From contig CAJZHL010000001.1 in assembly GCA_916048055.1 (NCBI GenBank), forward strand, positions 1,982,421 through 2,046,420: DNA of 64,000 bases. The letters run 5' to 3'. Shown here piece after piece: positions 1-64,000 of this stretch; position 1 is the stretch's first letter; each line of letters begins with the position of its first letter. The translations under genes were made by a program, and so were the position numbers. The DNA is from Pedinophyceae sp. YPF-701. Taxonomy: Eukaryota; Chlorophyta; Pedinophyceae. The notes under the pieces were generated by a model. The model was not told the origin of the DNA, made no database searches, and saw nothing but the letters and a program-made list of their open reading frames with translations.

Positions 1-1282
1 GCACTGCGCGCGTCGTGAACTGGGGGCGCCGGCCCGCAGCACGGCGGGGTAATGCGCCGCGGCCGCTCGGCGGCGAGCGCTCCCGTTGGAGCCAGCGCTG
101 CACGGGCAGGGAATCAGGGCCGCACCTCGCAGCCTTCCGCGGTCCCGGCCACGAAGCCCGCGTGCCATGGCGGCGAGCCGCTTATGGCGGCGTCCGTGAT
201 GCCTGCAGTCGCGGGACGGTGCGACCCACGCATGAGGGGCGGCTCCTGTTGGTGCATGGCGGTTGAAGCAGCGCGGAAGCCTGCGTGCGCGGCCCGATGA
301 GTCGAGGCGCGCGGTCGCGCATCGCTCATGGACTGGAGGGGGCGTGGCGTGGCCTAGCGGGCGCCACGGCGAAAGGCGGGGGCGCCGCTCTCCGTAGGGC
401 TCTGCAGGGCGGGGCGCTCCCCCCGCCGCGCCGGGGGCGCACCGCTGAGCAAAACGACGAGCGCGACGGTGGCGAAAAACGCCATGGCCGCTCTTCCGCC
501 GCGAGTCGCCCTGCTGCGACCCCTCTGCCGCCTCCCACAGTCGCTGGGCCCTTCTTTCGGCGGTCCCGTCCCCGCTTACACCATCGCGGGGCCGCTCACG
601 TGGGCACGCCGTTGTTGCACGCCGCGTGACGGATATGTGCTGTCGGCTGGACGCAGGCGTGGCCCTTGTCCGCGTCGCCAGGCCACAATGACTCAACCGG
701 GCAGTTGGAACCGTAACCTGCACGCGCCTCGCACGCGCTCGCGCGCGCGCACGTGAATCACGGTGATCGTCCCGCGCCGCACGTCGCAGGTCAGGCATGT
801 CCACTGCAGCCGGGCGGCGCCTGCATGGTGCTTCCCCCGCCCCCGTAGCGGGGAATCACCACCACGGGGAGGATCAGCAAAAGTGTCACTGCTGCAACGC
901 ACCGCGAGCACCGACCGCAGGACGACTCGCGTTGGAGCGCAGACGCGGACGTTCAAGGCAGCGCCCGCCGCGGCCGGCTCGTTCGTTCGACACCATTTTT
1001 GCGCGGTGCTGAGCGGCGACAGCGACAACGTTGCGGTGCCTCTGGTGGCAAGCCGGCGACACGCGCCGAGCTCGAGCGGCGGTCCACGGCGCCATCGCAG
1101 CCGGGCGCCCGCGCGGACACACATGCACGCGGCCCGCTCCGCCGGCCGACGCGACCGCGTTGCTGAGTGCTGGTGGTGCTGACTGGACCCGCACGCACAG
1201 CGCGTCGGGGTCGACCAGCGCGTTTGCCGCGCTCCCACGTGCCGCGCATCGGTCACACCCGGCGCCGTCCGCCCCGGCCGCG
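1..1282. other. GC-rich stretch with no supported gene
   Basis: I see open frames on both strands, but all have arginine/alanine/proline-rich translations typical of random high-GC sequence. None contains a recognisable domain or a convincing splice structure. The stretch lies downstream of the ClpF-like gene's stop codon, so it probably holds its 3' flank. It could also include part of a gene continuing off the left edge. Confidence 0.5.
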
Positions 1283-1891
1283 TCACGCGCCCTGGTCCTT
1301 GTCCTTGGCACCCGGCGGGTGCACGTCCCAGCGCTGCACCTTGAACCGCTCCCGCAGCGCCTTGGACGGCACGAGGTCCCCGCGGTTGTCCTTACCGATG
1401 AAGAGCAGGTAGCGGTACGGGTGCTGGAACTCGTCGTCGCCGAACGCGCCCTTCCAGCCGTACTCGTCCTCGTCGGGGACGGAGGCGATGAGCTCCTCGG
1501 GGATGTACGCGACGGGCGAGGACTGCGGGTCGCGCATGCCCGTAAGGCCGAAGTCGCGCAGGTCGACGAGCACGTTGTAGAAGAGCTGCGCCACGCCGTC
1601 GTCCAGGTCCGACACGCCCGCCTTGCGCGCCCACTCCTCCGTCTCGCAGCAGTGCAGGTCCCATCCGGCGATCACGCCGCGGTAGCCCTTCGTCGCGTGC
1701 CACACGCGCTGCCCGAGCCGGAACTTGGGCTCCGCGAGGCGGATGTCCCGGTCCGACGCCAGCAGCGACTGCTGCAGCGACGAGATCTCCAGCTGCCGAA
1801 TCTGGTCCCGGATCTCGGCCGCCAACTGCACACGGAACGGACACGGAACGCAGCACCGTCAGAGCCCGCCGCGGCGCCCCCGGCGCCCCCT

Positions 1892-1922
<31 letters not shown>

Positions 1923-2668
1923 GCGCACACCCCCACCTGGTAGTCCTCGGCCGCGACGGCCTTCTCCATCTCGGAGCGGAGCTTCATGGTCCGCAGGCTG
2001 AGGTCGAACGTGTCCGCGGCGGGCTCCGGCACCCCCGGCGCCCCGGCCCCCGGCGCGCGCTTCTCCTTTTGCAGCTTGATCTGCTCCCACGCCGCGTCCA
2101 CCTCCTCCCGGGCCTTGCGCGACTGCTTCGCGGCGTCGTACACCTCGAGGTTGAGCGCGCGCTGGATGTCCACGTCCATGTCCATGCCGTACAGCAGGAG
2201 CAGGATCTCCTCGTTGGCCATCTTCGAGAAGTCCTCGGACGGAGAGCCCTGCGGGGGGCGGGCGGGCGGGGCAGGTGCCGCGAGCGAGCTGGGCGCGCGT
2301 GCGAATCCTGCGTCCCGTGAGTCGAGGGCTCGGCCGGGGCGCGGCGGCGCGGCGCGAGGCAGCAACCTGCGCAGCGCGTTGACCAACCGCTGGACGTGCC
2401 GCCGCGCGCCGGGCCGCGCCGCACCGCACCGCGGCCGGCCGTGCCCCCGCGCAGGCGGAATCGGTCTGAGCGGGGCGCGCGCGGCTGCGAGCGCGCTCAC
2501 CTTGAGGTCCGCCCAGGGCTCCTCGGCTGGGATGGCCTTGGCCTCCGTGCGCGCTCGCCCGCGGCGGAGCGCCTGCGTCCGGCGCGCCAAGCACCTCCCG
2601 CGTGTCACGTCCTTCCCGGCCCGCGCCGCGCGGCCGACGCGCGGCACCTGAGCCGGCGCGAGGTGCAT
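1283..2668 (-). CDS. UVR and YccV domain protein, ClpF-like plastid Clp adaptor
   Basis: Three exons are predicted, 2668-2501, 2248-1937 and 1825-1283, with introns of 252 and 111 nt; the spliced product is 340 aa. The arginine-rich first ~40 residues resemble a transit peptide. Residues ~146-173 form a UVR motif (LRSEMEKAVAAEDYQ joined to LAAEIRDQIRQLE) that only becomes complete when the second intron is removed, which strongly supports that junction. Residues ~195-305 match the YccV/HspQ hemimethylated-DNA-binding-like fold (FRLGQRVWHATKGYRGVIAG). UVR followed by YccV is the layout of plant ClpF, which works with ClpS1 in delivering substrates to the chloroplast Clp protease. An upstream in-frame ATG at 2890 would add 74 residues. 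The gene is divergent from PUS1, and the intergenic gap is only ~340 bp. Function is inferred from domain order. Confidence 0.8.
1892..1922. repeat. (CGCA)n microsatellite inside an intron
   Basis: About seven tandem CGCA/ACGC units lie inside the second intron of the ClpF-like gene, close to the donor (GT at 1936-1935 on the minus strand). It is a simple-sequence repeat likely to vary in length between strains. Confidence 0.9.
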
Positions 2669-3007
2669 GCTTCTCCCAGGGATAGACCCGCGGCTATGAT
2701 GGGCCTCGAACGGCGGCACGGACACGCGTCTCACTCTCCGAACGCTCCACCGAGAGGCACGAGACTGCTGCGGCTCACCGGCCCGCCCCACGCATTGCCC
2801 CCGCGCCCGCAGGCCCCCCGGGACTCGCGCTGCGGGGCGTGGCGGACGCTGTGTTTCACCACCCCCCGCGCGCCGCACCAGGGACGACATGGGCCTGCGC
2901 TTCCGGGAAGATGACCGATTTGTGAAGAAACGCCCGGTTTACCTTCGCGCGCTCGACATCACCGCGCACTCGCGGCGCTGTTCGCGCGGAAAGCACCCTG
3001 GGGAAGG

Positions 3008-4912
3008 ATGGCGCTGGCGTCGTGCGGGAAGGCCTGCGCCCACGTGCTGCCGCGCCAGCCGAAGCTGTACCTCGGCATCTTCCGAGCTGGCGGGCACAGG
3101 CTCCACCGTCGCGATGTGCGCGGACAGGAGGGCCTCATCGCCTGCTCCTCGCTCGCCAACAGGTGCGCGTCGCGTGCGTCCCGACAAGCCGCCTCGGGGC
3201 CCGCGCGCATCGCGGCACTGTGCGACGCTACACAGGGACGGAATCCTCGCGCGCGGGCGCCGTGGTTTGGTTCGTGCGACGCGCATGCGTCCGTTTCCCG
3301 TCTGCCGCGCAGCGCGGAGGCAGGCGCCGCGGCGGGGCCGGACAGCGCGCGCAGCACGCGCCGCGAGCGCTCGAGCGCCCCGCAGGCCTCCCGCGGCACG
3401 GTCAAGCGCAAGGTGGCCCTGCACCTGGCCTACCTGGGCACGCGGTACCGCGGGCTGCAGGTGTCTGCGCCGGGCCCGCACACCACGACGCTGACCGTGG
3501 AGGACCACCTCCTGGACGCGCTCGGACGGTCCGGCGCGATCAGCGCGAGCAACCTCGAGGGCGGCCCGGGCAAGGTCCGCTGGTCCCGCAGCAGCCGCAC
3601 CGACAAGGGCGTGCACTCCCTGTGCACGGTCACGAGCTTCAAGATGGAGCTCGAGCGCGACGACGCGGCGCAGAGCCCGGGGGAGGCCGACCCGGAGGGC
3701 CTGCGCGCGGCGGCGCGGATCAACGCGCACCTCCCGGGCGACATCCGCGTGCTGTCGGTGCAGCGCGTGACCAAGACGTGGAGCGCGCGGCCGAGCTGCA
3801 CGCGCCGGCGCTACGAGTACTTCCTCCCCGCGCGCCTCCTCCTCGCGGACGCGGTGCCCGGCGCGGCCGCCGGCGACCTCGCGTCCGAGGCCGCGGCGGT
3901 GGCGCGCCTGCGCGCGGCAATGGCGCGCATGGAGGGCGCGCACCCGTTCCACAACTTCACGAAGCGGCGGCTGTACCGCCCGCAGGCCACCGCGAGCAAG
4001 CGCGCCGCCGCGGACAGGCTCCGGGCGCGCGACGCCCGCGCGGAGGACGCGTCGGACCTGGGGCCGTCGATCGACGAGGACGACGAGGGGTACGGGAGCG
4101 ACGCGGAGGAGGAGGGGCCGCGCGTGGGCGCGGACGGCGTCCCGCTGCAGTGCGGGCAGAGCAGCAAGGGGTGGGAGTTCGACTGGCTGGACCGCGTGCG
4201 CGCGGCGGACCGCGTGGGGCGCAGCCACTACCGCAACGTGACGCGGTTCCGCGCGGAGGACCCCGCGGCGCTGGTCGCGGGCGGGGAGCGCTGCGTGCGC
4301 ATCACGATCGAGGGCGACTCCTTCATGCTGCACCAGATCCGCCACATGGTCGGGACCGCGCTCGCCGTGGCGCGCGGCGTGATTCGCCCCGAGGTGCTCG
4401 AGCTGGCGCTGCAGGAGCCTGCGCGCGTGACGACGCCGCGGGCCCCGCCTCTGGTGAGTGCGCGCGCGCGGGCACGGCGTCTGCGCGCCGCAGCAGCCAC
4501 CCGCGCACGCCGTTTGACTGCCGTCGGCTGTTTGGTGCCGTGTTGCGTGCAGACGCTGGTGCTGACGGACGCGCGGTTCAAGCGGTTCGCGGTGAAGCGC
4601 GGCGGCGCGGGGCAGCAGGACGCGGCGCAGGGGGCGGCGCTGCTGACGGGCGAGCGCCTCGCGCTGCGCCAGGGGGGCGCGGCGGCGCAGGAGGCATTCC
4701 GCGACGGGCCGCTGGCGCGCGAGATCAACGCGCTGCTGGCGGACCCGACGTGGGAGGACTGGGCGCGCGGGCTGAGCTGGCACGTGCTGCCCGACGCGGA
4801 GGTCGAGGAGCTGCTGGCGCGCGCGCAGCCGTGGATGGAGGAGCGGGCGAGGGCGCGCGGGGGCGGCGGCGGCGCCGAGGAGGCGCGGGCGGGGGGCGGC
4901 GACCGGCGGTGA
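3008..4912 (+). CDS. PUS1: tRNA pseudouridine synthase, TruA/PUS1 family
   Basis: Two exons (3008-4453 and 4553-4912) give 601 aa. The 99-nt intron is a multiple of three and stop-free, so unspliced RNA would still encode a continuous protein. The TruA fold starts at VKRKVALHLAYLGTRYRG. The catalytic aspartate is D199 (codon 3602-3604) in the hallmark SSRTDKGVHS. Other family blocks are the substrate-binding RRYEYFLP, HPFHNFTKR, SHYRNVTRF and SFMLHQIRHMVGTALA. Family members isomerise uridine to pseudouridine in tRNAs and some other RNAs. A ~60-residue acidic insertion (DEDDEGYGSDAEEEG) lies between HPFHNFTKR and the SHYRNVT block. The first ~125 residues are not conserved and the ATG at 3008 is only a best guess; an acceptor-like CAG ending at 3385 could mean a further 5' exon. 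Confidence 0.9.
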   Translation: MALASCGKACAHVLPRQPKLYLGIFRAGGHRLHRRDVRGQEGLIACSSLANRCASRASRQAASGPARIAALCDATQGRNPRARAPWFGSCDAHASVSRLPRSAEAGAAAGPDSARSTRRERSSAPQASRGTVKRKVALHLAYLGTRYRGLQVSAPGPHTTTLTVEDHLLDALGRSGAISASNLEGGPGKVRWSRSSRTDKGVHSLCTVTSFKMELERDDAAQSPGEADPEGLRAAARINAHLPGDIRVLSVQRVTKTWSARPSCTRRRYEYFLPARLLLADAVPGAAAGDLASEAAAVARLRAAMARMEGAHPFHNFTKRRLYRPQATASKRAAADRLRARDARAEDASDLGPSIDEDDEGYGSDAEEEGPRVGADGVPLQCGQSSKGWEFDWLDRVRAADRVGRSHYRNVTRFRAEDPAALVAGGERCVRITIEGDSFMLHQIRHMVGTALAVARGVIRPEVLELALQEPARVTTPRAPPLVSARARARRLRAAAATRARRLTAVGCLVPCCVQTLVLTDARFKRFAVKRGGAGQQDAAQGAALLTGERLALRQGGAAAQEAFRDGPLAREINALLADPTWEDWARGLSWHVLPDAEVEELLARAQPWMEERARARGGGGGAEEARAGGGDRR

Positions 4913-4964
4913 CGGCCTCCGGGCAGTGCGGCGCGGGCGGCGAGCGCCGGTGTGACGTTGGTTT

Positions 4965-5004
4965 TCCACCTGTAGGTGGACAGGCTGACTCAGTGACACT
5001 GAGT
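4965..5004. repeat. Two adjacent perfect palindromes just 3' of PUS1
   Basis: TCCACCTGTAGGTGGA (4965-4980) is a 7-bp stem with a GT loop. Seven bases later ACTCAGTGACACTGAGT (4988-5004) is an 8-bp stem with a single-base loop. Both lie 50-90 bp after the PUS1 stop, probably in its 3' UTR or flank. Role unknown. Confidence 0.75.
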
Positions 5005-5807
5005 GTTCGAGGGTGCGTCGCCGCGGCATGTGCGGACGGCGACGCGGCCCGGCGGCACTGTCGCTCTCCCGCTGCGCATCCGACGACGACGCCCTGCACG
5101 GGCGATTGGCGGCGTGCGTGCACTCGGGCTGCCTGTGGTGGCTGGGGGCGATCACGTCTCGTCTGCTCCCGGCGGAGCGGTGCCGCGCGGCGTGCGCTGC
5201 GGTGTCGGAGCAGTCTGACGTGTTGGAGGCCGAGAGCTGGTGCCGGGTGGTCGACGGCCTCCTGCTGCGGCTGCCGGGACGAGGCACAGGGCAGTTGGCC
5301 GGCGCGTGACGGACGTCGCCCGGACGGCAGCGTCCTCCCGCCCCGCGCGAGATAGACTGGTGTGGAACTCGTAGGCATGTTTGCGCGTCGCGCGCTCCTC
5401 GCGCGTGCGTGTACGGCGGTGGCACAAGCGGCGTCGCAGTGCCAGCTTCGCACGTCCGCCTGGGTGGCCCGAGGGGATGTACCGACGGACCACGAGCGCC
5501 TGGACATGTCAGGTGAGCGCCGCTGTTTTCGCGAGCGGGTAGCTGGCGGAGAGGGCCCCGAGGAAACCCAGCGAACGGCCCGCACAGGACCTGAGATACG
5601 GTTGCGCTCGCCTCTGTCGCTCGATGACGCTTCCGACAGGGTACCGGGGCCCAGGATCGGCTCGCACGCATCAGGCCACGCCACCCGACTTCGTGCGCCG
5701 CCTCGCGTGCGCCTCTGCTGACCGCAGGAGCAGGCCCCCGGCCTGGCAAGCACAGGGCACCACCGCGCCACGATGTCCTGGGCGAGGAGGGGAGCCCCGA
5801 TCGCGTC
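5005..5807. other. Intergenic stretch without a supported gene
   Basis: Nothing recognisable was seen on either strand. It must hold the promoter of the downstream RRM gene. It may hold a missed 5' exon, because that gene's predicted start codon sits directly at the first RRM beta strand. Confidence 0.45.
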
Positions 5808-6603
5808 ATGGCGTTCAACCTGCCCTACGACGCGGACTGGTGCGAGGTCGTGGCCTGGTTCGAAAGGTGCGGACGGGAGTCGGCCCTCGCAGGATTCGGT
5901 TTCCTCCACTGCACCGGCGCCCCCCGACCTGAGAGCGCCACCCGCGCGCCCGCCTCCCGACGCAGGGCCGGGTCGGTGGTGTACGCCTGCGTGCACCGCG
6001 ACCGCGAGGGCAACTCGAAGGGGCGCGCGACGGTGGAGTTCGGCACGCCCTGCGCCGCACAGCGCGCCGTCGCCCTGCTGCACGGCAAGCCGTTCAACGG
6101 GCGGCGCGTCAAGGTCTACCCGGACGAGTCCTCTCCGCAGAAGCGCCTCCGCGACGAGGACCGCGGGCTCCTGGTCCCCGGCGCGCAGGGGCGCCAGATC
6201 GTCGTGACGGGCCTGCCCTTCGCGATGAGCGACGACGACTTCGTGGCGCACGTGCAGGTGGGCGCTGACTGGCGCGCGACGGCAGCTGCGCGGGTGGCGC
6301 GTGGCGGTGCGTGCTGACGCGCTGTGGTTGCGTCGGTGCGCGTGTGTGCAGGCGGCGGTGGGGGCGGGGGCGGTGGTGGCCGCGCGGGTGGCGCGGCGGC
6401 AGGACGGGCTCTCGGCGGGGTTCGGGAAGGCGGTGCTCGCGACCGAGGCGGAGGCGGAGCGCGCGTGCGGGAAGCTGGACGGCCGGGAGGTCGGGGGCCG
6501 CCGCACCAACGCGCTGGTCGACACGCACGGGGGCGCGGGCGGGCCGCGGAGGCGCGAACCGGGGCAGAGGGAGGCGCAGTGGCGCGACAGCGCGTTCTGG
6601 TGA
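5808..6603 (+). CDS. Two-RRM RNA-binding protein
   Basis: Exons 5808-5866, 5966-6257 and 6352-6603 give 200 aa. RRM1 starts at residue 2 with an RNP2-like AFNLPYDADW and continues after the first intron to RNP1-like KGRATVEFGTPCAAQRAV. RRM2 starts at QIVVTGLPFAMSDDDFVAHV and, after the second intron, continues AAVGAGAVVAARV to GKAVLATEAEAERA. Both introns interrupt an RRM, and both junctions restore the fold. The first intron is 99 nt and stop-free in frame; the second is 94 nt. The N-terminus is suspiciously short, so an upstream exon is possible. Small two-RRM proteins act in RNA processing or translation; the target cannot be told. It converges on the DUF1499 gene with 178 bp between stops. 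Confidence 0.75.
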
Positions 6604-6781
6604 CGGGCGCGGCGACGCAGCCCCGCGCCCCGCCGCCGCGACGCGGCGTGGTGGAGCGCAGGCGCAGGTCAGGTCGGGCCGTGCGCGCCCGCTGTGACGG
6701 AGCGGCGCCGTGGGCGGTGCGATCGCGCGTGCGCTGCGGCCGCGCGGGGCGTGGTTCACAGCGCGTTGTCTCCGGCGGGCG

Positions 6782-7682
6782 TCAGTCGGACGCTCCGTTG
6801 CCCTGACTGAGGGCGCGCTGGATGTCGCCCGGGTCGTCCGTGAGCGGGGGCGGCTCCGGGCCGAACGTGTCCCACGGGCTCTCGACGATCCCGAACGCGC
6901 GCTGGCGGTTGCGCACGACGTAGACCTTGTCCCAGCCGAGCGAGAGCCGCAGCGACTCGAGGCGCCGCGCGTTGCGCGCCCCGTCGCCCTTGGCGGGGGC
7001 GCGCGAGGCCGACCGCACCGACACGGTGTTGTCGTTGTCCGCGAAGAGGAACTCGGCGTCGTCGCAGCCCCAGTTGCCGAAGAACTCGGCCCACAGGTAG
7101 CGGTCGCTGCGCTGCCGGATCTTGCCGCCCGCGCCCTGCACGGCCTCGGCGATCTTGGCCATCGCCGCCGCCTGCGACGCCTCGTCGAACTCCCACGGAT
7201 CCACAAAGTACTTCGGGCGATCGTCGTACGTGCTCGCGCACGCCTTCGAGTCTCCGCACGCCCCCAGCGACTCTGCGGAGGCGACACAGCGCGCAGCAGT
7301 GGTGGGGCCGTGCACCGCCCGATCGCGCCGCGATTCGCACCGCGCGCCCCCGCGCCGATGCGTGCACTTCGACGACCTCGTATCGAGCGCAGAATCACGC
7401 GCGAACAGCCGGCGGCCCGGCTCCGGAGGCCCCACCTGCTTTGTCGTCCGCCGCGATGCATGTCGGGCAGTTGCCCGTCGCGGGCTCGGGCACGCTCTGC
7501 TGCGCGCGAGCGTCGCCGCGTCCGAGCGACAGGGAGGCTCCGAGCGCCACGGGCGCAAGGATCGCGGCGCGCCGGCCCGTGTGCGGCGTAGGAGCCTTCT
7601 GTGGAGCAGGCCGCACCGCGCGCGCCGCCGATGCCGCGGCGTTCGCGCCCGCGCCGCTGCCGGCGGTGCGACCGCCAGACAT
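6782..7682 (-). CDS. DUF1499 protein with a thylakoid-lumen (Tat-type) signal
   Basis: Exons 7682-7436 and 7272-6782 give 245 aa; the 163-nt intron rejoins as DDKAESLGACGDSK. Residues 1-36 are a basic, alanine-rich transit peptide. R37-R38 start a twin-arginine segment (GRRAAILAPVALGAS) ending at a likely lumenal cleavage near ARAQ (~61). The mature part matches DUF1499: RYLWAEFFGNWGCDDAEFLF, then VSVRSASRAPAKGDGARNAR and RRLESLR. DUF1499 has no assigned reaction; lumen placement is inferred from the signal. ATG at 7682 was chosen because the frame further upstream offers only GTG. Confidence 0.78.
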
Positions 7683-8358
7683 GCCGCTCGCGCGCTGCCA
7701 GACGATCGGTTCCGCGGTCGGGGCGCAGGGCCCGACACAAGTCGAGCCAGCGCCTGCTGCACACGGCAGAGAGCCGCCCGTCAGCGTGGTTCGCACGGGC
7801 GCAACGCACAGCCGATAACTGCCCGACGCGCGGTCGCCTCCGGCGCACTGTGCTCCCCCGCGTGCGGCCGCGGCGGGCGGGGGAGGGGCGTGCGAACCGG
7901 CACCGTGTCAGGTGGATCGTTCCGGCCGCGTGCGCCCTGCGGGTGCGGCACATGGGGCCGCGGGGGCGCCCGCCGCGATGTAAACCCGCAGATCGTTCGT
8001 AGCGAGCGACGACGACGACGCGAGCTTAACTGTGACCGCAGGGCCCTGAGCGCTGTGCCGCGCAGTGCAGAGTGCCGACACGCGGCGCTGACAGGACCGC
8101 CTGGCCGCGCGGAGGCGTTGCCGCAACCAGGCTTCGGTCCGGGGCCCCGCGTCGGGCGGCTCCGGGAACGTCTGCGACTGAGACGGGCCGCATGGTGAGG
8201 CTGAGCAGCTTGCGTTTGATTCCATCCCGCTGGCTGTGCCCTCGCTCGAACGCCCGAAAAGCCGCGGCACGCGCTCGGTAAGTCGTAAGTCGCTGTGCGC
8301 GATCACAATCCGCCGGATTGCGGACGTCAAACGTGCAGTTGCGCGATCGGTAGCAGCG
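7683..8358. promoter_or_regulatory. Divergent intergenic region (DUF1499 / PRP5)
   Basis: These 676 bp separate two start codons on opposite strands, so they must contain both promoters. No TATA-like element or other defined motif was recognised. Confidence 0.4.
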
Positions 8359-11300
8359 ATGGCGAGGAGGTCGCGCTCGAAGTCGCGCGACAGGGATGGG
8401 CGACGACGACGGTCGAGGAGCCGATCCAGGGAAAGGGTACGTGCCCCGAACGCGCCGCGCCGTGGGCCCGCTGCGCCGTCGCGCCGCACCGTTCGCGGCC
8501 GGTCTCGTCCTCCGCCCCGCGCTGCGGACTGGGGTTACATTTGCGCTCAGCGGCTGCTACCTCTCGACCTAGGCGGCCGTTGCGGCGACGGAGCGAGCGC
8601 GTGCCGCCGGCGAGCGCCCCCTTCCGGCACAGCAGCAGTCCTTGACTTGTCCTGCCCCTGCCCCCCCGCACACACGCAGGATCGCGACTCGCGGGATCGG
8701 CGCGGCCACAGGGACAGGCGGAGACGGCGGTCGCCCAGCGAGGACCGCCGCAGCTCGAAGCACCGCCGCACCGACGCCAGCCCCAGCGACCACGCCGCCA
8801 ACGCGGCCGCGCCGGCACGCGGCCCCACGCCGCCGCCCCCCGTCCGCGCGCCACTCCCGACGCAGCCAGCGGCGGGCGCACCGCCGCCCGCGGCCCCGCG
8901 CTCGCCCTCCGCCGGCCCCCCCCCCGATGACGCTGCGCGCTCGCTGCCCACCATCGAGGCGGACATCGAAAAGCGCCGGCAGCGCGCGGCCGCCTGGCAG
9001 GCCAAGGCCAAGCTCCTGGCGGCGAAGACGCAGGCCGGCGCGGGCGCGGCGCCGGCACCGCCGCCCGCCGCGCCGCCCGCCGACGTCGACAGCGAGGGGT
9101 TCAAGCCCCCGCCGAAGCGCGGGCAGGAGGACTCCGGGGAGAACGAGGCGTTCGGGTCGGTGCACGGCGGCGTGGCTGCGGCGGGCGCGGCTCCGCAGGC
9201 CGCGGCGGCCCCGCTCGCGCGGTTCAAGCTGAAGCCAGCGTTTGGGGTGGCCCGGGCGGGCGGCGTGCTGGGGGGCAAGAAGCTCCCCGCGGGCGCGCAG
9301 CCGATCACGTCGTACGGCACGTCGTTCCGCATCAAGCCGCTCGCGGGGTTCGGGATCGCGCGCCCGCGGACGCCCGTGGTGCCGCTGGCGCCGGGCGAGG
9401 AGTCGCCTCCGAAGCGCCGGGCGGGCGACGCGGAGCCGGACGCGCTCGCGGGCGGGGAGCCGCGGTCCCCGGAGCGGCGCGAGGCCCCGGGCGCGGGCGC
9501 GGCGGAGGAGCCCCCCGGGTCGCCCGCGGCCAAGTCGGGGGAGAGCGGCGGCGAGGTGGACCCGCTCGAGGCCTTCATGGAGGCGCAGGCGCCCGTGCCG
9601 AAGCAGATCCGGAGCGGGGAGGACGCGGGCGGGGACGGGGAGGGGGGCGGCGACGTGGCGATGGAGGGGGCGGGCCCCGGCGGCGCGGCGTCGGGGGGCT
9701 CGGGCGGCGCCGGCGCGGTGGCGGTCAAGTCGCGGGGCGGGGGCCGCGCGGGGCTGGCGTGGCTGGAGTCGGACAGCGAGGAGGAGGAGGAGGAGGAGAG
9801 CAGCGAGGAGGAGGACGACGCGAAGTGGGCGGAGAAGGTGCGCGCGGGGCGCACGAAGGGAGACCGGCTGGGCGTGGTGGACCACAGCAAGGTCGAGTAC
9901 CCGGCGTTCCGGCGCAACTTCTTCATCGAGCCGCCGGAGCTGGCGCGCATGACGGACGAGGAGGTGGCGGCGGCGCGGCAGCAGCTGGACGGCATCCGCG
10001 TGCGCGGGAAGGCCGTGCCGAAGCCCGTGCAGCACTGGAACCAGGCGGGCCTGTCGAGCCGCGTGCTGGACACGCTGCGCAAGGCCGGGTTCGAGCGGCC
10101 GATGCCGATCCAGGCGCAGGCGCTGCCGGTGATCATGTCCGGGCGCGACTGCATCGGCATCGCCAAGACGGGGAGCGGCAAGACGATGGCCTACCTGCTG
10201 CCGCTCCTGCGGCACGCGCGCGACCAGCCGGCGCTGCAGGACGGCGACGGGCCGATCGGGCTGATCATGGCGCCCACGCGGGAGCTCGTGCAGCAGATCG
10301 GGAAGGACGCGCGGCGCGTGGGCGCGGCGGCGGGCCTGTCGGTGGTGCAGGTGTACGGCGGGACGGGCATGGGCGCGCAGATCTCGGCGCTGCGGCGCGG
10401 CGCGGAGGTCGTGGTGTGCACGCCCGGGCGCATGATCGACGTGCTGATCACGAACAACGGCAAGGTCACCAACCTGCGCCGCGTGACGTACCTCGTCCTC
10501 GACGAGGCCGACCGCATGTTTGACATGGGGTTCGAGCCGCAGATCCGGCGCATCGTGCAGAACATCCGCCCGGACCGGCAGACGGTGCTCTTCTCGGCGA
10601 CGTTCCCGAAGCAGGTGGAGGCCCTCGCGCGGCAGGTGCTCACGTCGCCCGTGCAGATCGACGTCGGCGGGCGCTCGGTGGTGAACCGCGACATCGAGCA
10701 GCTGGTGGAGCTGCGGCCGGAGGAGGAGCGCCTGATGCGGCTGCTGGAGATCCTGGGGGAGTGGTACGACCGCGGGAAGGTGCTGGTGTTCGTGGCGACG
10801 CACGAGAAGTGCGACAACATGTACCGCGACCTCCTGCGGCTGGGGTACCCGTGCCTGAGCCTGCACGGCGGCAAGGAGCAGGCGGACCGGCAGTGCACGA
10901 TCGAGGACTTCAAGGGCGGCGTGTCGAACATCATGGTGGCCACGAGCGTCGCGGCGCGCGGCCTGGACGTGAAGGACCTCGTGCTGGTGGTCAACTACGA
11001 CCCGCCCAACCACCTCGAGGACTACGTGCACCGCGTGGGGCGCACGGGGCGCGCGGGGAACAAGGGCACCGCCATCACCTTCATCAGCGAGGAGGAGGAG
11101 GCCGTCGCGCCGGACCTCGCGCGCGCCATGCGCGACGCCGGGAAGCCCGTCCCCGAGGACCTCCTGGCGCTGGCCAAGGCCTTCCAGGACAAGCGCCGCG
11201 AGGGCAAGGCGCGCGCGCACGGGAGCGGGTTCGGCGGGAGCGGGTTCCGGTTCGACGCCGGGGAGGAGGAGGCCAAGCGGCGCGAGCGCAACAAGCTGCG

Positions 11301-12216
11301 GCGCGGGTTTGGGCTCGAGGAGGAGGACAAGCCCGCGGGCGCGGAGGACGACGACGGCGAGGGCGACGCGGGCGTGCGCGTGGCGCTCACGAAGCGGGAC
11401 ATCGAGCGCGCGGAGGAGCGGCGGGCGCAGGAGGAGGCGGACGCGCGGGCGCGGGCGGAGGCCGAGGAGCGCGAGCGGGAGGAGGCGGAGCGCGCGGCGG
11501 CGTACCGGGCGGGGCTGGAGGCGCGCCGGGCGGGAGAGGAGGAGCGCCTGCGCGAGGAGCGGATGAAGGCCGCCGCGCCGTCGGGCGCGATGGCCGCCGC
11601 GCTGGCGGCGCGCAGCGCCGCGGGCGCGGTGGAGACGGGCGGCGCGATGCCCGCCGCGCCGGTGACTGGCGCCCCCGCGGCCGCGCCGCTGTCGGCCGAC
11701 GCGGGCGGCGGCGGGGCGGCGGCGGCGGCTGCCGTGGCGGCGCAGCTGGCAGCCCGCATCAACACTGGCAAGGCGCAGCGCGACACGACGCAGTTCGAGG
11801 CGGAGCTGGAGATCAACGACTTCCCGCAGCACGCGCGCTGGCAGGCCACGCACAAGAACACCATGGCGGAGATCACCGACACGACGGGGTGCGCCGTCAC
11901 CGTCAAGGGCCTCTACTACAAGCCCGGAGCACACATCCCTGAAGGTGCGTCGTCTCGCCGCCGAGGACCGCGCGCGGCCGTGCGTTGCTCCTTTTTGCGC
12001 GCGCATGTGTGCCCGAGTGCCGCGCCTGACGCGCCGCGCCCCCCGCGCCCCGCGTGTGCAGGAGAGCGCAAGCTGCATTTGTTGATCACAGGTCCCAGCG
12101 TTGAGGCAGTGAAGCAAGCGAAACAGATTCTGAAGACCGTCCTGGAAGAGGCCACGGAGAAGTCCCTGCGCCGAGACGCCGCGTCCGGCTCCGCGCAGGG
12201 CCGCTACACTGTCTGA
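8359..12216 (+). CDS. PRP5: DEAD-box spliceosomal RNA helicase PRP5/DDX46
   Basis: Exons 8359-8436, 8680-11944 and 12062-12216 give 1165 aa. The N-terminus is an RS-rich arm (RRSRSKSRDRDGRRRRS), then a long disordered alanine/proline/acidic region (EEEEEESSEEEDD near 9780-9815). Helicase motifs follow in order: Q-motif region GFERPMPIQAQALPV, motif I AKTGSGKT (10162-10185), motif II DEAD (10501-10512), SAT (10594-10602) and HRVGRTGRAG (from 11029). A charged coiled region precedes a C-terminal KH-like domain (FEAELEINDFPQHARW to VKQAKQILKTVLEE) that is diagnostic of PRP5/DDX46 rather than other DEAD proteins. PRP5 remodels U2 snRNP during branch-site recognition. Both introns (243 and 117 nt) are multiples of three and stop-free. 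The DDX46 assignment is secure; the ATG at 8359 directly precedes the RS arm. Confidence 0.95.
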   Translation: MARRSRSKSRDRDGRRRRSRSRSRERVRAPNAPRRGPAAPSRRTVRGRSRPPPRAADWGYICAQRLLPLDLGGRCGDGASACRRRAPPSGTAAVLDLSCPCPPAHTQDRDSRDRRGHRDRRRRRSPSEDRRSSKHRRTDASPSDHAANAAAPARGPTPPPPVRAPLPTQPAAGAPPPAAPRSPSAGPPPDDAARSLPTIEADIEKRRQRAAAWQAKAKLLAAKTQAGAGAAPAPPPAAPPADVDSEGFKPPPKRGQEDSGENEAFGSVHGGVAAAGAAPQAAAAPLARFKLKPAFGVARAGGVLGGKKLPAGAQPITSYGTSFRIKPLAGFGIARPRTPVVPLAPGEESPPKRRAGDAEPDALAGGEPRSPERREAPGAGAAEEPPGSPAAKSGESGGEVDPLEAFMEAQAPVPKQIRSGEDAGGDGEGGGDVAMEGAGPGGAASGGSGGAGAVAVKSRGGGRAGLAWLESDSEEEEEEESSEEEDDAKWAEKVRAGRTKGDRLGVVDHSKVEYPAFRRNFFIEPPELARMTDEEVAAARQQLDGIRVRGKAVPKPVQHWNQAGLSSRVLDTLRKAGFERPMPIQAQALPVIMSGRDCIGIAKTGSGKTMAYLLPLLRHARDQPALQDGDGPIGLIMAPTRELVQQIGKDARRVGAAAGLSVVQVYGGTGMGAQISALRRGAEVVVCTPGRMIDVLITNNGKVTNLRRVTYLVLDEADRMFDMGFEPQIRRIVQNIRPDRQTVLFSATFPKQVEALARQVLTSPVQIDVGGRSVVNRDIEQLVELRPEEERLMRLLEILGEWYDRGKVLVFVATHEKCDNMYRDLLRLGYPCLSLHGGKEQADRQCTIEDFKGGVSNIMVATSVAARGLDVKDLVLVVNYDPPNHLEDYVHRVGRTGRAGNKGTAITFISEEEEAVAPDLARAMRDAGKPVPEDLLALAKAFQDKRREGKARAHGSGFGGSGFRFDAGEEEAKRRERNKLRRGFGLEEEDKPAGAEDDDGEGDAGVRVALTKRDIERAEERRAQEEADARARAEAEEREREEAERAAAYRAGLEARRAGEEERLREERMKAAAPSGAMAAALAARSAAGAVETGGAMPAAPVTGAPAAAPLSADAGGGGAAAAAAVAAQLAARINTGKAQRDTTQFEAELEINDFPQHARWQATHKNTMAEITDTTGCAVTVKGLYYKPGAHIPEGASSRRRGPRAAVRCSFLRAHVCPSAAPDAPRPPRPACAGERKLHLLITGPSVEAVKQAKQILKTVLEEATEKSLRRDAASGSAQGRYTV

Positions 12217-13641
12217 ATTTTCCAGGTGCTTGCACGCCCGGGAGCGCGCGCCGCGGAGGCGACGCGGCGGCACGTAGGTGCAGGAGGGCGGGCGACGAGG
12301 CGACGGGGAGGGCAACGAGGCGAGGGGGGCGAGGGGGGAGCTCACCGGGGGCGGCGGCGGCCGCGGAGAATCGACCGGTGCCAGCAGTGGAGCAGCGTGC
12401 CGATGTTGCGCCCCGACCCCGCGTCGTGCGTACCGACAGCGACTTGGCCGCCGGGCCGTGGCTGTGCAGGGGCGACTCCCGGGAATGGACGTGCGGCGTC
12501 ACTCTGATCCGGAGGCGTTCTGCCGCGCGGCAGGCGCACGCACGCTGCCCCCGCGCACCAGGAGTCTTCGGGCGCCGCGCATTCCCCCACCGAGCGCCGC
12601 GAAACGGAACCACCCACCACCGCCGGAGCGACCCCCCCCCTTCTCCAGGTTGCGAGACCAGCCGCGGCCGCCCTCCAACCCCGCACGCCATTGTGAGAGT
12701 GCTGCATGCCCCCCTTTTTGCTCGCGCCCGGTTTCTTTTTTCGGCGCACCCCGCGCATGCCGCGCTCGCCTGCCGGTGCCCCCCGCGGCCCGTCCTGCGG
12801 CGCAGGTCACCGCACGAGGCGCGCAGCCAGGATCAGGCCCCCCCCACCCTCCAACCTTCCCGGGGTCAAGCCCGTGGCTACTGCCGGGAGCCGCCATCAC
12901 CACCGCCCCTGCCGCCGGGGCGAATCCCCGCGGCGGGCGTGTGGCGGCTCCGACGCGCGGCGGAGGAGCTGTGGAAGCGACGCGGTGGCGCGAATGGGGG
13001 AGCCCCTGCGATGGGGTCAGGCCTTGAGACGAGGCGATGCGATGACCACGGTGCGCGCACGCCAACGCACACGCTCCAGCGCGTCGAGGCGGCCGGTCTG
13101 TCCCCGGTCTGCACGCACGGTCGCACGCGCCAGGGCACGCTTCCCACTCGCCCCCCCGACTGACTGCGGACAGGCCGACGGCGGCGTCGAATGACGCTGC
13201 GCGGGCGCAGCCAAGAACGGCGGTGGAGACGCGCCTGTAGGCGCGAGCGTCCGGTGCGCGTGCCGTGCCTCCCCGCGCGTCAGAGCTTGTGTGTGCGCGT
13301 GCATGCGTGTCTGTGTGCTCTGCATGCTGTCAGTCATGTCCTTGCATGTGCTCTCGCAGCTAGTGCGCCGGCAGTGCAACCGCCGACGCCCGTGGCGCGC
13401 CGGATCTGCGTCAAAATTCCCCGCATCGCGCGATGTACCGTAGCGAACCACACGCCCCCTACGGCAGCTGAGATGTCACGCCCGCGCACAGTCAACTTTC
13501 TTTGTACATTCTTCGCTCTTGGCGGAAGTCACATCGCTCTGCCATCGCATCTACCGCACGGACAAGTCTCGTGTGATGCTTCCGCCGCCTCTCCCGCCCC
13601 CCGTCTCACCTGCTCGCACCGGGGCGGACCGCCCGCCGCTG
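12217..13641. other. Convergent intergenic stretch, no supported gene
   Basis: It lies between the 3' ends of PRP5 (+) and citrate synthase (-). It contains C-rich runs (around 12630, 12840 and 13150) and open frames with arginine/proline-rich translations only. The segment near 13480-13560 is less GC-rich and lies just beyond the citrate synthase stop, so it may be its 3' UTR. Confidence 0.5.
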
Positions 13642-15875
13642 CTACTGGGCGACGTGCACGGAGGCGAAATCCATGGACACCTCCTGCAGCTCGATGTCGC
13701 GGTGCTGTTGTTTCTTGCGCTCCAACACCGCCAGCTCCACGTCCGGGGGCGTGGCCGCGGGCGACTTGGAGAGGCGGCCCTCCCCGCTCGGCGTGAAGGT
13801 CCTGTCCATGTGCCCCTGGAACGCCTGCCTGGGTCTCGAAATCTTCGGCGGGAGCTGCGGAGGGGGCGCGATTCGCGCTTGTTCAGATGATGCGACAGCG
13901 CCGGGCCAGAACATGTCGTTGCACGGGGCGACGTGCGGCGCCCACCTCCTCGGCCATCTCCTTCCACTGCGCGACCCAGCCCACGGTGCGCGACACGGCG
14001 AAGAGCACGGTGTACATGGACATGGGGATGCCCAGCGCGCGCAGGACGATGCCCGAGTAGAAGTCCACGTTCGGGTAGAGGTTGCGCGCGACGAAGTACT
14101 CGTCGTTCGTCGCGATCCGCTCGAGCTCGATCGCGACGTCGAGCAGCGGGTCCTTGAGCTGCAGGTGGCCCAGGACCTCGCGGCACACGTCCTGCATGGC
14201 GCGCGCGCGCGGGTCGTACGTCTTGTACACGCGGTGCCCGAAGCCCATGAGGCGGAAGGGGTCGTCGCGGTCCTTGGCGCGCGCGACGTACTCCGGGATG
14301 CGGTCCGGGGTGCCGATCTCGATGAGCATCTTGAGGACGGCCTCGTTGGCGCCGCCGTGCGCGGGGCCCCACAGCGTGGCGATGCCCGCGGCGATGCACG
14401 CGTACGGGTTCGCCTGCGACGACCCGGCGCTGCGCACCGTCGACGTGCTGGCGTTCTGCTCGTGGTCCATGTGCAGGACGATGATCTTCTCGAGGGCGCG
14501 CGCGAGGACGGGGTCGAGCACGAACGGCTCGGTGGGGACGGCGTGGAGCATGTACAGGAGGTTCGCCGCGTAGCTGCGGGGGGCGCGCGCGGTCGGGGCG
14601 GCGGGTGAGAGGACGAGCGCGCAAGCGGGCGCCCAGGCGCCGCGGACGTGCGGCGCGGGGGAGCGGCACCTGAGGCCCTTCTTCGGGTAGACGCACGGCT
14701 CGCCGATGCTGTGCTTGTACGCCATGGCGGCCAGCGTGGGCACCTTTGCGATGAGGTTGATGCACGCGTCGTCGCGCAGGCGCGGGTTCCAGATGTCGTC
14801 GAACGGGAAGAAGGCGGAGAGCGCGCCGACCACTCCGACCATGATGGCCATCGGGTGGGCGTCGCGCTTGAACCCCTCGAAGAACTTGGTCAGGCTGACG
14901 TGGACCAGCATGTTGGTCTCAATGCGGTGCCGGAACACCCCCTGCGCGCACCGGAAAGGAGGGCGCGGCGTAAAGCGCTGCGGCGGCGCGGAGCGGGCGG
15001 GCGCGCGCGGCCGTCGGGAGCGCACCCGTTCGTGGAGCGAGGGCAGGTTGCCGTACAGCAGAAGGAAGCAGCTGTCGATCCAGTCGCCCTGCTGCGCGAG
15101 GTCCAACACGTCGTACCCGCGGTACAGCAGCCTGCGGGAGGCGTCGGGCGCCTCGCGGGCCGTCAGCCGGGGGGGGAGCGGGATGTGGAGGCGCACGCGG
15201 GCGGAGCCAACCGCCGCCCGACCCACCTGCCGGCCTTGCCGTCGATGAACGTGATCGTGCTGCGACATGCGCCTGCGACGGGAGCCCATCATCGCTGGAG
15301 GCGCGTCAGGAGGCGCTCGACATCAGAAGTGGACTCGCGCAGGGTCGGCGGGCGTGTGGTTTGTGGCAATGTGGCAGACCCATTGCGTCGCCCCCAGCGA
15401 GGTTCGCGCGGACAGTGCAGCATGCAGGCAGGAGCACAGCGATCACTGTGTCGCGGCGCGGCCTTCGTCGTCGCAATGAGCCGCGAGCACGGCGCGCTGG
15501 CGGCCGCGGGAGAGCAGCGGGGGAATCATGCCGATGATCAGCGCGCCTGACCTGTGCTCATGAAACCGGGGTCGAACGTACACACGCCCGTCTTCCCGTA
15601 CAGCGAACGGACGTCGACGAACCTTGCGCCGGAGGCGTCCTGCGTCGCTCGAAGCACGCGACGGCCTCGTTCTCATGCAGTGCGCGCAACCACCGCGGCA
15701 GGCTGATGCGGTCGGGACGTACCCGGAACGCGGGGAGCGGGATCTCCTCGCCGTCCGGCAGCCTCAGCGTCGCGTCTCCGAGCGGCGTCGGGGCGCTCGC
15801 CGACCACCCCTGCACCTCCTCCTGCGACCTGCGCGCCAGCTGCAACCGCCGTCGCGTCCCTTCTGGCCCCGACAT
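13642..15875 (-). CDS. Citrate synthase, bacterial-like type II (glyoxysomal CSY class)
   Basis: Seven exons (15875-15723, 15639-15552, 15272-15227, 15131-15026, 14941-14670, 14573-13946, 13854-13642) give 501 aa. Each junction restores family sequence, for example [11 protein letters not shown] joined to [14 protein letters not shown] joined to [12 protein letters not shown]. Catalytic residues are present: His in [11 protein letters not shown], His in [14 protein letters not shown] and Asp in NVDFYSG. The CoA/substrate block [12 protein letters not shown] and the terminal RPRQ are also present. The enzyme condenses acetyl-CoA and oxaloacetate to citrate. Sequence style matches bacterial and plant peroxisomal enzymes rather than the mitochondrial type. 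After RPRQ there are about 60 residues, some 40 more than usual, including a charged segment ([14 protein letters not shown]). No clear PTS1 or PTS2 is visible, so localisation is open. The start at 15875 is provisional. Confidence 0.9.
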
Positions 15876-16656
15876 CGCGCCTCCAGCAGCGTGACACGGG
15901 CCCGCAGTGACCGCAGCTCGCCGTTGCGCCCGGCGTCGACCGCGGCGACCGCCCGTGTGTCCCCCGGGCCCTCGGAGAGGGGCCTCTTGACCACTGGTCA
16001 CCAGGCACCGCCGCGCTCCCGCGCGAAGGCCGCGCCGGCCGCGCGGGGGCGCGCAGAGCAGCCACTGGACCTTGGTCGCGACATCGGCCGACGGGCGGTT
16101 CCATCTCGCGGGCCGTCCAGTGTTGCTTCGCGCGGCTTGGGCAGGCCTGCCGTGCTCGTGCCCCGACCGCGCGCACTGATCTGCTCTCCGCGAGGTATTT
16201 ATGCTTCTTCGATTTCGGCCGCGGCGGTATACTGGCCAGCGGCACGCGTAGGCGCCCACGGCGAGTCGTCAGCCGAAGCGGTGAGAACGGCCAGACCACC
16301 CCAGTGACGCCCCCCGCGTGTCCACGCCCCTCACCGAGCGTGATTCGCGCGCGCAGCCGACGCCCGGTTTCGTCCGCGCCCGTGCGCGCAATTCTCGTTG
16401 CCATACTGCGCCCCCCTCTCACCGCACGGCCGCGGCGCACCCCCGGCCCGCTCTCGCGCCTTGTGGCGCGTGAGACAGGCTCCGCCGCCGCAGCAGGCCA
16501 GCCCAAGCCGCGAGCGCCGCGCGCACGCCTTGGCCCAGCGCCCCTTTTCTGAGTGTGCTGCTCACGGAACGCTACCGCACCGCGACATGCAGGGACGCGC
16601 AGCATCCGATCCGGCTCCGTGCGGCAACCCTGGGCCAGGAGCGCTGGCTGCACAGC
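15876..16656. promoter_or_regulatory. Divergent intergenic region (citrate synthase / PAS-ankyrin)
   Basis: These 781 bp lie between two start codons on opposite strands. A missed 5' exon of citrate synthase (for example a targeting peptide) could lie here. No defined promoter motif was recognised. Confidence 0.35.
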
Positions 16657-19600
16657 ATGGAAGCGGGCGGCGCGCACGGAGATGCGGGAGGTGAGTGGCC
16701 TTGCGCACTTTCCAACCAGTTCGGTCGCACGTTGCACGCGGGCGACTCCTCGCCTTGTTCCGGCGCGCGGGCGGCGACTTCGCGACCCACGTCCGCACAG
16801 GAGCCGCGTCCACCGCGCGACCGGCCCCGGGCGGGGCGGGGCAGGCCGCGCGAGGCGGCGCGGCGCACCACCCGTGCGCGGGACCGTCGCGCTCGCGCGG
16901 CGCTGGCGCCAACGGACCGCGGCCCCGCGGCGTCGCGCTGATATGCAGAGCAGGACGTGGACGACATCGTCCTGGCGGACGACGAGTGGGCGAGGCTGCG
17001 CGCCGACCACAGCTCGGGGGTTCGCGGCGTGCTGGGGCGCATCGGGCACCTCAAGGGCGTCCTGGAGCAGGCCATCGAGCGCCTTGACAGGCTGAAGCTC
17101 TGCCACGACGAGGCCGCCCTGCGCGCCAGCGACCTCATGTCCGTCCTCGAGGTGCGACCCACCCTGCCGCGGCCCCCCGCGCGTGATGTCCTCGCCGCGA
17201 GCCGCGCCGGCGCCCCGAGCGGCTGCGCGTGTCGTCCCGGGCAGCTCACCCGCCCGCCCGCGTCCGCGCGGCCCCCGGCGCGCAGGACCTGCCCTCGGAC
17301 TGCTTCTTCGTGCTGGACCCGGCCGGCCACGTGCTCTACTCCTCGGACAACGTGGCGGCAGTCCTCGGCGTGCCCCGGGAGAGCATGGAGGGCAAGCCGC
17401 TGCAGGCCCACCTCGGGCTGCGCGACGCCGCCGAGTTCGCGCACTGCCTGCTCCACGGGCACCAGTGCGCGCTCGAGGGCCACCCGCCGCGCTCCGCCGC
17501 CACCTGGCTCGCCCGCTGCGTCATGCCCTCGGACGACCCCGACGCCCCGCACGCCCGCGCCGTGCTGCCCGTCGTCGTGTCGCTGGGCTGGCTGGGCTCG
17601 AGCGCCGCCGACGCCGCGCACATCGGCTCCGCGTCGTCCGGGGCCGCCGCGGACGCGCCCGTGGTGTTCGCGATGCTGCACCGCCTCCAGACCGCGACCA
17701 ACGTCCGCCCGAAGGGGACCAACGACCGGTTCGAGCCCGGCGTGACGGGGCTGTACAGCAGCACCACGAGCCGGCGCAGCGTGGCGAGCAGCAGCGTCAC
17801 GGAGGGCGCGCGCACGACGGACACGCAGATGGAGCCGCGCCAGCAGCAGCACGTGCCGCCGCTGTCGCTCTCCGAGGTGATGGCGCACGCGGCCGTCGAG
17901 GAGTCGCCGTTCCCGGCCGTGCTGGTGGACGCGCGCACGGGGCGCGCCACGGCCGCGTCGTCGTGCCTCGCCGCCACGCCGCTCGGCGTCCCCGCGGGCG
18001 CGCTCGTCGGCGCGCAGGTCGCGTCGTGCCTGGTGGTCGGCGACGGCGGCCCCGCGTTCGACGAGGCCCTGGCGGCGGTGCGCGAGTCGGGCAGGTGCCA
18101 GCGCGTCGTCGGGCAGCTGCGCCCGGCGTCCGACGGCGGGGCCGCGACGCCGTTCGCGGGCCTGCTCTTCCGGCACTTTGCCGCGGCGGGCAGCGACGGC
18201 GACGCGGACCCGACGGTCGTGTTCGCGCTCGCGCCCAGTGCGCTCCACCTGGCCACGCTCGCGTCCTCCGCGCGCATCGCGGGCCTCCTGCGCGTGTGCC
18301 CGTCGTTCGTGTTCCGCACCGACGTCTTCCTCGACGTGCTCGCGAGCTCCGCGCTCTACCAGCGCGTGTCGGGCGCGTCCGCGGAGGACGTGGTCGGCAC
18401 CAACCTCCTCTCGTGCATCGCGACCCGGGACGGCGCGAACGTCCGCGACACCGCGCGCGCCCTGGTGCGGGCCGCGCGCGTCGCCGAGGCGGCCACGGGG
18501 CGCCCCAGCCACGAGCCCTCGCGCGTGCGGTACAGCCGCATCATCCGCGGCGTCGAGGTCGAGGTCGACGCCAACGTGGTCGCCCTCGTCCCCGCGGCGC
18601 ACACCGCGGAGCTCCTCTTCATCGAGGACCCCCTGGACTCCCCCCAGGCGCGCGAGCTGGGTCTGGGCCCCGCGGCCGCGCCGGAGGACATGCCGTACCC
18701 GCGCGCGACGGGCTTCCGGCTGCCGCCCGGCGGCACGGCGGCGGACGACGCGCTGCGCCCGGCGTCGCTGCCCAGCCTGGCGGCCCAGGAGGACGCGCCG
18801 CTGGTGGAGACGCTCTCCGAGGCGCTGCAGACGCTCGAGGCGCAGACGGGCGGGCACATCTCGCGCACCCGGTGGGCGCGGCGGCTGCTGCGCGGCCTGT
18901 CGATGCCGACGGGCGTGACGTACTGGGTCACGAACAAGGCGGTGGACGTGCTGTGGAGCTCGGAGCAGGTGCAGGACGTCTTCGCGCGGGACTTCAAGGC
19001 AGGGATGAACCTGTACACGCTGACGCCGAACGACGTGCTCTCGCAGGCGCGCGACATGCACATGGAGAACATCCACAGCGATCACCACGGGCTGCATCCC
19101 TACTCGGTGACGCCCGTGCTGCTGAACGGCGTGCGCGGCGACGGCACGCGCTTCCCCACGAGCACCACGTACGTGTACACCTCGAGCGGGGCCGGCCCCG
19201 CGACGGAGACGCGCGTCGCCTTCGCCATCCGCGACGACTCGGACTACGCGCACGGCATGGCGCCGCCCGTGGTGCCGCCCGAGCGCATCGGCACCGGCAT
19301 GCACTGCGTCCGCATGCGCGTCTCGTGCGACGGCAACGTCTCCGCGGTCGCGGGCGAGTGCCGCGCCATCTTCGAGCGCCCCCCGCGGCAGATCCTGGGC
19401 AACCTGCTGCTCGACCTGGTGCACAAGGACGACCGCGAGCGCGTCGCGCAGGTGCTCTCCGACGCGCTCTACCGCGCGAGCACCGTCGAGGACAGCGAGC
19501 CGGGCAAGGTCGTCTTCCGGCCCAAGCGCGTGCCGCTCAAGGAGCTGCCCTCCGCAGCCACCCCCGCGGGCAACCCCGCGCAGCGCAGCCGCTCGGCGCG

Positions 19601-20955
19601 CGAGCCCGGGCAGGCCGAGCGCCTCAGGCAGGACGCGCAGGGGCAGTGCGTTGAGGCCATCCTGCGCCCCACCAAGGACGGCGGCTGCGACGTGCACCTG
19701 TGCGACGTCCTCCGCGACGCCAACCTCCAGGCCGCGCGCATGGTCCCGGACGTCCTCATGCGCCACATCCAGGTGCCCGTCGTCGAGCTCGACGCCGCCG
19801 GCGAGGTCGTGAACGCGACCGCCGCCGCCGCCGGCCCGGGCGGCGCCGCGGCCACCGGCGCGACCATCCGCCAGGCGCCGGGCGTCGACGCATGGGACCG
19901 CGCGGCCGCGGCCGCCCTGCGCTCCGCTGGGGCGCCCGCGACGGCGTCCCGCAGCTTCGCGCTCCAGGACGCCGCCAGCGGCCGCGCCGGCGAGGTGGTC
20001 GTGCACCGTGCGTGGGTGCTCGTGCCCAGCCAGGGCGACAACAGCACCTCCCTGCGCGGGTTCAGCGCCATCCACCAGCCGCTGCCCGCCGCGGCGCCCG
20101 CGACCTCGGGGGGCGCGGTCAACCTGACGGCGGACGCGGCGAGCGCGGCGGCGGCGGCGGCGGCTGCGGCGCGGCGGACCAAGCCCGGCCCTTTGCTGCA
20201 AGTGCAGGCGCCCACGTCGCAGGGCCGCGACGGCACGGGGCCGAGCGGCGCCGCGAGGCTGAGCGGGGGCGGCCAGATGGGCAGCGCGGGCCTGTCCGGG
20301 CAGCTGCGCGGCGCGCAGGAGCCCCGCGGGGGGCCCGCGCTGACGCCGCTGCACCTTGCCCAACAGCTGCACGACATCGTGTCGCGCGGCGACACGGAGG
20401 GCATGCACTACGTCCTCATGACCCTGGGGCAGGAGAGCAAGGGCGGCGCGCAGGCGCTGCAGGTGGCCATCAGCGGGAGTCTGTCGGGGAGCGGCGTGTC
20501 GCCCGTGCACCACGCCGCGCTCGAGGGCGCCACGCGCATCCTCTCCCTGCTCCTGTCGGTCGCCCCGCAGTCCGTGCGCCAGCTCGACGAGCAGGGCAAC
20601 GCGCCTCTGCACCACGCGGCCGCCGCGGGCCAGGCGGAGTCGGCGCAGCTCCTGGCATGCATGGGTGCGCCCAGACCCCCCCCCCCGCCCTCCCGCGTCC
20701 CCTGCCCAACCTCTCCTCCAATGCGCACCCCTGCCCGCCCGCCCGCACGCAGCGCACGTCGCTCACGCCTCGCGCCGTCCCTCCCCCGTCCCCGCAGGCC
20801 CGGACATGCTGCTGGCCCGCAACGCGCAGGGACGGTCCCCGCTGGAGGTGGCCGAGACCGCGGGGCACTGGCAGACCGCGCAGAACCTCCGGGCGATCAT
20901 CCAGCAGCACCTGGCGTCGCAGTTCGCCAATATGCGGGTTGACAACCTGTCTTGA
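16657..20955 (+). CDS. Large PAS-like sensor protein with C-terminal ankyrin repeats
   Basis: Exons 16657-16690, 16949-17151, 17286-20664 and 20798-20955 give 1257 aa. The N-terminus is a short acidic lead and a helical coiled-coil-like segment (LGRIGHLKGVLEQAIERLDR), followed by a PAS-like domain (DCFFVLDPAGHVLYSSDNVA, GVPRESMEGKPL). Further PAS-like blocks appear near residues 270-330 (FPAVLVDARTGRATAAS), ~620-760 (VTYWVTNKAVDVLWSSEQVQ) and ~730-800 (VRMRVSCDGNVSAVAGECRA). The last intron splits ankyrin repeats: DEQGNAPLHHAAAAGQAES, then ARNAQGRSPLEVAETAGHW. A poly-alanine/glycine linker separates the sensor and ankyrin parts. No kinase, cyclase or DNA-binding output domain was seen. Function unknown; a signalling scaffold is plausible. 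The first 34-nt exon is the least certain part. Confidence 0.65.
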
Positions 20956-22179
20956 GCCCGTCACCCGCGGCTCGGCTGACTCACCGCGCCAGTGGCGCGC
21001 GCAGGAGAAAACCGGTCCCAGTGCGATGCCCGCGTCGCGTGCACCACACACAGACCGGGGCGCCCACCTCGCCCTGCTCATGCCAGTCCGACTGCTTCAT
21101 CCAGACCCCCGGGACCGCTAGCGCCGCTAGCGCTGCGCCAGCTGTCCCCGCCAGCCCGTCCCGCTCCTCGACCCCCGCCGGCACTTCCATGGGCTGTGCA
21201 GCCCTCGCGTAGGCCTCCGGGGGTGTAGCCTTTTTCACCCCCCCACCTGCATGCACCAGCCGAGTACGTGTGCAGCACGAACAGCTGCTGAAATCTCCCA
21301 CCGTGTCCTTCCTCCTCCTTCCTTCCCCCCCCTCCCCCCCCCGCCATGCGAGTCCGTCAGGCAGAGCAGAGCGAGGCCCCCCCTCGCGCAGCGGCGTCCA
21401 TATCGACGCACATGCTGCCTGTCCCATCTGTTGCTTCAGTCGAACACCTCTGTGCGCGCAACACGCGCGACCATCGACCACCGAGGCCATCGTTCGCGCT
21501 GCGCGACGCGTTGGTCCCTGGCCGCGCTGTACTGAGCCTTGCTCTCCATGCGGAAACGCAGGGTCGTGCGCGGCGCTGCGCACGATGCCCCATGCGTGCT
21601 GTGATTCTAAAGATGCATGTGGACTGGGCGGTCCCACGCGCGAAGGATTGAGCTCGGTCCTGAACGCGACACGTGGCTGGCATGGGTCCGTCCTTGCACA
21701 CTGCTGCGGCGAAGAGAGCACCCTGGAGGAGCACCGTCTTCCTGCCGCCATGCATGGACCACGACGTTGAAGCACGACAGTGAACTCTCGTGGGAAACCC
21801 CAGGCTTGTTTTCCCGGGAGTGTGAGGAGTGAAAGAACAGCAGTTGAACAGCACTTCCCGCTCGGAGACGCGAAATGGAACGGTGAGCGCGACGGGCTGT
21901 CGGCTGTCGGCGCGTCTTTGGCGGATACCTTCGAGGATGCTGCGCAGCCTGCCTCGGGGTTCGCGGAGTCTCTTCTGCTGCATCTGTGCAAGAAGTAATT
22001 GAGTCGCGGGTTGTGCGTCAGGGGCGTGGCCGCGCAACTCAACCCCGTGCGGCAGTGACGACATGCGCGCCTGGCAGCTACTTTGTCATCACAGTGGCGA
22101 CCCGCGGCCCGCCAGCTTGAGTCTGACGCTGCGCGCCTACCCCTCAATCCCAGCAGCGCCCCCGCGCCCCGCGACGTCC
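20956..22179. other. Convergent intergenic stretch, no supported gene
   Basis: It lies between the 3' ends of the PAS-ankyrin gene (+) and the transhydrogenase gene (-). It holds pyrimidine-rich runs near 21305-21345 and a locally less GC-rich part (21780-22010). A 72-codon frame on the plus strand ending at 21998 starts with GTG, has no recognisable domain and was not called. Confidence 0.5.
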
Positions 22180-25100
22180 TCACTTCTTGAACATAGAGAG
22201 CATCCTCCACGTGACGGCGAACCCGCCGAACACGTTGATCGCCGCGACCGACGTGGCGACCGAGCCGAGCACGAAGGTGCCGCTCTTGTCGCCGGCAACG
22301 AGCAGGAGCATGCCGCCGAGGATGACGACGCCGGACACGGCGTTCGACACGGACATGAGCGGGGTGTGCAGCGAGGGCGTGACGCCCCAGATGATGTGGT
22401 AGCCCCCGACGCAGGCCAGCACGAAGATGGCGAGCTGCTCGGCGAACGACGTGGGGAAGAACGCGGCGATGAGCGCGAACACCGCGATGCCCACGCAGAA
22501 CGCGAGCCACATCTCCGGCGACATGCCCAGCCAGTACAGGTCGTAGTTCGAGGGGCCCTCCTCCTTGACAGGCGCCGCAGTCTTGGCGGCGGCCTTGGGC
22601 GGCGGCGGGGGCCCGCCGGGCGCCTTGTACGGCCACATCTTCTGCCCCATGTGGGAGATCATCATGGGGCGGATGGTGGCGTCGTCGGTGTCGACGGCCC
22701 AGGCCTTCTTCCCGCCCTTGGACATGTGCTCGATGAGGCGGTACAGGTTGGCGGCGTACATGGCCGAGGCCTGGGGCGCGAGGCGGCCGGGGAGGTCGGT
22801 GTAGCCGAGGATCTTGACGCCGTTGGGCGTGATGTACTTCTCGCCCGGGCGCGTCTCCTCGCAGTTCCCGCCCGACATGGCGGCGATGTCCACGATGACC
22901 GACCCGGGCTTGAGGTTGGCCACGGCCTGCTTGTTGATCAGCATCGGCGCGGGCCGCCCGGGGATCTGCGCGGTGGTGACCACGATGTCCACCTCCGTGC
23001 ACTGCTGCTCGAACAGCTCCAGCTCCTTCTGGTAGTACTCCTCCGACATGACCTTGGCGTACCCGCCCTCGCCCGCGCCGTCCTCCTCGAACTCGACCGT
23101 GATGAACTCCGCGCCCATCGACTTGACCTGGTCCTTCGTCTCCACGCGCGTGTCGAAGCACCGCACCTCGGCGCCCAGGGCCACGCCCAGGCCCGCCGCG
23201 GCCAGGCCCGCCACGCCCGCGCCCAGCACGAGGATCTTCGCCGGCGGGTACTTGCCCGCGGCCGTGATCTCCGGCGCCAGGAAGCGGTCGAACTCGAACG
23301 CCGCCTCGATGATCGCGCGGTGCCCCGCCAGCTTGCCCACCGACGACAGCGAGTCCAGGCGCTGCGCGATGGTGGTGCGCGGCACCAGGTCCATCGACAG
23401 CAGCGTCACGCCCGAGTCCACCGCCGCCTGGATGAGCCCCGTGGCCGCGTCCTTGTTGTTGAAGTCCCCGTTGGGCCCCACGTACGACACCACCACCTGC
23501 CCGTTGCGGCCCATGCGCACGTCCTCGGGGCGCGGGCGCGCGACGCCCATGACGATGTCGGCCTTGTCGTACACGCCGCGCGCGTCCGGGACGACCGTGG
23601 CGCCCGCGCGCTGGTACGCGGCGTCGGTGAAGGCCGCGCGCGAGGCGGCCAGGCCCGCGCCCGACTGCACCACCACGTCGAAGCCCCACTCGGCGAAGCG
23701 GGCGGCGATCTGCGGCGTGATGGCCACGCGGACCTCGGGCTCGCGCTCCTTGACCACGCCGATGGTCTTCCCGGCGCCGATGCCCTCCCCGGCGCCCGGG
23801 CGCTTGGGCTCCTGGAACTCAAACAGGTCGGGCGAGGTCTTCTTCTTGGGCGCGGCGGCGTCGCCGTTCTGGGCGCCCGCGGCCTTGAGCGCGGCGGGGT
23901 TCTTCTCGCCGAGCTGCTTGACGAGGGCGTCGCAGTTCTTCTTGGCGTCGCCGAAGAACATGCGCGTGTTGTCGTTGAAGAAGAGCGGGTTCTCGACGGC
24001 GGCGTAGCCCTGCGCGAGGGAGCGCTTGAGCACGACGACGGTCTTGGCGCCCCACACGCGCAGCACGGGCATGCCGGCGATCGACGAGGTCGGGTCCGTC
24101 TCCGCGGCGGGGTTGACCGTGTCGTTGGCGCCGATGACCAGCACCACGTCCGTCTCCTCGAAGTCCGAGTTGATCTCGTCCATCTCGAGCACGATGTCGT
24201 ACGGCACCTTGGCCTCCGCGAGCAGCACGTTCATGTGCCCCGGCAGGCGGCCCGCGACGGGGTGCACGCCGAAGCGCACGTTGCACCCGTTGGCGCGCAG
24301 GAGCGACGTCATCTCCTGCACCGCGTGCTGCGCGCGCGAGACGGCCATGCCGTACCCGGGCGTGATGATCACCGAGTGCGCGCGCAGCAGGATGTCGGTC
24401 AGCTCGTCCAGCTCGACGGGGTTGGCCGTCTTCTGCTCCACGGGGCCCTCCGCCTTGGCCGCGGCCTTGCCGCCCGAGCCCTGCCCGAAGCCGCCCATGA
24501 GCACGTTGGTGATCGAGCGGTTCATGGCCTTGCACATGACGTACGAGAGGATGGCGCCGGAGGACGCGACGATGGCCCCGGCGATGATGAGCAGGTTGTT
24601 GGCAATCATGAAGCCCGCCGTGCAGCCCGACACGCCCGAGAGCGAGTTCAGCACGGAGATCACCACGGGCATGTCCGCGCCGCCGATCGGGAGCACGCTG
24701 ACCACGCCGAGGAGCGACGACACGCCCGTGAGCGCCAGGACCAGCCCGATGGACCCCCCGCGCCCGGCGTCGATGACCTGCTCCGCCTTCGGGCCGAAGA
24801 TGCCCTCCAGCGTGGGGTCCGTGGGGTCCGACGGGTACTCGATGCCGTACCCGGAGAGGCCCGTCACGAGCATGAGCGCCACGGACGCGAGCTGCAGCGT
24901 GATGATGAGGAAGCGCAGGAGGCCGATGGGGAGCACCGAGCCCTTGATCTTCTCGGAGAGCTTCCCGACCGCGATGAGCGAGCCCGTGAAGGTGATCATG
25001 CCCACCCAGACCGTGAAGAGCAGGAAGCCCAGCTGCAGCCGCGACTCCCCCGGCTCGAGGCCCACCTCGGCGATGGGGTCGACGTACAGCGCGATGGCCT

Positions 25101-26041
25101 CGATCGCCGACGCGAGGCCGCCGAACGCGTTCAGCAGCCCGACCAGCTGCGGCATGCCCGTCATCTTGACCGTCGCCGCCAGCGCCACGCCGATCGCGCC
25201 GCCGCCCACGATGCAGATGGGCAGCACCCAGTAGGCCGCCGAGGGGACCACCTCCGGCGCCAGGTCGACGTCCGCGACCTCGAGGTTGAACCACAGGTAC
25301 GTCGCCACGATCGCGATCACCATGCCCAGGAAGCCCGAAATCGTGCCGCGCGGGGCCGACGGGATGGCTGCGGGCGCGGGGGAGGCAGCGCGACAATGGG
25401 GTCAACCGGGCGGGGGCGCGGCGGGGCAGCGGGGGGCGCGTCGGGGCGCGCGGGACGGCGCGGGCGACCGGGCGGGCGCCGCGCAGGGTGCGCGGCGCGC
25501 GGGCGGGGGTCGCGCGCGGGAGGCGTCGCCGCCACGAGTTAGGTACTGGCAGGATGGGGCGCCCGGGCGGGCGGTGCGGGCGGGAGCGCGGCGGTGCGGG
25601 GCCGCGCGGAGGTGCGCGATCAGCAGGGAGGCGGGCGCGGCGGAGGAGCGGCGCGCGCAGGCGGCGCGGGGGGCGGGCGGGGGCGAGGCGGGGCGAGGAG
25701 GAACATTGCGGGCGAGGCGCGCGGTGGTGCGGTGGGGGACTCACTCGTGAGCCCGATGAAGCCGTAGATGAAGAGGGCGAAGCACAGCACGAACACCACG
25801 CCTGCGGACCGGGGCCGGGAGCGGGGGCGCGTGAGCGTGCGAAGAGGTCGTTCGTAGGTGCCTCGAGGAGATGGTGGCGGCAGGCCAGCCAGCTCGCCAT
25901 GGAGGCCGCGCGAGCAGCGCGCCGGCGAGGAGAAACGCGCTTGGGCGCGGGAACGTCGCAGGCGGCGCGTCTCGCGCTCGCGGCGGGCGGGGGCGCACTC
26001 AGCCAAGAAGACGGCTCGTAGATAAAGACGTTGGCCAAGAC
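22180..26041 (-). CDS. NAD(P) transhydrogenase, beta-alpha fused single polypeptide (5' end not resolved)
   Basis: Resolved exons are 26041-25999, 25801-25745 and 25367-22180, giving at least 1095 aa. The beta-type half comes first: transmembrane helices ([30 protein letters not shown] and more), then the NADP-binding domain III ([52 protein letters not shown]). A linker containing [19 protein letters not shown] joins it to the alpha-type half: NAD-binding domain I ([37 protein letters not shown]) and the remaining helices ending [10 protein letters not shown]. The enzyme couples hydride transfer from NADH to NADP+ to inward proton movement across an energised membrane. The last exon is a single 3.2-kb block while two tiny exons (43 and 57 nt) encode the first helix. 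A targeting peptide and start codon must lie in an unrecognised exon upstream of 26041. Confidence 0.93.
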
Positions 26042-26991
26042 CTGCGCGCGTGGCGGGAAACGGGGGCATCGTGAGGCTTTTCCCAGAAGATCCGAACATC
26101 GTGGACGCCGTCGGCGCCCGGCTGGCCATGCACAGCCGCGGAAACCGCCGGCGGAGCATCTCGACGGCAGCAGAGCAATGTGGCCCGCCTGCTTCGCGTG
26201 GCGAGGCGCAGACGGCGCGTTCGTCGAGCGCCCGGCATGAAGAGTGTGCCCGTCCGCCCTCGGGCCGCGACATGCCTCTCGGGACGCCCTCGCGACGAAA
26301 GGAGGCGGTAGTTGGCCTCCTCGCTCGCGAGCAGCGGCGATGGGCGCGCGGGGTCGACGTCGCCGGGAGGTGCGCGCACCGTCGTCATCTTGAGATCTCT
26401 TTCGTTACGGGGACGAAGTCCACGGGCGGATGCCGCCCCTGAGGATGCGAGCGCGACGCTCGACAAGGATGCCCGCGACGCTGCGGACTGCGCAAGGTCG
26501 ACCCTCTCCGCCTGTGCGCACTCGACGAGACCGGGCGGTCACGGCAAGCCGGCCGCCCCAAGTAGCCGGGCGAATGCGCGGGGCTGCCGCCGCCTCGCGC
26601 ACATCCCCAACCTCCCCCTGGGGCTCGCGCAGCGGCAGCCAAGGGGGAGCCGGTCCGCGTGCCTGCGCTTCCGCGCGCCGCCTCTGCCTCGCGGACCAGC
26701 CCGCGCTGCCGGTGGCGGCCGACGGGGCGTCCCGCGCCGCCAGTGAGCGCTGCAGGAGCACCAGATATGTTGCGCGCGGGCGGGCGCTCCGCGTGCGCTT
26801 CCACGCATCTCGTGGGCCGGACGCCCCCCACAGATGACAAAGCGCGGCCCGGTGTCACAGATGCGGCGTTCGTCCGCAACCTCGCAGTCCCCGCCCTGAC
26901 GATGATCACCGCGCCGCAACACGCCGTGGCGACGCACCCGCACGAAGAGCTGGGCCGCACGAAGAGCAGCGCGGCCGAGGGCGGCGTCCGG
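26042..26991. other. Stretch between transhydrogenase 5' end and TPR gene stop
   Basis: It should contain the missing first exon(s) of the transhydrogenase on the minus strand and the 3' flank of the TPR gene. Candidate minus-strand ATGs exist (for example an open segment around 26130-26045 ending in an acceptor-like CGCGCAG), but I could not choose one reliably. Confidence 0.4.
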
Positions 26992-28310
26992 CTAGTCGAG
27001 GCTGTTCAGCTCCAGCATCGCCATCTCCTCCTGGTGCGCCACAGCTCGGATGCGTCCGGCCGCAGGGGCGGGCGGGTCGCGCTGGGGAGCGACGTCCGCC
27101 GGCGCAGCGATGCCCAGGCCCACCACGGGGCCCTGCAGCGCGAACACACGTCGCGCCGGGTCGCGTCCGGCTCGCCTGTGACCGATGATCGATCGATCGA
27201 TTGATTGCAGGACGCGCACCTTGAGTCGCTGGACGTCCTGCCACGACAGTCTCCGCGGCTCCGTCTCCATCAGCGCGGCCTCCCCGCGCGCGGCGAGCAC
27301 CTCGACCAGCTCCCCTGCCGTCGCACACAGCTCCGACGGGTGCTGCATCTGCACGCAACCCACGAGGCGAACGCACCGCCGTCGCCCTCGCAGCACGCAC
27401 CGCCGGTCCCGCCAGCGCGACTTGGCCCCCCTCTCCCCCCGCCCCCCACGGGTGCGCACCTGCAGCTCCAGGTCGTCGGCGTTCATGGCCAGCAGCCGCC
27501 GCACGACGGGCTCCGGCAGCTCCGCCCCGCACGCCTGCGCGATGCGCTGCCTCGTCCACTCGGTGTAGTAGGGGTACTTCTCCGGCGACGGCCGCAGGAA
27601 CGGCGGGAGGCGCTCGTGCGCCTCCACGTCCAGCCGACGCCGCAGACCCTCCGCGCCGCCGGCGTCGAACGCGGCGCGCTGGGGGCCGTCGAGGCGCCCG
27701 ACGACCTCGGCGAGCTTCCGCGCCGCCCGCACGCCCGCCGCGGGCTCCTCGGGGCGCGCATCGCACGCGCTCTGCAGGGCGAGCACCGCCACGGCATGAG
27801 CGCCCCGGTCCGCCTCCAGGATGCCCAGGACGTACCCCGCGTGCCTGCGGTGGCGAATGCGGTGGGGGTCGAATACAGCAGCCTCTGGGCGGGATGCGTC
27901 GTCGTCGGCAGCGGTCTCCGCACTCGCCCCAAACATCAATCAGGTCGACGCGGCACTCACGCTCGGCACAGGCGGCAGGAGCTCTCGCGCGCGTACACGA
28001 CGGCGCGCCGGATGTCCTCGAGCGCCTGGACCGGCCGGCCGGCCGCCCTGCACGCGCAGGCGCGCAGGACGTACAGCTTGGCGCGCGTGTGAACCTTCCC
28101 CTCGCTCTCGTGACCCGCCAGGCCCTCGACCAGGCCGCTCAACCCCTGCGCCTCGTCGCGACTTTTCTCGATCCCGGCGGCGAGATCGCTTTGAGACATC
28201 GGCGCCGACGGGGGCCGCAGCAGGAGCCCCTCGCGTGGCACGAGCGCGTTGCGCCGCGCCGCGCGCGCCAGCGTCCGGGCCAGCTCCTCTGCCTGCGCCG
28301 CACGGCTCAT
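26992..28310 (-). CDS. Tetratricopeptide-like protein of unknown function
   Basis: Exons 28310-27961, 27844-27460, 27348-27220 and 27132-26992 give 334 aa. Two TPR-like helical hairpins are visible: AKLYVLRACACRAAGRPVQA with EDIRRAVVYARES, and AGYVLGILEADRGAHA with ALQSACDARPEE. The C-terminal half has a distinctive non-TPR region with PPFLRPSPEKYPYYTEWTRQ, LPEPVVRRLLAMNADDLELQ (continuing MQHPSELCATAGEL) and an acidic tail ending MLELNSLD. I do not recognise a named family for this combination. Two of three introns (111 and 87 nt) are multiples of three. The start ATG at 28310 is preceded in frame only by a GTG. It is divergent from the transportin gene (550 bp), so the two share a promoter region. 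Confidence 0.65.
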
Positions 28311-28860
28311 CCCTACGACGGCGGCCGGCCTGGCGCCGTCTCGGCGATCGACCACGGCGCGCCGGCCCCGGGAAGCCCGCGGTTCTCAACTCCGAGGGTC
28401 AGCCCGAGCAGCGCACGATGCGGGGCGCGGCGCGGACGCAACGGACGAGGACCCCGCGCGGCGTCTGACGGGACCGCGTCCGCCGACTCGGCCGTCTCCG
28501 AGAGCCCCTGGCCCGCGACGTGCCGCGCTCCCGTGTGTGGCACCAACACCACGGAGCGAGCAACAACGCGGGAGTGCTCCGGCGTCGCGGAGTCAGGCCG
28601 GCGCGCAGTCGTGCTCCGATGAGCGCTGCTGCGGGTCCCCGCGCCGCCACTGAGCCGCCGGGGGGTCCTTAGCCAGTCGGGCGCGGGCGGAGGACCCCCG
28701 GGGCGTTGTCGGCTCCGCCTGCATCGATGTAGGAGCGCGAGCCGTCCGCGGCGCGGCACTTCGTGGCTCTGTCGGGCGCAGCATTGCGTGTTGTCCCGGG
28801 CGGTCGCGTCGCCGCTGCGTTGAGCCCGGCGGCAGAGGCGGGGCGGGCGGCTGCGGTGCG
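28311..28860. promoter_or_regulatory. Divergent intergenic region (TPR protein / transportin)
   Basis: These 550 bp lie between two opposite start codons and therefore carry both promoters. No TATA-like or other defined motif was identified. Confidence 0.4.
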
Positions 28861-31800
28861 ATGGAGCGGCAAAACGTCCTGCAGGCGCTCGAGGTGGTGT
28901 ACGGGAGCCATGGCTCCGGCGCGGGCATCCGGGAGGCGTCCGACTTCATCGAGCGGTGGCAGGACAGCGAGGACGCGTGGTCCTTCAGCGACCAAATGCT
29001 CCATGACCCGGACGCTCCCATGGGCGCCCAGTTCGGGTGCGCCAAAATCCTGCGAACAAAGGTGGGTTCCCGGGGCCGGACCCCCGCGCACGGCGCCCCG
29101 CCGCTGCGACCGTCCCGACTTGAACCGCCACCCGCGCCGCGGGGCCCTGCGCGCGCCGTGGGCCCGCGCCCTCGCTCAACAAGGCTCGCGGGAGGGCCCG
29201 GCTGCGGCCCCGCGGTCATCGGCCGGACCTGTAGGCTGCGATCGCACCGTGCCCGACTGCGCTTCCCTGCCGGAGACACGGCCGCGCGGAGGCTCGCGCC
29301 TCGCCCCGGCGGAGCGCGAAGTGCAGCTCTGGCCAGGCATACCGCCCGTGAACGCGCGTATCCGGCCGCTGCGTCGCGCTGCCGCCGCGCCGGGATCCTC
29401 CCCGTACGACAGGACCGCCGCGAGATGCGCGGACAGGTCGGGGGGATCGGCCTGGTGTCCACAGCGCCGAGCACTCACCGCGCTGCCTCGAGTGTCGCGC
29501 TGTTGCTCGCCTCCACCCTCTCAGGAGGGACGCGGTGCGGCCCAGGTCGTAGGCTGTCGGGCCCGTCGTGCGTTTCCAGCGCCCCTTCCCGCAATGTCCC
29601 GCAATGGTAGGAGGAAGGCGGCGCTCTGGACGCTCACGGAGCGCGCTCCGTCGATCGGCGGCCCCCGCACCGCGCGACGCGACCGCCGCGACCGCCTCCG
29701 GCCTGCCGGTGTCTCCGCGGCGCCGCCGTCACGTCGGCGCCCCCGCAGCGCCCTCCCCCCGACCGCTGGCCCCGGGCGCGTGTGCGCAGGTCGAGAAGGA
29801 CTTGGACCAGCTCCCGGCGTCCGCCATCCCGCAGCTGCGGGACTCACTAGTACAGGTACGCAGAACCGCCCGGAGGCCAGGGACCCGTCCGCGCGCGCCG
29901 CGCCGCGTCGCCGGCGCCCGGGCGGCCCGCGCGCGGCGCGTGGCACAACTGCCGGACAGGGCCTCGCCCGCTCCGGGGCTGACGCGCCGGTCGCGTGACG
30001 GCCGCTCCCGCCCGTGCCCTCCCGCGCAGTTGTTGTTGAAGTTCTGTCAGGGTTCGCCGCCCGTCCGGACGCAGCTCTGCCTGGCGATCGCCGCGCTGGC
30101 CGCGCACCTGCCCGCCGTCGAGTGGGGCGGCGTCGGCCCCGTGCGCTGGCTCGCAGACGGCCTCGGGCGCCTCGACAGCAAGGCGCGCGCCCGCCCGCGC
30201 CCGCGACCGCCCCGCTCGCGCGCGCGCCCCACACCTCCCCCCTTTCCAACACCCTCCTCCCTCCCTGTGCGCCCGCAGATCGCGCTGCCGTGCATGCTGG
30301 AGCTGCTCACGGTGCTCCCGCAGGAGGCCGAGGGCACGAAGGCCGCGGTGCGTCCCCAGCGGCGGCGCGAGTTCCTGCAGGAGCTGGTGGCCAGCGTGCA
30401 GGGCGCGCTCGAGGTGCTGGCGTCGTGCCTGAACTACCCCGAGGACTCGGCGCAGAGCCAGGTGCTGGACGCGTTCGCGGCGTGGCTGCGGCTGACGACG
30501 CTCGGGCCGGACGCGGCGGCGCGCGCGGGCGCGGACGGCGCGCAGCTGGCGGCGTCGCCGCTGACGGACGCGGCGCTGGCGGGCCTGAGCCGCGGCGCGC
30601 TGTTCGACTCGGCGGTGAACGCGGTGTGCGAGCTGATCTGGTGCACGACGCACAGCCCCGGCGGGCACGTGGGCGCGCCGCCGGAGAGCATGCTGCCGGC
30701 GGTGCACAAGATCGTGCCCGAGGCGATGAAGCTGCGCGCGCGGTTCCTGGTGGCGTCGCGGCGGGCGGCGAACCCCGAGGACGAGAGCATCGACGTGCAC
30801 GGGTGGGACGACGACCACGAGACGGCCAAGGGCATGGCGCGGCTGTTTGCCGAGACGGGGGAGGCCTACTCGGGCATCGTGGTGTCGGGCGCGGGGGGCG
30901 CCGCGGGCGGGGAGCTCGTGGAGGCGATGCTCGAGGTCGCCGGGCACCCCGACGACACGATCTGCGCCATCTCGTTCAACTTCTGGCACCGCCTCTCGGT
31001 GGAGCTGTGCGTGCCGCCGCCGCCGCCGCGCGACGAGGCGCAGCAGCGCGCGAACGCCGAGGAGGCCGCGCGGCGGCGCGCGGCGTTCGTCCCGGCCTTC
31101 GAGCAGCTCGTGCGGCTCATCCAGGGCCGCGTGAAGTACCCGCCCGAGTACGAGGCGTGGACGCGCCAGGAGCGGCACGAGTTCAAGCGCGCGCGGTACG
31201 CCGTCGCGGACACGCTCGAGGACGCCGCCAACGTCATCGGCGGGACGCGCATCATGGGCATCCTCGTCGGCCCGCTGCAGGGCCTCGCCGCGGCGGTGCA
31301 GGCCGGGCAGGCCTTCGACTGGGTCACCGCCGAGGCCGCGCTGTACTGCATCCGGTCGGTGTACCGCGTGGGCACGCAGAGCGGGCCGGAGCTGCTCGGG
31401 GAGCTCTTCGGGACGGTGCTGCCCGCGCTGCCGGGCCACCCGCGGCTGCAGTACACGGTGTGCCTGACGTGCCAGGCCTACGCCGACTGGCTGGCGTCGC
31501 CCGACGCGGCGCGCGTGGCGCCGGGGGCGCTGATGAGCTCGATGCGGCTCGTGTCGGAGTGCCTCGGCGACAAGGAGGCGTGCGGCGCCGCGGGGCAGGC
31601 GTTCAAGCACCTGTGCGACGCGGGGGGCGCGGAGCTGCAGCCGCAGCTCCCGCAGATGATGGCGCTGCTGCAGAAGGTGCTGTGCTGCGGGGCGGTCGCG
31701 CGGCTGGCCACGGAGCCCGCGCCGTTCCCGATCAGCGAGGTGGAGGTGTCGCAGATGCTCGAGGGCGTGTCGCTGCTGGTGGGCACGCTGCCGCAGGGGC

Positions 31801-32951
31801 AGGTCACCGAGGGCCTGGCGTCGCTGCTCAACCCGATCATGGGCATGCTGCACCAGCTGGTGTCCGCGGGGATCGCGTTCCGGACGCCGCAGCACGACGT
31901 CGCGCTGGCGCTGGTGGAGCGCACCACGCAGGTGTTCCGCAACGTGGTCAACCCCACGGCGCGCGCGGCCGCGCTGCCGACGCCGCCGCACGTGATGCAG
32001 GCCGCCGCGCAGGCGCTGCAGTCGGCCTGGCCGCTGCTCCTGACCGCGTTCGAGGCGCTCGGCGCGGACGTGGACAGCGTCGAGAAGCTGTGCGTGTGCC
32101 TGCGCAACGGCGTCAAGGCCGCGGGGGCGTTCTGCGCGCCGCTGGTGCCCGCGCTGCTCCAGGAGCTGCCGCGCAAGTTCCACGACCAGCGCCACGCGTG
32201 CTACCTCTACGTCGCCTCGGAGCTCGTCAAGACCTTCGGCAACCAGCCCGGGGAGGCCGAGCACCTGCGCGGGCTGGTGCACGGCCTCCTGGGCGAGGCC
32301 GTCGCGCAGCTGGCCTCGCCGCAGGACTTCTACCAGCACCCCGACGTCGCGGACGACGCCTTCCTCCTCGCGTCGCGCACCGCGACCTACTTCAGCCCCG
32401 CGCTGTGCGGGCCCGCCAGCGGCGACCTGATGGAGCGCCTGGTGTGGACCGCGGTGCGCGGGCTGCACGTGCTGCACCAGGACGCCTTCCTCTCCGTGCA
32501 GGCCTTCCTCGTCAAGGCGCTCGACCCGGCGTGGGTCACCGTGGCGCCCGCGATGGACGGCCTCCTGCAGGAGGTGGGCCCGCAGCTGGCGCTGGCGGTG
32601 CTGGCGGGGGTGTGCGGGGCGCTGCCGGCGGCGCGCGTGCACGAGCTGTCGGAGGTGCTGCTCGCGCTGCTGCGCGTGCAGGGCGGGCGCGCGGCGGGCT
32701 GGGTCGGGCAGTGCGTGGGCGTGGTGCCCGAGGTGGTGATGACGGCGGGCGACAAGGAGCGCTTCCTCGAGGCGTGCGGCGCGGCGGTGCGGAGCGCGAG
32801 CAGCTCGACGCGCGAGACGATGCAGCAGCTGCGGGAGTACCTCGCCGACGCGTGCGCGGACGTGGCGGACCTGTGCCGGCGGAATCGGCGCATGCAGGAC
32901 GCGGCGCTGATGGCGCTGGGGGCGATGCAGCAGGGCGCGCCCGGACGGTAG
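28861..32951 (+). CDS. Importin-beta family nuclear transport receptor, transportin-3/MOS14 type
   Basis: Exons 28861-29061, 29790-29855, 30030-30182 and 30279-32951 give 1030 aa. The N-terminus is typical of the TNPO3/importin-13/Mtr10 branch: EASDFIERWQDSEDAWSFSD, QFGCAKILRTKVEKDLDQLP, then an Xpo1-like helical region (VRTQLCLAIAALAAHLPAVE, IALPCMLELLTVLPQE). The remainder is a HEAT-type helical superhelix through the C-terminus. This branch imports SR splicing factors and related cargo, which fits the splicing helicase nearby only in a general sense. The first intron is 728 nt, long for this window. The third intron begins with GC instead of GT. The stop is only 118 bp from the stop of the convergent PsbP-domain gene. 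Confidence 0.88.
30183..30278 (+). other. GC-AG intron in the transportin gene
   Basis: The exon ends AAG and the intron begins GCGCGC, one base from the GTGCGC donor common in this window. It ends with a C/T-rich tract and CCCGCAG. Removing the 96 nt joins LGRLDSK to IALPCMLELL, which matches the family. No GT donor lies nearby. Confidence 0.75.
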
Positions 32952-33069
32952 CGGCGGCCCCCGCCCCTGCGACGGCAGGGACTCTGATGCAGGTGGGGCG
33001 GGGACAGCTGCCGGCCGGGATGTAACCCGCACCGTTGACGACGCGCGCCCGCCCGCGTCACACGCGCCG

Positions 33070-34128
33070 TCAGCTCGGCGCGACCAGCGCCAGCGAGCGC
33101 ACCGCGGCCGTCATCTGCTCGATCGCCTCCGCCGCGCCCTCCGCGTCGCACCCGCGCTCCTTGTCGCACTTGAACTGCCCGTTGGCGATGAACAGCTTGC
33201 GGTCCGCGATGGTCACCGTGGTGCTGATGCGCTTCAGCCCGCGCGTCGAGTCCACCGCGTACGTGTAGTCGTACACCGGCACGCCGCCCGTCCCCTGCCG
33301 GCTCCCCGAGCTCAACAGCTCCGCGCCCAGCGTGCCGTCCTTGGCGCGCTCGGCCGCGATGAGCCGCTCGCCGACCTCGTCCGTGGTGCCGAACGACTTG
33401 AGCGTGTTGATCCTGCGCGCGGGGGCGGGCGTGCGCGAGCGGGGTCGGCGGGGGCCGGGCGCGACGCGGGGGCCGCACGTCGGGCAGCGCGGCGCACCTG
33501 ACCGGCGACACGGTGACGCCGACGGTCGTGGACGACCGCGACGGGTTCACCAGCAGGATGTCGGCGCCCGCCTTGTCTGCGCGGACGGGGTGGGGGGCGG
33601 CGCGAGGGTCAGGTCAGCGCGGTGTGTGTGAGAATCTCTGCGCGCCCCGCCGTGGCGCCAGCCGCACCCCGCTCGAGGCGGGCGAGGCGGGCGCGGTGTG
33701 CGTCAGACGCCGTCGCCGACGGACCCGCGTGCGCGACGCACGAGGCGAGCGCGGGCGGCATCGCGGTGCGCGGGGCGCCGGCCGCAGCGACGCTCACCCT
33801 TGATCTCCCAGCCTTCGGGAACCTCGATCGTGTAGCCTTTGCTGGACTGGAAGGGCTCCGCGGCGCAGCGCCGCGCGGCCCCCGGCATCGCCGCGGCGAG
33901 CGCCACGGACAGCAGGGCCCCGCGGCGACCACTGGCTGCCGGGGGCGCCGCGCTCCCGTCGCGGCGCAGGCGGCCGCACTCGACCGCGGCGGCCGGCGTC
34001 GCGCCGTCCTCGCCGCCCGCGCCCGTGCAGTGCGCGCGGCCCGCTGTCCGCGGCGCCCGCGGTCGTCGCCCCTCGCCGCGCCGGGGGGCCGGCCGCACGC
34101 AGGCGGCCTGCGGGAGGACACCGGCCAT
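33070..34128 (-). CDS. PsbP-domain protein of the thylakoid lumen
   Basis: Exons 34128-33798, 33576-33498 and 33412-33070 give 250 aa. The first ~65 residues are a basic transit peptide. R68-R69 begin a twin-arginine lumen signal (GRRGALLSVALAAAMPGAA). The mature part is a compact PsbP fold: FQSSKGYTIEVPEGWEIK, then ADILLVNPSRSSTTVGVTVS, INTLKSFGTTDEVGERL, VPVYDYTYAVDSTRG and KLFIANGQFKCDKE. Both splice junctions restore the domain. PsbP-domain proteins assist photosystem assembly or stability; the length and divergence favour a PPD/PsbP-like protein over the oxygen-evolving PsbP itself. Another in-frame ATG at 34317 would extend the presequence. Confidence 0.85.
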
Positions 34129-35128
34129 TTTCGGTGCGCCGATGGCGGGGCGAAGCTGCGACGCGCGCGCGGCGCCGCCGCGCTTGGCTCCCGCGCCCCC
34201 GTGCGGCCGCGCAGGCGGACTGGACGCCCCACCTGACCGCGGGCGGGTCAACACGCCGGGCCGAGCGGGGCGTCGCGCGCGCGGGGGCTGGAGGCGCGCG
34301 GGCACCGCGGGGCGCATGCAGTCACTCCGTCCGTCGCGGAGCGGTCAGTCTTCGTCGCACGGGGTCGCGCTGAGGCGGGCGAACGGCTGGGTGGCTTGCC
34401 GGAGAGCAAGGAGGTCGCTGGCGGGGGGCGTGTGTGCGGCAGCGCTGGCCCGCTTCGCGCCGAGCAGCAGCGATGTACGGGCTCGCGGCGTCCTCTGACG
34501 CGTCGAGGATGGTGTGCGGCCGGCACGCTGCGGTCGGGTCCAAGCACTCGAGCCTCTGCCCGATTATGCCTCGGCGGGGCGTGTGGAGGGCCGCGTCTCC
34601 GAGCGGCACGCGTGTTAATATGAGGGTGATGGCGGTGGGGCGGGGGGATAGGCGGGCCGTGCGTGGCAGGTGCGTCGCGGGCTTGCGAAAGCCTCGTTCA
34701 CGATCCACGCCCCCGCTGCGCGCCAATCGACCCTCACCTGCGCATTTCGGGGCGCGGAGGGATCTCGTCCATTTTCAGGCGTGGGCTTCGTCGCTCGCGG
34801 GATCCTCCAGGCGCACTCACGGAGCGCGGTGCACCCTCCTCCTGAAACCACCTGGGCGCCATTGCGCCCTGCCTGCGTGTACTGCGCTCGCAGCCGGGCG
34901 GGCGGCCTCCCTGCGCACAGCTCAGCGGGCACCATGCCGCCGCGCGATAGTATCTCGGCCTGGGCGGCCGTGTGCGCGCGGGTCGCAGCGGGGGAGCGCC
35001 ACCGCGGACCGGCCCGGTGCGCTCCCGCGTGCGCGCGCCCACCGCCTCGCCGCCGCGCCCCCGATCGCAGGTTTGGCGACAGCACGCCGGGGAGGGAGAG
35101 CGAGTGGACCTTGCCGACGCAGGCGGAC
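34129..35128. promoter_or_regulatory. Divergent intergenic region (PsbP-domain / DprA-like)
   Basis: One kilobase lies between two opposite start codons. An acceptor-like GATCGCAG just before 35070 opens a frame that reads into the DprA-like start, so a transit-peptide exon for that gene may lie here. No defined promoter motif was recognised. Confidence 0.4.
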
Positions 35129-36285
35129 ATGGTGACGAAGGGGGGGCAGAAGGCGGCAGTGGCAGAGGTCAAGGAGAAGGACGACGCGCTCGACTACCTG
35201 AGCGAGCTGCGCGCCATCCAAGGTGCGGACCCGCGCGAGACGGGCGCGCCGCGCCGGGCCGGCGCCGTGCTGCCGCCCGTGGCCGCCGCCGCCCGCCCGC
35301 CTGGCGCATTTCACCTGCACACGGCGCGCGCTGCGGGCCGCCGACGCGCCGCCCGACGCCGCGCGCCCCGCCGCCCGCGCTGCAGACAACGACCCGAAGA
35401 AGATCGGGTTCTTCGGCACGCGGAACCTGGGCCTCATGCACCAGAAGCTCGGTGAGTCCCCCGCGCTGCGCCGCACGCACGCGCGCGCTGCCCGCGCCCC
35501 GCCGACGCGCGCGCGGAGGCCCGACCCGCCCCGGCGCGCCCGCCCCCGCCCGCAGTCGAGACGCTGGCGTACGCGATGATCATCACGGGGAACAAGCTGG
35601 TCACAAGCGGCGCCACGGGCACCAACGCCGCCGTCATCCGCGGGGCCCTGCGCGCGCCCGAGGACGAGGTCGCGGAGAACCTCCTCGTCGTCCTCCCGCA
35701 GTCCAGCTACCTCCAGCCCGCCGAGTCCCGCGAGCTCCTCGAACAGGTGCGCCCGCGCCCGCGCCCGCCCGCCCAGACGCCACCGCCGCGCCGCGGACCG
35801 GCCCCACCGCGCCCGGACGCGTGCGCGTGCGTGCAGGTGCGCGACGCGGGCTGCAAGGTCATCGAGAGCCCGGAGAACGACGGCCTGAGCTTGTACCAGG
35901 CCTCCCAGGTGTGCCCGCACGCAACCAACCGCGAAACGAACGCACGCGCCTGGACCGTCCCGCGCGCAACGCGTGGCGCGCGCCCGACCCGTCCCGGTCA
36001 CGGTCGCGCGCCCGTCCCGGTCCGCCGCAGATATGCAACCGCGACATTGTCAACCGGGTGGAGCAGGTCATCATCTTCGCCTTCCACGACAGCAGCCTGC
36101 TGCTCTCCACCGCGAGCGAGGCCCGGGCGCGAAAACGCCTCGTGACTCTGTTCTATCTGGTGCGTGTGCCTGTGCGGGAGAGCGGCGCCCACCCTCCATC
36201 GTGTCGCAGCGCCGCCCCGTCGTCGTCGGTGCCGGAGATCCGGGCCCTCACGCGCCTGCACTGCCATCCCGATCTGCAGGATTAG
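35129..36285 (+). CDS. DprA/LOG-like Rossmann-fold protein, cyanobacterial/plastid type
   Basis: Six exons (35129-35222, 35386-35451, 35556-35746, 35837-35908, 36031-36159, 36280-36285) give 185 aa. The core is a Rossmann nucleotide-binding fold: KKIGFFGTRNLGLMHQKL, ETLAYAMIITGNKLVTSGAT, GTNAAVIRGAL, then VAENLLVVLPQSSYLQPAES and QVIIFAFHDSSLLL. Cyanobacterial and plant homologues are annotated as DNA recombination-mediator A (DprA)-related, though the plant role is not established. The family normally ends in LFYLD; here LFYL is on exon 5 and the final D plus stop are on exon 6, a coding tail of six nucleotides. An upstream exon encoding a transit peptide is likely, because the reading frame is open through an acceptor near 35070. 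Confidence 0.82.
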
Positions 36286-37317
36286 GACCGCGGCGGAACT
36301 GAGGAAGAGAGAAGCCGTCCAGCCAGGCTCTCTCTCCACCAGCGGCACCTCTCGGGGCACCTCTGCCTGCGCCACACGGCCGCCCTGACACCCGCCCCGG
36401 GATAGCGTCAGCGAGACTGTGAGGCGCTCGGTCTCAACGGCTCACCCGCACGTTGCCACGTCTGCGGCGCGCAGCCCCCAGTGTGCGACACCACACCGGC
36501 GTGCGGTGTGCTGCGGGGAGCTGAAACGGCCTGGCCCGGGGAACGACGCTTGAACGCGACCGGCGCACGCCCAGACGCTGGGGCTCGCGTGCGATCACTA
36601 CCTCTGCGACGGCCCGCCACTACCCGTGGTACACAGAAGCATGTAACACCTCACCTCAGATCAACCGGCAGGGTGCTGCGCCCTCTCCATCGCGATGCTG
36701 GGCGTTAGGTCCGCCGGCTTGTCTAGCCGTGTGCTGCGCGGCGACCTCGCGACGTGCTCCGCGCCCCAAGATGCCCATGTCAGTCTGGCAACCAGCAGTG
36801 CTCAGCGCCCCTCTAGGGCGCTGTCCGGGCACCTCGGGAGCGCGCGCGTGACGGCTGCGACATAGGTGGTCGCCCAGCACACAACTGCAGGATCTGCGAG
36901 GCGTCGCGGGCTGCAGCGAGCGAGGCCGCAGGGGCGCAACCTGAACTCCAGGCAGCTCTGCGCCACGGCCGTCGGCAGAGGACGCACACACGAGAGACGC
37001 AACGTGAGGCCTGTTTGACGCTTGGACTTGCTACGTGATTGATTCGCCCTGTACAAACCCCGTCAGCGGCCCGTGTGTGCGTACAGAGCACCGCCTGTTG
37101 GTCGTGGGCGACCGGGGAGCTCCAGCGAGGACGACAACCACGTCGCCTGCGAGCCGGAAGAGATCATCTTCACCAGGTCGCATCGAGGGCGGCGGCGGCG
37201 TGCGAGGTGCGCCGCACCGCTGCGTTGGCGGGCCAGGACTGGGGCAGGAGGGCGGTGGCGCGGGGCGCGGTATCTGGGAGGGTCTGTCGTACTGCCGCGC
37301 TTCGATTCGGCCGCGAG
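36286..37317. other. Boundary between housekeeping block and LRR array, no supported gene
   Basis: No domain or consistent splice structure was found. Base composition falls slightly compared with the upstream block and stays lower in the intergenic parts of the LRR array. Confidence 0.45.
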
Positions 37318-39832
37318 ATGGTGCGAAGTGCCCTCTACGCCGCCGATACGCTCAACGTATTCCTTGCAGCACTCGCTGGATGCACCGTTGATCACACCGC
37401 GTGGTAGCTGCCACGCGCTCTGACACGCGGACCCCGACCCCTGGTCGCGCAGAAGGCGGCGGAGCGACGTGCGCTGTTTGGGCGCGTGTTGCGCGAGGTG
37501 CCGTGCATGCTCGACCGGCTGTCGGACGAGGACAAGGCGCGCCTGGCGGCGACATGTTGGAGCGTGCTGGAGGCGGTGCTGCGCGGGTGCCGGGCGGTGC
37601 TGAAAGTGAGCAGGAGCGACCCTGTGCTGCAAGTCCTGGCGCGGCGCATGGAGGAGGGTCCGTGCCATGGCTCGCTGAAGGGAGGCACCATGCAGGTGTT
37701 GGCAACGGACGCGGGGCAGCTGCTTGCGGCGATGGAGAAGGTCGACGAGGCCTTCGTCGACGTGCACGACGACGGCAATGGCGCCGACGACGAGGCGACG
37801 GAGGTCGCGAAGTGGTACAACTGCGCGTGGCTGCTGGGGAGCGGGGCGCGCGACGAGGACGCGGCGCGGGTGACGGGGCTCGTCGCTCCGCAGTGGGCCC
37901 GCGTGCCGCCGTACGTGACGACGGACGTGGTGACGGTGTCGCAAATCCTATCTTCAAGCGGCGTCAGACAGCACCTGCGCTCCCTGCAGATCTCGCTGGT
38001 GTTCAGGGAGTCCCCGCTGGTCGAGCGGCTGGAGTGGTCGCTGCTGGACGCCATGTGCGGCCTCTCGGCTCTGCGCCACCTGGACATCGAGGTCGCAGCG
38101 CGCCCCGTGGAGGACCTGGTGCGCGTGATCAGCACCTGCAGCTCCCTCACGAGCCTGACCCTCTCGCAGGCAAAGTTCGACTTCGAGCAGACGCGCGTCT
38201 TCCTCGACGGTCTAGATCGGGCCAGTCATCTGCGGCGCCTGCGCCTGCGCGAAGTGCGGTTCCGCCACCGTCGGGCGAGTTCCGCCTCGGAGTCCTCGTG
38301 CTCGGAGGACGACGACGACGATGAAGTACGACCGCCGCCGTCCCACCTCGAGGCGATCGAGGTCGACAGGAGCGACCGTCCGTACTGCTGGCAGGACGCC
38401 ACGAACCTGCACGTGCTGGATGTGCGTGACGAGGGCGCGGGGGAGAGGTCAATGTCTTGCTGGGAGGACGTTGCGGACCTGATTCGGCGGAGTCGGGCGC
38501 TTCGGCGGGTGAAGCTGTCCTGCGATCACACCATTGCCGAGGAGGGCCTCTGTGCCGTGGTCTCAGCGCTGGAACAGAGCACTGTCGAGGTGTTGTCGTG
38601 CACGTGGTTGGCCCGCGCGCAGACGAAGGCGCCTCTCACGCAGGCTGTCGTCGCGGCGGTGAAGGCCAACACTTCGTTGCGCGAGCTCGAGCTCGTCTGG
38701 GACACGTTCTCGGAGCCCAATGACTGCGTCGACTGGGCGGCAGTTGCGCAGGCGCTGCGCGGCAACACGACGCTGCGGGTGCTTCGCATCGCTGATAGGG
38801 AGATGGGCGATGCCAGCGCCGCCGCATTCGCTGACATTCTCCGCGCCGACACGCTCGAGGAGTTCTGCCTGCAAGCACACACCACAATCTCGCCAAAGGG
38901 CATCGCTACGATGTCGCGGGGGCTGACCTTGAATGCCCGGCTCCAGGTTCGTGCCCGGCGAGCATATGGCATCGCACGCAGTCATCGTCACCAGGGTGAA
39001 CTCGCGGTAGTTCCAGCTGCTCTGGTGTGTGTTGCGCCGCCAGTGCTCCAGGACGCGCGCCCCCGCCCGCGGCGCTCTCGCACGTCTGCAGCAGCCGCAT
39101 GCTCGCCATCTCCAGCCTCGGCGGTGACACCCCCACGCTGGTGGAGGTCGACACTCGCTGCAACGATCCGCGCGTCAGGCATCGATGACTCCCAACGGGT
39201 GTCTGTCTTCCTCGCTGCAGGTCCTGCGCATGGACATGTGCCCGGAGCTCTGCAGCAGCGAGCAAGAGGCGGCCGACTGCATGGAGAGGCTCGTGGACGC
39301 GCTGTTTTGCGGGCGTCGGTGCAACAAAGACCCCTTACGTGACGGATGGTTGCTGGGGGGGGCGGTGCGCTGCGGACTGCGAACGCTAGAGATCTGCGAC
39401 TTATCGATGGGCGACGAGGGCGCGCGGCACATCGCGGCTGGCTTGTCGAGCGAGATGTGCGTGCTGCGGGAGCTGGTCCTCCGCAACGTCAACATCGGGG
39501 ACAGCGGCGTGACGCACATCGCGAGGGCTCTGGCGTCTGACCGCTGCCCGCTGGTGTCCCTGGAGATCACCAGTCTTCGGCTCACGGACCGAGGGCGCGA
39601 GAGCCTCGCGAAAGCATTGATCAAGAACACCACGCTGCGGCGGCTGAATCTCGCGACCATCGTCGAGAGGGTGGTCCCCGAGGTGTGGCCAACAACCGGC
39701 TTCCGGTACGTCGATAAGACCGTCGAGTGGACGCCGCTGGCCGAGCAGCTGCTGGACGCGCAAAAGTACGCGGCTGCGAGGCGCCTGGTGGACGTCGGGC
39801 ACGGACGCGGCGACCTCGCGCCCCAGGACTGA
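37318..39832 (+). CDS. F-box-like/LRR protein, array copy 1
   Basis: Exons 37318-37320 (ATG only), 37453-38946 and 39221-39832 give 702 aa. The conserved N-terminus reads LFGRVLREVPCMLDRLSDED, KARLAATCWSVLEAVLRGCR, VLQVLARRMEEGPCHG; this leucine/aspartate pattern resembles an F-box helix pair. It is followed by a linker and leucine-rich repeats of the ribonuclease-inhibitor type (for example LRTLEICDLSMGDEGARHIA, LRRLNLA). An acidic insert (ESSCSEDDDDDE, near 38290-38325) interrupts the repeats. It is the only copy in which I see a second intron, with a GTTCGT donor and 274 nt long, inside the LRR region. By analogy F-box/LRR proteins select substrates for SCF ubiquitin ligases, but this is only one reading; no NB-ARC or kinase domain is present. 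Confidence 0.7.
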
Positions 39833-40819
39833 ACGACCGACGGAATCGCACGCGCGACCTCCCGAGGCCGATCAGATGCGGCTGCAGGTGCACAGCGGGA
39901 GGGACGACTGCCCACGACGTGGGGGCTCTGACGTACGATGGCAGCGAACTGCGTCGCGTGGAGCAGCGACCGGTGCCCGCACGCACTCCGCGGTCTGCGC
40001 GTTGGGCGGGAATGCGTCGGGGACCGAGGGGCTTCTCACCGCCTCAGTACGTCGCCGCTGCCGCAGCACCCATGTGGCCGACTTGTGACTGTGCGATCGA
40101 CCGGCACCTCCTCCCAACTCGCCGGGGTAGCTGCAGTGAATCTGTGAGGCCGCTCAGTTGCAACCAGTCGCGCCGTGAGCTCTCGCGAACAGCCCTGCGT
40201 TGCGACACAGCAGCCTGAGTCGGCAGGGCCGCCAGGAAGCGAGCATGCCTTGCGCGCTGGGCACGTTCAGGTGCTGGCGGTGGCCGCCGCGCCCTGGCTC
40301 TCCGCGCTCGCATCCCATCCCATGACTGCCACGACAGTCTCGCGGCCCCCCCCCTGACGCACGCACCCGGTACCACCCGATGGCATGATGCCGCATCGCG
40401 CGACTCACCACGACCACCTAGGTCCCTCTCGCATGCTCGACATCGTGCACTTCCCGCGTGATGTTTGCGCGCCAAGGATGAGCGCATGACCGGAGGGGAC
40501 AACACAGGTGCACCTGCCCTCCGCAACTGCACACCCTAGCTCGCAAGCCGCGGGAATAGCGACGTACAGGGGCGTCCTTCACATCGAACAGGCACTCTGG
40601 AACGTCCATGTAGTGCGGCATACCGATCCCGGCGCCGTTGCTTGGCTGTTCCTGCAGATGAGTATCGGGCGTGCGAACGCGTGACGTGAGAAACGGGGGC
40701 GTACGGTGCACCACGGCAGTCACGCAAACCTACAGACTGGATTCACCACGGTTCAGCCCGAAACGAGGGGACGCTTCTGCGCCAGGTCGCCTCTGCAGTT
40801 GCGTAGGCAGGGATTCACG
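39833..40819. other. Intergenic stretch in the LRR array
   Basis: No gene is supported. It separates array copies 1 and 2 and must hold the promoter of copy 2. Confidence 0.45.
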
Positions 40820-43800
40820 ATGCCCTCGCATTCCGGCGATGTTGACGCCGCGGTGAGTCGATAGCCTCTCACATATGCCTTGTATGCTCACAGAAAGCGC
40901 CACGATGGATCCTGTTTCATGCGATGCGCTGCGCATGCGATCCCTGCGACCCTGCATCCCTTCATGTCGCCCTCGAACTCACCCGCGCCACCCACGTGAA
41001 CCTCCTCGCAGGCAACGGCGACGACCGGGCGCCCACGGCACCTGCTGGAGACGGTCCTGGACCACGTCCCCGGCCTGCTTTCCCTGTTGACACGTGAAGA
41101 CACCGCCGCGGTGGCGAGCGCGAGCTGGTCCACGCTCCTGACGGTGCTGCGGTACCAGCCGGCGACGCTGGTCGTGGACCTACATGGAGATGTGCTGGAC
41201 GTCCTGTCCCGGGCTGTTTCACCGCCTGGCGCCGACGGCGACGACTACCAGGGGCGGCTGCAGTGCGAGGGGTTGGTGGTGCCCGCGCAGGACGCCGCTG
41301 CGCTCCGTGCGATGGGGCGGGCAGCGCGCGCGGCCGGCGAGGAGGACTACGTCGCGTGGCTGCTGCGGGGCCAGCCGAGCAGGCAGGCGAACCGCGCGTT
41401 CTTCGCGCTGTCGCAATCCGCGGAGGACGCCGCACTCCCGCGAGTGCTGGGCGTCAAGCTGGAGGCTCCATGGCTCCGTCGGGCTCTGTCGGAATCGCAC
41501 CAGGCGCAGGCGTCGGCGCTGCAGGAGCGGGTGGCGGCCTTGTTGGACCGTTGGGAGGTGCGACAACACCTGCAGCTTTTCGACATCTCCAGGTGCCTGC
41601 CTCTGTCGGGAACACGTTTACTCGACCGAGAGCTGATGGCCGCGCAGCACCTGACCGTGCTCGACCTGAGCGAGAACCGCGGCTTGGGTGACGACGAACT
41701 CGCATACGCGCTGCCGTCCTTGCTGCGGCGGGTCCCCACGTTGCGGCGACTGGACCTGAGCGGCACGAGGGTCACGAACAAGACCGTCGCGGGCGTGGCG
41801 GATGAGCTCGAACAGGGCCACGAGCTGCAGTGTCTCAAGCTGCGCGGCTTGAAGCTGAGCCGGTGGTATGCGGATGATTATGATTATTATGATTACGAGG
41901 AGCCGTATGGCTTGAAATCGCCCCTCTCACGGGCCCTCAAGAAGAATGTCAAGCTCGCGGAGCTGCACTGCGGCAACTGCCGCCTTCCCAGCGACGAGAT
42001 CATCCAGGCCCTGGAGAACAACACCAACCTGCGCACCCTGGATCTGTCGGACAACCAGTCCTTCGGCGCTGCTTCGGCGGTCAGACAGATGCTGTCGAAG
42101 AACAGCACGCTGCAGCATCTCGACCTGACGCGTACCTGCAACGGCAGCACGGACGCCGTCACAATCGCACATGCGCTCGGGCACGCCTGCTCCCTTCGCT
42201 CGATCAACCTCACGAGCTGCTTCTTCGAAAGTCCCGGGGCGGCCAGTATCGGCGCGGCGCTTGCGGGCAACACGTCCCTGCTGTCCTTGACGCTGGCGGA
42301 GAACCCACTTCGAGCGCGAGGGGTCGTCGCACTCGCCAAGGAGCTCGCGGGCAACGTCACGATCCGCCACGTGCGTCTAACGGGGTGGAAGAACGTCTAC
42401 GACGTGGACGTGCATCGCGCGGCGGCCACGGCGAACCCCTTTTTGGACGGCGCTCCGCCGCCTCAAACGGCAGAGCCCGACCCGACGGCCGACGACCACG
42501 AGGTGCAGGCGGCGGTCTATCTGGAGCGGATGGTGTCGGGTTGTCGCTCCCTGCGGTCCCTCGACCTGTCGGGGTGCGTCGCGGTCGACGCAGCAGAGTC
42601 CGACGCAGCAGAGGACTTCCACACGACGACGACGCCCGTCGGTGACCACGGGGCGATGGGGATCGGAGCTGGCCTCCTGAACAGCACGTCGCTCACCTCT
42701 CTGGCCCTCGTCGGGTTCGGCATCGGGCTCCTGGGCTGCGGGGCGCTGGGCATGGGGCTCGCGGGAACGTCTTGTCTCCGGAAGCTCGACCTCAGCCACA
42801 ACTGGCTGGAGGACGGTGGCGCGACTGCGGTTGCGGCAGGGCTGCAGGTCAACACGTCGCTCGAGGAGCTGGCGTTGCGCTCAGCTCGCATCGGAGACGC
42901 CGGGGGCTGCGCAGTTGCCTCGGCTCTGCTGCGCCACCCCATGCTCCGCAGGCTCGACGTGTCGCGGAACAAGCTGGGCGACCCTGCTGCATGCAGGCTT
43001 GCAGCGGTGATCCGAGCGCCGACTTCGGCGCTGCGCGATCTCGACGCCTCGTACAACTTGTTTGGCGCTTTGGGTGGCACGGAGATCGCGCGTGCCCTCA
43101 CGGACAGCCGCAGCCTGCGAAGGCTGGATCTCGGGAGCGCCTTCAATGCGGCGCGCGGAGAGAGGGACGGCTCGAAGGTCGCGGCAGCTTTCGCGGAGGC
43201 TCTGCAGCGCTGCGCGTCGCTCATGTCGCTCGACCTCAGCGGCTGCTACGTCGACGATGACGGAGCTCGAGCGCTCGGGGCGGCGCTGGCGAGCAACTCC
43301 TCGCTGCGCTTCCTGAACCTGGAGGGGTCGGGCACGTCCCCGCAGGGTTCTCGCTCCCTGCTGGAGGGAGTGCTGAACAGCACGTCCCAACTCGATCTGA
43401 AGCTCGCAAGAGCAGCGGGCAAGTGGAGAAGGCACGCGAGGGGCCGCGACGCGGACGGGGGTGCCCGCCCGCTGGCTCCGGCGTGGTCCTCGCCGCGGTG
43501 CAGGGAGAACGCCAAGCGGTGGGAGGCAGGCGAGGTGGGCATCGCGTGGGCGGAGGGAGAGGAGGGCTGGAAGCCGCCGCCGCCGCGGAAGGGCCGGGCG
43601 AGGCGCGAAGCGGGAGCCGGCCCGTCGGGGCAGCAATCCGTGCCTCCTGGGCAGGAACAAGCCGCGGGGCACCAGACGCCTGCACCGCCGCCGCACCCGC
43701 CAGCGCAGCAGTGGCCCGGCAGTGGTCTCGTCGTTCCGGGAGCAGGGCATCCGGCCATGTGGTCCTACATGCAGCAGCGGCCCTACATGGTGCCGCACTT

Positions 43801-43999
43801 CCCGGTGATGGCGTGGGGCCCGCCACCGTCGTGGAGGCCGGTGGCGTACCCGCGGCCGTTCCTCGCGTTCAGACCGTACGCCTGGCACGCGGCGATGGCG
43901 CAGCATACGCCGTCCTTCCCCCCCGGAGCCTCAACTGCGTCAGGTGGGAAGAAAAACAAAAAGAAGAAGAAGAAGGGGAACCAGGGGGGGGGGCGATGA
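40820..43999 (+). CDS. F-box-like/LRR protein, array copy 2, with proline-rich and lysine-rich tail
   Basis: Exons 40820-40852 and 41012-43999 give 1006 aa, the longest member. The first exon encodes MPSHSGDVDAA and joins in phase 0 to HLLETVLDHVPGLLSLLTRE, the family's N-terminal module. It has the most regular LRRs in the array, about 20 repeats such as LTVLDLSENRGLGDDELAYA, LRTLDLSDNQSF and LRKLDLSHNWLEDGGA. A Tyr/Asp-rich insert (WYADDYDYYDYEEPYG, 41863-41910) is encoded by a locally AT-rich stretch. The last ~140 residues are non-LRR: proline/tryptophan/tyrosine-rich (PYMVPHFPVMAWGPPPSW) ending in GGKKNKKKKKKGNQGGGR. That tail suggests binding to RNA or another acidic partner; this is inference. 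No transmembrane segment was seen. Confidence 0.72.
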
Positions 44000-44779
44000 C
44001 AGGCGCGTCTCACACGGCGCAGGCGCCGCAGGGGGGGGGCACTGCCGGGCGGGCGGCGGTGCTAGAAGTCGCCGCGACCGACTGCTCATGGGGTGTTGCG
44101 CTGGCGGCGACTGCGAGAGCGCGAAGAGGTGTGCGCGGCGACATGCGCGGCGACACGCATACACGCGACCCGTCGCACGATGTCCGCAGCGCGGAACCAT
44201 CGCATGGCCGACCAACTGCCCCTGCAGGACCTCGGGATGCAATGCGCTACTGTAGCTTCCCCTGCTGAGGGCGCTGGGCGGACGACCGGACGGGTTTGGC
44301 CCTTGCTCTCTCCGGGGTGATCCATCGCGAGCGCGGGCGGCGAACGGGCTGGACTGGGGGAGCTTCTGGCGCGAAGCGCGACGTTGTACCTCGGAGTTCC
44401 CGAGGACGTGAGAATCGGTCGGTCGCGGGGCTTGTGGGGCGGATTCGGGGCGGGGCGGTGCAGTTTCGGGACGCTCTGATACTCATCCGTGTCGTTTCCT
44501 CCGCAGAGTCGCAGTTGAAGAGCAAGGTACGCCGCGCGCAGCCCAACCTCCTGGTTGCGCAAGGTCGCCGCCCTCTCACGCTGCCTAGGAGGGATGGACG
44601 TGGCTTTTCTGCGCGCAGACCCGATATACATGTCTTCGGCGCTCTGACTGTCATGTTTTCTGGGGCAGGAGTTGCTCTGAATTCGCGCGGCCGCGCTTTT
44701 TTCTTTGCTGCAGGTTTCTTTGCGCTTTCAGGGCTCCCTCCCGCGACTCAGCCGGCGTTGAGCTGTCGACGTGTCGATC
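44000..44779. other. Intergenic stretch in the LRR array
   Basis: No supported gene. In the frame of copy 3 the sequence is open far upstream of its exon 2, but the translation lacks any family similarity. Confidence 0.45.
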
Positions 44780-46914
44780 ATGGTGAGTCATGTGCGGCGA
44801 CGCTGGCAGCTATTCATGCACGCTCGCGAGTAGCAGCGCGACCGGAAAGATCTGTGCGCTGGTGGTTGGCCTCGCCTGTCCGCGGGAAACGATCCACAGC
44901 ACAGCCCGTTTTATGTCAGATCCAGTCTTACGCATTCAGGGTCCAGAGGCGATGTCCGAGACGCGATGTTCTGGCCTCTTCGTGCTTGCAGAGGGACCAG
45001 CAGCGGGACGCCGGCGCCGCACAGCTCTTCGAGCGGTTGCTGCGCGAGACCCCCGCCATCTTCAGCGATCTGCCGGTGACTGACAAGGTGCATCTGGCGA
45101 CGACGTGCTGGAGCGCGCTCGAGGCGATCCTGCGCCACTGCGACACCACGCTGACGCTGCGCATTGGCAGCGCAGTGCTGCAAGGGCTGGGCAAGCGCTT
45201 GCGACCCGGTCAATGCGAGGGCACGGTGCGGTGCCGCGGCGTGGGCGTGCTGGCGACGGACGCGGGTGCGCTGCACGCGGCGTTGCAGAGTGCGGCCCCA
45301 GTGTCGGAACAAACACAGCGGACTTCCATCAGGAGGTTCGGCGAGGGGGCGCAGGGGCCGGCTGAGTGGGTGCAGTTTGTGGCGCGGCTGCTACAGGACT
45401 CGTCGACGGCGGGGTCGGGTGCGATGCGCGTGACGGCGCTGATCATGCCCGTCGACACCTACGCCAGAAGCTTGGCAAGCGCAGCTGAGCTGCAAACGCT
45501 GCGGTCCGTGCTGACGCTCCCCGCGGTCCGAGACCACCTGCGACACCTTTCCCTCATGGGGCTGTCGCGGGACGTGACGGCGCTGCACGGCGCGCTGAGG
45601 GAGATGCCAACCCTGCGGCACCTTGAGGCAGGTGGCGGGTGGACGTCCACACCAATCGTCGGGGACCCCGCGATCGCAAGCCTGATCAGCGAGTGTGCGT
45701 CGCTTCAGCGTCTGCGCGTATCCTCGGTGAGCTTCGATGCGCAAGCGACGACGGTGTTTCTCACGTGGCTGGCGGGAGCAAGCCGGCTGCGAGACCTGCG
45801 CCTCGACGACTGCGGCGTTCCCGACGGCAGGCTGGAGCGCTGGTTCGCGTCGGGGAACCGACTTGGGCGCCTCGAGGTGTTTGGCGAGCGCAGCTCGGAA
45901 ACATGGAGGCGCAGCGGACACATGGAGCTTCCGTGGCTCAGGGTGCTGGCGAGGCAGGCGACGACGTCTCTGCGGGAGCTGAACCTCTTGTATCACTCGT
46001 TCGTCGGCCGGGCGCAGAACCAGGCGATTGCGAGCATCCTGCGGGCGACCAAGAGCGTGGAGACACTCTGCGTGGAGACATGCGCCATGGATGGCGATCC
46101 TGGCGCGGCTTCTGGGGGCATGGCAGACGTCTTGTTGGCGCTGTCGGAGAACACGTCGGTCAAGCAGGCGTACTTCGTGGCACCTCCGACTGTGTTGCTC
46201 TTCGAGTCGGTCATCCTTGCGCTCGAGGAGCTGTTTGCGCGCAACATCACGCTGGAGGAGCTGGTCGTGGCGGAAGCGTACAGCCAAGAGGCCGGCTACA
46301 AGTATGTGGATTTCGAACAGATCGAGATGTCGGGGCCGCGCCGCCCAGCCGTGCGGGCCATGGCAGCAGCGCTGGGTGGCAACTTGACGCTGGAGAGGCT
46401 GCGGTACCCGCTGCGCGTCGATCCGGGCCAGTTCGACGCGGCAGAGTTCGGCGCCAACATCTCCCGCAACCGCACGCTGAGGGAACTCTCTCTGAGGGGG
46501 AGGTTCGGCACTTACGCGCTCAACGGTTCTGATGATGGCTTGCGGCAGATGGCGCAAGGGCTGGCCCGCATTACGAGCCTGCGCACCCTCGACATCCAGC
46601 TCTCCAGCGGCGACTGGGACGAGGACGTCGGCAACGCTGCCACCGTGGCCCTCGTCGACGGGCTGTGGGGCAGCGCCGGGAGCAAGAGCCGGCTGCGGCG
46701 TCTCGTGCTGCGCAACTCCGGCGTCAGGGACCCGGGGGCGCGGCGACTCGCGGAGGCGCTGAGGTCGGACGACTGCATGCTGGAGAAGCTGGACCTGCAG
46801 GGGAACGACATCGGGGAAGCGGGCATGCAGGCGCTGGGCGAGGCGCTGGCCGTCAGGAAAATCAGCACCAAGGTGCTGCCCAGGCCTCCTGTCGGCGGCA
46901 CGCTCGATCACTGA
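44780..46914 (+). CDS. F-box-like/LRR protein, array copy 3
   Basis: Exons 44780-44782 (ATG directly followed by GTGAGT) and 44992-46914 give 641 aa. N-terminal module: LFERLLRETPAIFSDLPVTD, KVHLATTCWSALEAILRHCD, then VGVLATDAGALHAALQS. LRR-like segments follow (LQRLRVSSVSFDAQATTVFL, LRELNLLYHSF, LRRLVLRNSGVRDPGARRLA, LEKLDLQGNDIGEAGMQALG). It is the most diverged of the six at the N-terminus. The ATG-only first exon is inferred from phase and from its recurrence in other copies. Confidence 0.7.
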
Positions 46915-48550
46915 GGCCGCGCGGCGCACGCTGCAGCCGATCGGTCTGTACCGCGACGCGGCAGGGGCCGCATGACATGGACAGGCGAGCGCAGGCCACT
47001 GGTGGGTGCGCCTGCGGCAACAGGCAGCCATTTGCATGCAAGGTCTGGGGCTGGATATTCGGTACGCATAAAACGAGCTGCGCATGAGAAGAGGGCCCGG
47101 TCTGTGCGCCCGTGTGAGCCGAATGATGCAGGGCGCCTCTCTCGTCAGCGCACATGGTACCAGTGTATGAACCGGCTGTCGACCAGACTCAGGCCTGCAC
47201 CCAAGACTTCGCGCACCGTCTGGCCTCATGGGAGCAGAGACGCGGAACGCCGTGCGCGCTGTCACGGCATCGACAGTGGGGGCCTTTCTGTCCCCCGGGA
47301 CCGGTCCGCTGCACCCGCTGTTCCTCGCAGACAGCGCCTTCCCCGCAGGCGCCAGCGAATGCGTCGCCTCCGAGGCGGATGCCGGCAGCGACGGGATCTT
47401 GCGCCACCGCACATTGCCATCCCAGACCGGTAGTTCCCCTGCGCGCCGCGCAATCGAAGCGCGATCGGGGGGTGGGGCGAGGCGCACAAAGGTGGTCTCG
47501 TGCGCCAGTTCTCGACGCATGGTCGATGACATGAGAGCACAGGACCGGAAAGAGCAAGTGCTCTTTGTTGAACGCCGATTCTTTCAGCGCCTGCGCGTCT
47601 CTCAGGCATCCTGCTGCCCACCATCGCGAGTCTGTACATATTATGGCCTGATACGCGACGTACATCTCCGAAATTCGGCCCTGGGGAGCTCTGAATGAGA
47701 AAATTCGCCCTTGGCAATCGTGCTCGCCGCTTGGATCACATGCACGACACAGCCACTCTGCTCGGGCAGCCAGACGCTCAGTGACTCTCGAAGATGGCGC
47801 GAGGCAGAAGCAGCAAAGGTTGCGCTCTCTGCAGTGAGCTCTTTTCTCTTCAACCGCCACAGATGGTCCTGGTTCGCTGGCACGCCGGGCTTCCAACGTC
47901 TTCGTTCGCCTGACCCGCCGTGATCGGCCCCGCGCAAAAGCATCGCGTGGGCCTGCCGAGTGCAGCGCCTGCCTCCGCGCAGCCACCCAGAGCCCCCCGC
48001 CGGGAACCCCGCCCCCCTGAGCTCAGCAGGCGGCCATGCCCTGGCGCTGACGCCTCCCGGCTAGATTGGAGCGCGGGACGGGCAAGAGATCATGTTTGGC
48101 CATTCGCTCGCACCGTCACGGCATCTGCGCGTCCCTGCGGGTGAGAGCCTTCGCGACCCTGCAACTCAGGCAGCTCCACGCGGCGTGTACGTGCCTGAAC
48201 GCCCGCCGGGCAGCTTTGGTCGGCAGCTTCTTGAAAGCTTGTACATGCATGACGACGCGCTTCTGACGGGCACGGCCCGTTCCATCCCTGGAAACGCCCG
48301 TTCCCGCCTTGCATGAGAGCTGAGCGTGTTGGCTTGCGGTCGTGAGCTTCGTGCAGAGCGGAGACCGCGGAGACGGTTGTCATCTCGGCTGCGTCTGACC
48401 TCGGTGGGATCGCGACAAGACCAGCACAGGAGCATCGACGTGCCCAGCATTCGCTGCGGCACCGCACTTGCTGCTCGGAGCCGCTGGACGCGGCTGCTGA
48501 GGAGATTCCCCGCGAAGTTGCGCCGCTCCGCGCCCAACGATTGAGCAGAG
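46915..48550. other. Long intergenic stretch in the LRR array, no supported gene
   Basis: These 1.6 kb have lower GC than the housekeeping block. Open frames on both strands lack recognisable domains. I found no remnant of the LRR family by eye. Confidence 0.45.
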
Positions 48551-50571
48551 ATGGTGAGATCAAGCCGCCGCCGGAGATACCGCTCGTGTGCCGACGCAGC
48601 CGCACAGGCTCCCATGCAGCTTGCGCCGGTTGCGAGACGCGCACGTGGGACCACCACGATTCTGCCCTGACATACGCTTTTCGCCACTTTGCGCAGACGC
48701 CCGGAGACGAGGGCGAGCTCTTCGGCCGCGTCCTGCGGGAGGCGCCGTGCGTGCTGGACATGCTCTCAAACGCCGACAAGGCCAACCTGGCCGCCACGTG
48801 CGGGGACGCGGCAGAGGCGGTGCTCCGGGGCTGCCGGGCGGTGCGGAAGGTCCGCAGGGACGACCCGGTGCTGCGCGTCTTGGCTCGTAAGATGGAGGAC
48901 GGGCCGTGCCGTGGGGAGCTGACGGCGTGCGGCGTGAGGGTGGCGGCGACGGACGCGGCGCCGCTGCTCAAGGGGCTGGAGTGCGTCGAGGGCGACCTGC
49001 CCGAGGCCGGCGGCCGAGGGGAGGTGTTCTGCCGCAAGTGGATCGCGCTGGTGGGGGGACTGTTGCGCGGGGAGTGGGGGAGCGCGGCGCGCGTGACGGG
49101 GCTGAGCGTTCCGGCCCGGGGGGGGTCGAGGAGCACCACGGGGGAAGCGCACCTGCAGCTCCAGCGCGTGCTGCAGCTCCAGCGCGTGCTGCAGGCGCGT
49201 GCAGTGTGCGACCACCTGCGCTTCCTGCAGATCTCCTCCATTGTGGGGGACCTCCCGTCGTACCGGATGGAAGTCGAGACCGCCGCGCTGCACCGTGACA
49301 TGCGCGGCTTGTCGGCGCTGCAGCACCTGGAGCTCGACTCGCCCCCCGCGTGCTGGGGGCGGCTGGTCGCCATCGGCCGCCTGACGACGCTCAAGCTGTC
49401 GGGCGTGACCTTCGGCAAGCCGGGCGAGACGCAGGCGTTCCTGGCCGGGATCCAGCAGGCAAGCTGCCTGCGGCGCTTGGAGATGGCGGGCGTCAGCCTC
49501 AATGTCGACGAGTGCGGGCGGGCGGCGCAAGCACCGCCGGCGGGCCTGGAGGAGGTCGTCCTGACGGCGAGCGACGAGCCGTTCAGCTGGGCGGACGCCA
49601 CGAGGCTGCACACGCTGGAGCTGCGCGACATGTCGACGATCTCCGAGCCGACGTGGCGGTCGATCGCGGAGCTGATGCAGCGCAGCAAGGCGCTGCGACG
49701 GCTGGTGCTCGAGAGCATGTTCGTGGCGCCGGACGCGGATGGCAGCGCTCAGGCGGTGTTCACGGCGCTGGCCCGCAGCACGGTGGAGGTGTTCGATTGC
49801 CACTGGGAGCCTGCGGGGGCGCAGGATGACGATGAGGACGAGGAGCCGGTCGTGGACGTCTCGGAGGCGATCGCGGTGGCGCTGCTCAGCAACGCGACGC
49901 TGCGGGAGGTCGCCGTGTCGAGCGGTCGGCTCAGCCTCTTGCGCGTCGGTTTGTGGGCGGTGGCGGAGGCCCTGCAGCAGAACACAACGCTGCGCAGGCT
50001 GCGAGTCGATGGCTGCCGTGTCGGCGACGCGGACGCCACTGCGATCGGTCGCATCCTGAGCTGCAACACGTCGCTGCTGGAGCTGGAGCTCGGGGACAAC
50101 GACCTGACGACTGACGGCGTCGCGTGGATCGCACAAGGCCTGCGCGAGAACCGCACGCTGCGGGCCCTGCGTCTCTGCGCTTGCGACGGCGTGGACGACC
50201 TGTGCGTGCAGCTGCTGATGGACGCGCTGGTCTCGCAGTGCGACGGAGTGGAGATCCTCGAGATCAGCGACTGCATGGTCACAGACGACGGCGCCGAGTG
50301 CATCGCAGACGCGCTCGAGCAAGACGCCGTCGCGCTGAAGGAGCTCGTGTTGCAGAATCACAAGTTCGACACCGTCGGGGCGGCAGCCATCGCGGGCGCG
50401 CTGAGAAGCAACACCAAGCTTGCGTGGCTCGACGTGTCGACCGAGATGGGGATGACGGAGGACGCGTTCGAGATTCTCTATGCGGCGCTGGACAAGGACA
50501 GGAAGCTGAGGATACGGGTAGAGGGGGACGTCTGCAGGTACCGCTGGTGCGACGGTTTTCCGAGGCTTTGA
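48551..50571 (+). CDS. F-box-like/LRR protein, array copy 4
   Basis: Exons 48551-48553 (ATG followed by GTGAGA) and 48697-50571 give 625 aa. N-terminal module: ELFGRVLREAPCVLDMLSNA, then KANLAATCGDAAEAVLRGCR and VLRVLARKMEDGPCRGEL; here the usual TCWS is TCGD. LRR segments follow (LQHLELDSPPACW, LTTLKLSGVTFGKPGETQAF, LHTLELRDMSTI, LRRLRVDGCRVGDADATAIG, LLELELGDNDLTTDGVAWIA). An 18-bp in-frame tandem duplication (49153-49188) repeats LQLQRV. An acidic insert DDDEDEEPVVD lies near 49830-49860. The translated length equals that of copy 5. Confidence 0.72.
49153..49188 (+). repeat. 18-bp in-frame tandem duplication in LRR copy 4
   Basis: CTGCAGCTCCAGCGCGTG occurs twice in direct succession and a partial third copy (CTGCAGGCGCG) follows. 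It expands the protein by six residues without a frameshift. Other array copies lack it. Confidence 0.9.
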
Positions 50572-52195
50572 TTGAAGGTGTTGAGTCAGTGACAGTTGTC
50601 GGCGCAGCAGTCGTCGGGACCGCAGCAGCCCGCGCCCTAGCGCGGCGCGCGTGTGATTCGGGCATCACGCTCGCTGAGCCTGCGGCGCGAAGTCCTTCGA
50701 CATCGCAAGAGCCCCCCGAGGCCGCCGCGCGCTGCACGACTTCAGTGCGTTTCACGGTCGCTAGATCGTCGAGTCCGGCCGAGATGCGACCACTGCCGCA
50801 CCGAGCAGTATCTCTTCAGCGGTGCATCCAGTCGCGCGCCGACGGACCTCGGCGGGGGACGGCGTCGTGGAGAGCGGTTGCGTAGAACACGACGCTGCGG
50901 CATCTCCTGCTGCTCAAGTGGTTCTGGTCAAGAACCTCTGCGCTCGGCAGCGACCTGTCGTACGCGTGGTCGTCAGAAGGCGGGCGGCTGTTGCAGCCGG
51001 ATCGCGCCACCGCATGGTGCGAGACACGCACGCACTGTGATGATGATGATGACGGCTTCGGAGGCGCGGCGCAGGACCGGGCACGCTTATAAATTCTGCC
51101 AAGCGGCGGAGCATACGGGAAGGCGGGCCCAGCGGACTCCTTTTGCCGGCAGGCAGGCTGTCGAGGATGACGCCGCTTGCGCAGCAGGTGTTGCATGCGC
51201 AACGGTACGCGCTCGCGAGGCGGCACTTGAAAGTCCGCCACATGCCCTGACGTCTCTCCACAAGACCTGACGGCAGCTGAGAGATCAGCGGCTACGCAAC
51301 CGCGGACGACGGGGGTCAGCCAGTCAACGTCGAAGCAAAGCACGCTGGCGGATAGCGCATCCATGGAAGGTTGCAGTGGTGCGACCAGCGCGCCGCGTGG
51401 CGCGCTGAGCGGCTTGTTGGATCGAACGGTCCGGCCGCGAGCTGCGACGATGCTTGTGACTCGACGCCGGCCTGAGCGGTGCACCTGGGGGTCAACCAAC
51501 AGTCGCGCGATGTCGCGAGCTCACTGGCCCCGCGCGGAACTCGCCTGCACTCGTCAGCGCAGACGGCGGCCGCGGCGCTGACTTGAACCTCCACGCCTGC
51601 CGCTTTGCGTGCCTGCCCTGCACTGCGCAACAACGTGAGGCGCCGGTGATGACGAGGCGATGTCCTGCGTGGCGTGCACCGCACAGCTGCGTGCGGACGG
51701 CGTGACCGTCGAGGCTGGTGCCGTGCGACGCTGAAGGCAGCCCGTGGCTGTTTTTTTGCCGGCTGCGGCTTGCGCTGCGCCTTGTGGCAGAATGCGTCGC
51801 GCCTGGAATGGGTCGACCCCGACGTGTCGCTCGAGCACTCGATGCACGTCCGGCGTCTCGACGCAGAGCCGCCAGGCGCAGGCAGTCGGTCAGTCCGTGA
51901 AGGTGCACGCCCTGACTGCGTCACGCCCCTCCCATGCGGTCGAAGCGGGTTCAACGCGCTGCTCGGGCGTCATCACGGCACGCGCCGGCAGTGGACATCC
52001 ACTTCATGTCGAACGTCATCGGCGAGACCAGGTTCAGGTCCTGAGAAAGGTCTCAGCGACCGCGTTTCGCCGAGGTGTGCTCCTGAGAGCTTTAGACGGC
52101 GTCTTGCGTGGTCCACGTGCCTCAAACGCGCATGGCCGCGAAGGAGCTGATACTCTCAGCATAGGACTGCGAGGTCGGAATATCCGTTGACGTAC
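50572..52195. other. Intergenic stretch in the LRR array
   Basis: No supported gene. A short TGA/ATG triplet repeat lies near 51038-51053. From about 52050 on, weak similarity to the region upstream of copy 6 begins and becomes near identity at ~52196. Confidence 0.45.
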
Positions 52196-52647
52196 CGCAT
52201 CGGTCGCGTTCGCGCTTCGCAGAGCTGGGGCGAGTTCACTCGAGCGCGCGGGAGGCCGTGGAGGGAGCGTTGCGGCGCTCAAGGGCGGCCGGCGACGGCG
52301 CTGGGACTGCGTGAGGTCGCGTTTGAGGGCGGCGGCGTGGCCGGCGCCCGTGCGTCGCGCGCGTCGTCGAGCTAGGTGCCGGGGGAGCTGAGCAGCGCGG
52401 GACGCGCTTGTTGAGGGCGCATTCTGGCGTGGCTGCGGCGAACCCGACGGAGCGTCGACCAATCATGGTGAGCGGCCCACCTGAAGGGGTTGCAACAGCT
52501 GCTTGCACGCTGCCCGGGCGTGCACCTGCGTCCTCAACGTATCGCAGAGACAACACGCACGACAGCTGCACTCGACGGCCTGCGGGCGGAACACCCCGGC
52601 CTCGGTTTGCACGCTGACATCCGTCCGGCATCCGCCCCTGCTCGCAG
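52196..52647 (+). repeat. Duplicated 5' region of LRR copy 5 (pair of 55370-55819)
   Basis: This block is nearly identical to 55370-55819, including the putative promoter, the start codon and the 180-nt first intron. Differences are scattered single bases and small indels. It shows that copies 5 and 6 arose by a recent segmental duplication including regulatory sequence. Confidence 0.85.
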
Positions 52648-54522
52648 GGGTCTCGGAGACGGAACGATCTCCTCGACCACGTGTTGCGCGAGGTGCCGAG
52701 CGTGCTGGACAGGCTGTCCGACGAAGACAAGGCGAGCCTGGCGGCGACGCGATGGAGCACGCTGGAGGCGGTGCTGCGCGGGTGCAGGGCGGTGCTCAAG
52801 GTCCACAGGGACGACCCGGCGCTGCAGGTGCTGGCGCGGCGGATGGAGGAGGGGCCGTGCCGGGGGGAGGTGGCGATGTGCGGGGTGCGGGTGGCGGCGA
52901 CGGACGCGGGACTGCTGCTGGAGGCTGCTCGCAAGGTCGCGGGGGACCTGCCGGACGTCGCCAACCACCCGACTGAGCGCAACCGCAGATGGATCAACCT
53001 GGCGTGGGCGCTGACGTGCGAGGAGGAGGACGGGGAGGCGCGCGTGACGGGGCTGAGCGTGCCGGGGTGGAGCTGCGCCGAGCACGCCACGATGGAGCTG
53101 GCGTCGGTCGTGCAGATCTTTGCGTCGCCGCCCGCCAGGGAGCACCTGCGGCGCCTGAGTATGGCGCTACAGCACGCTCGGCAGCCTCTGACCAAGGGAC
53201 GTATCGAGCTGCTGACGAAGGCGATGCGCGGGCTGTCGGCGCTGCAGCACCTGGAGCTCACTGCGCCACCGACGTGCTGCGTGCACTTGATGGGGGAGTA
53301 CAGCCGCCTGACGACACTCAAGCTGGCGAACATCAGGTTGAGTCCCGGTGAGACGCGGGCGCTTCTGGACGGTCTGGAGCGGGCGAGGCAGCTGCGGCAC
53401 CTGCGCCTACATCGGTTCAACCTGGGCATGGAGGCCGAGACAACGACCCGGGCTCCGCCGGCGGGGCTGGAGGTGCTGGATCTCGTAAGCAGCACATGCC
53501 CGTACGATCTGCGGGATGGCACGAGGCTGCGCGCGCTGGAGCTGCGCGGTATGCAGGTGCCGTGGGAGGAGGTTGCGGCGCTGATGAGGCGAAGCAAGGA
53601 GCTGCGGCGGGTGACGCTCGACTCGAGCCGCCTGGATGCGGGGTCGGTCTGCGCGGTGTTTTCCGCGCTGGAGCGAAGCACGGTGGAGGTGTTTGACTGC
53701 GCATGGAGCTTTGATGACGAGGCTGAAGAAGAAACCTGCTCGGCTCTGACGGAGGCGCTGGTGTCGGCGCTGCGCAACAACACGACGCTGCTTGAGCTCG
53801 CCCTAGACTTCGACTCTGAGGAGCCCGACGATCTCTTCCTGGACGTGCCGAAGGTGGCGGCGGCGCTGAAGGACAACACGACGCTGCGGCGGCTGAAGCT
53901 GCACAGCATCGCGGTTCGAGACAGCGACGTGGCGGCTATCGGTGAGGCTCTCGCAAACATGCGGTCGCTGGAGGAGCTGGACCTGGCCTCGGGCCTCATG
54001 TCGGGGAAGGGGCTGCGACTGGAGGACAGCTACTTGCGCGTCTTGCGGCTGCGGAGGGCCTGGGCCGTTGGCGACGAGGGCGTGCGGGAGGTGATGCGCT
54101 CGTTGAGCCGCAGACGTCGCGTGCAGAAGGTCGACACGCTGCAGATCTCGGACAGCGAAATAACCGACAAGGGGGCGAAGCACGTCGCGGCGGCGCTGAA
54201 GGAGCGCGGATGCACGCTGCGTACGCTCAGCCTGGCAAACATGCCCTGCAACGAAGTCTGCATCGGCGACGAGGGCGCGGCGGCCATCGCGGACGCGCTG
54301 CGACACAACCGCTCACTGGTGTCGCTCAACCTGTCGGGCAACAGGCTGACGGACCGTGGGCAGGAAAGCCTGGCCGCGGCGCTTGCGGACAACACCACGC
54401 TGCGGCACCTGGACGCGTCGGGCTGTGACGGGGGGTCGGTGCGGGCGAGGGACATGCTCTACGCGCAGCGGTATGCCATTGGCATGCGACAGATGTGTGC
54501 GCGTAGCACGTTCCGTATCTGA
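52465..54522 (+). CDS. F-box-like/LRR protein, array copy 5
   Basis: Exons 52465-52467 (ATG followed by GTGAGC) and 52648-54522 give 625 aa. After the start, GSRRRNDLLDHVLREVPSVL leads into the family module (DRLSDEDKASLAATRWSTLE, AVLRGCRAVLKVHRDDPALQ, VLARRMEEGPCRGEV). LRR segments include LQHLELTAPPTC, LTTLKLANIRLSPGETRALL, LRALELRGMQVPWEEVAALM, LRTLSLANMPCNEVCIGDEG and LVSLNLSGNRLTDRGQESLA. Reading straight through the first intron hits a stop, so splicing is required if this ATG is used. It is nearly identical to copy 6 over the N-terminal module, after which the two diverge quickly. Confidence 0.75.
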
Positions 54523-55369
54523 CGCTACTCGTGCAGAGCGATCGGGAGGCCGCGCGGTCGCCAGAGCAGGGGAGGCCTGCGTGTGAGGAGGCAGCAGGGC
54601 ACGAGGAGCGCACGTGTGTGTGAGCTGGAGCGATATGATGGGCCCGACGCGCTGATGTGATGTCGAGGCGCAGCCAGCTGTGGTGTCTGACATGGTGCCC
54701 CACGAGTCGCTGCGACCACGTTGCCCGGCGGCGTCGACCCCGCTCGAGTCACCGACAGACTGTCTGTCGGTGCGACTAAGTCACGACGCAGCCAAGGTGC
54801 TTGTTCTCAATCTTGTGCTCTCGTGATGCGTGTTCAAGCCCCTCACGCTGTTCGGCTCGTCCGTGGTGCTGTGTGCGCAGCGCACTCACGCCAGTTCCCC
54901 TTGAATCGCACCAGCGATGCTTTTTTATGCAGATCGGTGTTTTTGTGGATGGCCGCGGGCTCCCGAAAGCCTCGCGCGGCGGGCTCGAGCACCACCGCGG
55001 ACTCCGGTACCACCGACCGATGCGCCGCTGCAGAGATGTGCGGCGCGCGCGCCTGCAGTCGACGATGTGTGCGAGTCGGGCGCCCTCGCGTGTGTCCCCC
55101 AGCGCTCGGTGCGACTGGAACGCGCTGCAGGGTCGTTGTTGGTGCACGCCAGCAACGGCACAGCCATTCGATGTAGACGGGCATCAGTGAGACACTTGAC
55201 ATGCGCTGAGTGGTCTCCAGCAAACGCGTTTGTCGCCGAGGTGCGCTCCCAGGAGCATGAGGAGCGTGTTGCGGGTCCGGAGTAGCTCGAACGCGCGTGA
55301 CCTTGTGCCGGCCCTGGTTCTGTGTATGTGGCTGCGGCATGCGAGATCGAAAGATTGCGTTGACGTCCT
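54523..55369. other. Intergenic stretch in the LRR array
   Basis: No supported gene. It contains a perfect inverted repeat at 54751-54771 and, near the end, weak similarity to the flank upstream of copy 5. Confidence 0.45.
54751..54771. repeat. Perfect 10-bp inverted repeat
   Basis: ACCGACAGAC and its exact reverse complement are separated by one T. Partial outer pairing (AGTC before, GACT after) could lengthen the stem. It lies 230 bp after the stop of LRR copy 5. A transcript hairpin or a protein-binding palindrome are both possible. Confidence 0.8.
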
Positions 55370-55819
55370 GCATCGGTCGCGTTCGCGCTTCGCAGAGCTG
55401 GGCAAGTTGATTCGAGCGCGCGGGAGGCCTCGGAGAGAGCGTTGCGGGGTTCGCGGGCGGCCGGCGACGGCGCTGGGAGTACGTGGGGTCGTGTTTGAGG
55501 GCGGCGGCGTGGCCGGCGCCCCTGCATCGCGCGCGTCGTCGAGCTAGGTGCCGGGCGAGCTGAGCAGCGCGGGACGCGCTTGTTGAGGGCGCATTCTGGC
55601 GTGGCTGCGGCGAACCCGACGGAGCGTCGACCAATCATGGTGAGCGGCCCACCTGAAGGGGTTGACACGGCTGCTTGCACGCTGCCCGGGCGTGCACCTG
55701 CGTCCTCAACGTATCGCAGAGACAACACGCACGACAGCTGCACTCGACGGCCTGCGGGCGGAACACCCCGGCCCCGGGCTATGTGCTGACATCCGTCCGG
55801 CATCCGCCCCTGCTCGCAG
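55370..55819 (+). repeat. Duplicated 5' region of LRR copy 6 (pair of 52196-52647)
   Basis: Second copy of the promoter, start codon and intron block. The start codon ATG at 55637-55639 and donor GTGAGC are preserved, as is the acceptor CTCGCAG ending at 55819. Confidence 0.85.
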
Positions 55820-56824
55820 GGGTCTCGGAGACGGAACGATCTCCTCGACCACGTGTTGCGCGAGGTGCCCTCCGTCCTCGACCAGCTCTCGGACGCCGAC
55901 AGGGCGCGCCTGGCGGCGACGCGATGGAGCACGCTGGAGGCGGTGCTGCGCGGGTGCAGGGCGGTGCTCAAGGTCCACAGGGACGACCCGGCGCTGCAGG
56001 TGCTGGCGCGGCGGATGGAGGAGGGGCCGTGCCGGGGGGAGGTGGCGATGTGCGGGGTGCGGGTGGCGGCGACGGACGCGGGACTGCTGCTGGAGGCTAC
56101 AAACAAGCTGGGGGGCGGCGACCTGCCCGATGTCGCCGGCCACCCGACTGAGCGCAACCGCAGCTGGATCAACCTGGTGTGGGCGCCGACGTGCGAGGCG
56201 GTGGGCGGGGAGGCGCGCGTGACGGGGCTGAGCGTGCCGCCGACGAGCAAGAACGACCACGCCACGATGGAGCTGGCGGCGGTGCAGCACATCCTTGCGG
56301 CGCGCCCCGCCAGGCAACACCTGCGGCGGCTCAAGTGGGCGTCATGGGGCGCGAGTCGGACTTGGGACAGGGGAGGCACCGGGCTTTTAACTGCAGCTTT
56401 GCGCGAACTGTCGGCGCTGCAGCACTTGGAGCTCGTGGCGACGCCAACGAGCTGGGTGCACGTCATCGGGGAATACACCCGCCTGACGACGCTGGAGCTA
56501 TCGCACGTGACGCTGAGCGCACACGAGATGCGGGCGCTTGTGGACGGTCTGGAGCAAGCCAGACAGCTGCGGCATCTGCGCTGCGGGGCGTCCTGGGTGG
56601 TGACTTGCTGGAGGCACTGCAGCACGGCCTGTGCCGGGGCCGGAGGGCATCACGCCCCGGAGACAAGCGGGAAGTCGGGAGCTGGACGGCACGCAAGGCG
56701 ACGACGGCCCTCGAGCGTGGCGGGGACCTGGCGCGGCTGCAGCGTCATCGTACCGTCGGGGTGCTGCGACCGCGGCGGGCGCGAGGCGTCGCCGTCGCTC
56801 GGTCGTTCGCTGTGCGTGACGTGA
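55637..56824 (+). pseudogene. Truncated F-box-like/LRR gene, array copy 6
   Basis: Exon 1 is 55637-55639 and exon 2 starts at 55820. The frame stays open to a stop at 56824 (335 aa), but family similarity ends near 56582, about 255 residues in, after VDGLEQARQLRHLR. The N-terminal module is almost the same as in copy 5 (LDQLSDADRARLAATRWSTL, HRDDPALQVLARRMEEGPCR). After the break the translation becomes low-complexity arginine/glycine-rich. All C-terminal LRRs are missing. It may be a pseudogene or encode a short decoy-like protein; a broken duplicate is the simplest explanation. Confidence 0.7.
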
Positions 56825-58016
56825 GAGTGCCGCTCAACGAGCGTCAGACCCGGCGGGTGCGGAGGCGGCTTGCGCAGTTGACGCTCCGCCCGTCGGTGCT
56901 CGCAACGGCAAGGTGCGTGGGACGGCTGGGCGATCGTGAGGGCCGTCGCGGCAGCGCTGTGGCGGCGCAGGTGATTGACAGGAGCGCTCGGCGGCGGGCG
57001 GGTCGTCAGGGCGCGGTCCAGCGCGGCAGGGGGACTTGCACAGCTGCAGTGTGCTCTTCCTGCGCCTCGCGTGGCGACTGCGCGCCGGCGGGCGGCGGCT
57101 GATTGTCTGCTGCGTGCGCTGGATGCGTCCGGCGCTGCGCGGTGGCAGCGACGGCAGCTGGTGCAGGCAGCGTCGTGCAGTGCGGGCCTGCGACGACAGC
57201 GCACGCCTGGTGTTGCGCTCGACAACGAGGCGGTCGGGTATGTCATGGCGGGTGCGTTCAGACGCTGCATGTTGGCGTAGGCGTCGATCAAGGAGGTGGG
57301 TGGTCTAGCGCGGTGCGGGAACGGGGAGCGAGGCGGCGACGCACACACGCGCAGGCGTCGGGGCGCACCCTGCGCCGACGCTTGGCTCGGGCGATCAACG
57401 CCCGCGTGCAGCGCGTCCGCCATCTACGCCCCACAGGGCCGGCGACGCGCTCCCACGAGCTCAGCCTGCGGTGCCGCCGCGGTGCCTTCGAGACGGTCAC
57501 GACGGGGCCGGGGGGCGCTGGAGCCCGGCGCTCGCCGGGGCCAGGGAGCGCCACGTCCCGGCGACAAGCCGCGAGACGCGGTCTTACAAGTGGTCGGCCC
57601 GCACGGCGACTGGTCAGGTCAGGTCAGGTCAGGTCACACAGTCCGCATTCCGCGGAGGCGCCACAGTTTACTGACTGCAACCCGTGAACGTGGCGGGGAC
57701 CGAGGGGGCGACTGCGACAGTGGCGAATGGGGAGTTTTGCTGCACGGGTTGGCGAGGGGCCCGCTTGCGCCGTGACAGTAGCGCGTGGCGAGCGCGAGGC
57801 TCGCGCTTGTCGGCGACCGTGGTGGGCCGGCTTTCAAGCTGGAGGCAGGCGTTCCGCGACGTACGCGACAACGCGCGCAACTGGCGAGATGCGCAAGGAG
57901 GCGACGCCGAGCCCGCGCGATCGACGCCCGCGCTCAGAGCGTCCGTCATATTTCCTACGCGGGGTCGACGATGGACGCCCGGGGGGCCTGCCAGCAGCGT
58001 GTACAAGACTGCTTGA
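56825..58016. other. Diverged repeat region between LRR array and ABCC fragment
   Basis: No intact gene. The sequence from the copy-6 break at ~56583 contains diverged repeated motifs. A block around 56630-56690 (GGGGCCGGAGG, then CCCCGGAGACAAGC) resembles 57530-57590 (GGGGCCAGGGAG, then CCCGGCGACAAGC). A block at 57390-57425 (GCGATCAACGCCCGCGTGC) resembles 57912-57950 (GCGATCGACGCCCGCGCTC). These look like decayed tandem units of a subtelomeric element. Confidence 0.4.
57612..57636. repeat. (GGTCA)5 microsatellite
   Basis: Five exact tandem GGTCA units. It lies in the diverged repeat region just inside the subtelomere. Confidence 0.95.
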
Positions 58017-59081
58017 TTCTGGCTGTCCGGCTGGTCCGAGGAGACGTTCGAAGCCGAGATCATCCCGACCGAGACCGTGGACACGACGTTCTGCCTGTGC
58101 ATCTCCGTCGCGCTCGGCGTCGGCTCGATCGTCCTGACGGCCTTCCGCAGCCTGCATCCGGAGATATCTCCATCGATGGAGGTCAACATGAACGCCGCGG
58201 AGCGCCTCCTCGAGTACAACACCGCCGAGACCGAGGCCGCGCAGATCGTCGAGTCCAACCGCCCGGGCGACGCGTGGCCCGACCGCGGCGAGGTCGTGGC
58301 GACCAACCTGCAGGTGCGCTACCGCAAGGAGCTGGGGCTGGTGCTCAAGGGGATCTCGTTCCGCGTGGCGCCGAGCGAGAAGGTGGGCGTGTGCGGGCGA
58401 ACCGGGTGCGGGAAGTCGACGCTCATGCTCGCGCTGTTCCGCATCGTGGAGCCGTGCGGGGGCAGCGTGACGCTCGACGGCGTGGACATCCAGGCCATCG
58501 GGCTGAACGACCTGCGCAGCAAGATGGCGCTGTTGCCGCAGGACCCGGTCATCTTCAGCGGGACGTTCCGGTCGAACCTGGACCCGTTCGACGCCGCGGG
58601 GGGCGACGACAAGATCTGGGAGGCGCTGCGGCGCGTCAACCTGGACACGGTGGTGCGCGAGGCCGAGGGGGGGCTCGACGCGCCCGTGAGCGAGAGCGGC
58701 GCGAACCTGAGCGTGGGCGAGCGGCAGCTGCTGTGCATGGCGCGCGCGCTCCTCCGCAGCGCGCGGCTGCTGCTCCTGGACGAGGCCACCTCCAACGTGG
58801 ACAACCAGACGGACGCCATCATCCAGCAGACCATCCGGAGCGCGTTCGGGCACTGCACCGTGCTCACCATCGCGCACCGCCTGCACACGGTCATCGACTA
58901 CGACAAGGTGCTGGTGCTCGACGACGGCAACATCCTCGAGCACGACACGCCCGCCAACCTGCTCGCCAGGGAGGGCAGCGCGTTCGGGAAGCTCGTCGAC
59001 GGGACCAGCGCCAACGAGAGCGCCGCGCTGCGCCAGATGGCCGCGGAGGGCGCGCAGCAGCGCGCTGCCAGGGGGGAGTAG
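58017..59081 (+). pseudogene. 5'-truncated ABCC (MRP-type) transporter: nucleotide-binding domain 2 only
   Basis: An open frame from just after an in-frame TGA (58014-58016) to the stop at 59081 encodes ~354 residues. It contains one hydrophobic segment (CLCISVALGVGSIVLTAF), the typical pre-NBD stretch MEVNMNAAERLLEYN and a complete ABC domain. That domain has Walker A GRTGCGKST, Q-loop LLPQDPVIFSGTFRSNLDPF, signature LSVGERQL, Walker B LLLLDEATSNVD and the H-loop TIAHRL. The FSGTFRSNLDPF style and D-loop SNVDNQTD identify NBD2 of the ABCC/MRP subfamily. Full-length members are ~1,300-1,600 aa with 12 or more helices and NBD1, all absent here. The ABC motifs are intact, so truncation is recent or the fragment is still expressed; it lies directly against telomere-like repeats. 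Confidence 0.8.
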
Positions 59082-59116
59082 AGCAGCTGTTGAGGGGAGG
59101 AGTCTTGTGGTCTTTC

Positions 59117-59137
59117 GTCTTAGGTCTTAGGTCTTAA
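59117..59137 (+). repeat. Interstitial telomere-type repeat
   Basis: Two full CTTAGGT units plus a partial one (GTCTTAGGTCTTAGGTCTTA), same orientation as the terminal array, 36 bp after the ABCC stop. Degenerate GTCTT motifs precede it. It is likely a relic of a former chromosome end or of telomere insertion during repair. Confidence 0.8.
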
Positions 59138-59659
59138 TTTATTAGAGGTGGGTTGTATGGGTTACACACCACTTTGGCGCGCGATTGCGGCGCGCTCGCG
59201 GCTCGCACGGCCGCCGCGGGCGCGGCATGCGCGCACCCGAGGTGATTTACGTGATCTCCAGGCGCGCCGCGTCCACCGACGGTCATGTCGCGGAGCTACG
59301 ACGCGAAGAGTGCAAAAGTTGATGGGTTACACGTGGGTTTCACACAGTTTGGCGGGCCGTGGCGCCGCCGTTGAGCGTGTCGGTGGAGTTTCCGCGGCAC
59401 GACAAATATGCTGACACTTGCGACTACCACCTGCGAGCGCGACAACGACGCCGACTGCAGATGTCGCGGCGATATCGCGGCTGAAATGGGTCTGATGACA
59501 CTTTATATTTTATATACGGCAGCCCAGGGCGGCTTGCACCCTGCAATCTCCGGCGTCGGACGCCCACGGGGCACGCGCAGGTAGCGCGCGTAGCAGCGAG
59601 CACGCCTCGGCTGCTGCCTGGGGTCCAGCGGCAACAGTTGACCAGCTGAAACACAACAG
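59138..59659. other. Subtelomeric unique sequence
   Basis: No gene is supported. TGGGTTACACACC followed by TTTGGCG (59157-59180) recurs in diverged form as TGGGTTACACG followed by GTTTGGCGGG (59322-59354). An AT-rich patch (TTTATATTTTATATAC, 59500-59515) is among the least GC-rich sequence in the window. Confidence 0.5.
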
Positions 59660-59874
59660 CCTACCGGAACGACCTTAGCGACCCAGCGGAAGGCACGCCT
59701 TAGCGACGAATGATTAGGACTTAGACCTTAGGCATTAGCGGCCAACCATGGAAGCGCAACCAGCTGCCGCTGGGTGCCAGTCGTGCATGCTTGTTGCCTG
59801 TGCTGTACATACCGTTTTCGACGCTCCGGGCGGGCCGTGACCCCCTGCTTTGCACGCTGCGCGATACTCCGCAG
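59660..59874 (+). repeat. Diverged partial T block (T0) preceding the array
   Basis: CCGGAACGACCTTAGCGAC at its start and ACCATGGAAGCG with ACCAGCTG further on match the distal half of the T block (compare 60549-60640), but it is shorter and diverged. Several degenerate TTAGG motifs occur here. It directly precedes the first S block. Confidence 0.65.
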
Positions 59875-60270
59875 ATTTTTAGAGAATGCCCCCAATGCCC
59901 CCAAGGGGTACTTTTCGGCCACTGGCGGTCCGGTGTCCGCGACCCCGGGGCGGATTGTGTTAGCGCTGTCGGCGTTCGACATCGGGACGTCCCACGAGGT
60001 GCGCGGCGGCACGCAGCGCGACCGGGCCGCGGAGCTACGGGCCGCCAAAGTGGCGGGGCTTGTCATCAGGGGGTGGATTTCGGGCTCTGGCGTCGCGGTG
60101 CGGGCGTTGGTGGTGCTGAATCGCGTGCCCTATTGGTGGAATACGCCGCCACGCCCGCCGCGGCAGCGAACGCGAGCAGCGCACGCGACACGGCGACGGT
60201 AGAGCGGAAAAGTGCGTGTGACATCGGCCGTCAGATACCAACTTGGGTGACTCGGCAGTCACGAAACAGA
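59875..60270 (+). repeat. Subtelomeric S block, copy 1 (396 bp)
   Basis: Starts ATTTTTAGAGAATGCCCCCA and ends CAGTCACGAAACAGA. Differs from copies 2-5 at only a few positions (for example an A/G near 59933 and T/C changes near 59975). Its end carries a perfect hairpin, GTGACTCGGCAGTCAC (60247-60262). Confidence 0.95.
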
Positions 60271-60946
60271 GTCTAGTCGTGACTCGGCCAGATATATATC
60301 TGATCAAATATGCCTCGTGACTCGGAAGATACCCGTCAAATAGGCATATCTGCGCCTATTTGTCGGTGCACGCTTTCAAATATAGACCACGGCGGGCGCG
60401 AGACGGACCGGGTCGCGATGGTGACCGTGTGCGGTGACCGGGGGTCAGACCACAGGTCGGTGCGTCACCACGGCAACCCAGGGTCGGCTGCGGGGTGACG
60501 TCGTGCTGATGTCAGTCATCGAGCCGGAACAGCAGGAGCAGCAGTAGACCTGCCGGAACGACCTTAGCGACTAACAATTAGGACTAATAACGTTAGGTTT
60601 TAGCGACGTACCACGGAAGCGGGACCAGCTGTCCGGCGCGGGTGTCGCGTGTGCTGTGTTGTGCACATGTTGTCGTCTCTTGCGGGCGTTGCTGGGTCCG
60701 CTGCAGCCCGCAGCACCTGCCGTGCGTCGTGACGCGCCGCGGAGTGCCGCTCGGCGCGCACGGCGGACCCTCCGACCGGCTGCCAGCGCGGCTGTCGTGT
60801 GTTGTTGTGCTCCCTGTGTTGGCCGCGCTGCGCGCGGCGCTGCACCGCTTTTCGAGCCGCTCGACGCTTGCGCTGCGTACTGGTGCGTGCTGTGGGCGCG
60901 CTGCAACGCTCGGCGGGCCGATTGGCGACGTTGTGTCCTCCTTATG
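60271..60946 (+). repeat. Subtelomeric T block, copy 1 (676 bp)
   Basis: Starts GTCTAGTCGTGACTCGG. The first ~100 bp are AT-rich and packed with symmetry: the palindrome CAGATATATATCTG (60289-60302) and a hairpin AAATAGGC/GCCTATTT with an 8-nt loop (60338-60361). GTGACTCGG occurs at 60279 and 60317, plus once at the end of the S block. The middle contains degenerate TTAGG motifs (60570-60602). The distal half is GC-rich. Confidence 0.95.
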
Positions 60947-61342
60947 ATTTTTAGAGAATGCCCCCAATGCCCCCAAGGGGTACTTTTCGGCCGCTGGCGG
61001 TCCGGTGTCCGCGACCCCGGGGCGGATTGTGTTAGCGCTGTCGGCGTCCGACACCGGGACGTCCCACGAGGTGCGCGGCGGCACGCAGCGCGACCGGGCC
61101 GCGGAGCTACGGGCCGCCAAAGTGGCGGGGCTTGTCATCAGGGGGTGGATTTCGGGCTCTGGCGTCGCGGTGCGGGCGTTGGTGGTGCTGAATCGCGTGC
61201 CCTATTGGTGGAATACGCCGCCACGCCCGCCGCGGCAGCGAACGCGAGCAGCGCACGCGACACGGCGACGGTAGAGCGGAAAAGTGCGTGTGACATCGGC
61301 CGTCAGATACCAACTTGGGTGACTCGGCAGTCACGAAACAGA
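60947..61342 (+). repeat. Subtelomeric S block, copy 2
   Basis: Exactly 1072 bp after copy 1. Same boundaries and hairpin end. Confidence 0.95.
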
Positions 61343-62018
61343 GTCTAGTCGTGACTCGGCCAGATATATATCTGATCAAATATGCCTCGTGACTCGGAAG
61401 ATACCCGTCAAATAGGCATATCTGCGCCTATTTGTCGGTGCACGCTTTCAAATATAGACCACGGCGGGCGCGAGACGGACCGGGTCGCGATGGTGACCGT
61501 GTGCGGTGACCGGGGGTCAGACCACAGGTCGGTGCGTCACCACGGCAACCCAGGGTCGGCTGCGGGGTGACGTCGTGCTGATGTCAGTCATCGAGCCGGA
61601 ACAGCAGGAGCAGCAGTAGACCTGCCGGAACGACCTTAGCGACTAACAATTAGGACTAATAACGTTAGGTTTTAGCGACGTACCACGGAAGCGGGACCAG
61701 CTGTCCGGCGCGGGTGTCGCGTGTGCTGTGTTGTGCACATGTTGTCGTCTCTTGCGGGCGTTGCTGGGTCCGCTGCAGCCCGCAGCACCTGCCGTGCGTC
61801 GTGACGCGCCGCGGAGTGCCGCTCGGCGCGCACGGCGGACCCTCCGACCGGCTGCCAGCGCGGCTGTCGTGTGTTGTTGTGCTCCCTGTGTTGGCCGCGC
61901 TGCGCGCGGCGCTGCACCGCTTTTCGAGCCGCTCGACGCTTGCGCTGCGTACTGGTGCGTGCTGTGGGCGCGCTGCAACGCTCGGCGGGCCGATTGGCGA
62001 CGTTGTGTCCTCCTTATG
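61343..62018 (+). repeat. Subtelomeric T block, copy 2
   Basis: Exactly 1072 bp after T copy 1. I saw no differences from copy 1 when comparing by eye. Confidence 0.95.
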
Positions 62019-62414
62019 ATTTTTAGAGAATGCCCCCAATGCCCCCAAGGGGTACTTTTCGGCCGCTGGCGGTCCGGTGTCCGCGACCCCGGGGCGGATT
62101 GTGTTAGCGCTGTCGGCGTCCGACACCGGGACGTCCCACGAGGTGCGCGGCGGCACGCAGCGCGACCGGGCCGCGGAGCTACGGGCCGCCAAAGTGGCGG
62201 GGCTTGTCATCAGGGGGTGGATTTCGGGCTCTGGCGTCGCGGTGCGGGCGTTGGTGGTGCTGAATCGCGTGCCCTATTGGTGGAATACGCCGCCACGCCC
62301 GCCGCGGCAGCGAACGCGAGCAGCGCACGCGACACGGCGACGGTAGAGCGGAAAAGTGCGTGTGACATCGGCCGTCAGATACCAACTTGGGTGACTCGGC
62401 AGTCACGAAACAGA
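62019..62414 (+). repeat. Subtelomeric S block, copy 3
   Basis: Ends ACGAAACAGA and is followed directly by the next S block, without an intervening T block. Confidence 0.95.
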
Positions 62415-62810
62415 ATTTTTAGAGAATGCCCCCAATGCCCCCAAGGGGTACTTTTCGGCCGCTGGCGGTCCGGTGTCCGCGACCCCGGGGCGGATTGTGT
62501 TAGCGCTGTCGGCGTCCGACACCGGGACGTCCCACGAGGTGCGCGGCGGCACGCAGCGCGACCGGGCCGCGGAGCTACGGGCCGCCAAAGTGGCGGGGCT
62601 TGTCATCAGGGGGTGGATTTCGGGCTCTGGCGTCGCGGTGCGGGCGTTGGTGGTGCTGAATCGCGTGCCCTATTGGTGGAATACGCCGCCACGCCCGCCG
62701 CGGCAGCGAACGCGAGCAGCGCACGCGACACGGCGACGGTAGAGCGGAAAAGTGCGTGTGACATCGGCCGTCAGATACCAACTTGGGTGACTCGGCAGTC
62801 ACGAAACAGA
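62415..62810 (+). repeat. Subtelomeric S block, copy 4 (tandem to copy 3)
   Basis: Begins 396 bp after copy 3, so S is tandemly duplicated here. Because 396 is divisible by three, a plus-strand open frame through S continues without a shift. Confidence 0.95.
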
Positions 62811-63486
62811 GTCTAGTCGTGACTCGGCCAGATATATATCTGATCAAATATGCCTCGTGACTCGGAAGATACCCGTCAAATAGGCATATCTGCGCCTATT
62901 TGTCGGTGCACGCTTTCAAATATAGACCACGGCGGGCGCGAGACGGACCGGGTCGCGATGGTGACCGTGTGCGGTGACCGGGGGTCAGACCACAGGTCGG
63001 TGCGTCACCACGGCAACCCAGGGTCGGCTGCGGGGTGACGTCGTGCTGATGTCAGTCATCGAGCCGGAACAGCAGGAGCAGCAGTAGACCTGCCGGAACG
63101 ACCTTAGCGACTAACAATTAGGACTAATAACGTTAGGTTTTAGCGACGTACCACGGAAGCGGGACCAGCTGTCCGGCGCGGGTGTCGCGTGTGCTGTGTT
63201 GTGCACATGTTGTCGTCTCTTGCGGGCGTTGCTGGGTCCGCTGCAGCCCGCAGCACCTGCCGTGCGTCGTGACGCGCTGCGGAGTGCCGCTCGGCGCGCA
63301 CGGCGGACCCTCCGACCGGCTGCCAGCGCGGCTGTCGTGTGTTGTTGTGCTCCCTGTGTTGGCCGCGCTGCGCGCGGCGCTGCACCGCTTTTCGAGCCGC
63401 TCGACGCTTGCGCTGCGTACTGGTGCGTGCTGTGGGCGCACTGCAACGCTCGGCGGGCCGATTGGCGACGTTGTGTCCTCCTTATG
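62811..63486 (+). repeat. Subtelomeric T block, copy 3
   Basis: Near-identical to copies 1 and 2; a C-to-T difference near 63278 and a G-to-A difference near 63440 are visible. The AT-rich palindrome cluster is conserved. Confidence 0.95.
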
Positions 63487-63882
63487 ATTTTTAGAGAATG
63501 CCCCCAATGCCCCCAAGGGGTACTTTTCGGCCGCTGGCGGTCCGGTGTCCGCGACCCCGGGGCGGATTGTGTTAGCGCTGTCGGCGTCCGACATCGGGAC
63601 GTCCCACGAGGTGCGCGGCGGCACGCAGCGCGACCGGGCCGCGGAGCTACGGGCCGCCAAAGTGGCGGGGCTTGTCATCAGGGGGTGGATTTCGGGCTCT
63701 GGCGTCGCGGTGCGGGCGTTGGTGGTGCTGAATCGCGTGCCCTATTGGTGGAATACGCCGCCACGCCCGCCGCGGCAGCGAACGCGAGCAGCGCACGCGA
63801 CACGGCGACGGTAGAGCGGAAAAGTGCGTGTGACATCGGCCGTCAGATACCAACTTGGGTGACTCGGCAGTCACGAAACAGA
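63487..63882 (+). repeat. Subtelomeric S block, copy 5, abutting the telomere-type tract
   Basis: Same boundaries as the others. The sequence after ACGAAACAGA switches from the T-block start (GTCTAGTC) to the terminal repeat (GTCTTAGG), sharing only GTCT. Confidence 0.95.
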
Positions 63883-64000
63883 GTCTTAGGTCCGTGTAAG
63901 GGTCTTAGGTCTTAGGTCTTAGGTCTTTAGGTCTTAGGTCTTAGGTCTTAGGTCTTAGGTCTTTTAGGTCTTAGGTCTTAGGTCTTAGGTCTTAGGTCTT
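63883..64000 (+). repeat. Terminal telomere-type array, unit TTAGGTC
   Basis: After one degenerate unit (63883-63903), 13 tandem CTTAGGT units run to the end of the window. Eleven are 7 bp, one has an extra T (8 bp) and one has two extra Ts (9 bp). The G-rich strand runs 5'-to-3' toward the right edge, as expected for a chromosome end. T-number variation is typical of telomerase slippage. The sequence differs from TTTAGGG, TTTTAGGG and TTAGGG. Whether the molecule ends here or the window was cut cannot be told. Confidence 0.85.

Follow-up and report, generated by a model that had tools for sequence, protein, structure and literature searches.

A terminal TTAGGTC array outside a subtelomeric repeat block as a probable eukaryotic telomere

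Telomere units change often. One group of telomerase-made telomeres shares a TTAGG core and includes TTAGGG, TTTAGGG, TTTTAGGG, TTAGG, and TTAGGC. The haptophyte Phaeocystis globosa is reported to carry the canonical hexamer, given as CCCTAA (TTAGGG) (PMC11347835). Three described systems come closest to the sequence analyzed here: (i) the nematode unit TTAGGC, which has two G followed by a C and is the nearest unit of the TTAGG group (PMC10767889); (ii) the (TT)TTTAGG telomeres of Chloropicon, an alga as the source organism probably is, which contain two G only and in which the number of T varies within the genome (PMC12301720); and (iii) the hymenopteran TTAGGTCTGGG telomeres, which contain the word TTAGGTC (PMC9693754, PMC10632776).

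The window analyzed in this study, that is, the whole stretch of 64 kb, has a GC content of 71.0%, with values of 73.9% at positions 1-36000, 68.0% at 36001-59100, and 64.6% at 59137-63886. GC contents of 73.25% and 69.8% have been reported for the pavlovophyte haptophyte Diacronema lutheri, in which 45% of the genes are single-exon (PMC8379373), and the green alga Prasinoderma coloniale (PMC7455551), respectively. The window is eukaryotic, since it encodes a spliceosomal DEAD-box helicase of the DDX46/PRP5 type (8182-12213, + strand) in one open frame, with an E value of 8e-203 to DDX46. Further eukaryotic genes code for importin-13/transportin-3-like domains and an RRM protein, and the long stop-free frames of the window measure 1072 to 1344 amino acids. 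The GC content and these long intronless frames would be compatible with a pavlovophyte haptophyte such as Diacronema lutheri at least as well as with a green alga; in the former case, the telomere unit would have changed within the haptophytes. Two metabolic genes lie on the - strand. The NAD(P) transhydrogenase (22183-25401) is encoded in one frame in which the PNTB part precedes the AlaDh/PNT part, and the citrate synthase (13883-15292) is, among solved structures, much closer to bacterial and peroxisomal enzymes than to mitochondrial ones. The part of the window beyond approximately 37 kb contains a number of leucine-rich-repeat frames, some of which are near copies of each other; the subtelomeric members of this gene family at 48346-56821 consist in part of copies that are 73-93% alike and lie about 3.2-4 kb apart. 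These genes are followed by an ABC transporter gene (PF00005; 58017-59078, + strand) of which the C-terminal part is present and the 5' end is apparently cut off; it ends 41 bp before an interstitial TTAGGTC tract described below. A search of the window against Rfam returned no match at the gathering threshold.

The window ends in an uninterrupted TTAGGTC array (63905-64000, + strand) of 13 complete units followed by TT. The 13 units (63905-63998) comprise 11 copies of TTAGGTC, one TTTAGGTC (63926-63933), and one TTTTAGGTC (63962-63970). An isolated TTAGGTC unit (63886-63892, + strand) lies proximal to the array and is set apart from it by the 12-bp interruption CGTGTAAGGGTC (63893-63904). The G/T-rich strand, read 5' to 3', runs outward to the end of the window, and all 17 TTAGGTC words of the window are on the + strand; 16 of them fall within the last 4.9 kb, where the window end accounts for 14 and the interstitial tract for 2, and the remaining word stands alone at 36705. 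The unit count, the analysis with TRF (score of 173 at period 7), and the strand of the words thus confirm the claim of the sequence-only reading that the window ends in 13 tandem units in the orientation of a right chromosome end. The start at 63883 given in that reading is correct as a coordinate, but it takes in the isolated unit, which CGTGTAAGGGTC separates from the array proper. TRF also reports the array as a 37-bp period (score of 193), since the two long-T units are the fourth and the ninth of the array; two such variants are too few to distinguish a higher-order repeat from slippage.

Among all heptamer classes, TTAGGTC alone forms perfect tandem runs of at least three copies within the 64 kb. 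The ungapped 28-base match to (TTAGGTC)n amounts to 28/28 in the terminal array, as compared with best matches of 16/28 (+ strand) and 17/28 (- strand) at positions 1-59100, values that are within the range of 15-20 obtained with Markov-resampled sequences (n = 60). The unit departs from the canonical (TxAyGz)n telomere pattern, in which T and A are followed by a run of G. Strand folding, under a model that excludes G-quadruplexes, predicted a hairpin in neither strand of the array.

A block of subtelomeric repeats is usual, although not universal, on the inner side of telomere arrays, and such a block is present here (59875-63486, + strand). In it, a 1072-bp repeat occurs as three full-length copies (59875-60946, 60947-62018, and 62415-63486), the outer two of which differ from the middle one by 3 and 2 mismatches, and as one shortened copy of 396 bp (62019-62414). 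A last copy (63487-63886, + strand) is truncated after 400 bases, precisely where it adjoins the TTAGGTC sequence. In the comparison of this copy with that at 60947, 398 of the first 399 bases are equal, and the first difference past the junction is at 63887. Homology to the repeat beyond the junction was considered and rejected, as 1336 of 2000 shuffled sequences align equally well. When the 1072-bp repeat was searched for outside the window, neither a 40-base word from it in IMG/VR viral contigs nor a megablast comparison with phage records gave a match.

The shortened copy ends at unit position 396 and the junction with the array is at unit position 400, so that the two breakpoints are within 4 bases of each other. 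Both are situated inside a 12-base loop between the 8-bp inverted arms AGTCACGA and TCGTGACT. A junction hairpin was nevertheless dropped as a meaningful feature, because the energy predicted for this stretch does not stand out among the 215 windows of the unit (ranks 121 and 137). The proximity of the breakpoints is one coincidence, noticed post hoc; it may mean that ends break, or acquire telomeres, time and again at this point of the subtelomeric repeat.

The interstitial tract TTAGGTCTTAGGTCTTA (59120-59136, + strand) lies at the inner margin of this block and has the same orientation as the terminal array. For the 28 bases surrounding it, TTAGGTC is the single best unit among 2344 heptamer classes, with 26/28 matches, as compared with 14/28 for TTAGGG and 18/28 for TTTAGGG. 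A second, degenerate tract with a 7-bp periodicity, GATTAGGACTTAGACCTTAGGCATTAGC (59712-59739, + strand), matches TTAGGTC at 20/28 positions, a score that was reached by none of 300 resampled subtelomeres and, among resampled sequences of 59 kb, by 1 of 60; a better fit to the tract is given by 13 other heptamer classes. Judged by the recurrence of TTAG at a 7-base beat, it may be a decayed telomere repeat.

The word TTAG itself is enriched in the subtelomeric region. The 1072-bp unit contains 6 copies, against a resampled mean of 1.6 (of 500 sequences generated by Markov resampling, 1 had as many), and the proximal 394 bp also contain 6, against a mean of 1.3 (reached by none of 500). In the gene part TTAG is scarce, with 5 occurrences in 59.1 kb versus a resampled mean of 20. 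Four of the copies in the unit are concentrated in a TTAG-rich core of 60 bp (60556-60615, + strand), the fit of which to TTAGGTC (16/28) is no better than chance.

We consider it likely, on the basis of one end and 115 bp, that the array is a telomere made by telomerase with the unit TTAGGTC. Several observations argue for this reading, among them the following: (i) the succession of a gene region, a multigene family, a repeat block, and an outward-facing G/T-rich array is the order of a eukaryotic chromosome end; (ii) the last 1072-bp copy breaks off at the very point where TTAGGTC begins; (iii) a TTAGGTC tract in the same orientation is found at the inner edge of the repeat block; (iv) the array contains internal T-number variants; and (v) TTAG is enriched in the subtelomeric region and scarce among the genes. 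The better fit of 13 other heptamer classes to the tract at 59712 and the chance-level fit of the TTAG core to TTAGGTC count against it. The telomere interpretation of the sequence-only reading has thus gained the support of the repeat block, the interstitial tract, and the cut-off last repeat, and on the whole it is upheld in part, with the location of the array at the physical end of a chromosome, its origin by telomerase, and the use of the same unit at other ends being probable extensions of these data.

The array could instead be a proximal variant block, that is, TTAGGTC homogenized locally at the inner edge of a telomere whose true unit is another one, such as TTAGGG or TTTAGGG. Variant repeats are found at the base of many telomeres, and the inner 115 bp alone are in view here, with the CGTGTAAGGGTC interruption at their base. 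TTAGGG, TTTAGGG, and TTTTAGGG, however, are absent from both strands of the whole 64-kb window, and the interstitial tract at 59120 is also composed of TTAGGTC, which a variant block does not predict. We regard this explanation as unlikely.

Somewhat less likely still is an ordinary intrachromosomal heptamer microsatellite in which the window, or the assembly, breaks off by chance. As a control, we compiled 107 loci by scanning for TTAGGTC in three tandem copies, 101 of which are stretches in bacterial genome records and 6 in IMG/VR, and scored them for array length, T variants, and the distance to the locus ends. The bacterial arrays (loci L007-L107) have the same unit in up to 16 tandem copies, and arrays of at least 10 units were present at 6 of the 107 loci, with a maximum of 16. 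In addition, at 4 of the 107 loci (L039, L079, L080, and L093) no more than 10 bases separate the array from a true contig end; 2 of these 4 have the telomere-like orientation, and 3 of them belong to the six longest arrays. Since an array thus abuts a contig end at 4 of the 107 loci, the mere presence of a heptamer array where an assembly ends does not prove a telomere. Other features of the window speak against a microsatellite, namely, the lack of any other heptamer class repeated three or more times, the position of the array outside a subtelomere-like block, on whose inner side TTAGGTC recurs in the same orientation as a second tract, and the number of T in its units. An extra-T unit inside the array was seen at 1 of the 107 control loci, over both scans, and at none of the six with long arrays, as compared with 2 among the 13 units of the window array. 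Nine more control loci have an extra T in the first unit only (10/107 at any position), where it possibly belongs to the flanking sequence. The near absence of internal T-number variants from the bacterial arrays favors telomerase slippage over microsatellite growth as their source in the window, and the earlier description of these variants as resembling slippage is borne out by the control.

No second TTAGGTC telomere was obtained among the control loci. Several of them showed a distribution of their own. Two metagenome-assembled genomes, Acidobacteria SJ750 and Clostridiales Nc350_bin216 (contigs JADZCY01... and JAISYE01...), contain many separate short TTAGGTC arrays (e.g., L009, L037, L015, and L018), as if the sequence were a dispersed repeat, and a Bartonella record (L045) has two internal arrays, at 4283-4373 (13 units) and 4796-4879 (12 units), approximately 0.4 kb apart.

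An error of sequencing or assembly, such as nanopore miscalls of TTAGGG or TTTAGGG repeats, is very improbable: telomere repeats are known to be miscalled in such reads, but the miscalls described in that report are TTAAAA, CTTCTT, and CCCTGG, with no TTAGGTC heptamer among them (PMC9414165), and TTAGGTC also makes up the interstitial tract at 59120, a position at which errors typical of read ends would be unexpected.

If the array is a TTAGGTC telomere, the end of the window would coincide with a eukaryotic chromosome end or reach a few bases into it. It would follow that the template of the telomerase RNA is changed, as the sequence-only reading had proposed; this template would contain at least 8 nucleotides of a circular permutation of GACCUAA (e.g., CUAAGACCUAAG). 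The DNA word GACCTAA does not occur on the + strand of the window. Slippage on the A run of the template would account for units in which the number of T rises to three or four. The terminal repeat copy ends in ...AGAGTC(T); the telomere would have been seeded inside the 1072-bp repeat at this 3' end, the GTC of which can pair with such a template in the manner of de novo telomere addition. The prospects appear evenly balanced that TTAGGTC is present at all chromosome ends of the species and in its wider lineage, perhaps the pavlovophyte haptophytes, whose sister class has TTAGGG in Phaeocystis, with a rewritten template that breaks the G run with TC.

A TTAGGTC telomere would have several consequences. 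It would demand, along with the changed template, telomere-binding proteins that accept the unit, and its two-G repeats would make a three-layer G-quadruplex impossible. Knowledge of the unit would furthermore allow the telomerase RNA of the lineage, of which we found no description, to be sought with an exact string; the long telomere unit of Allium served the search for the plant telomerase RNA in the same way (PMC12133305). It would also permit chromosome ends to be recognized in assemblies of the source lineage.

Our literature searches, which included five circular permutations (GACCTAA, CCTAAGA, CTTAGGT, TCTTAGG, and TAGGTCT) and had TeloBase and supplementary files outside their scope, retrieved no TTAGGTC heptamer telomere, and the main text of the Diacronema lutheri genome paper contains no word beginning with "telomer" (PMC8379373). 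Units with two G are already known (TTAGG, TTAGGC, and Chloropicon TTTAGG), and the TTAGGTC heptamer would be the first unit of its kind known to us. The proposed telomere differs from that of Chloropicon, whose unit has no TC and whose T number is far more variable (PMC12301720), and from the hymenopteran telomeres, in which TTAGGTC is part of an insect unit of 11 bp that contains GGG (PMC9693754, PMC10632776). With the TTAGG group it has in common a short tandem unit, the TTAGG core, a G/T-rich strand directed outward, subtelomeric repeats on the inner side, and variants in the number of T; it is distinguished from this group by a unit that ends in TC after two G and thereby has no run of three G.
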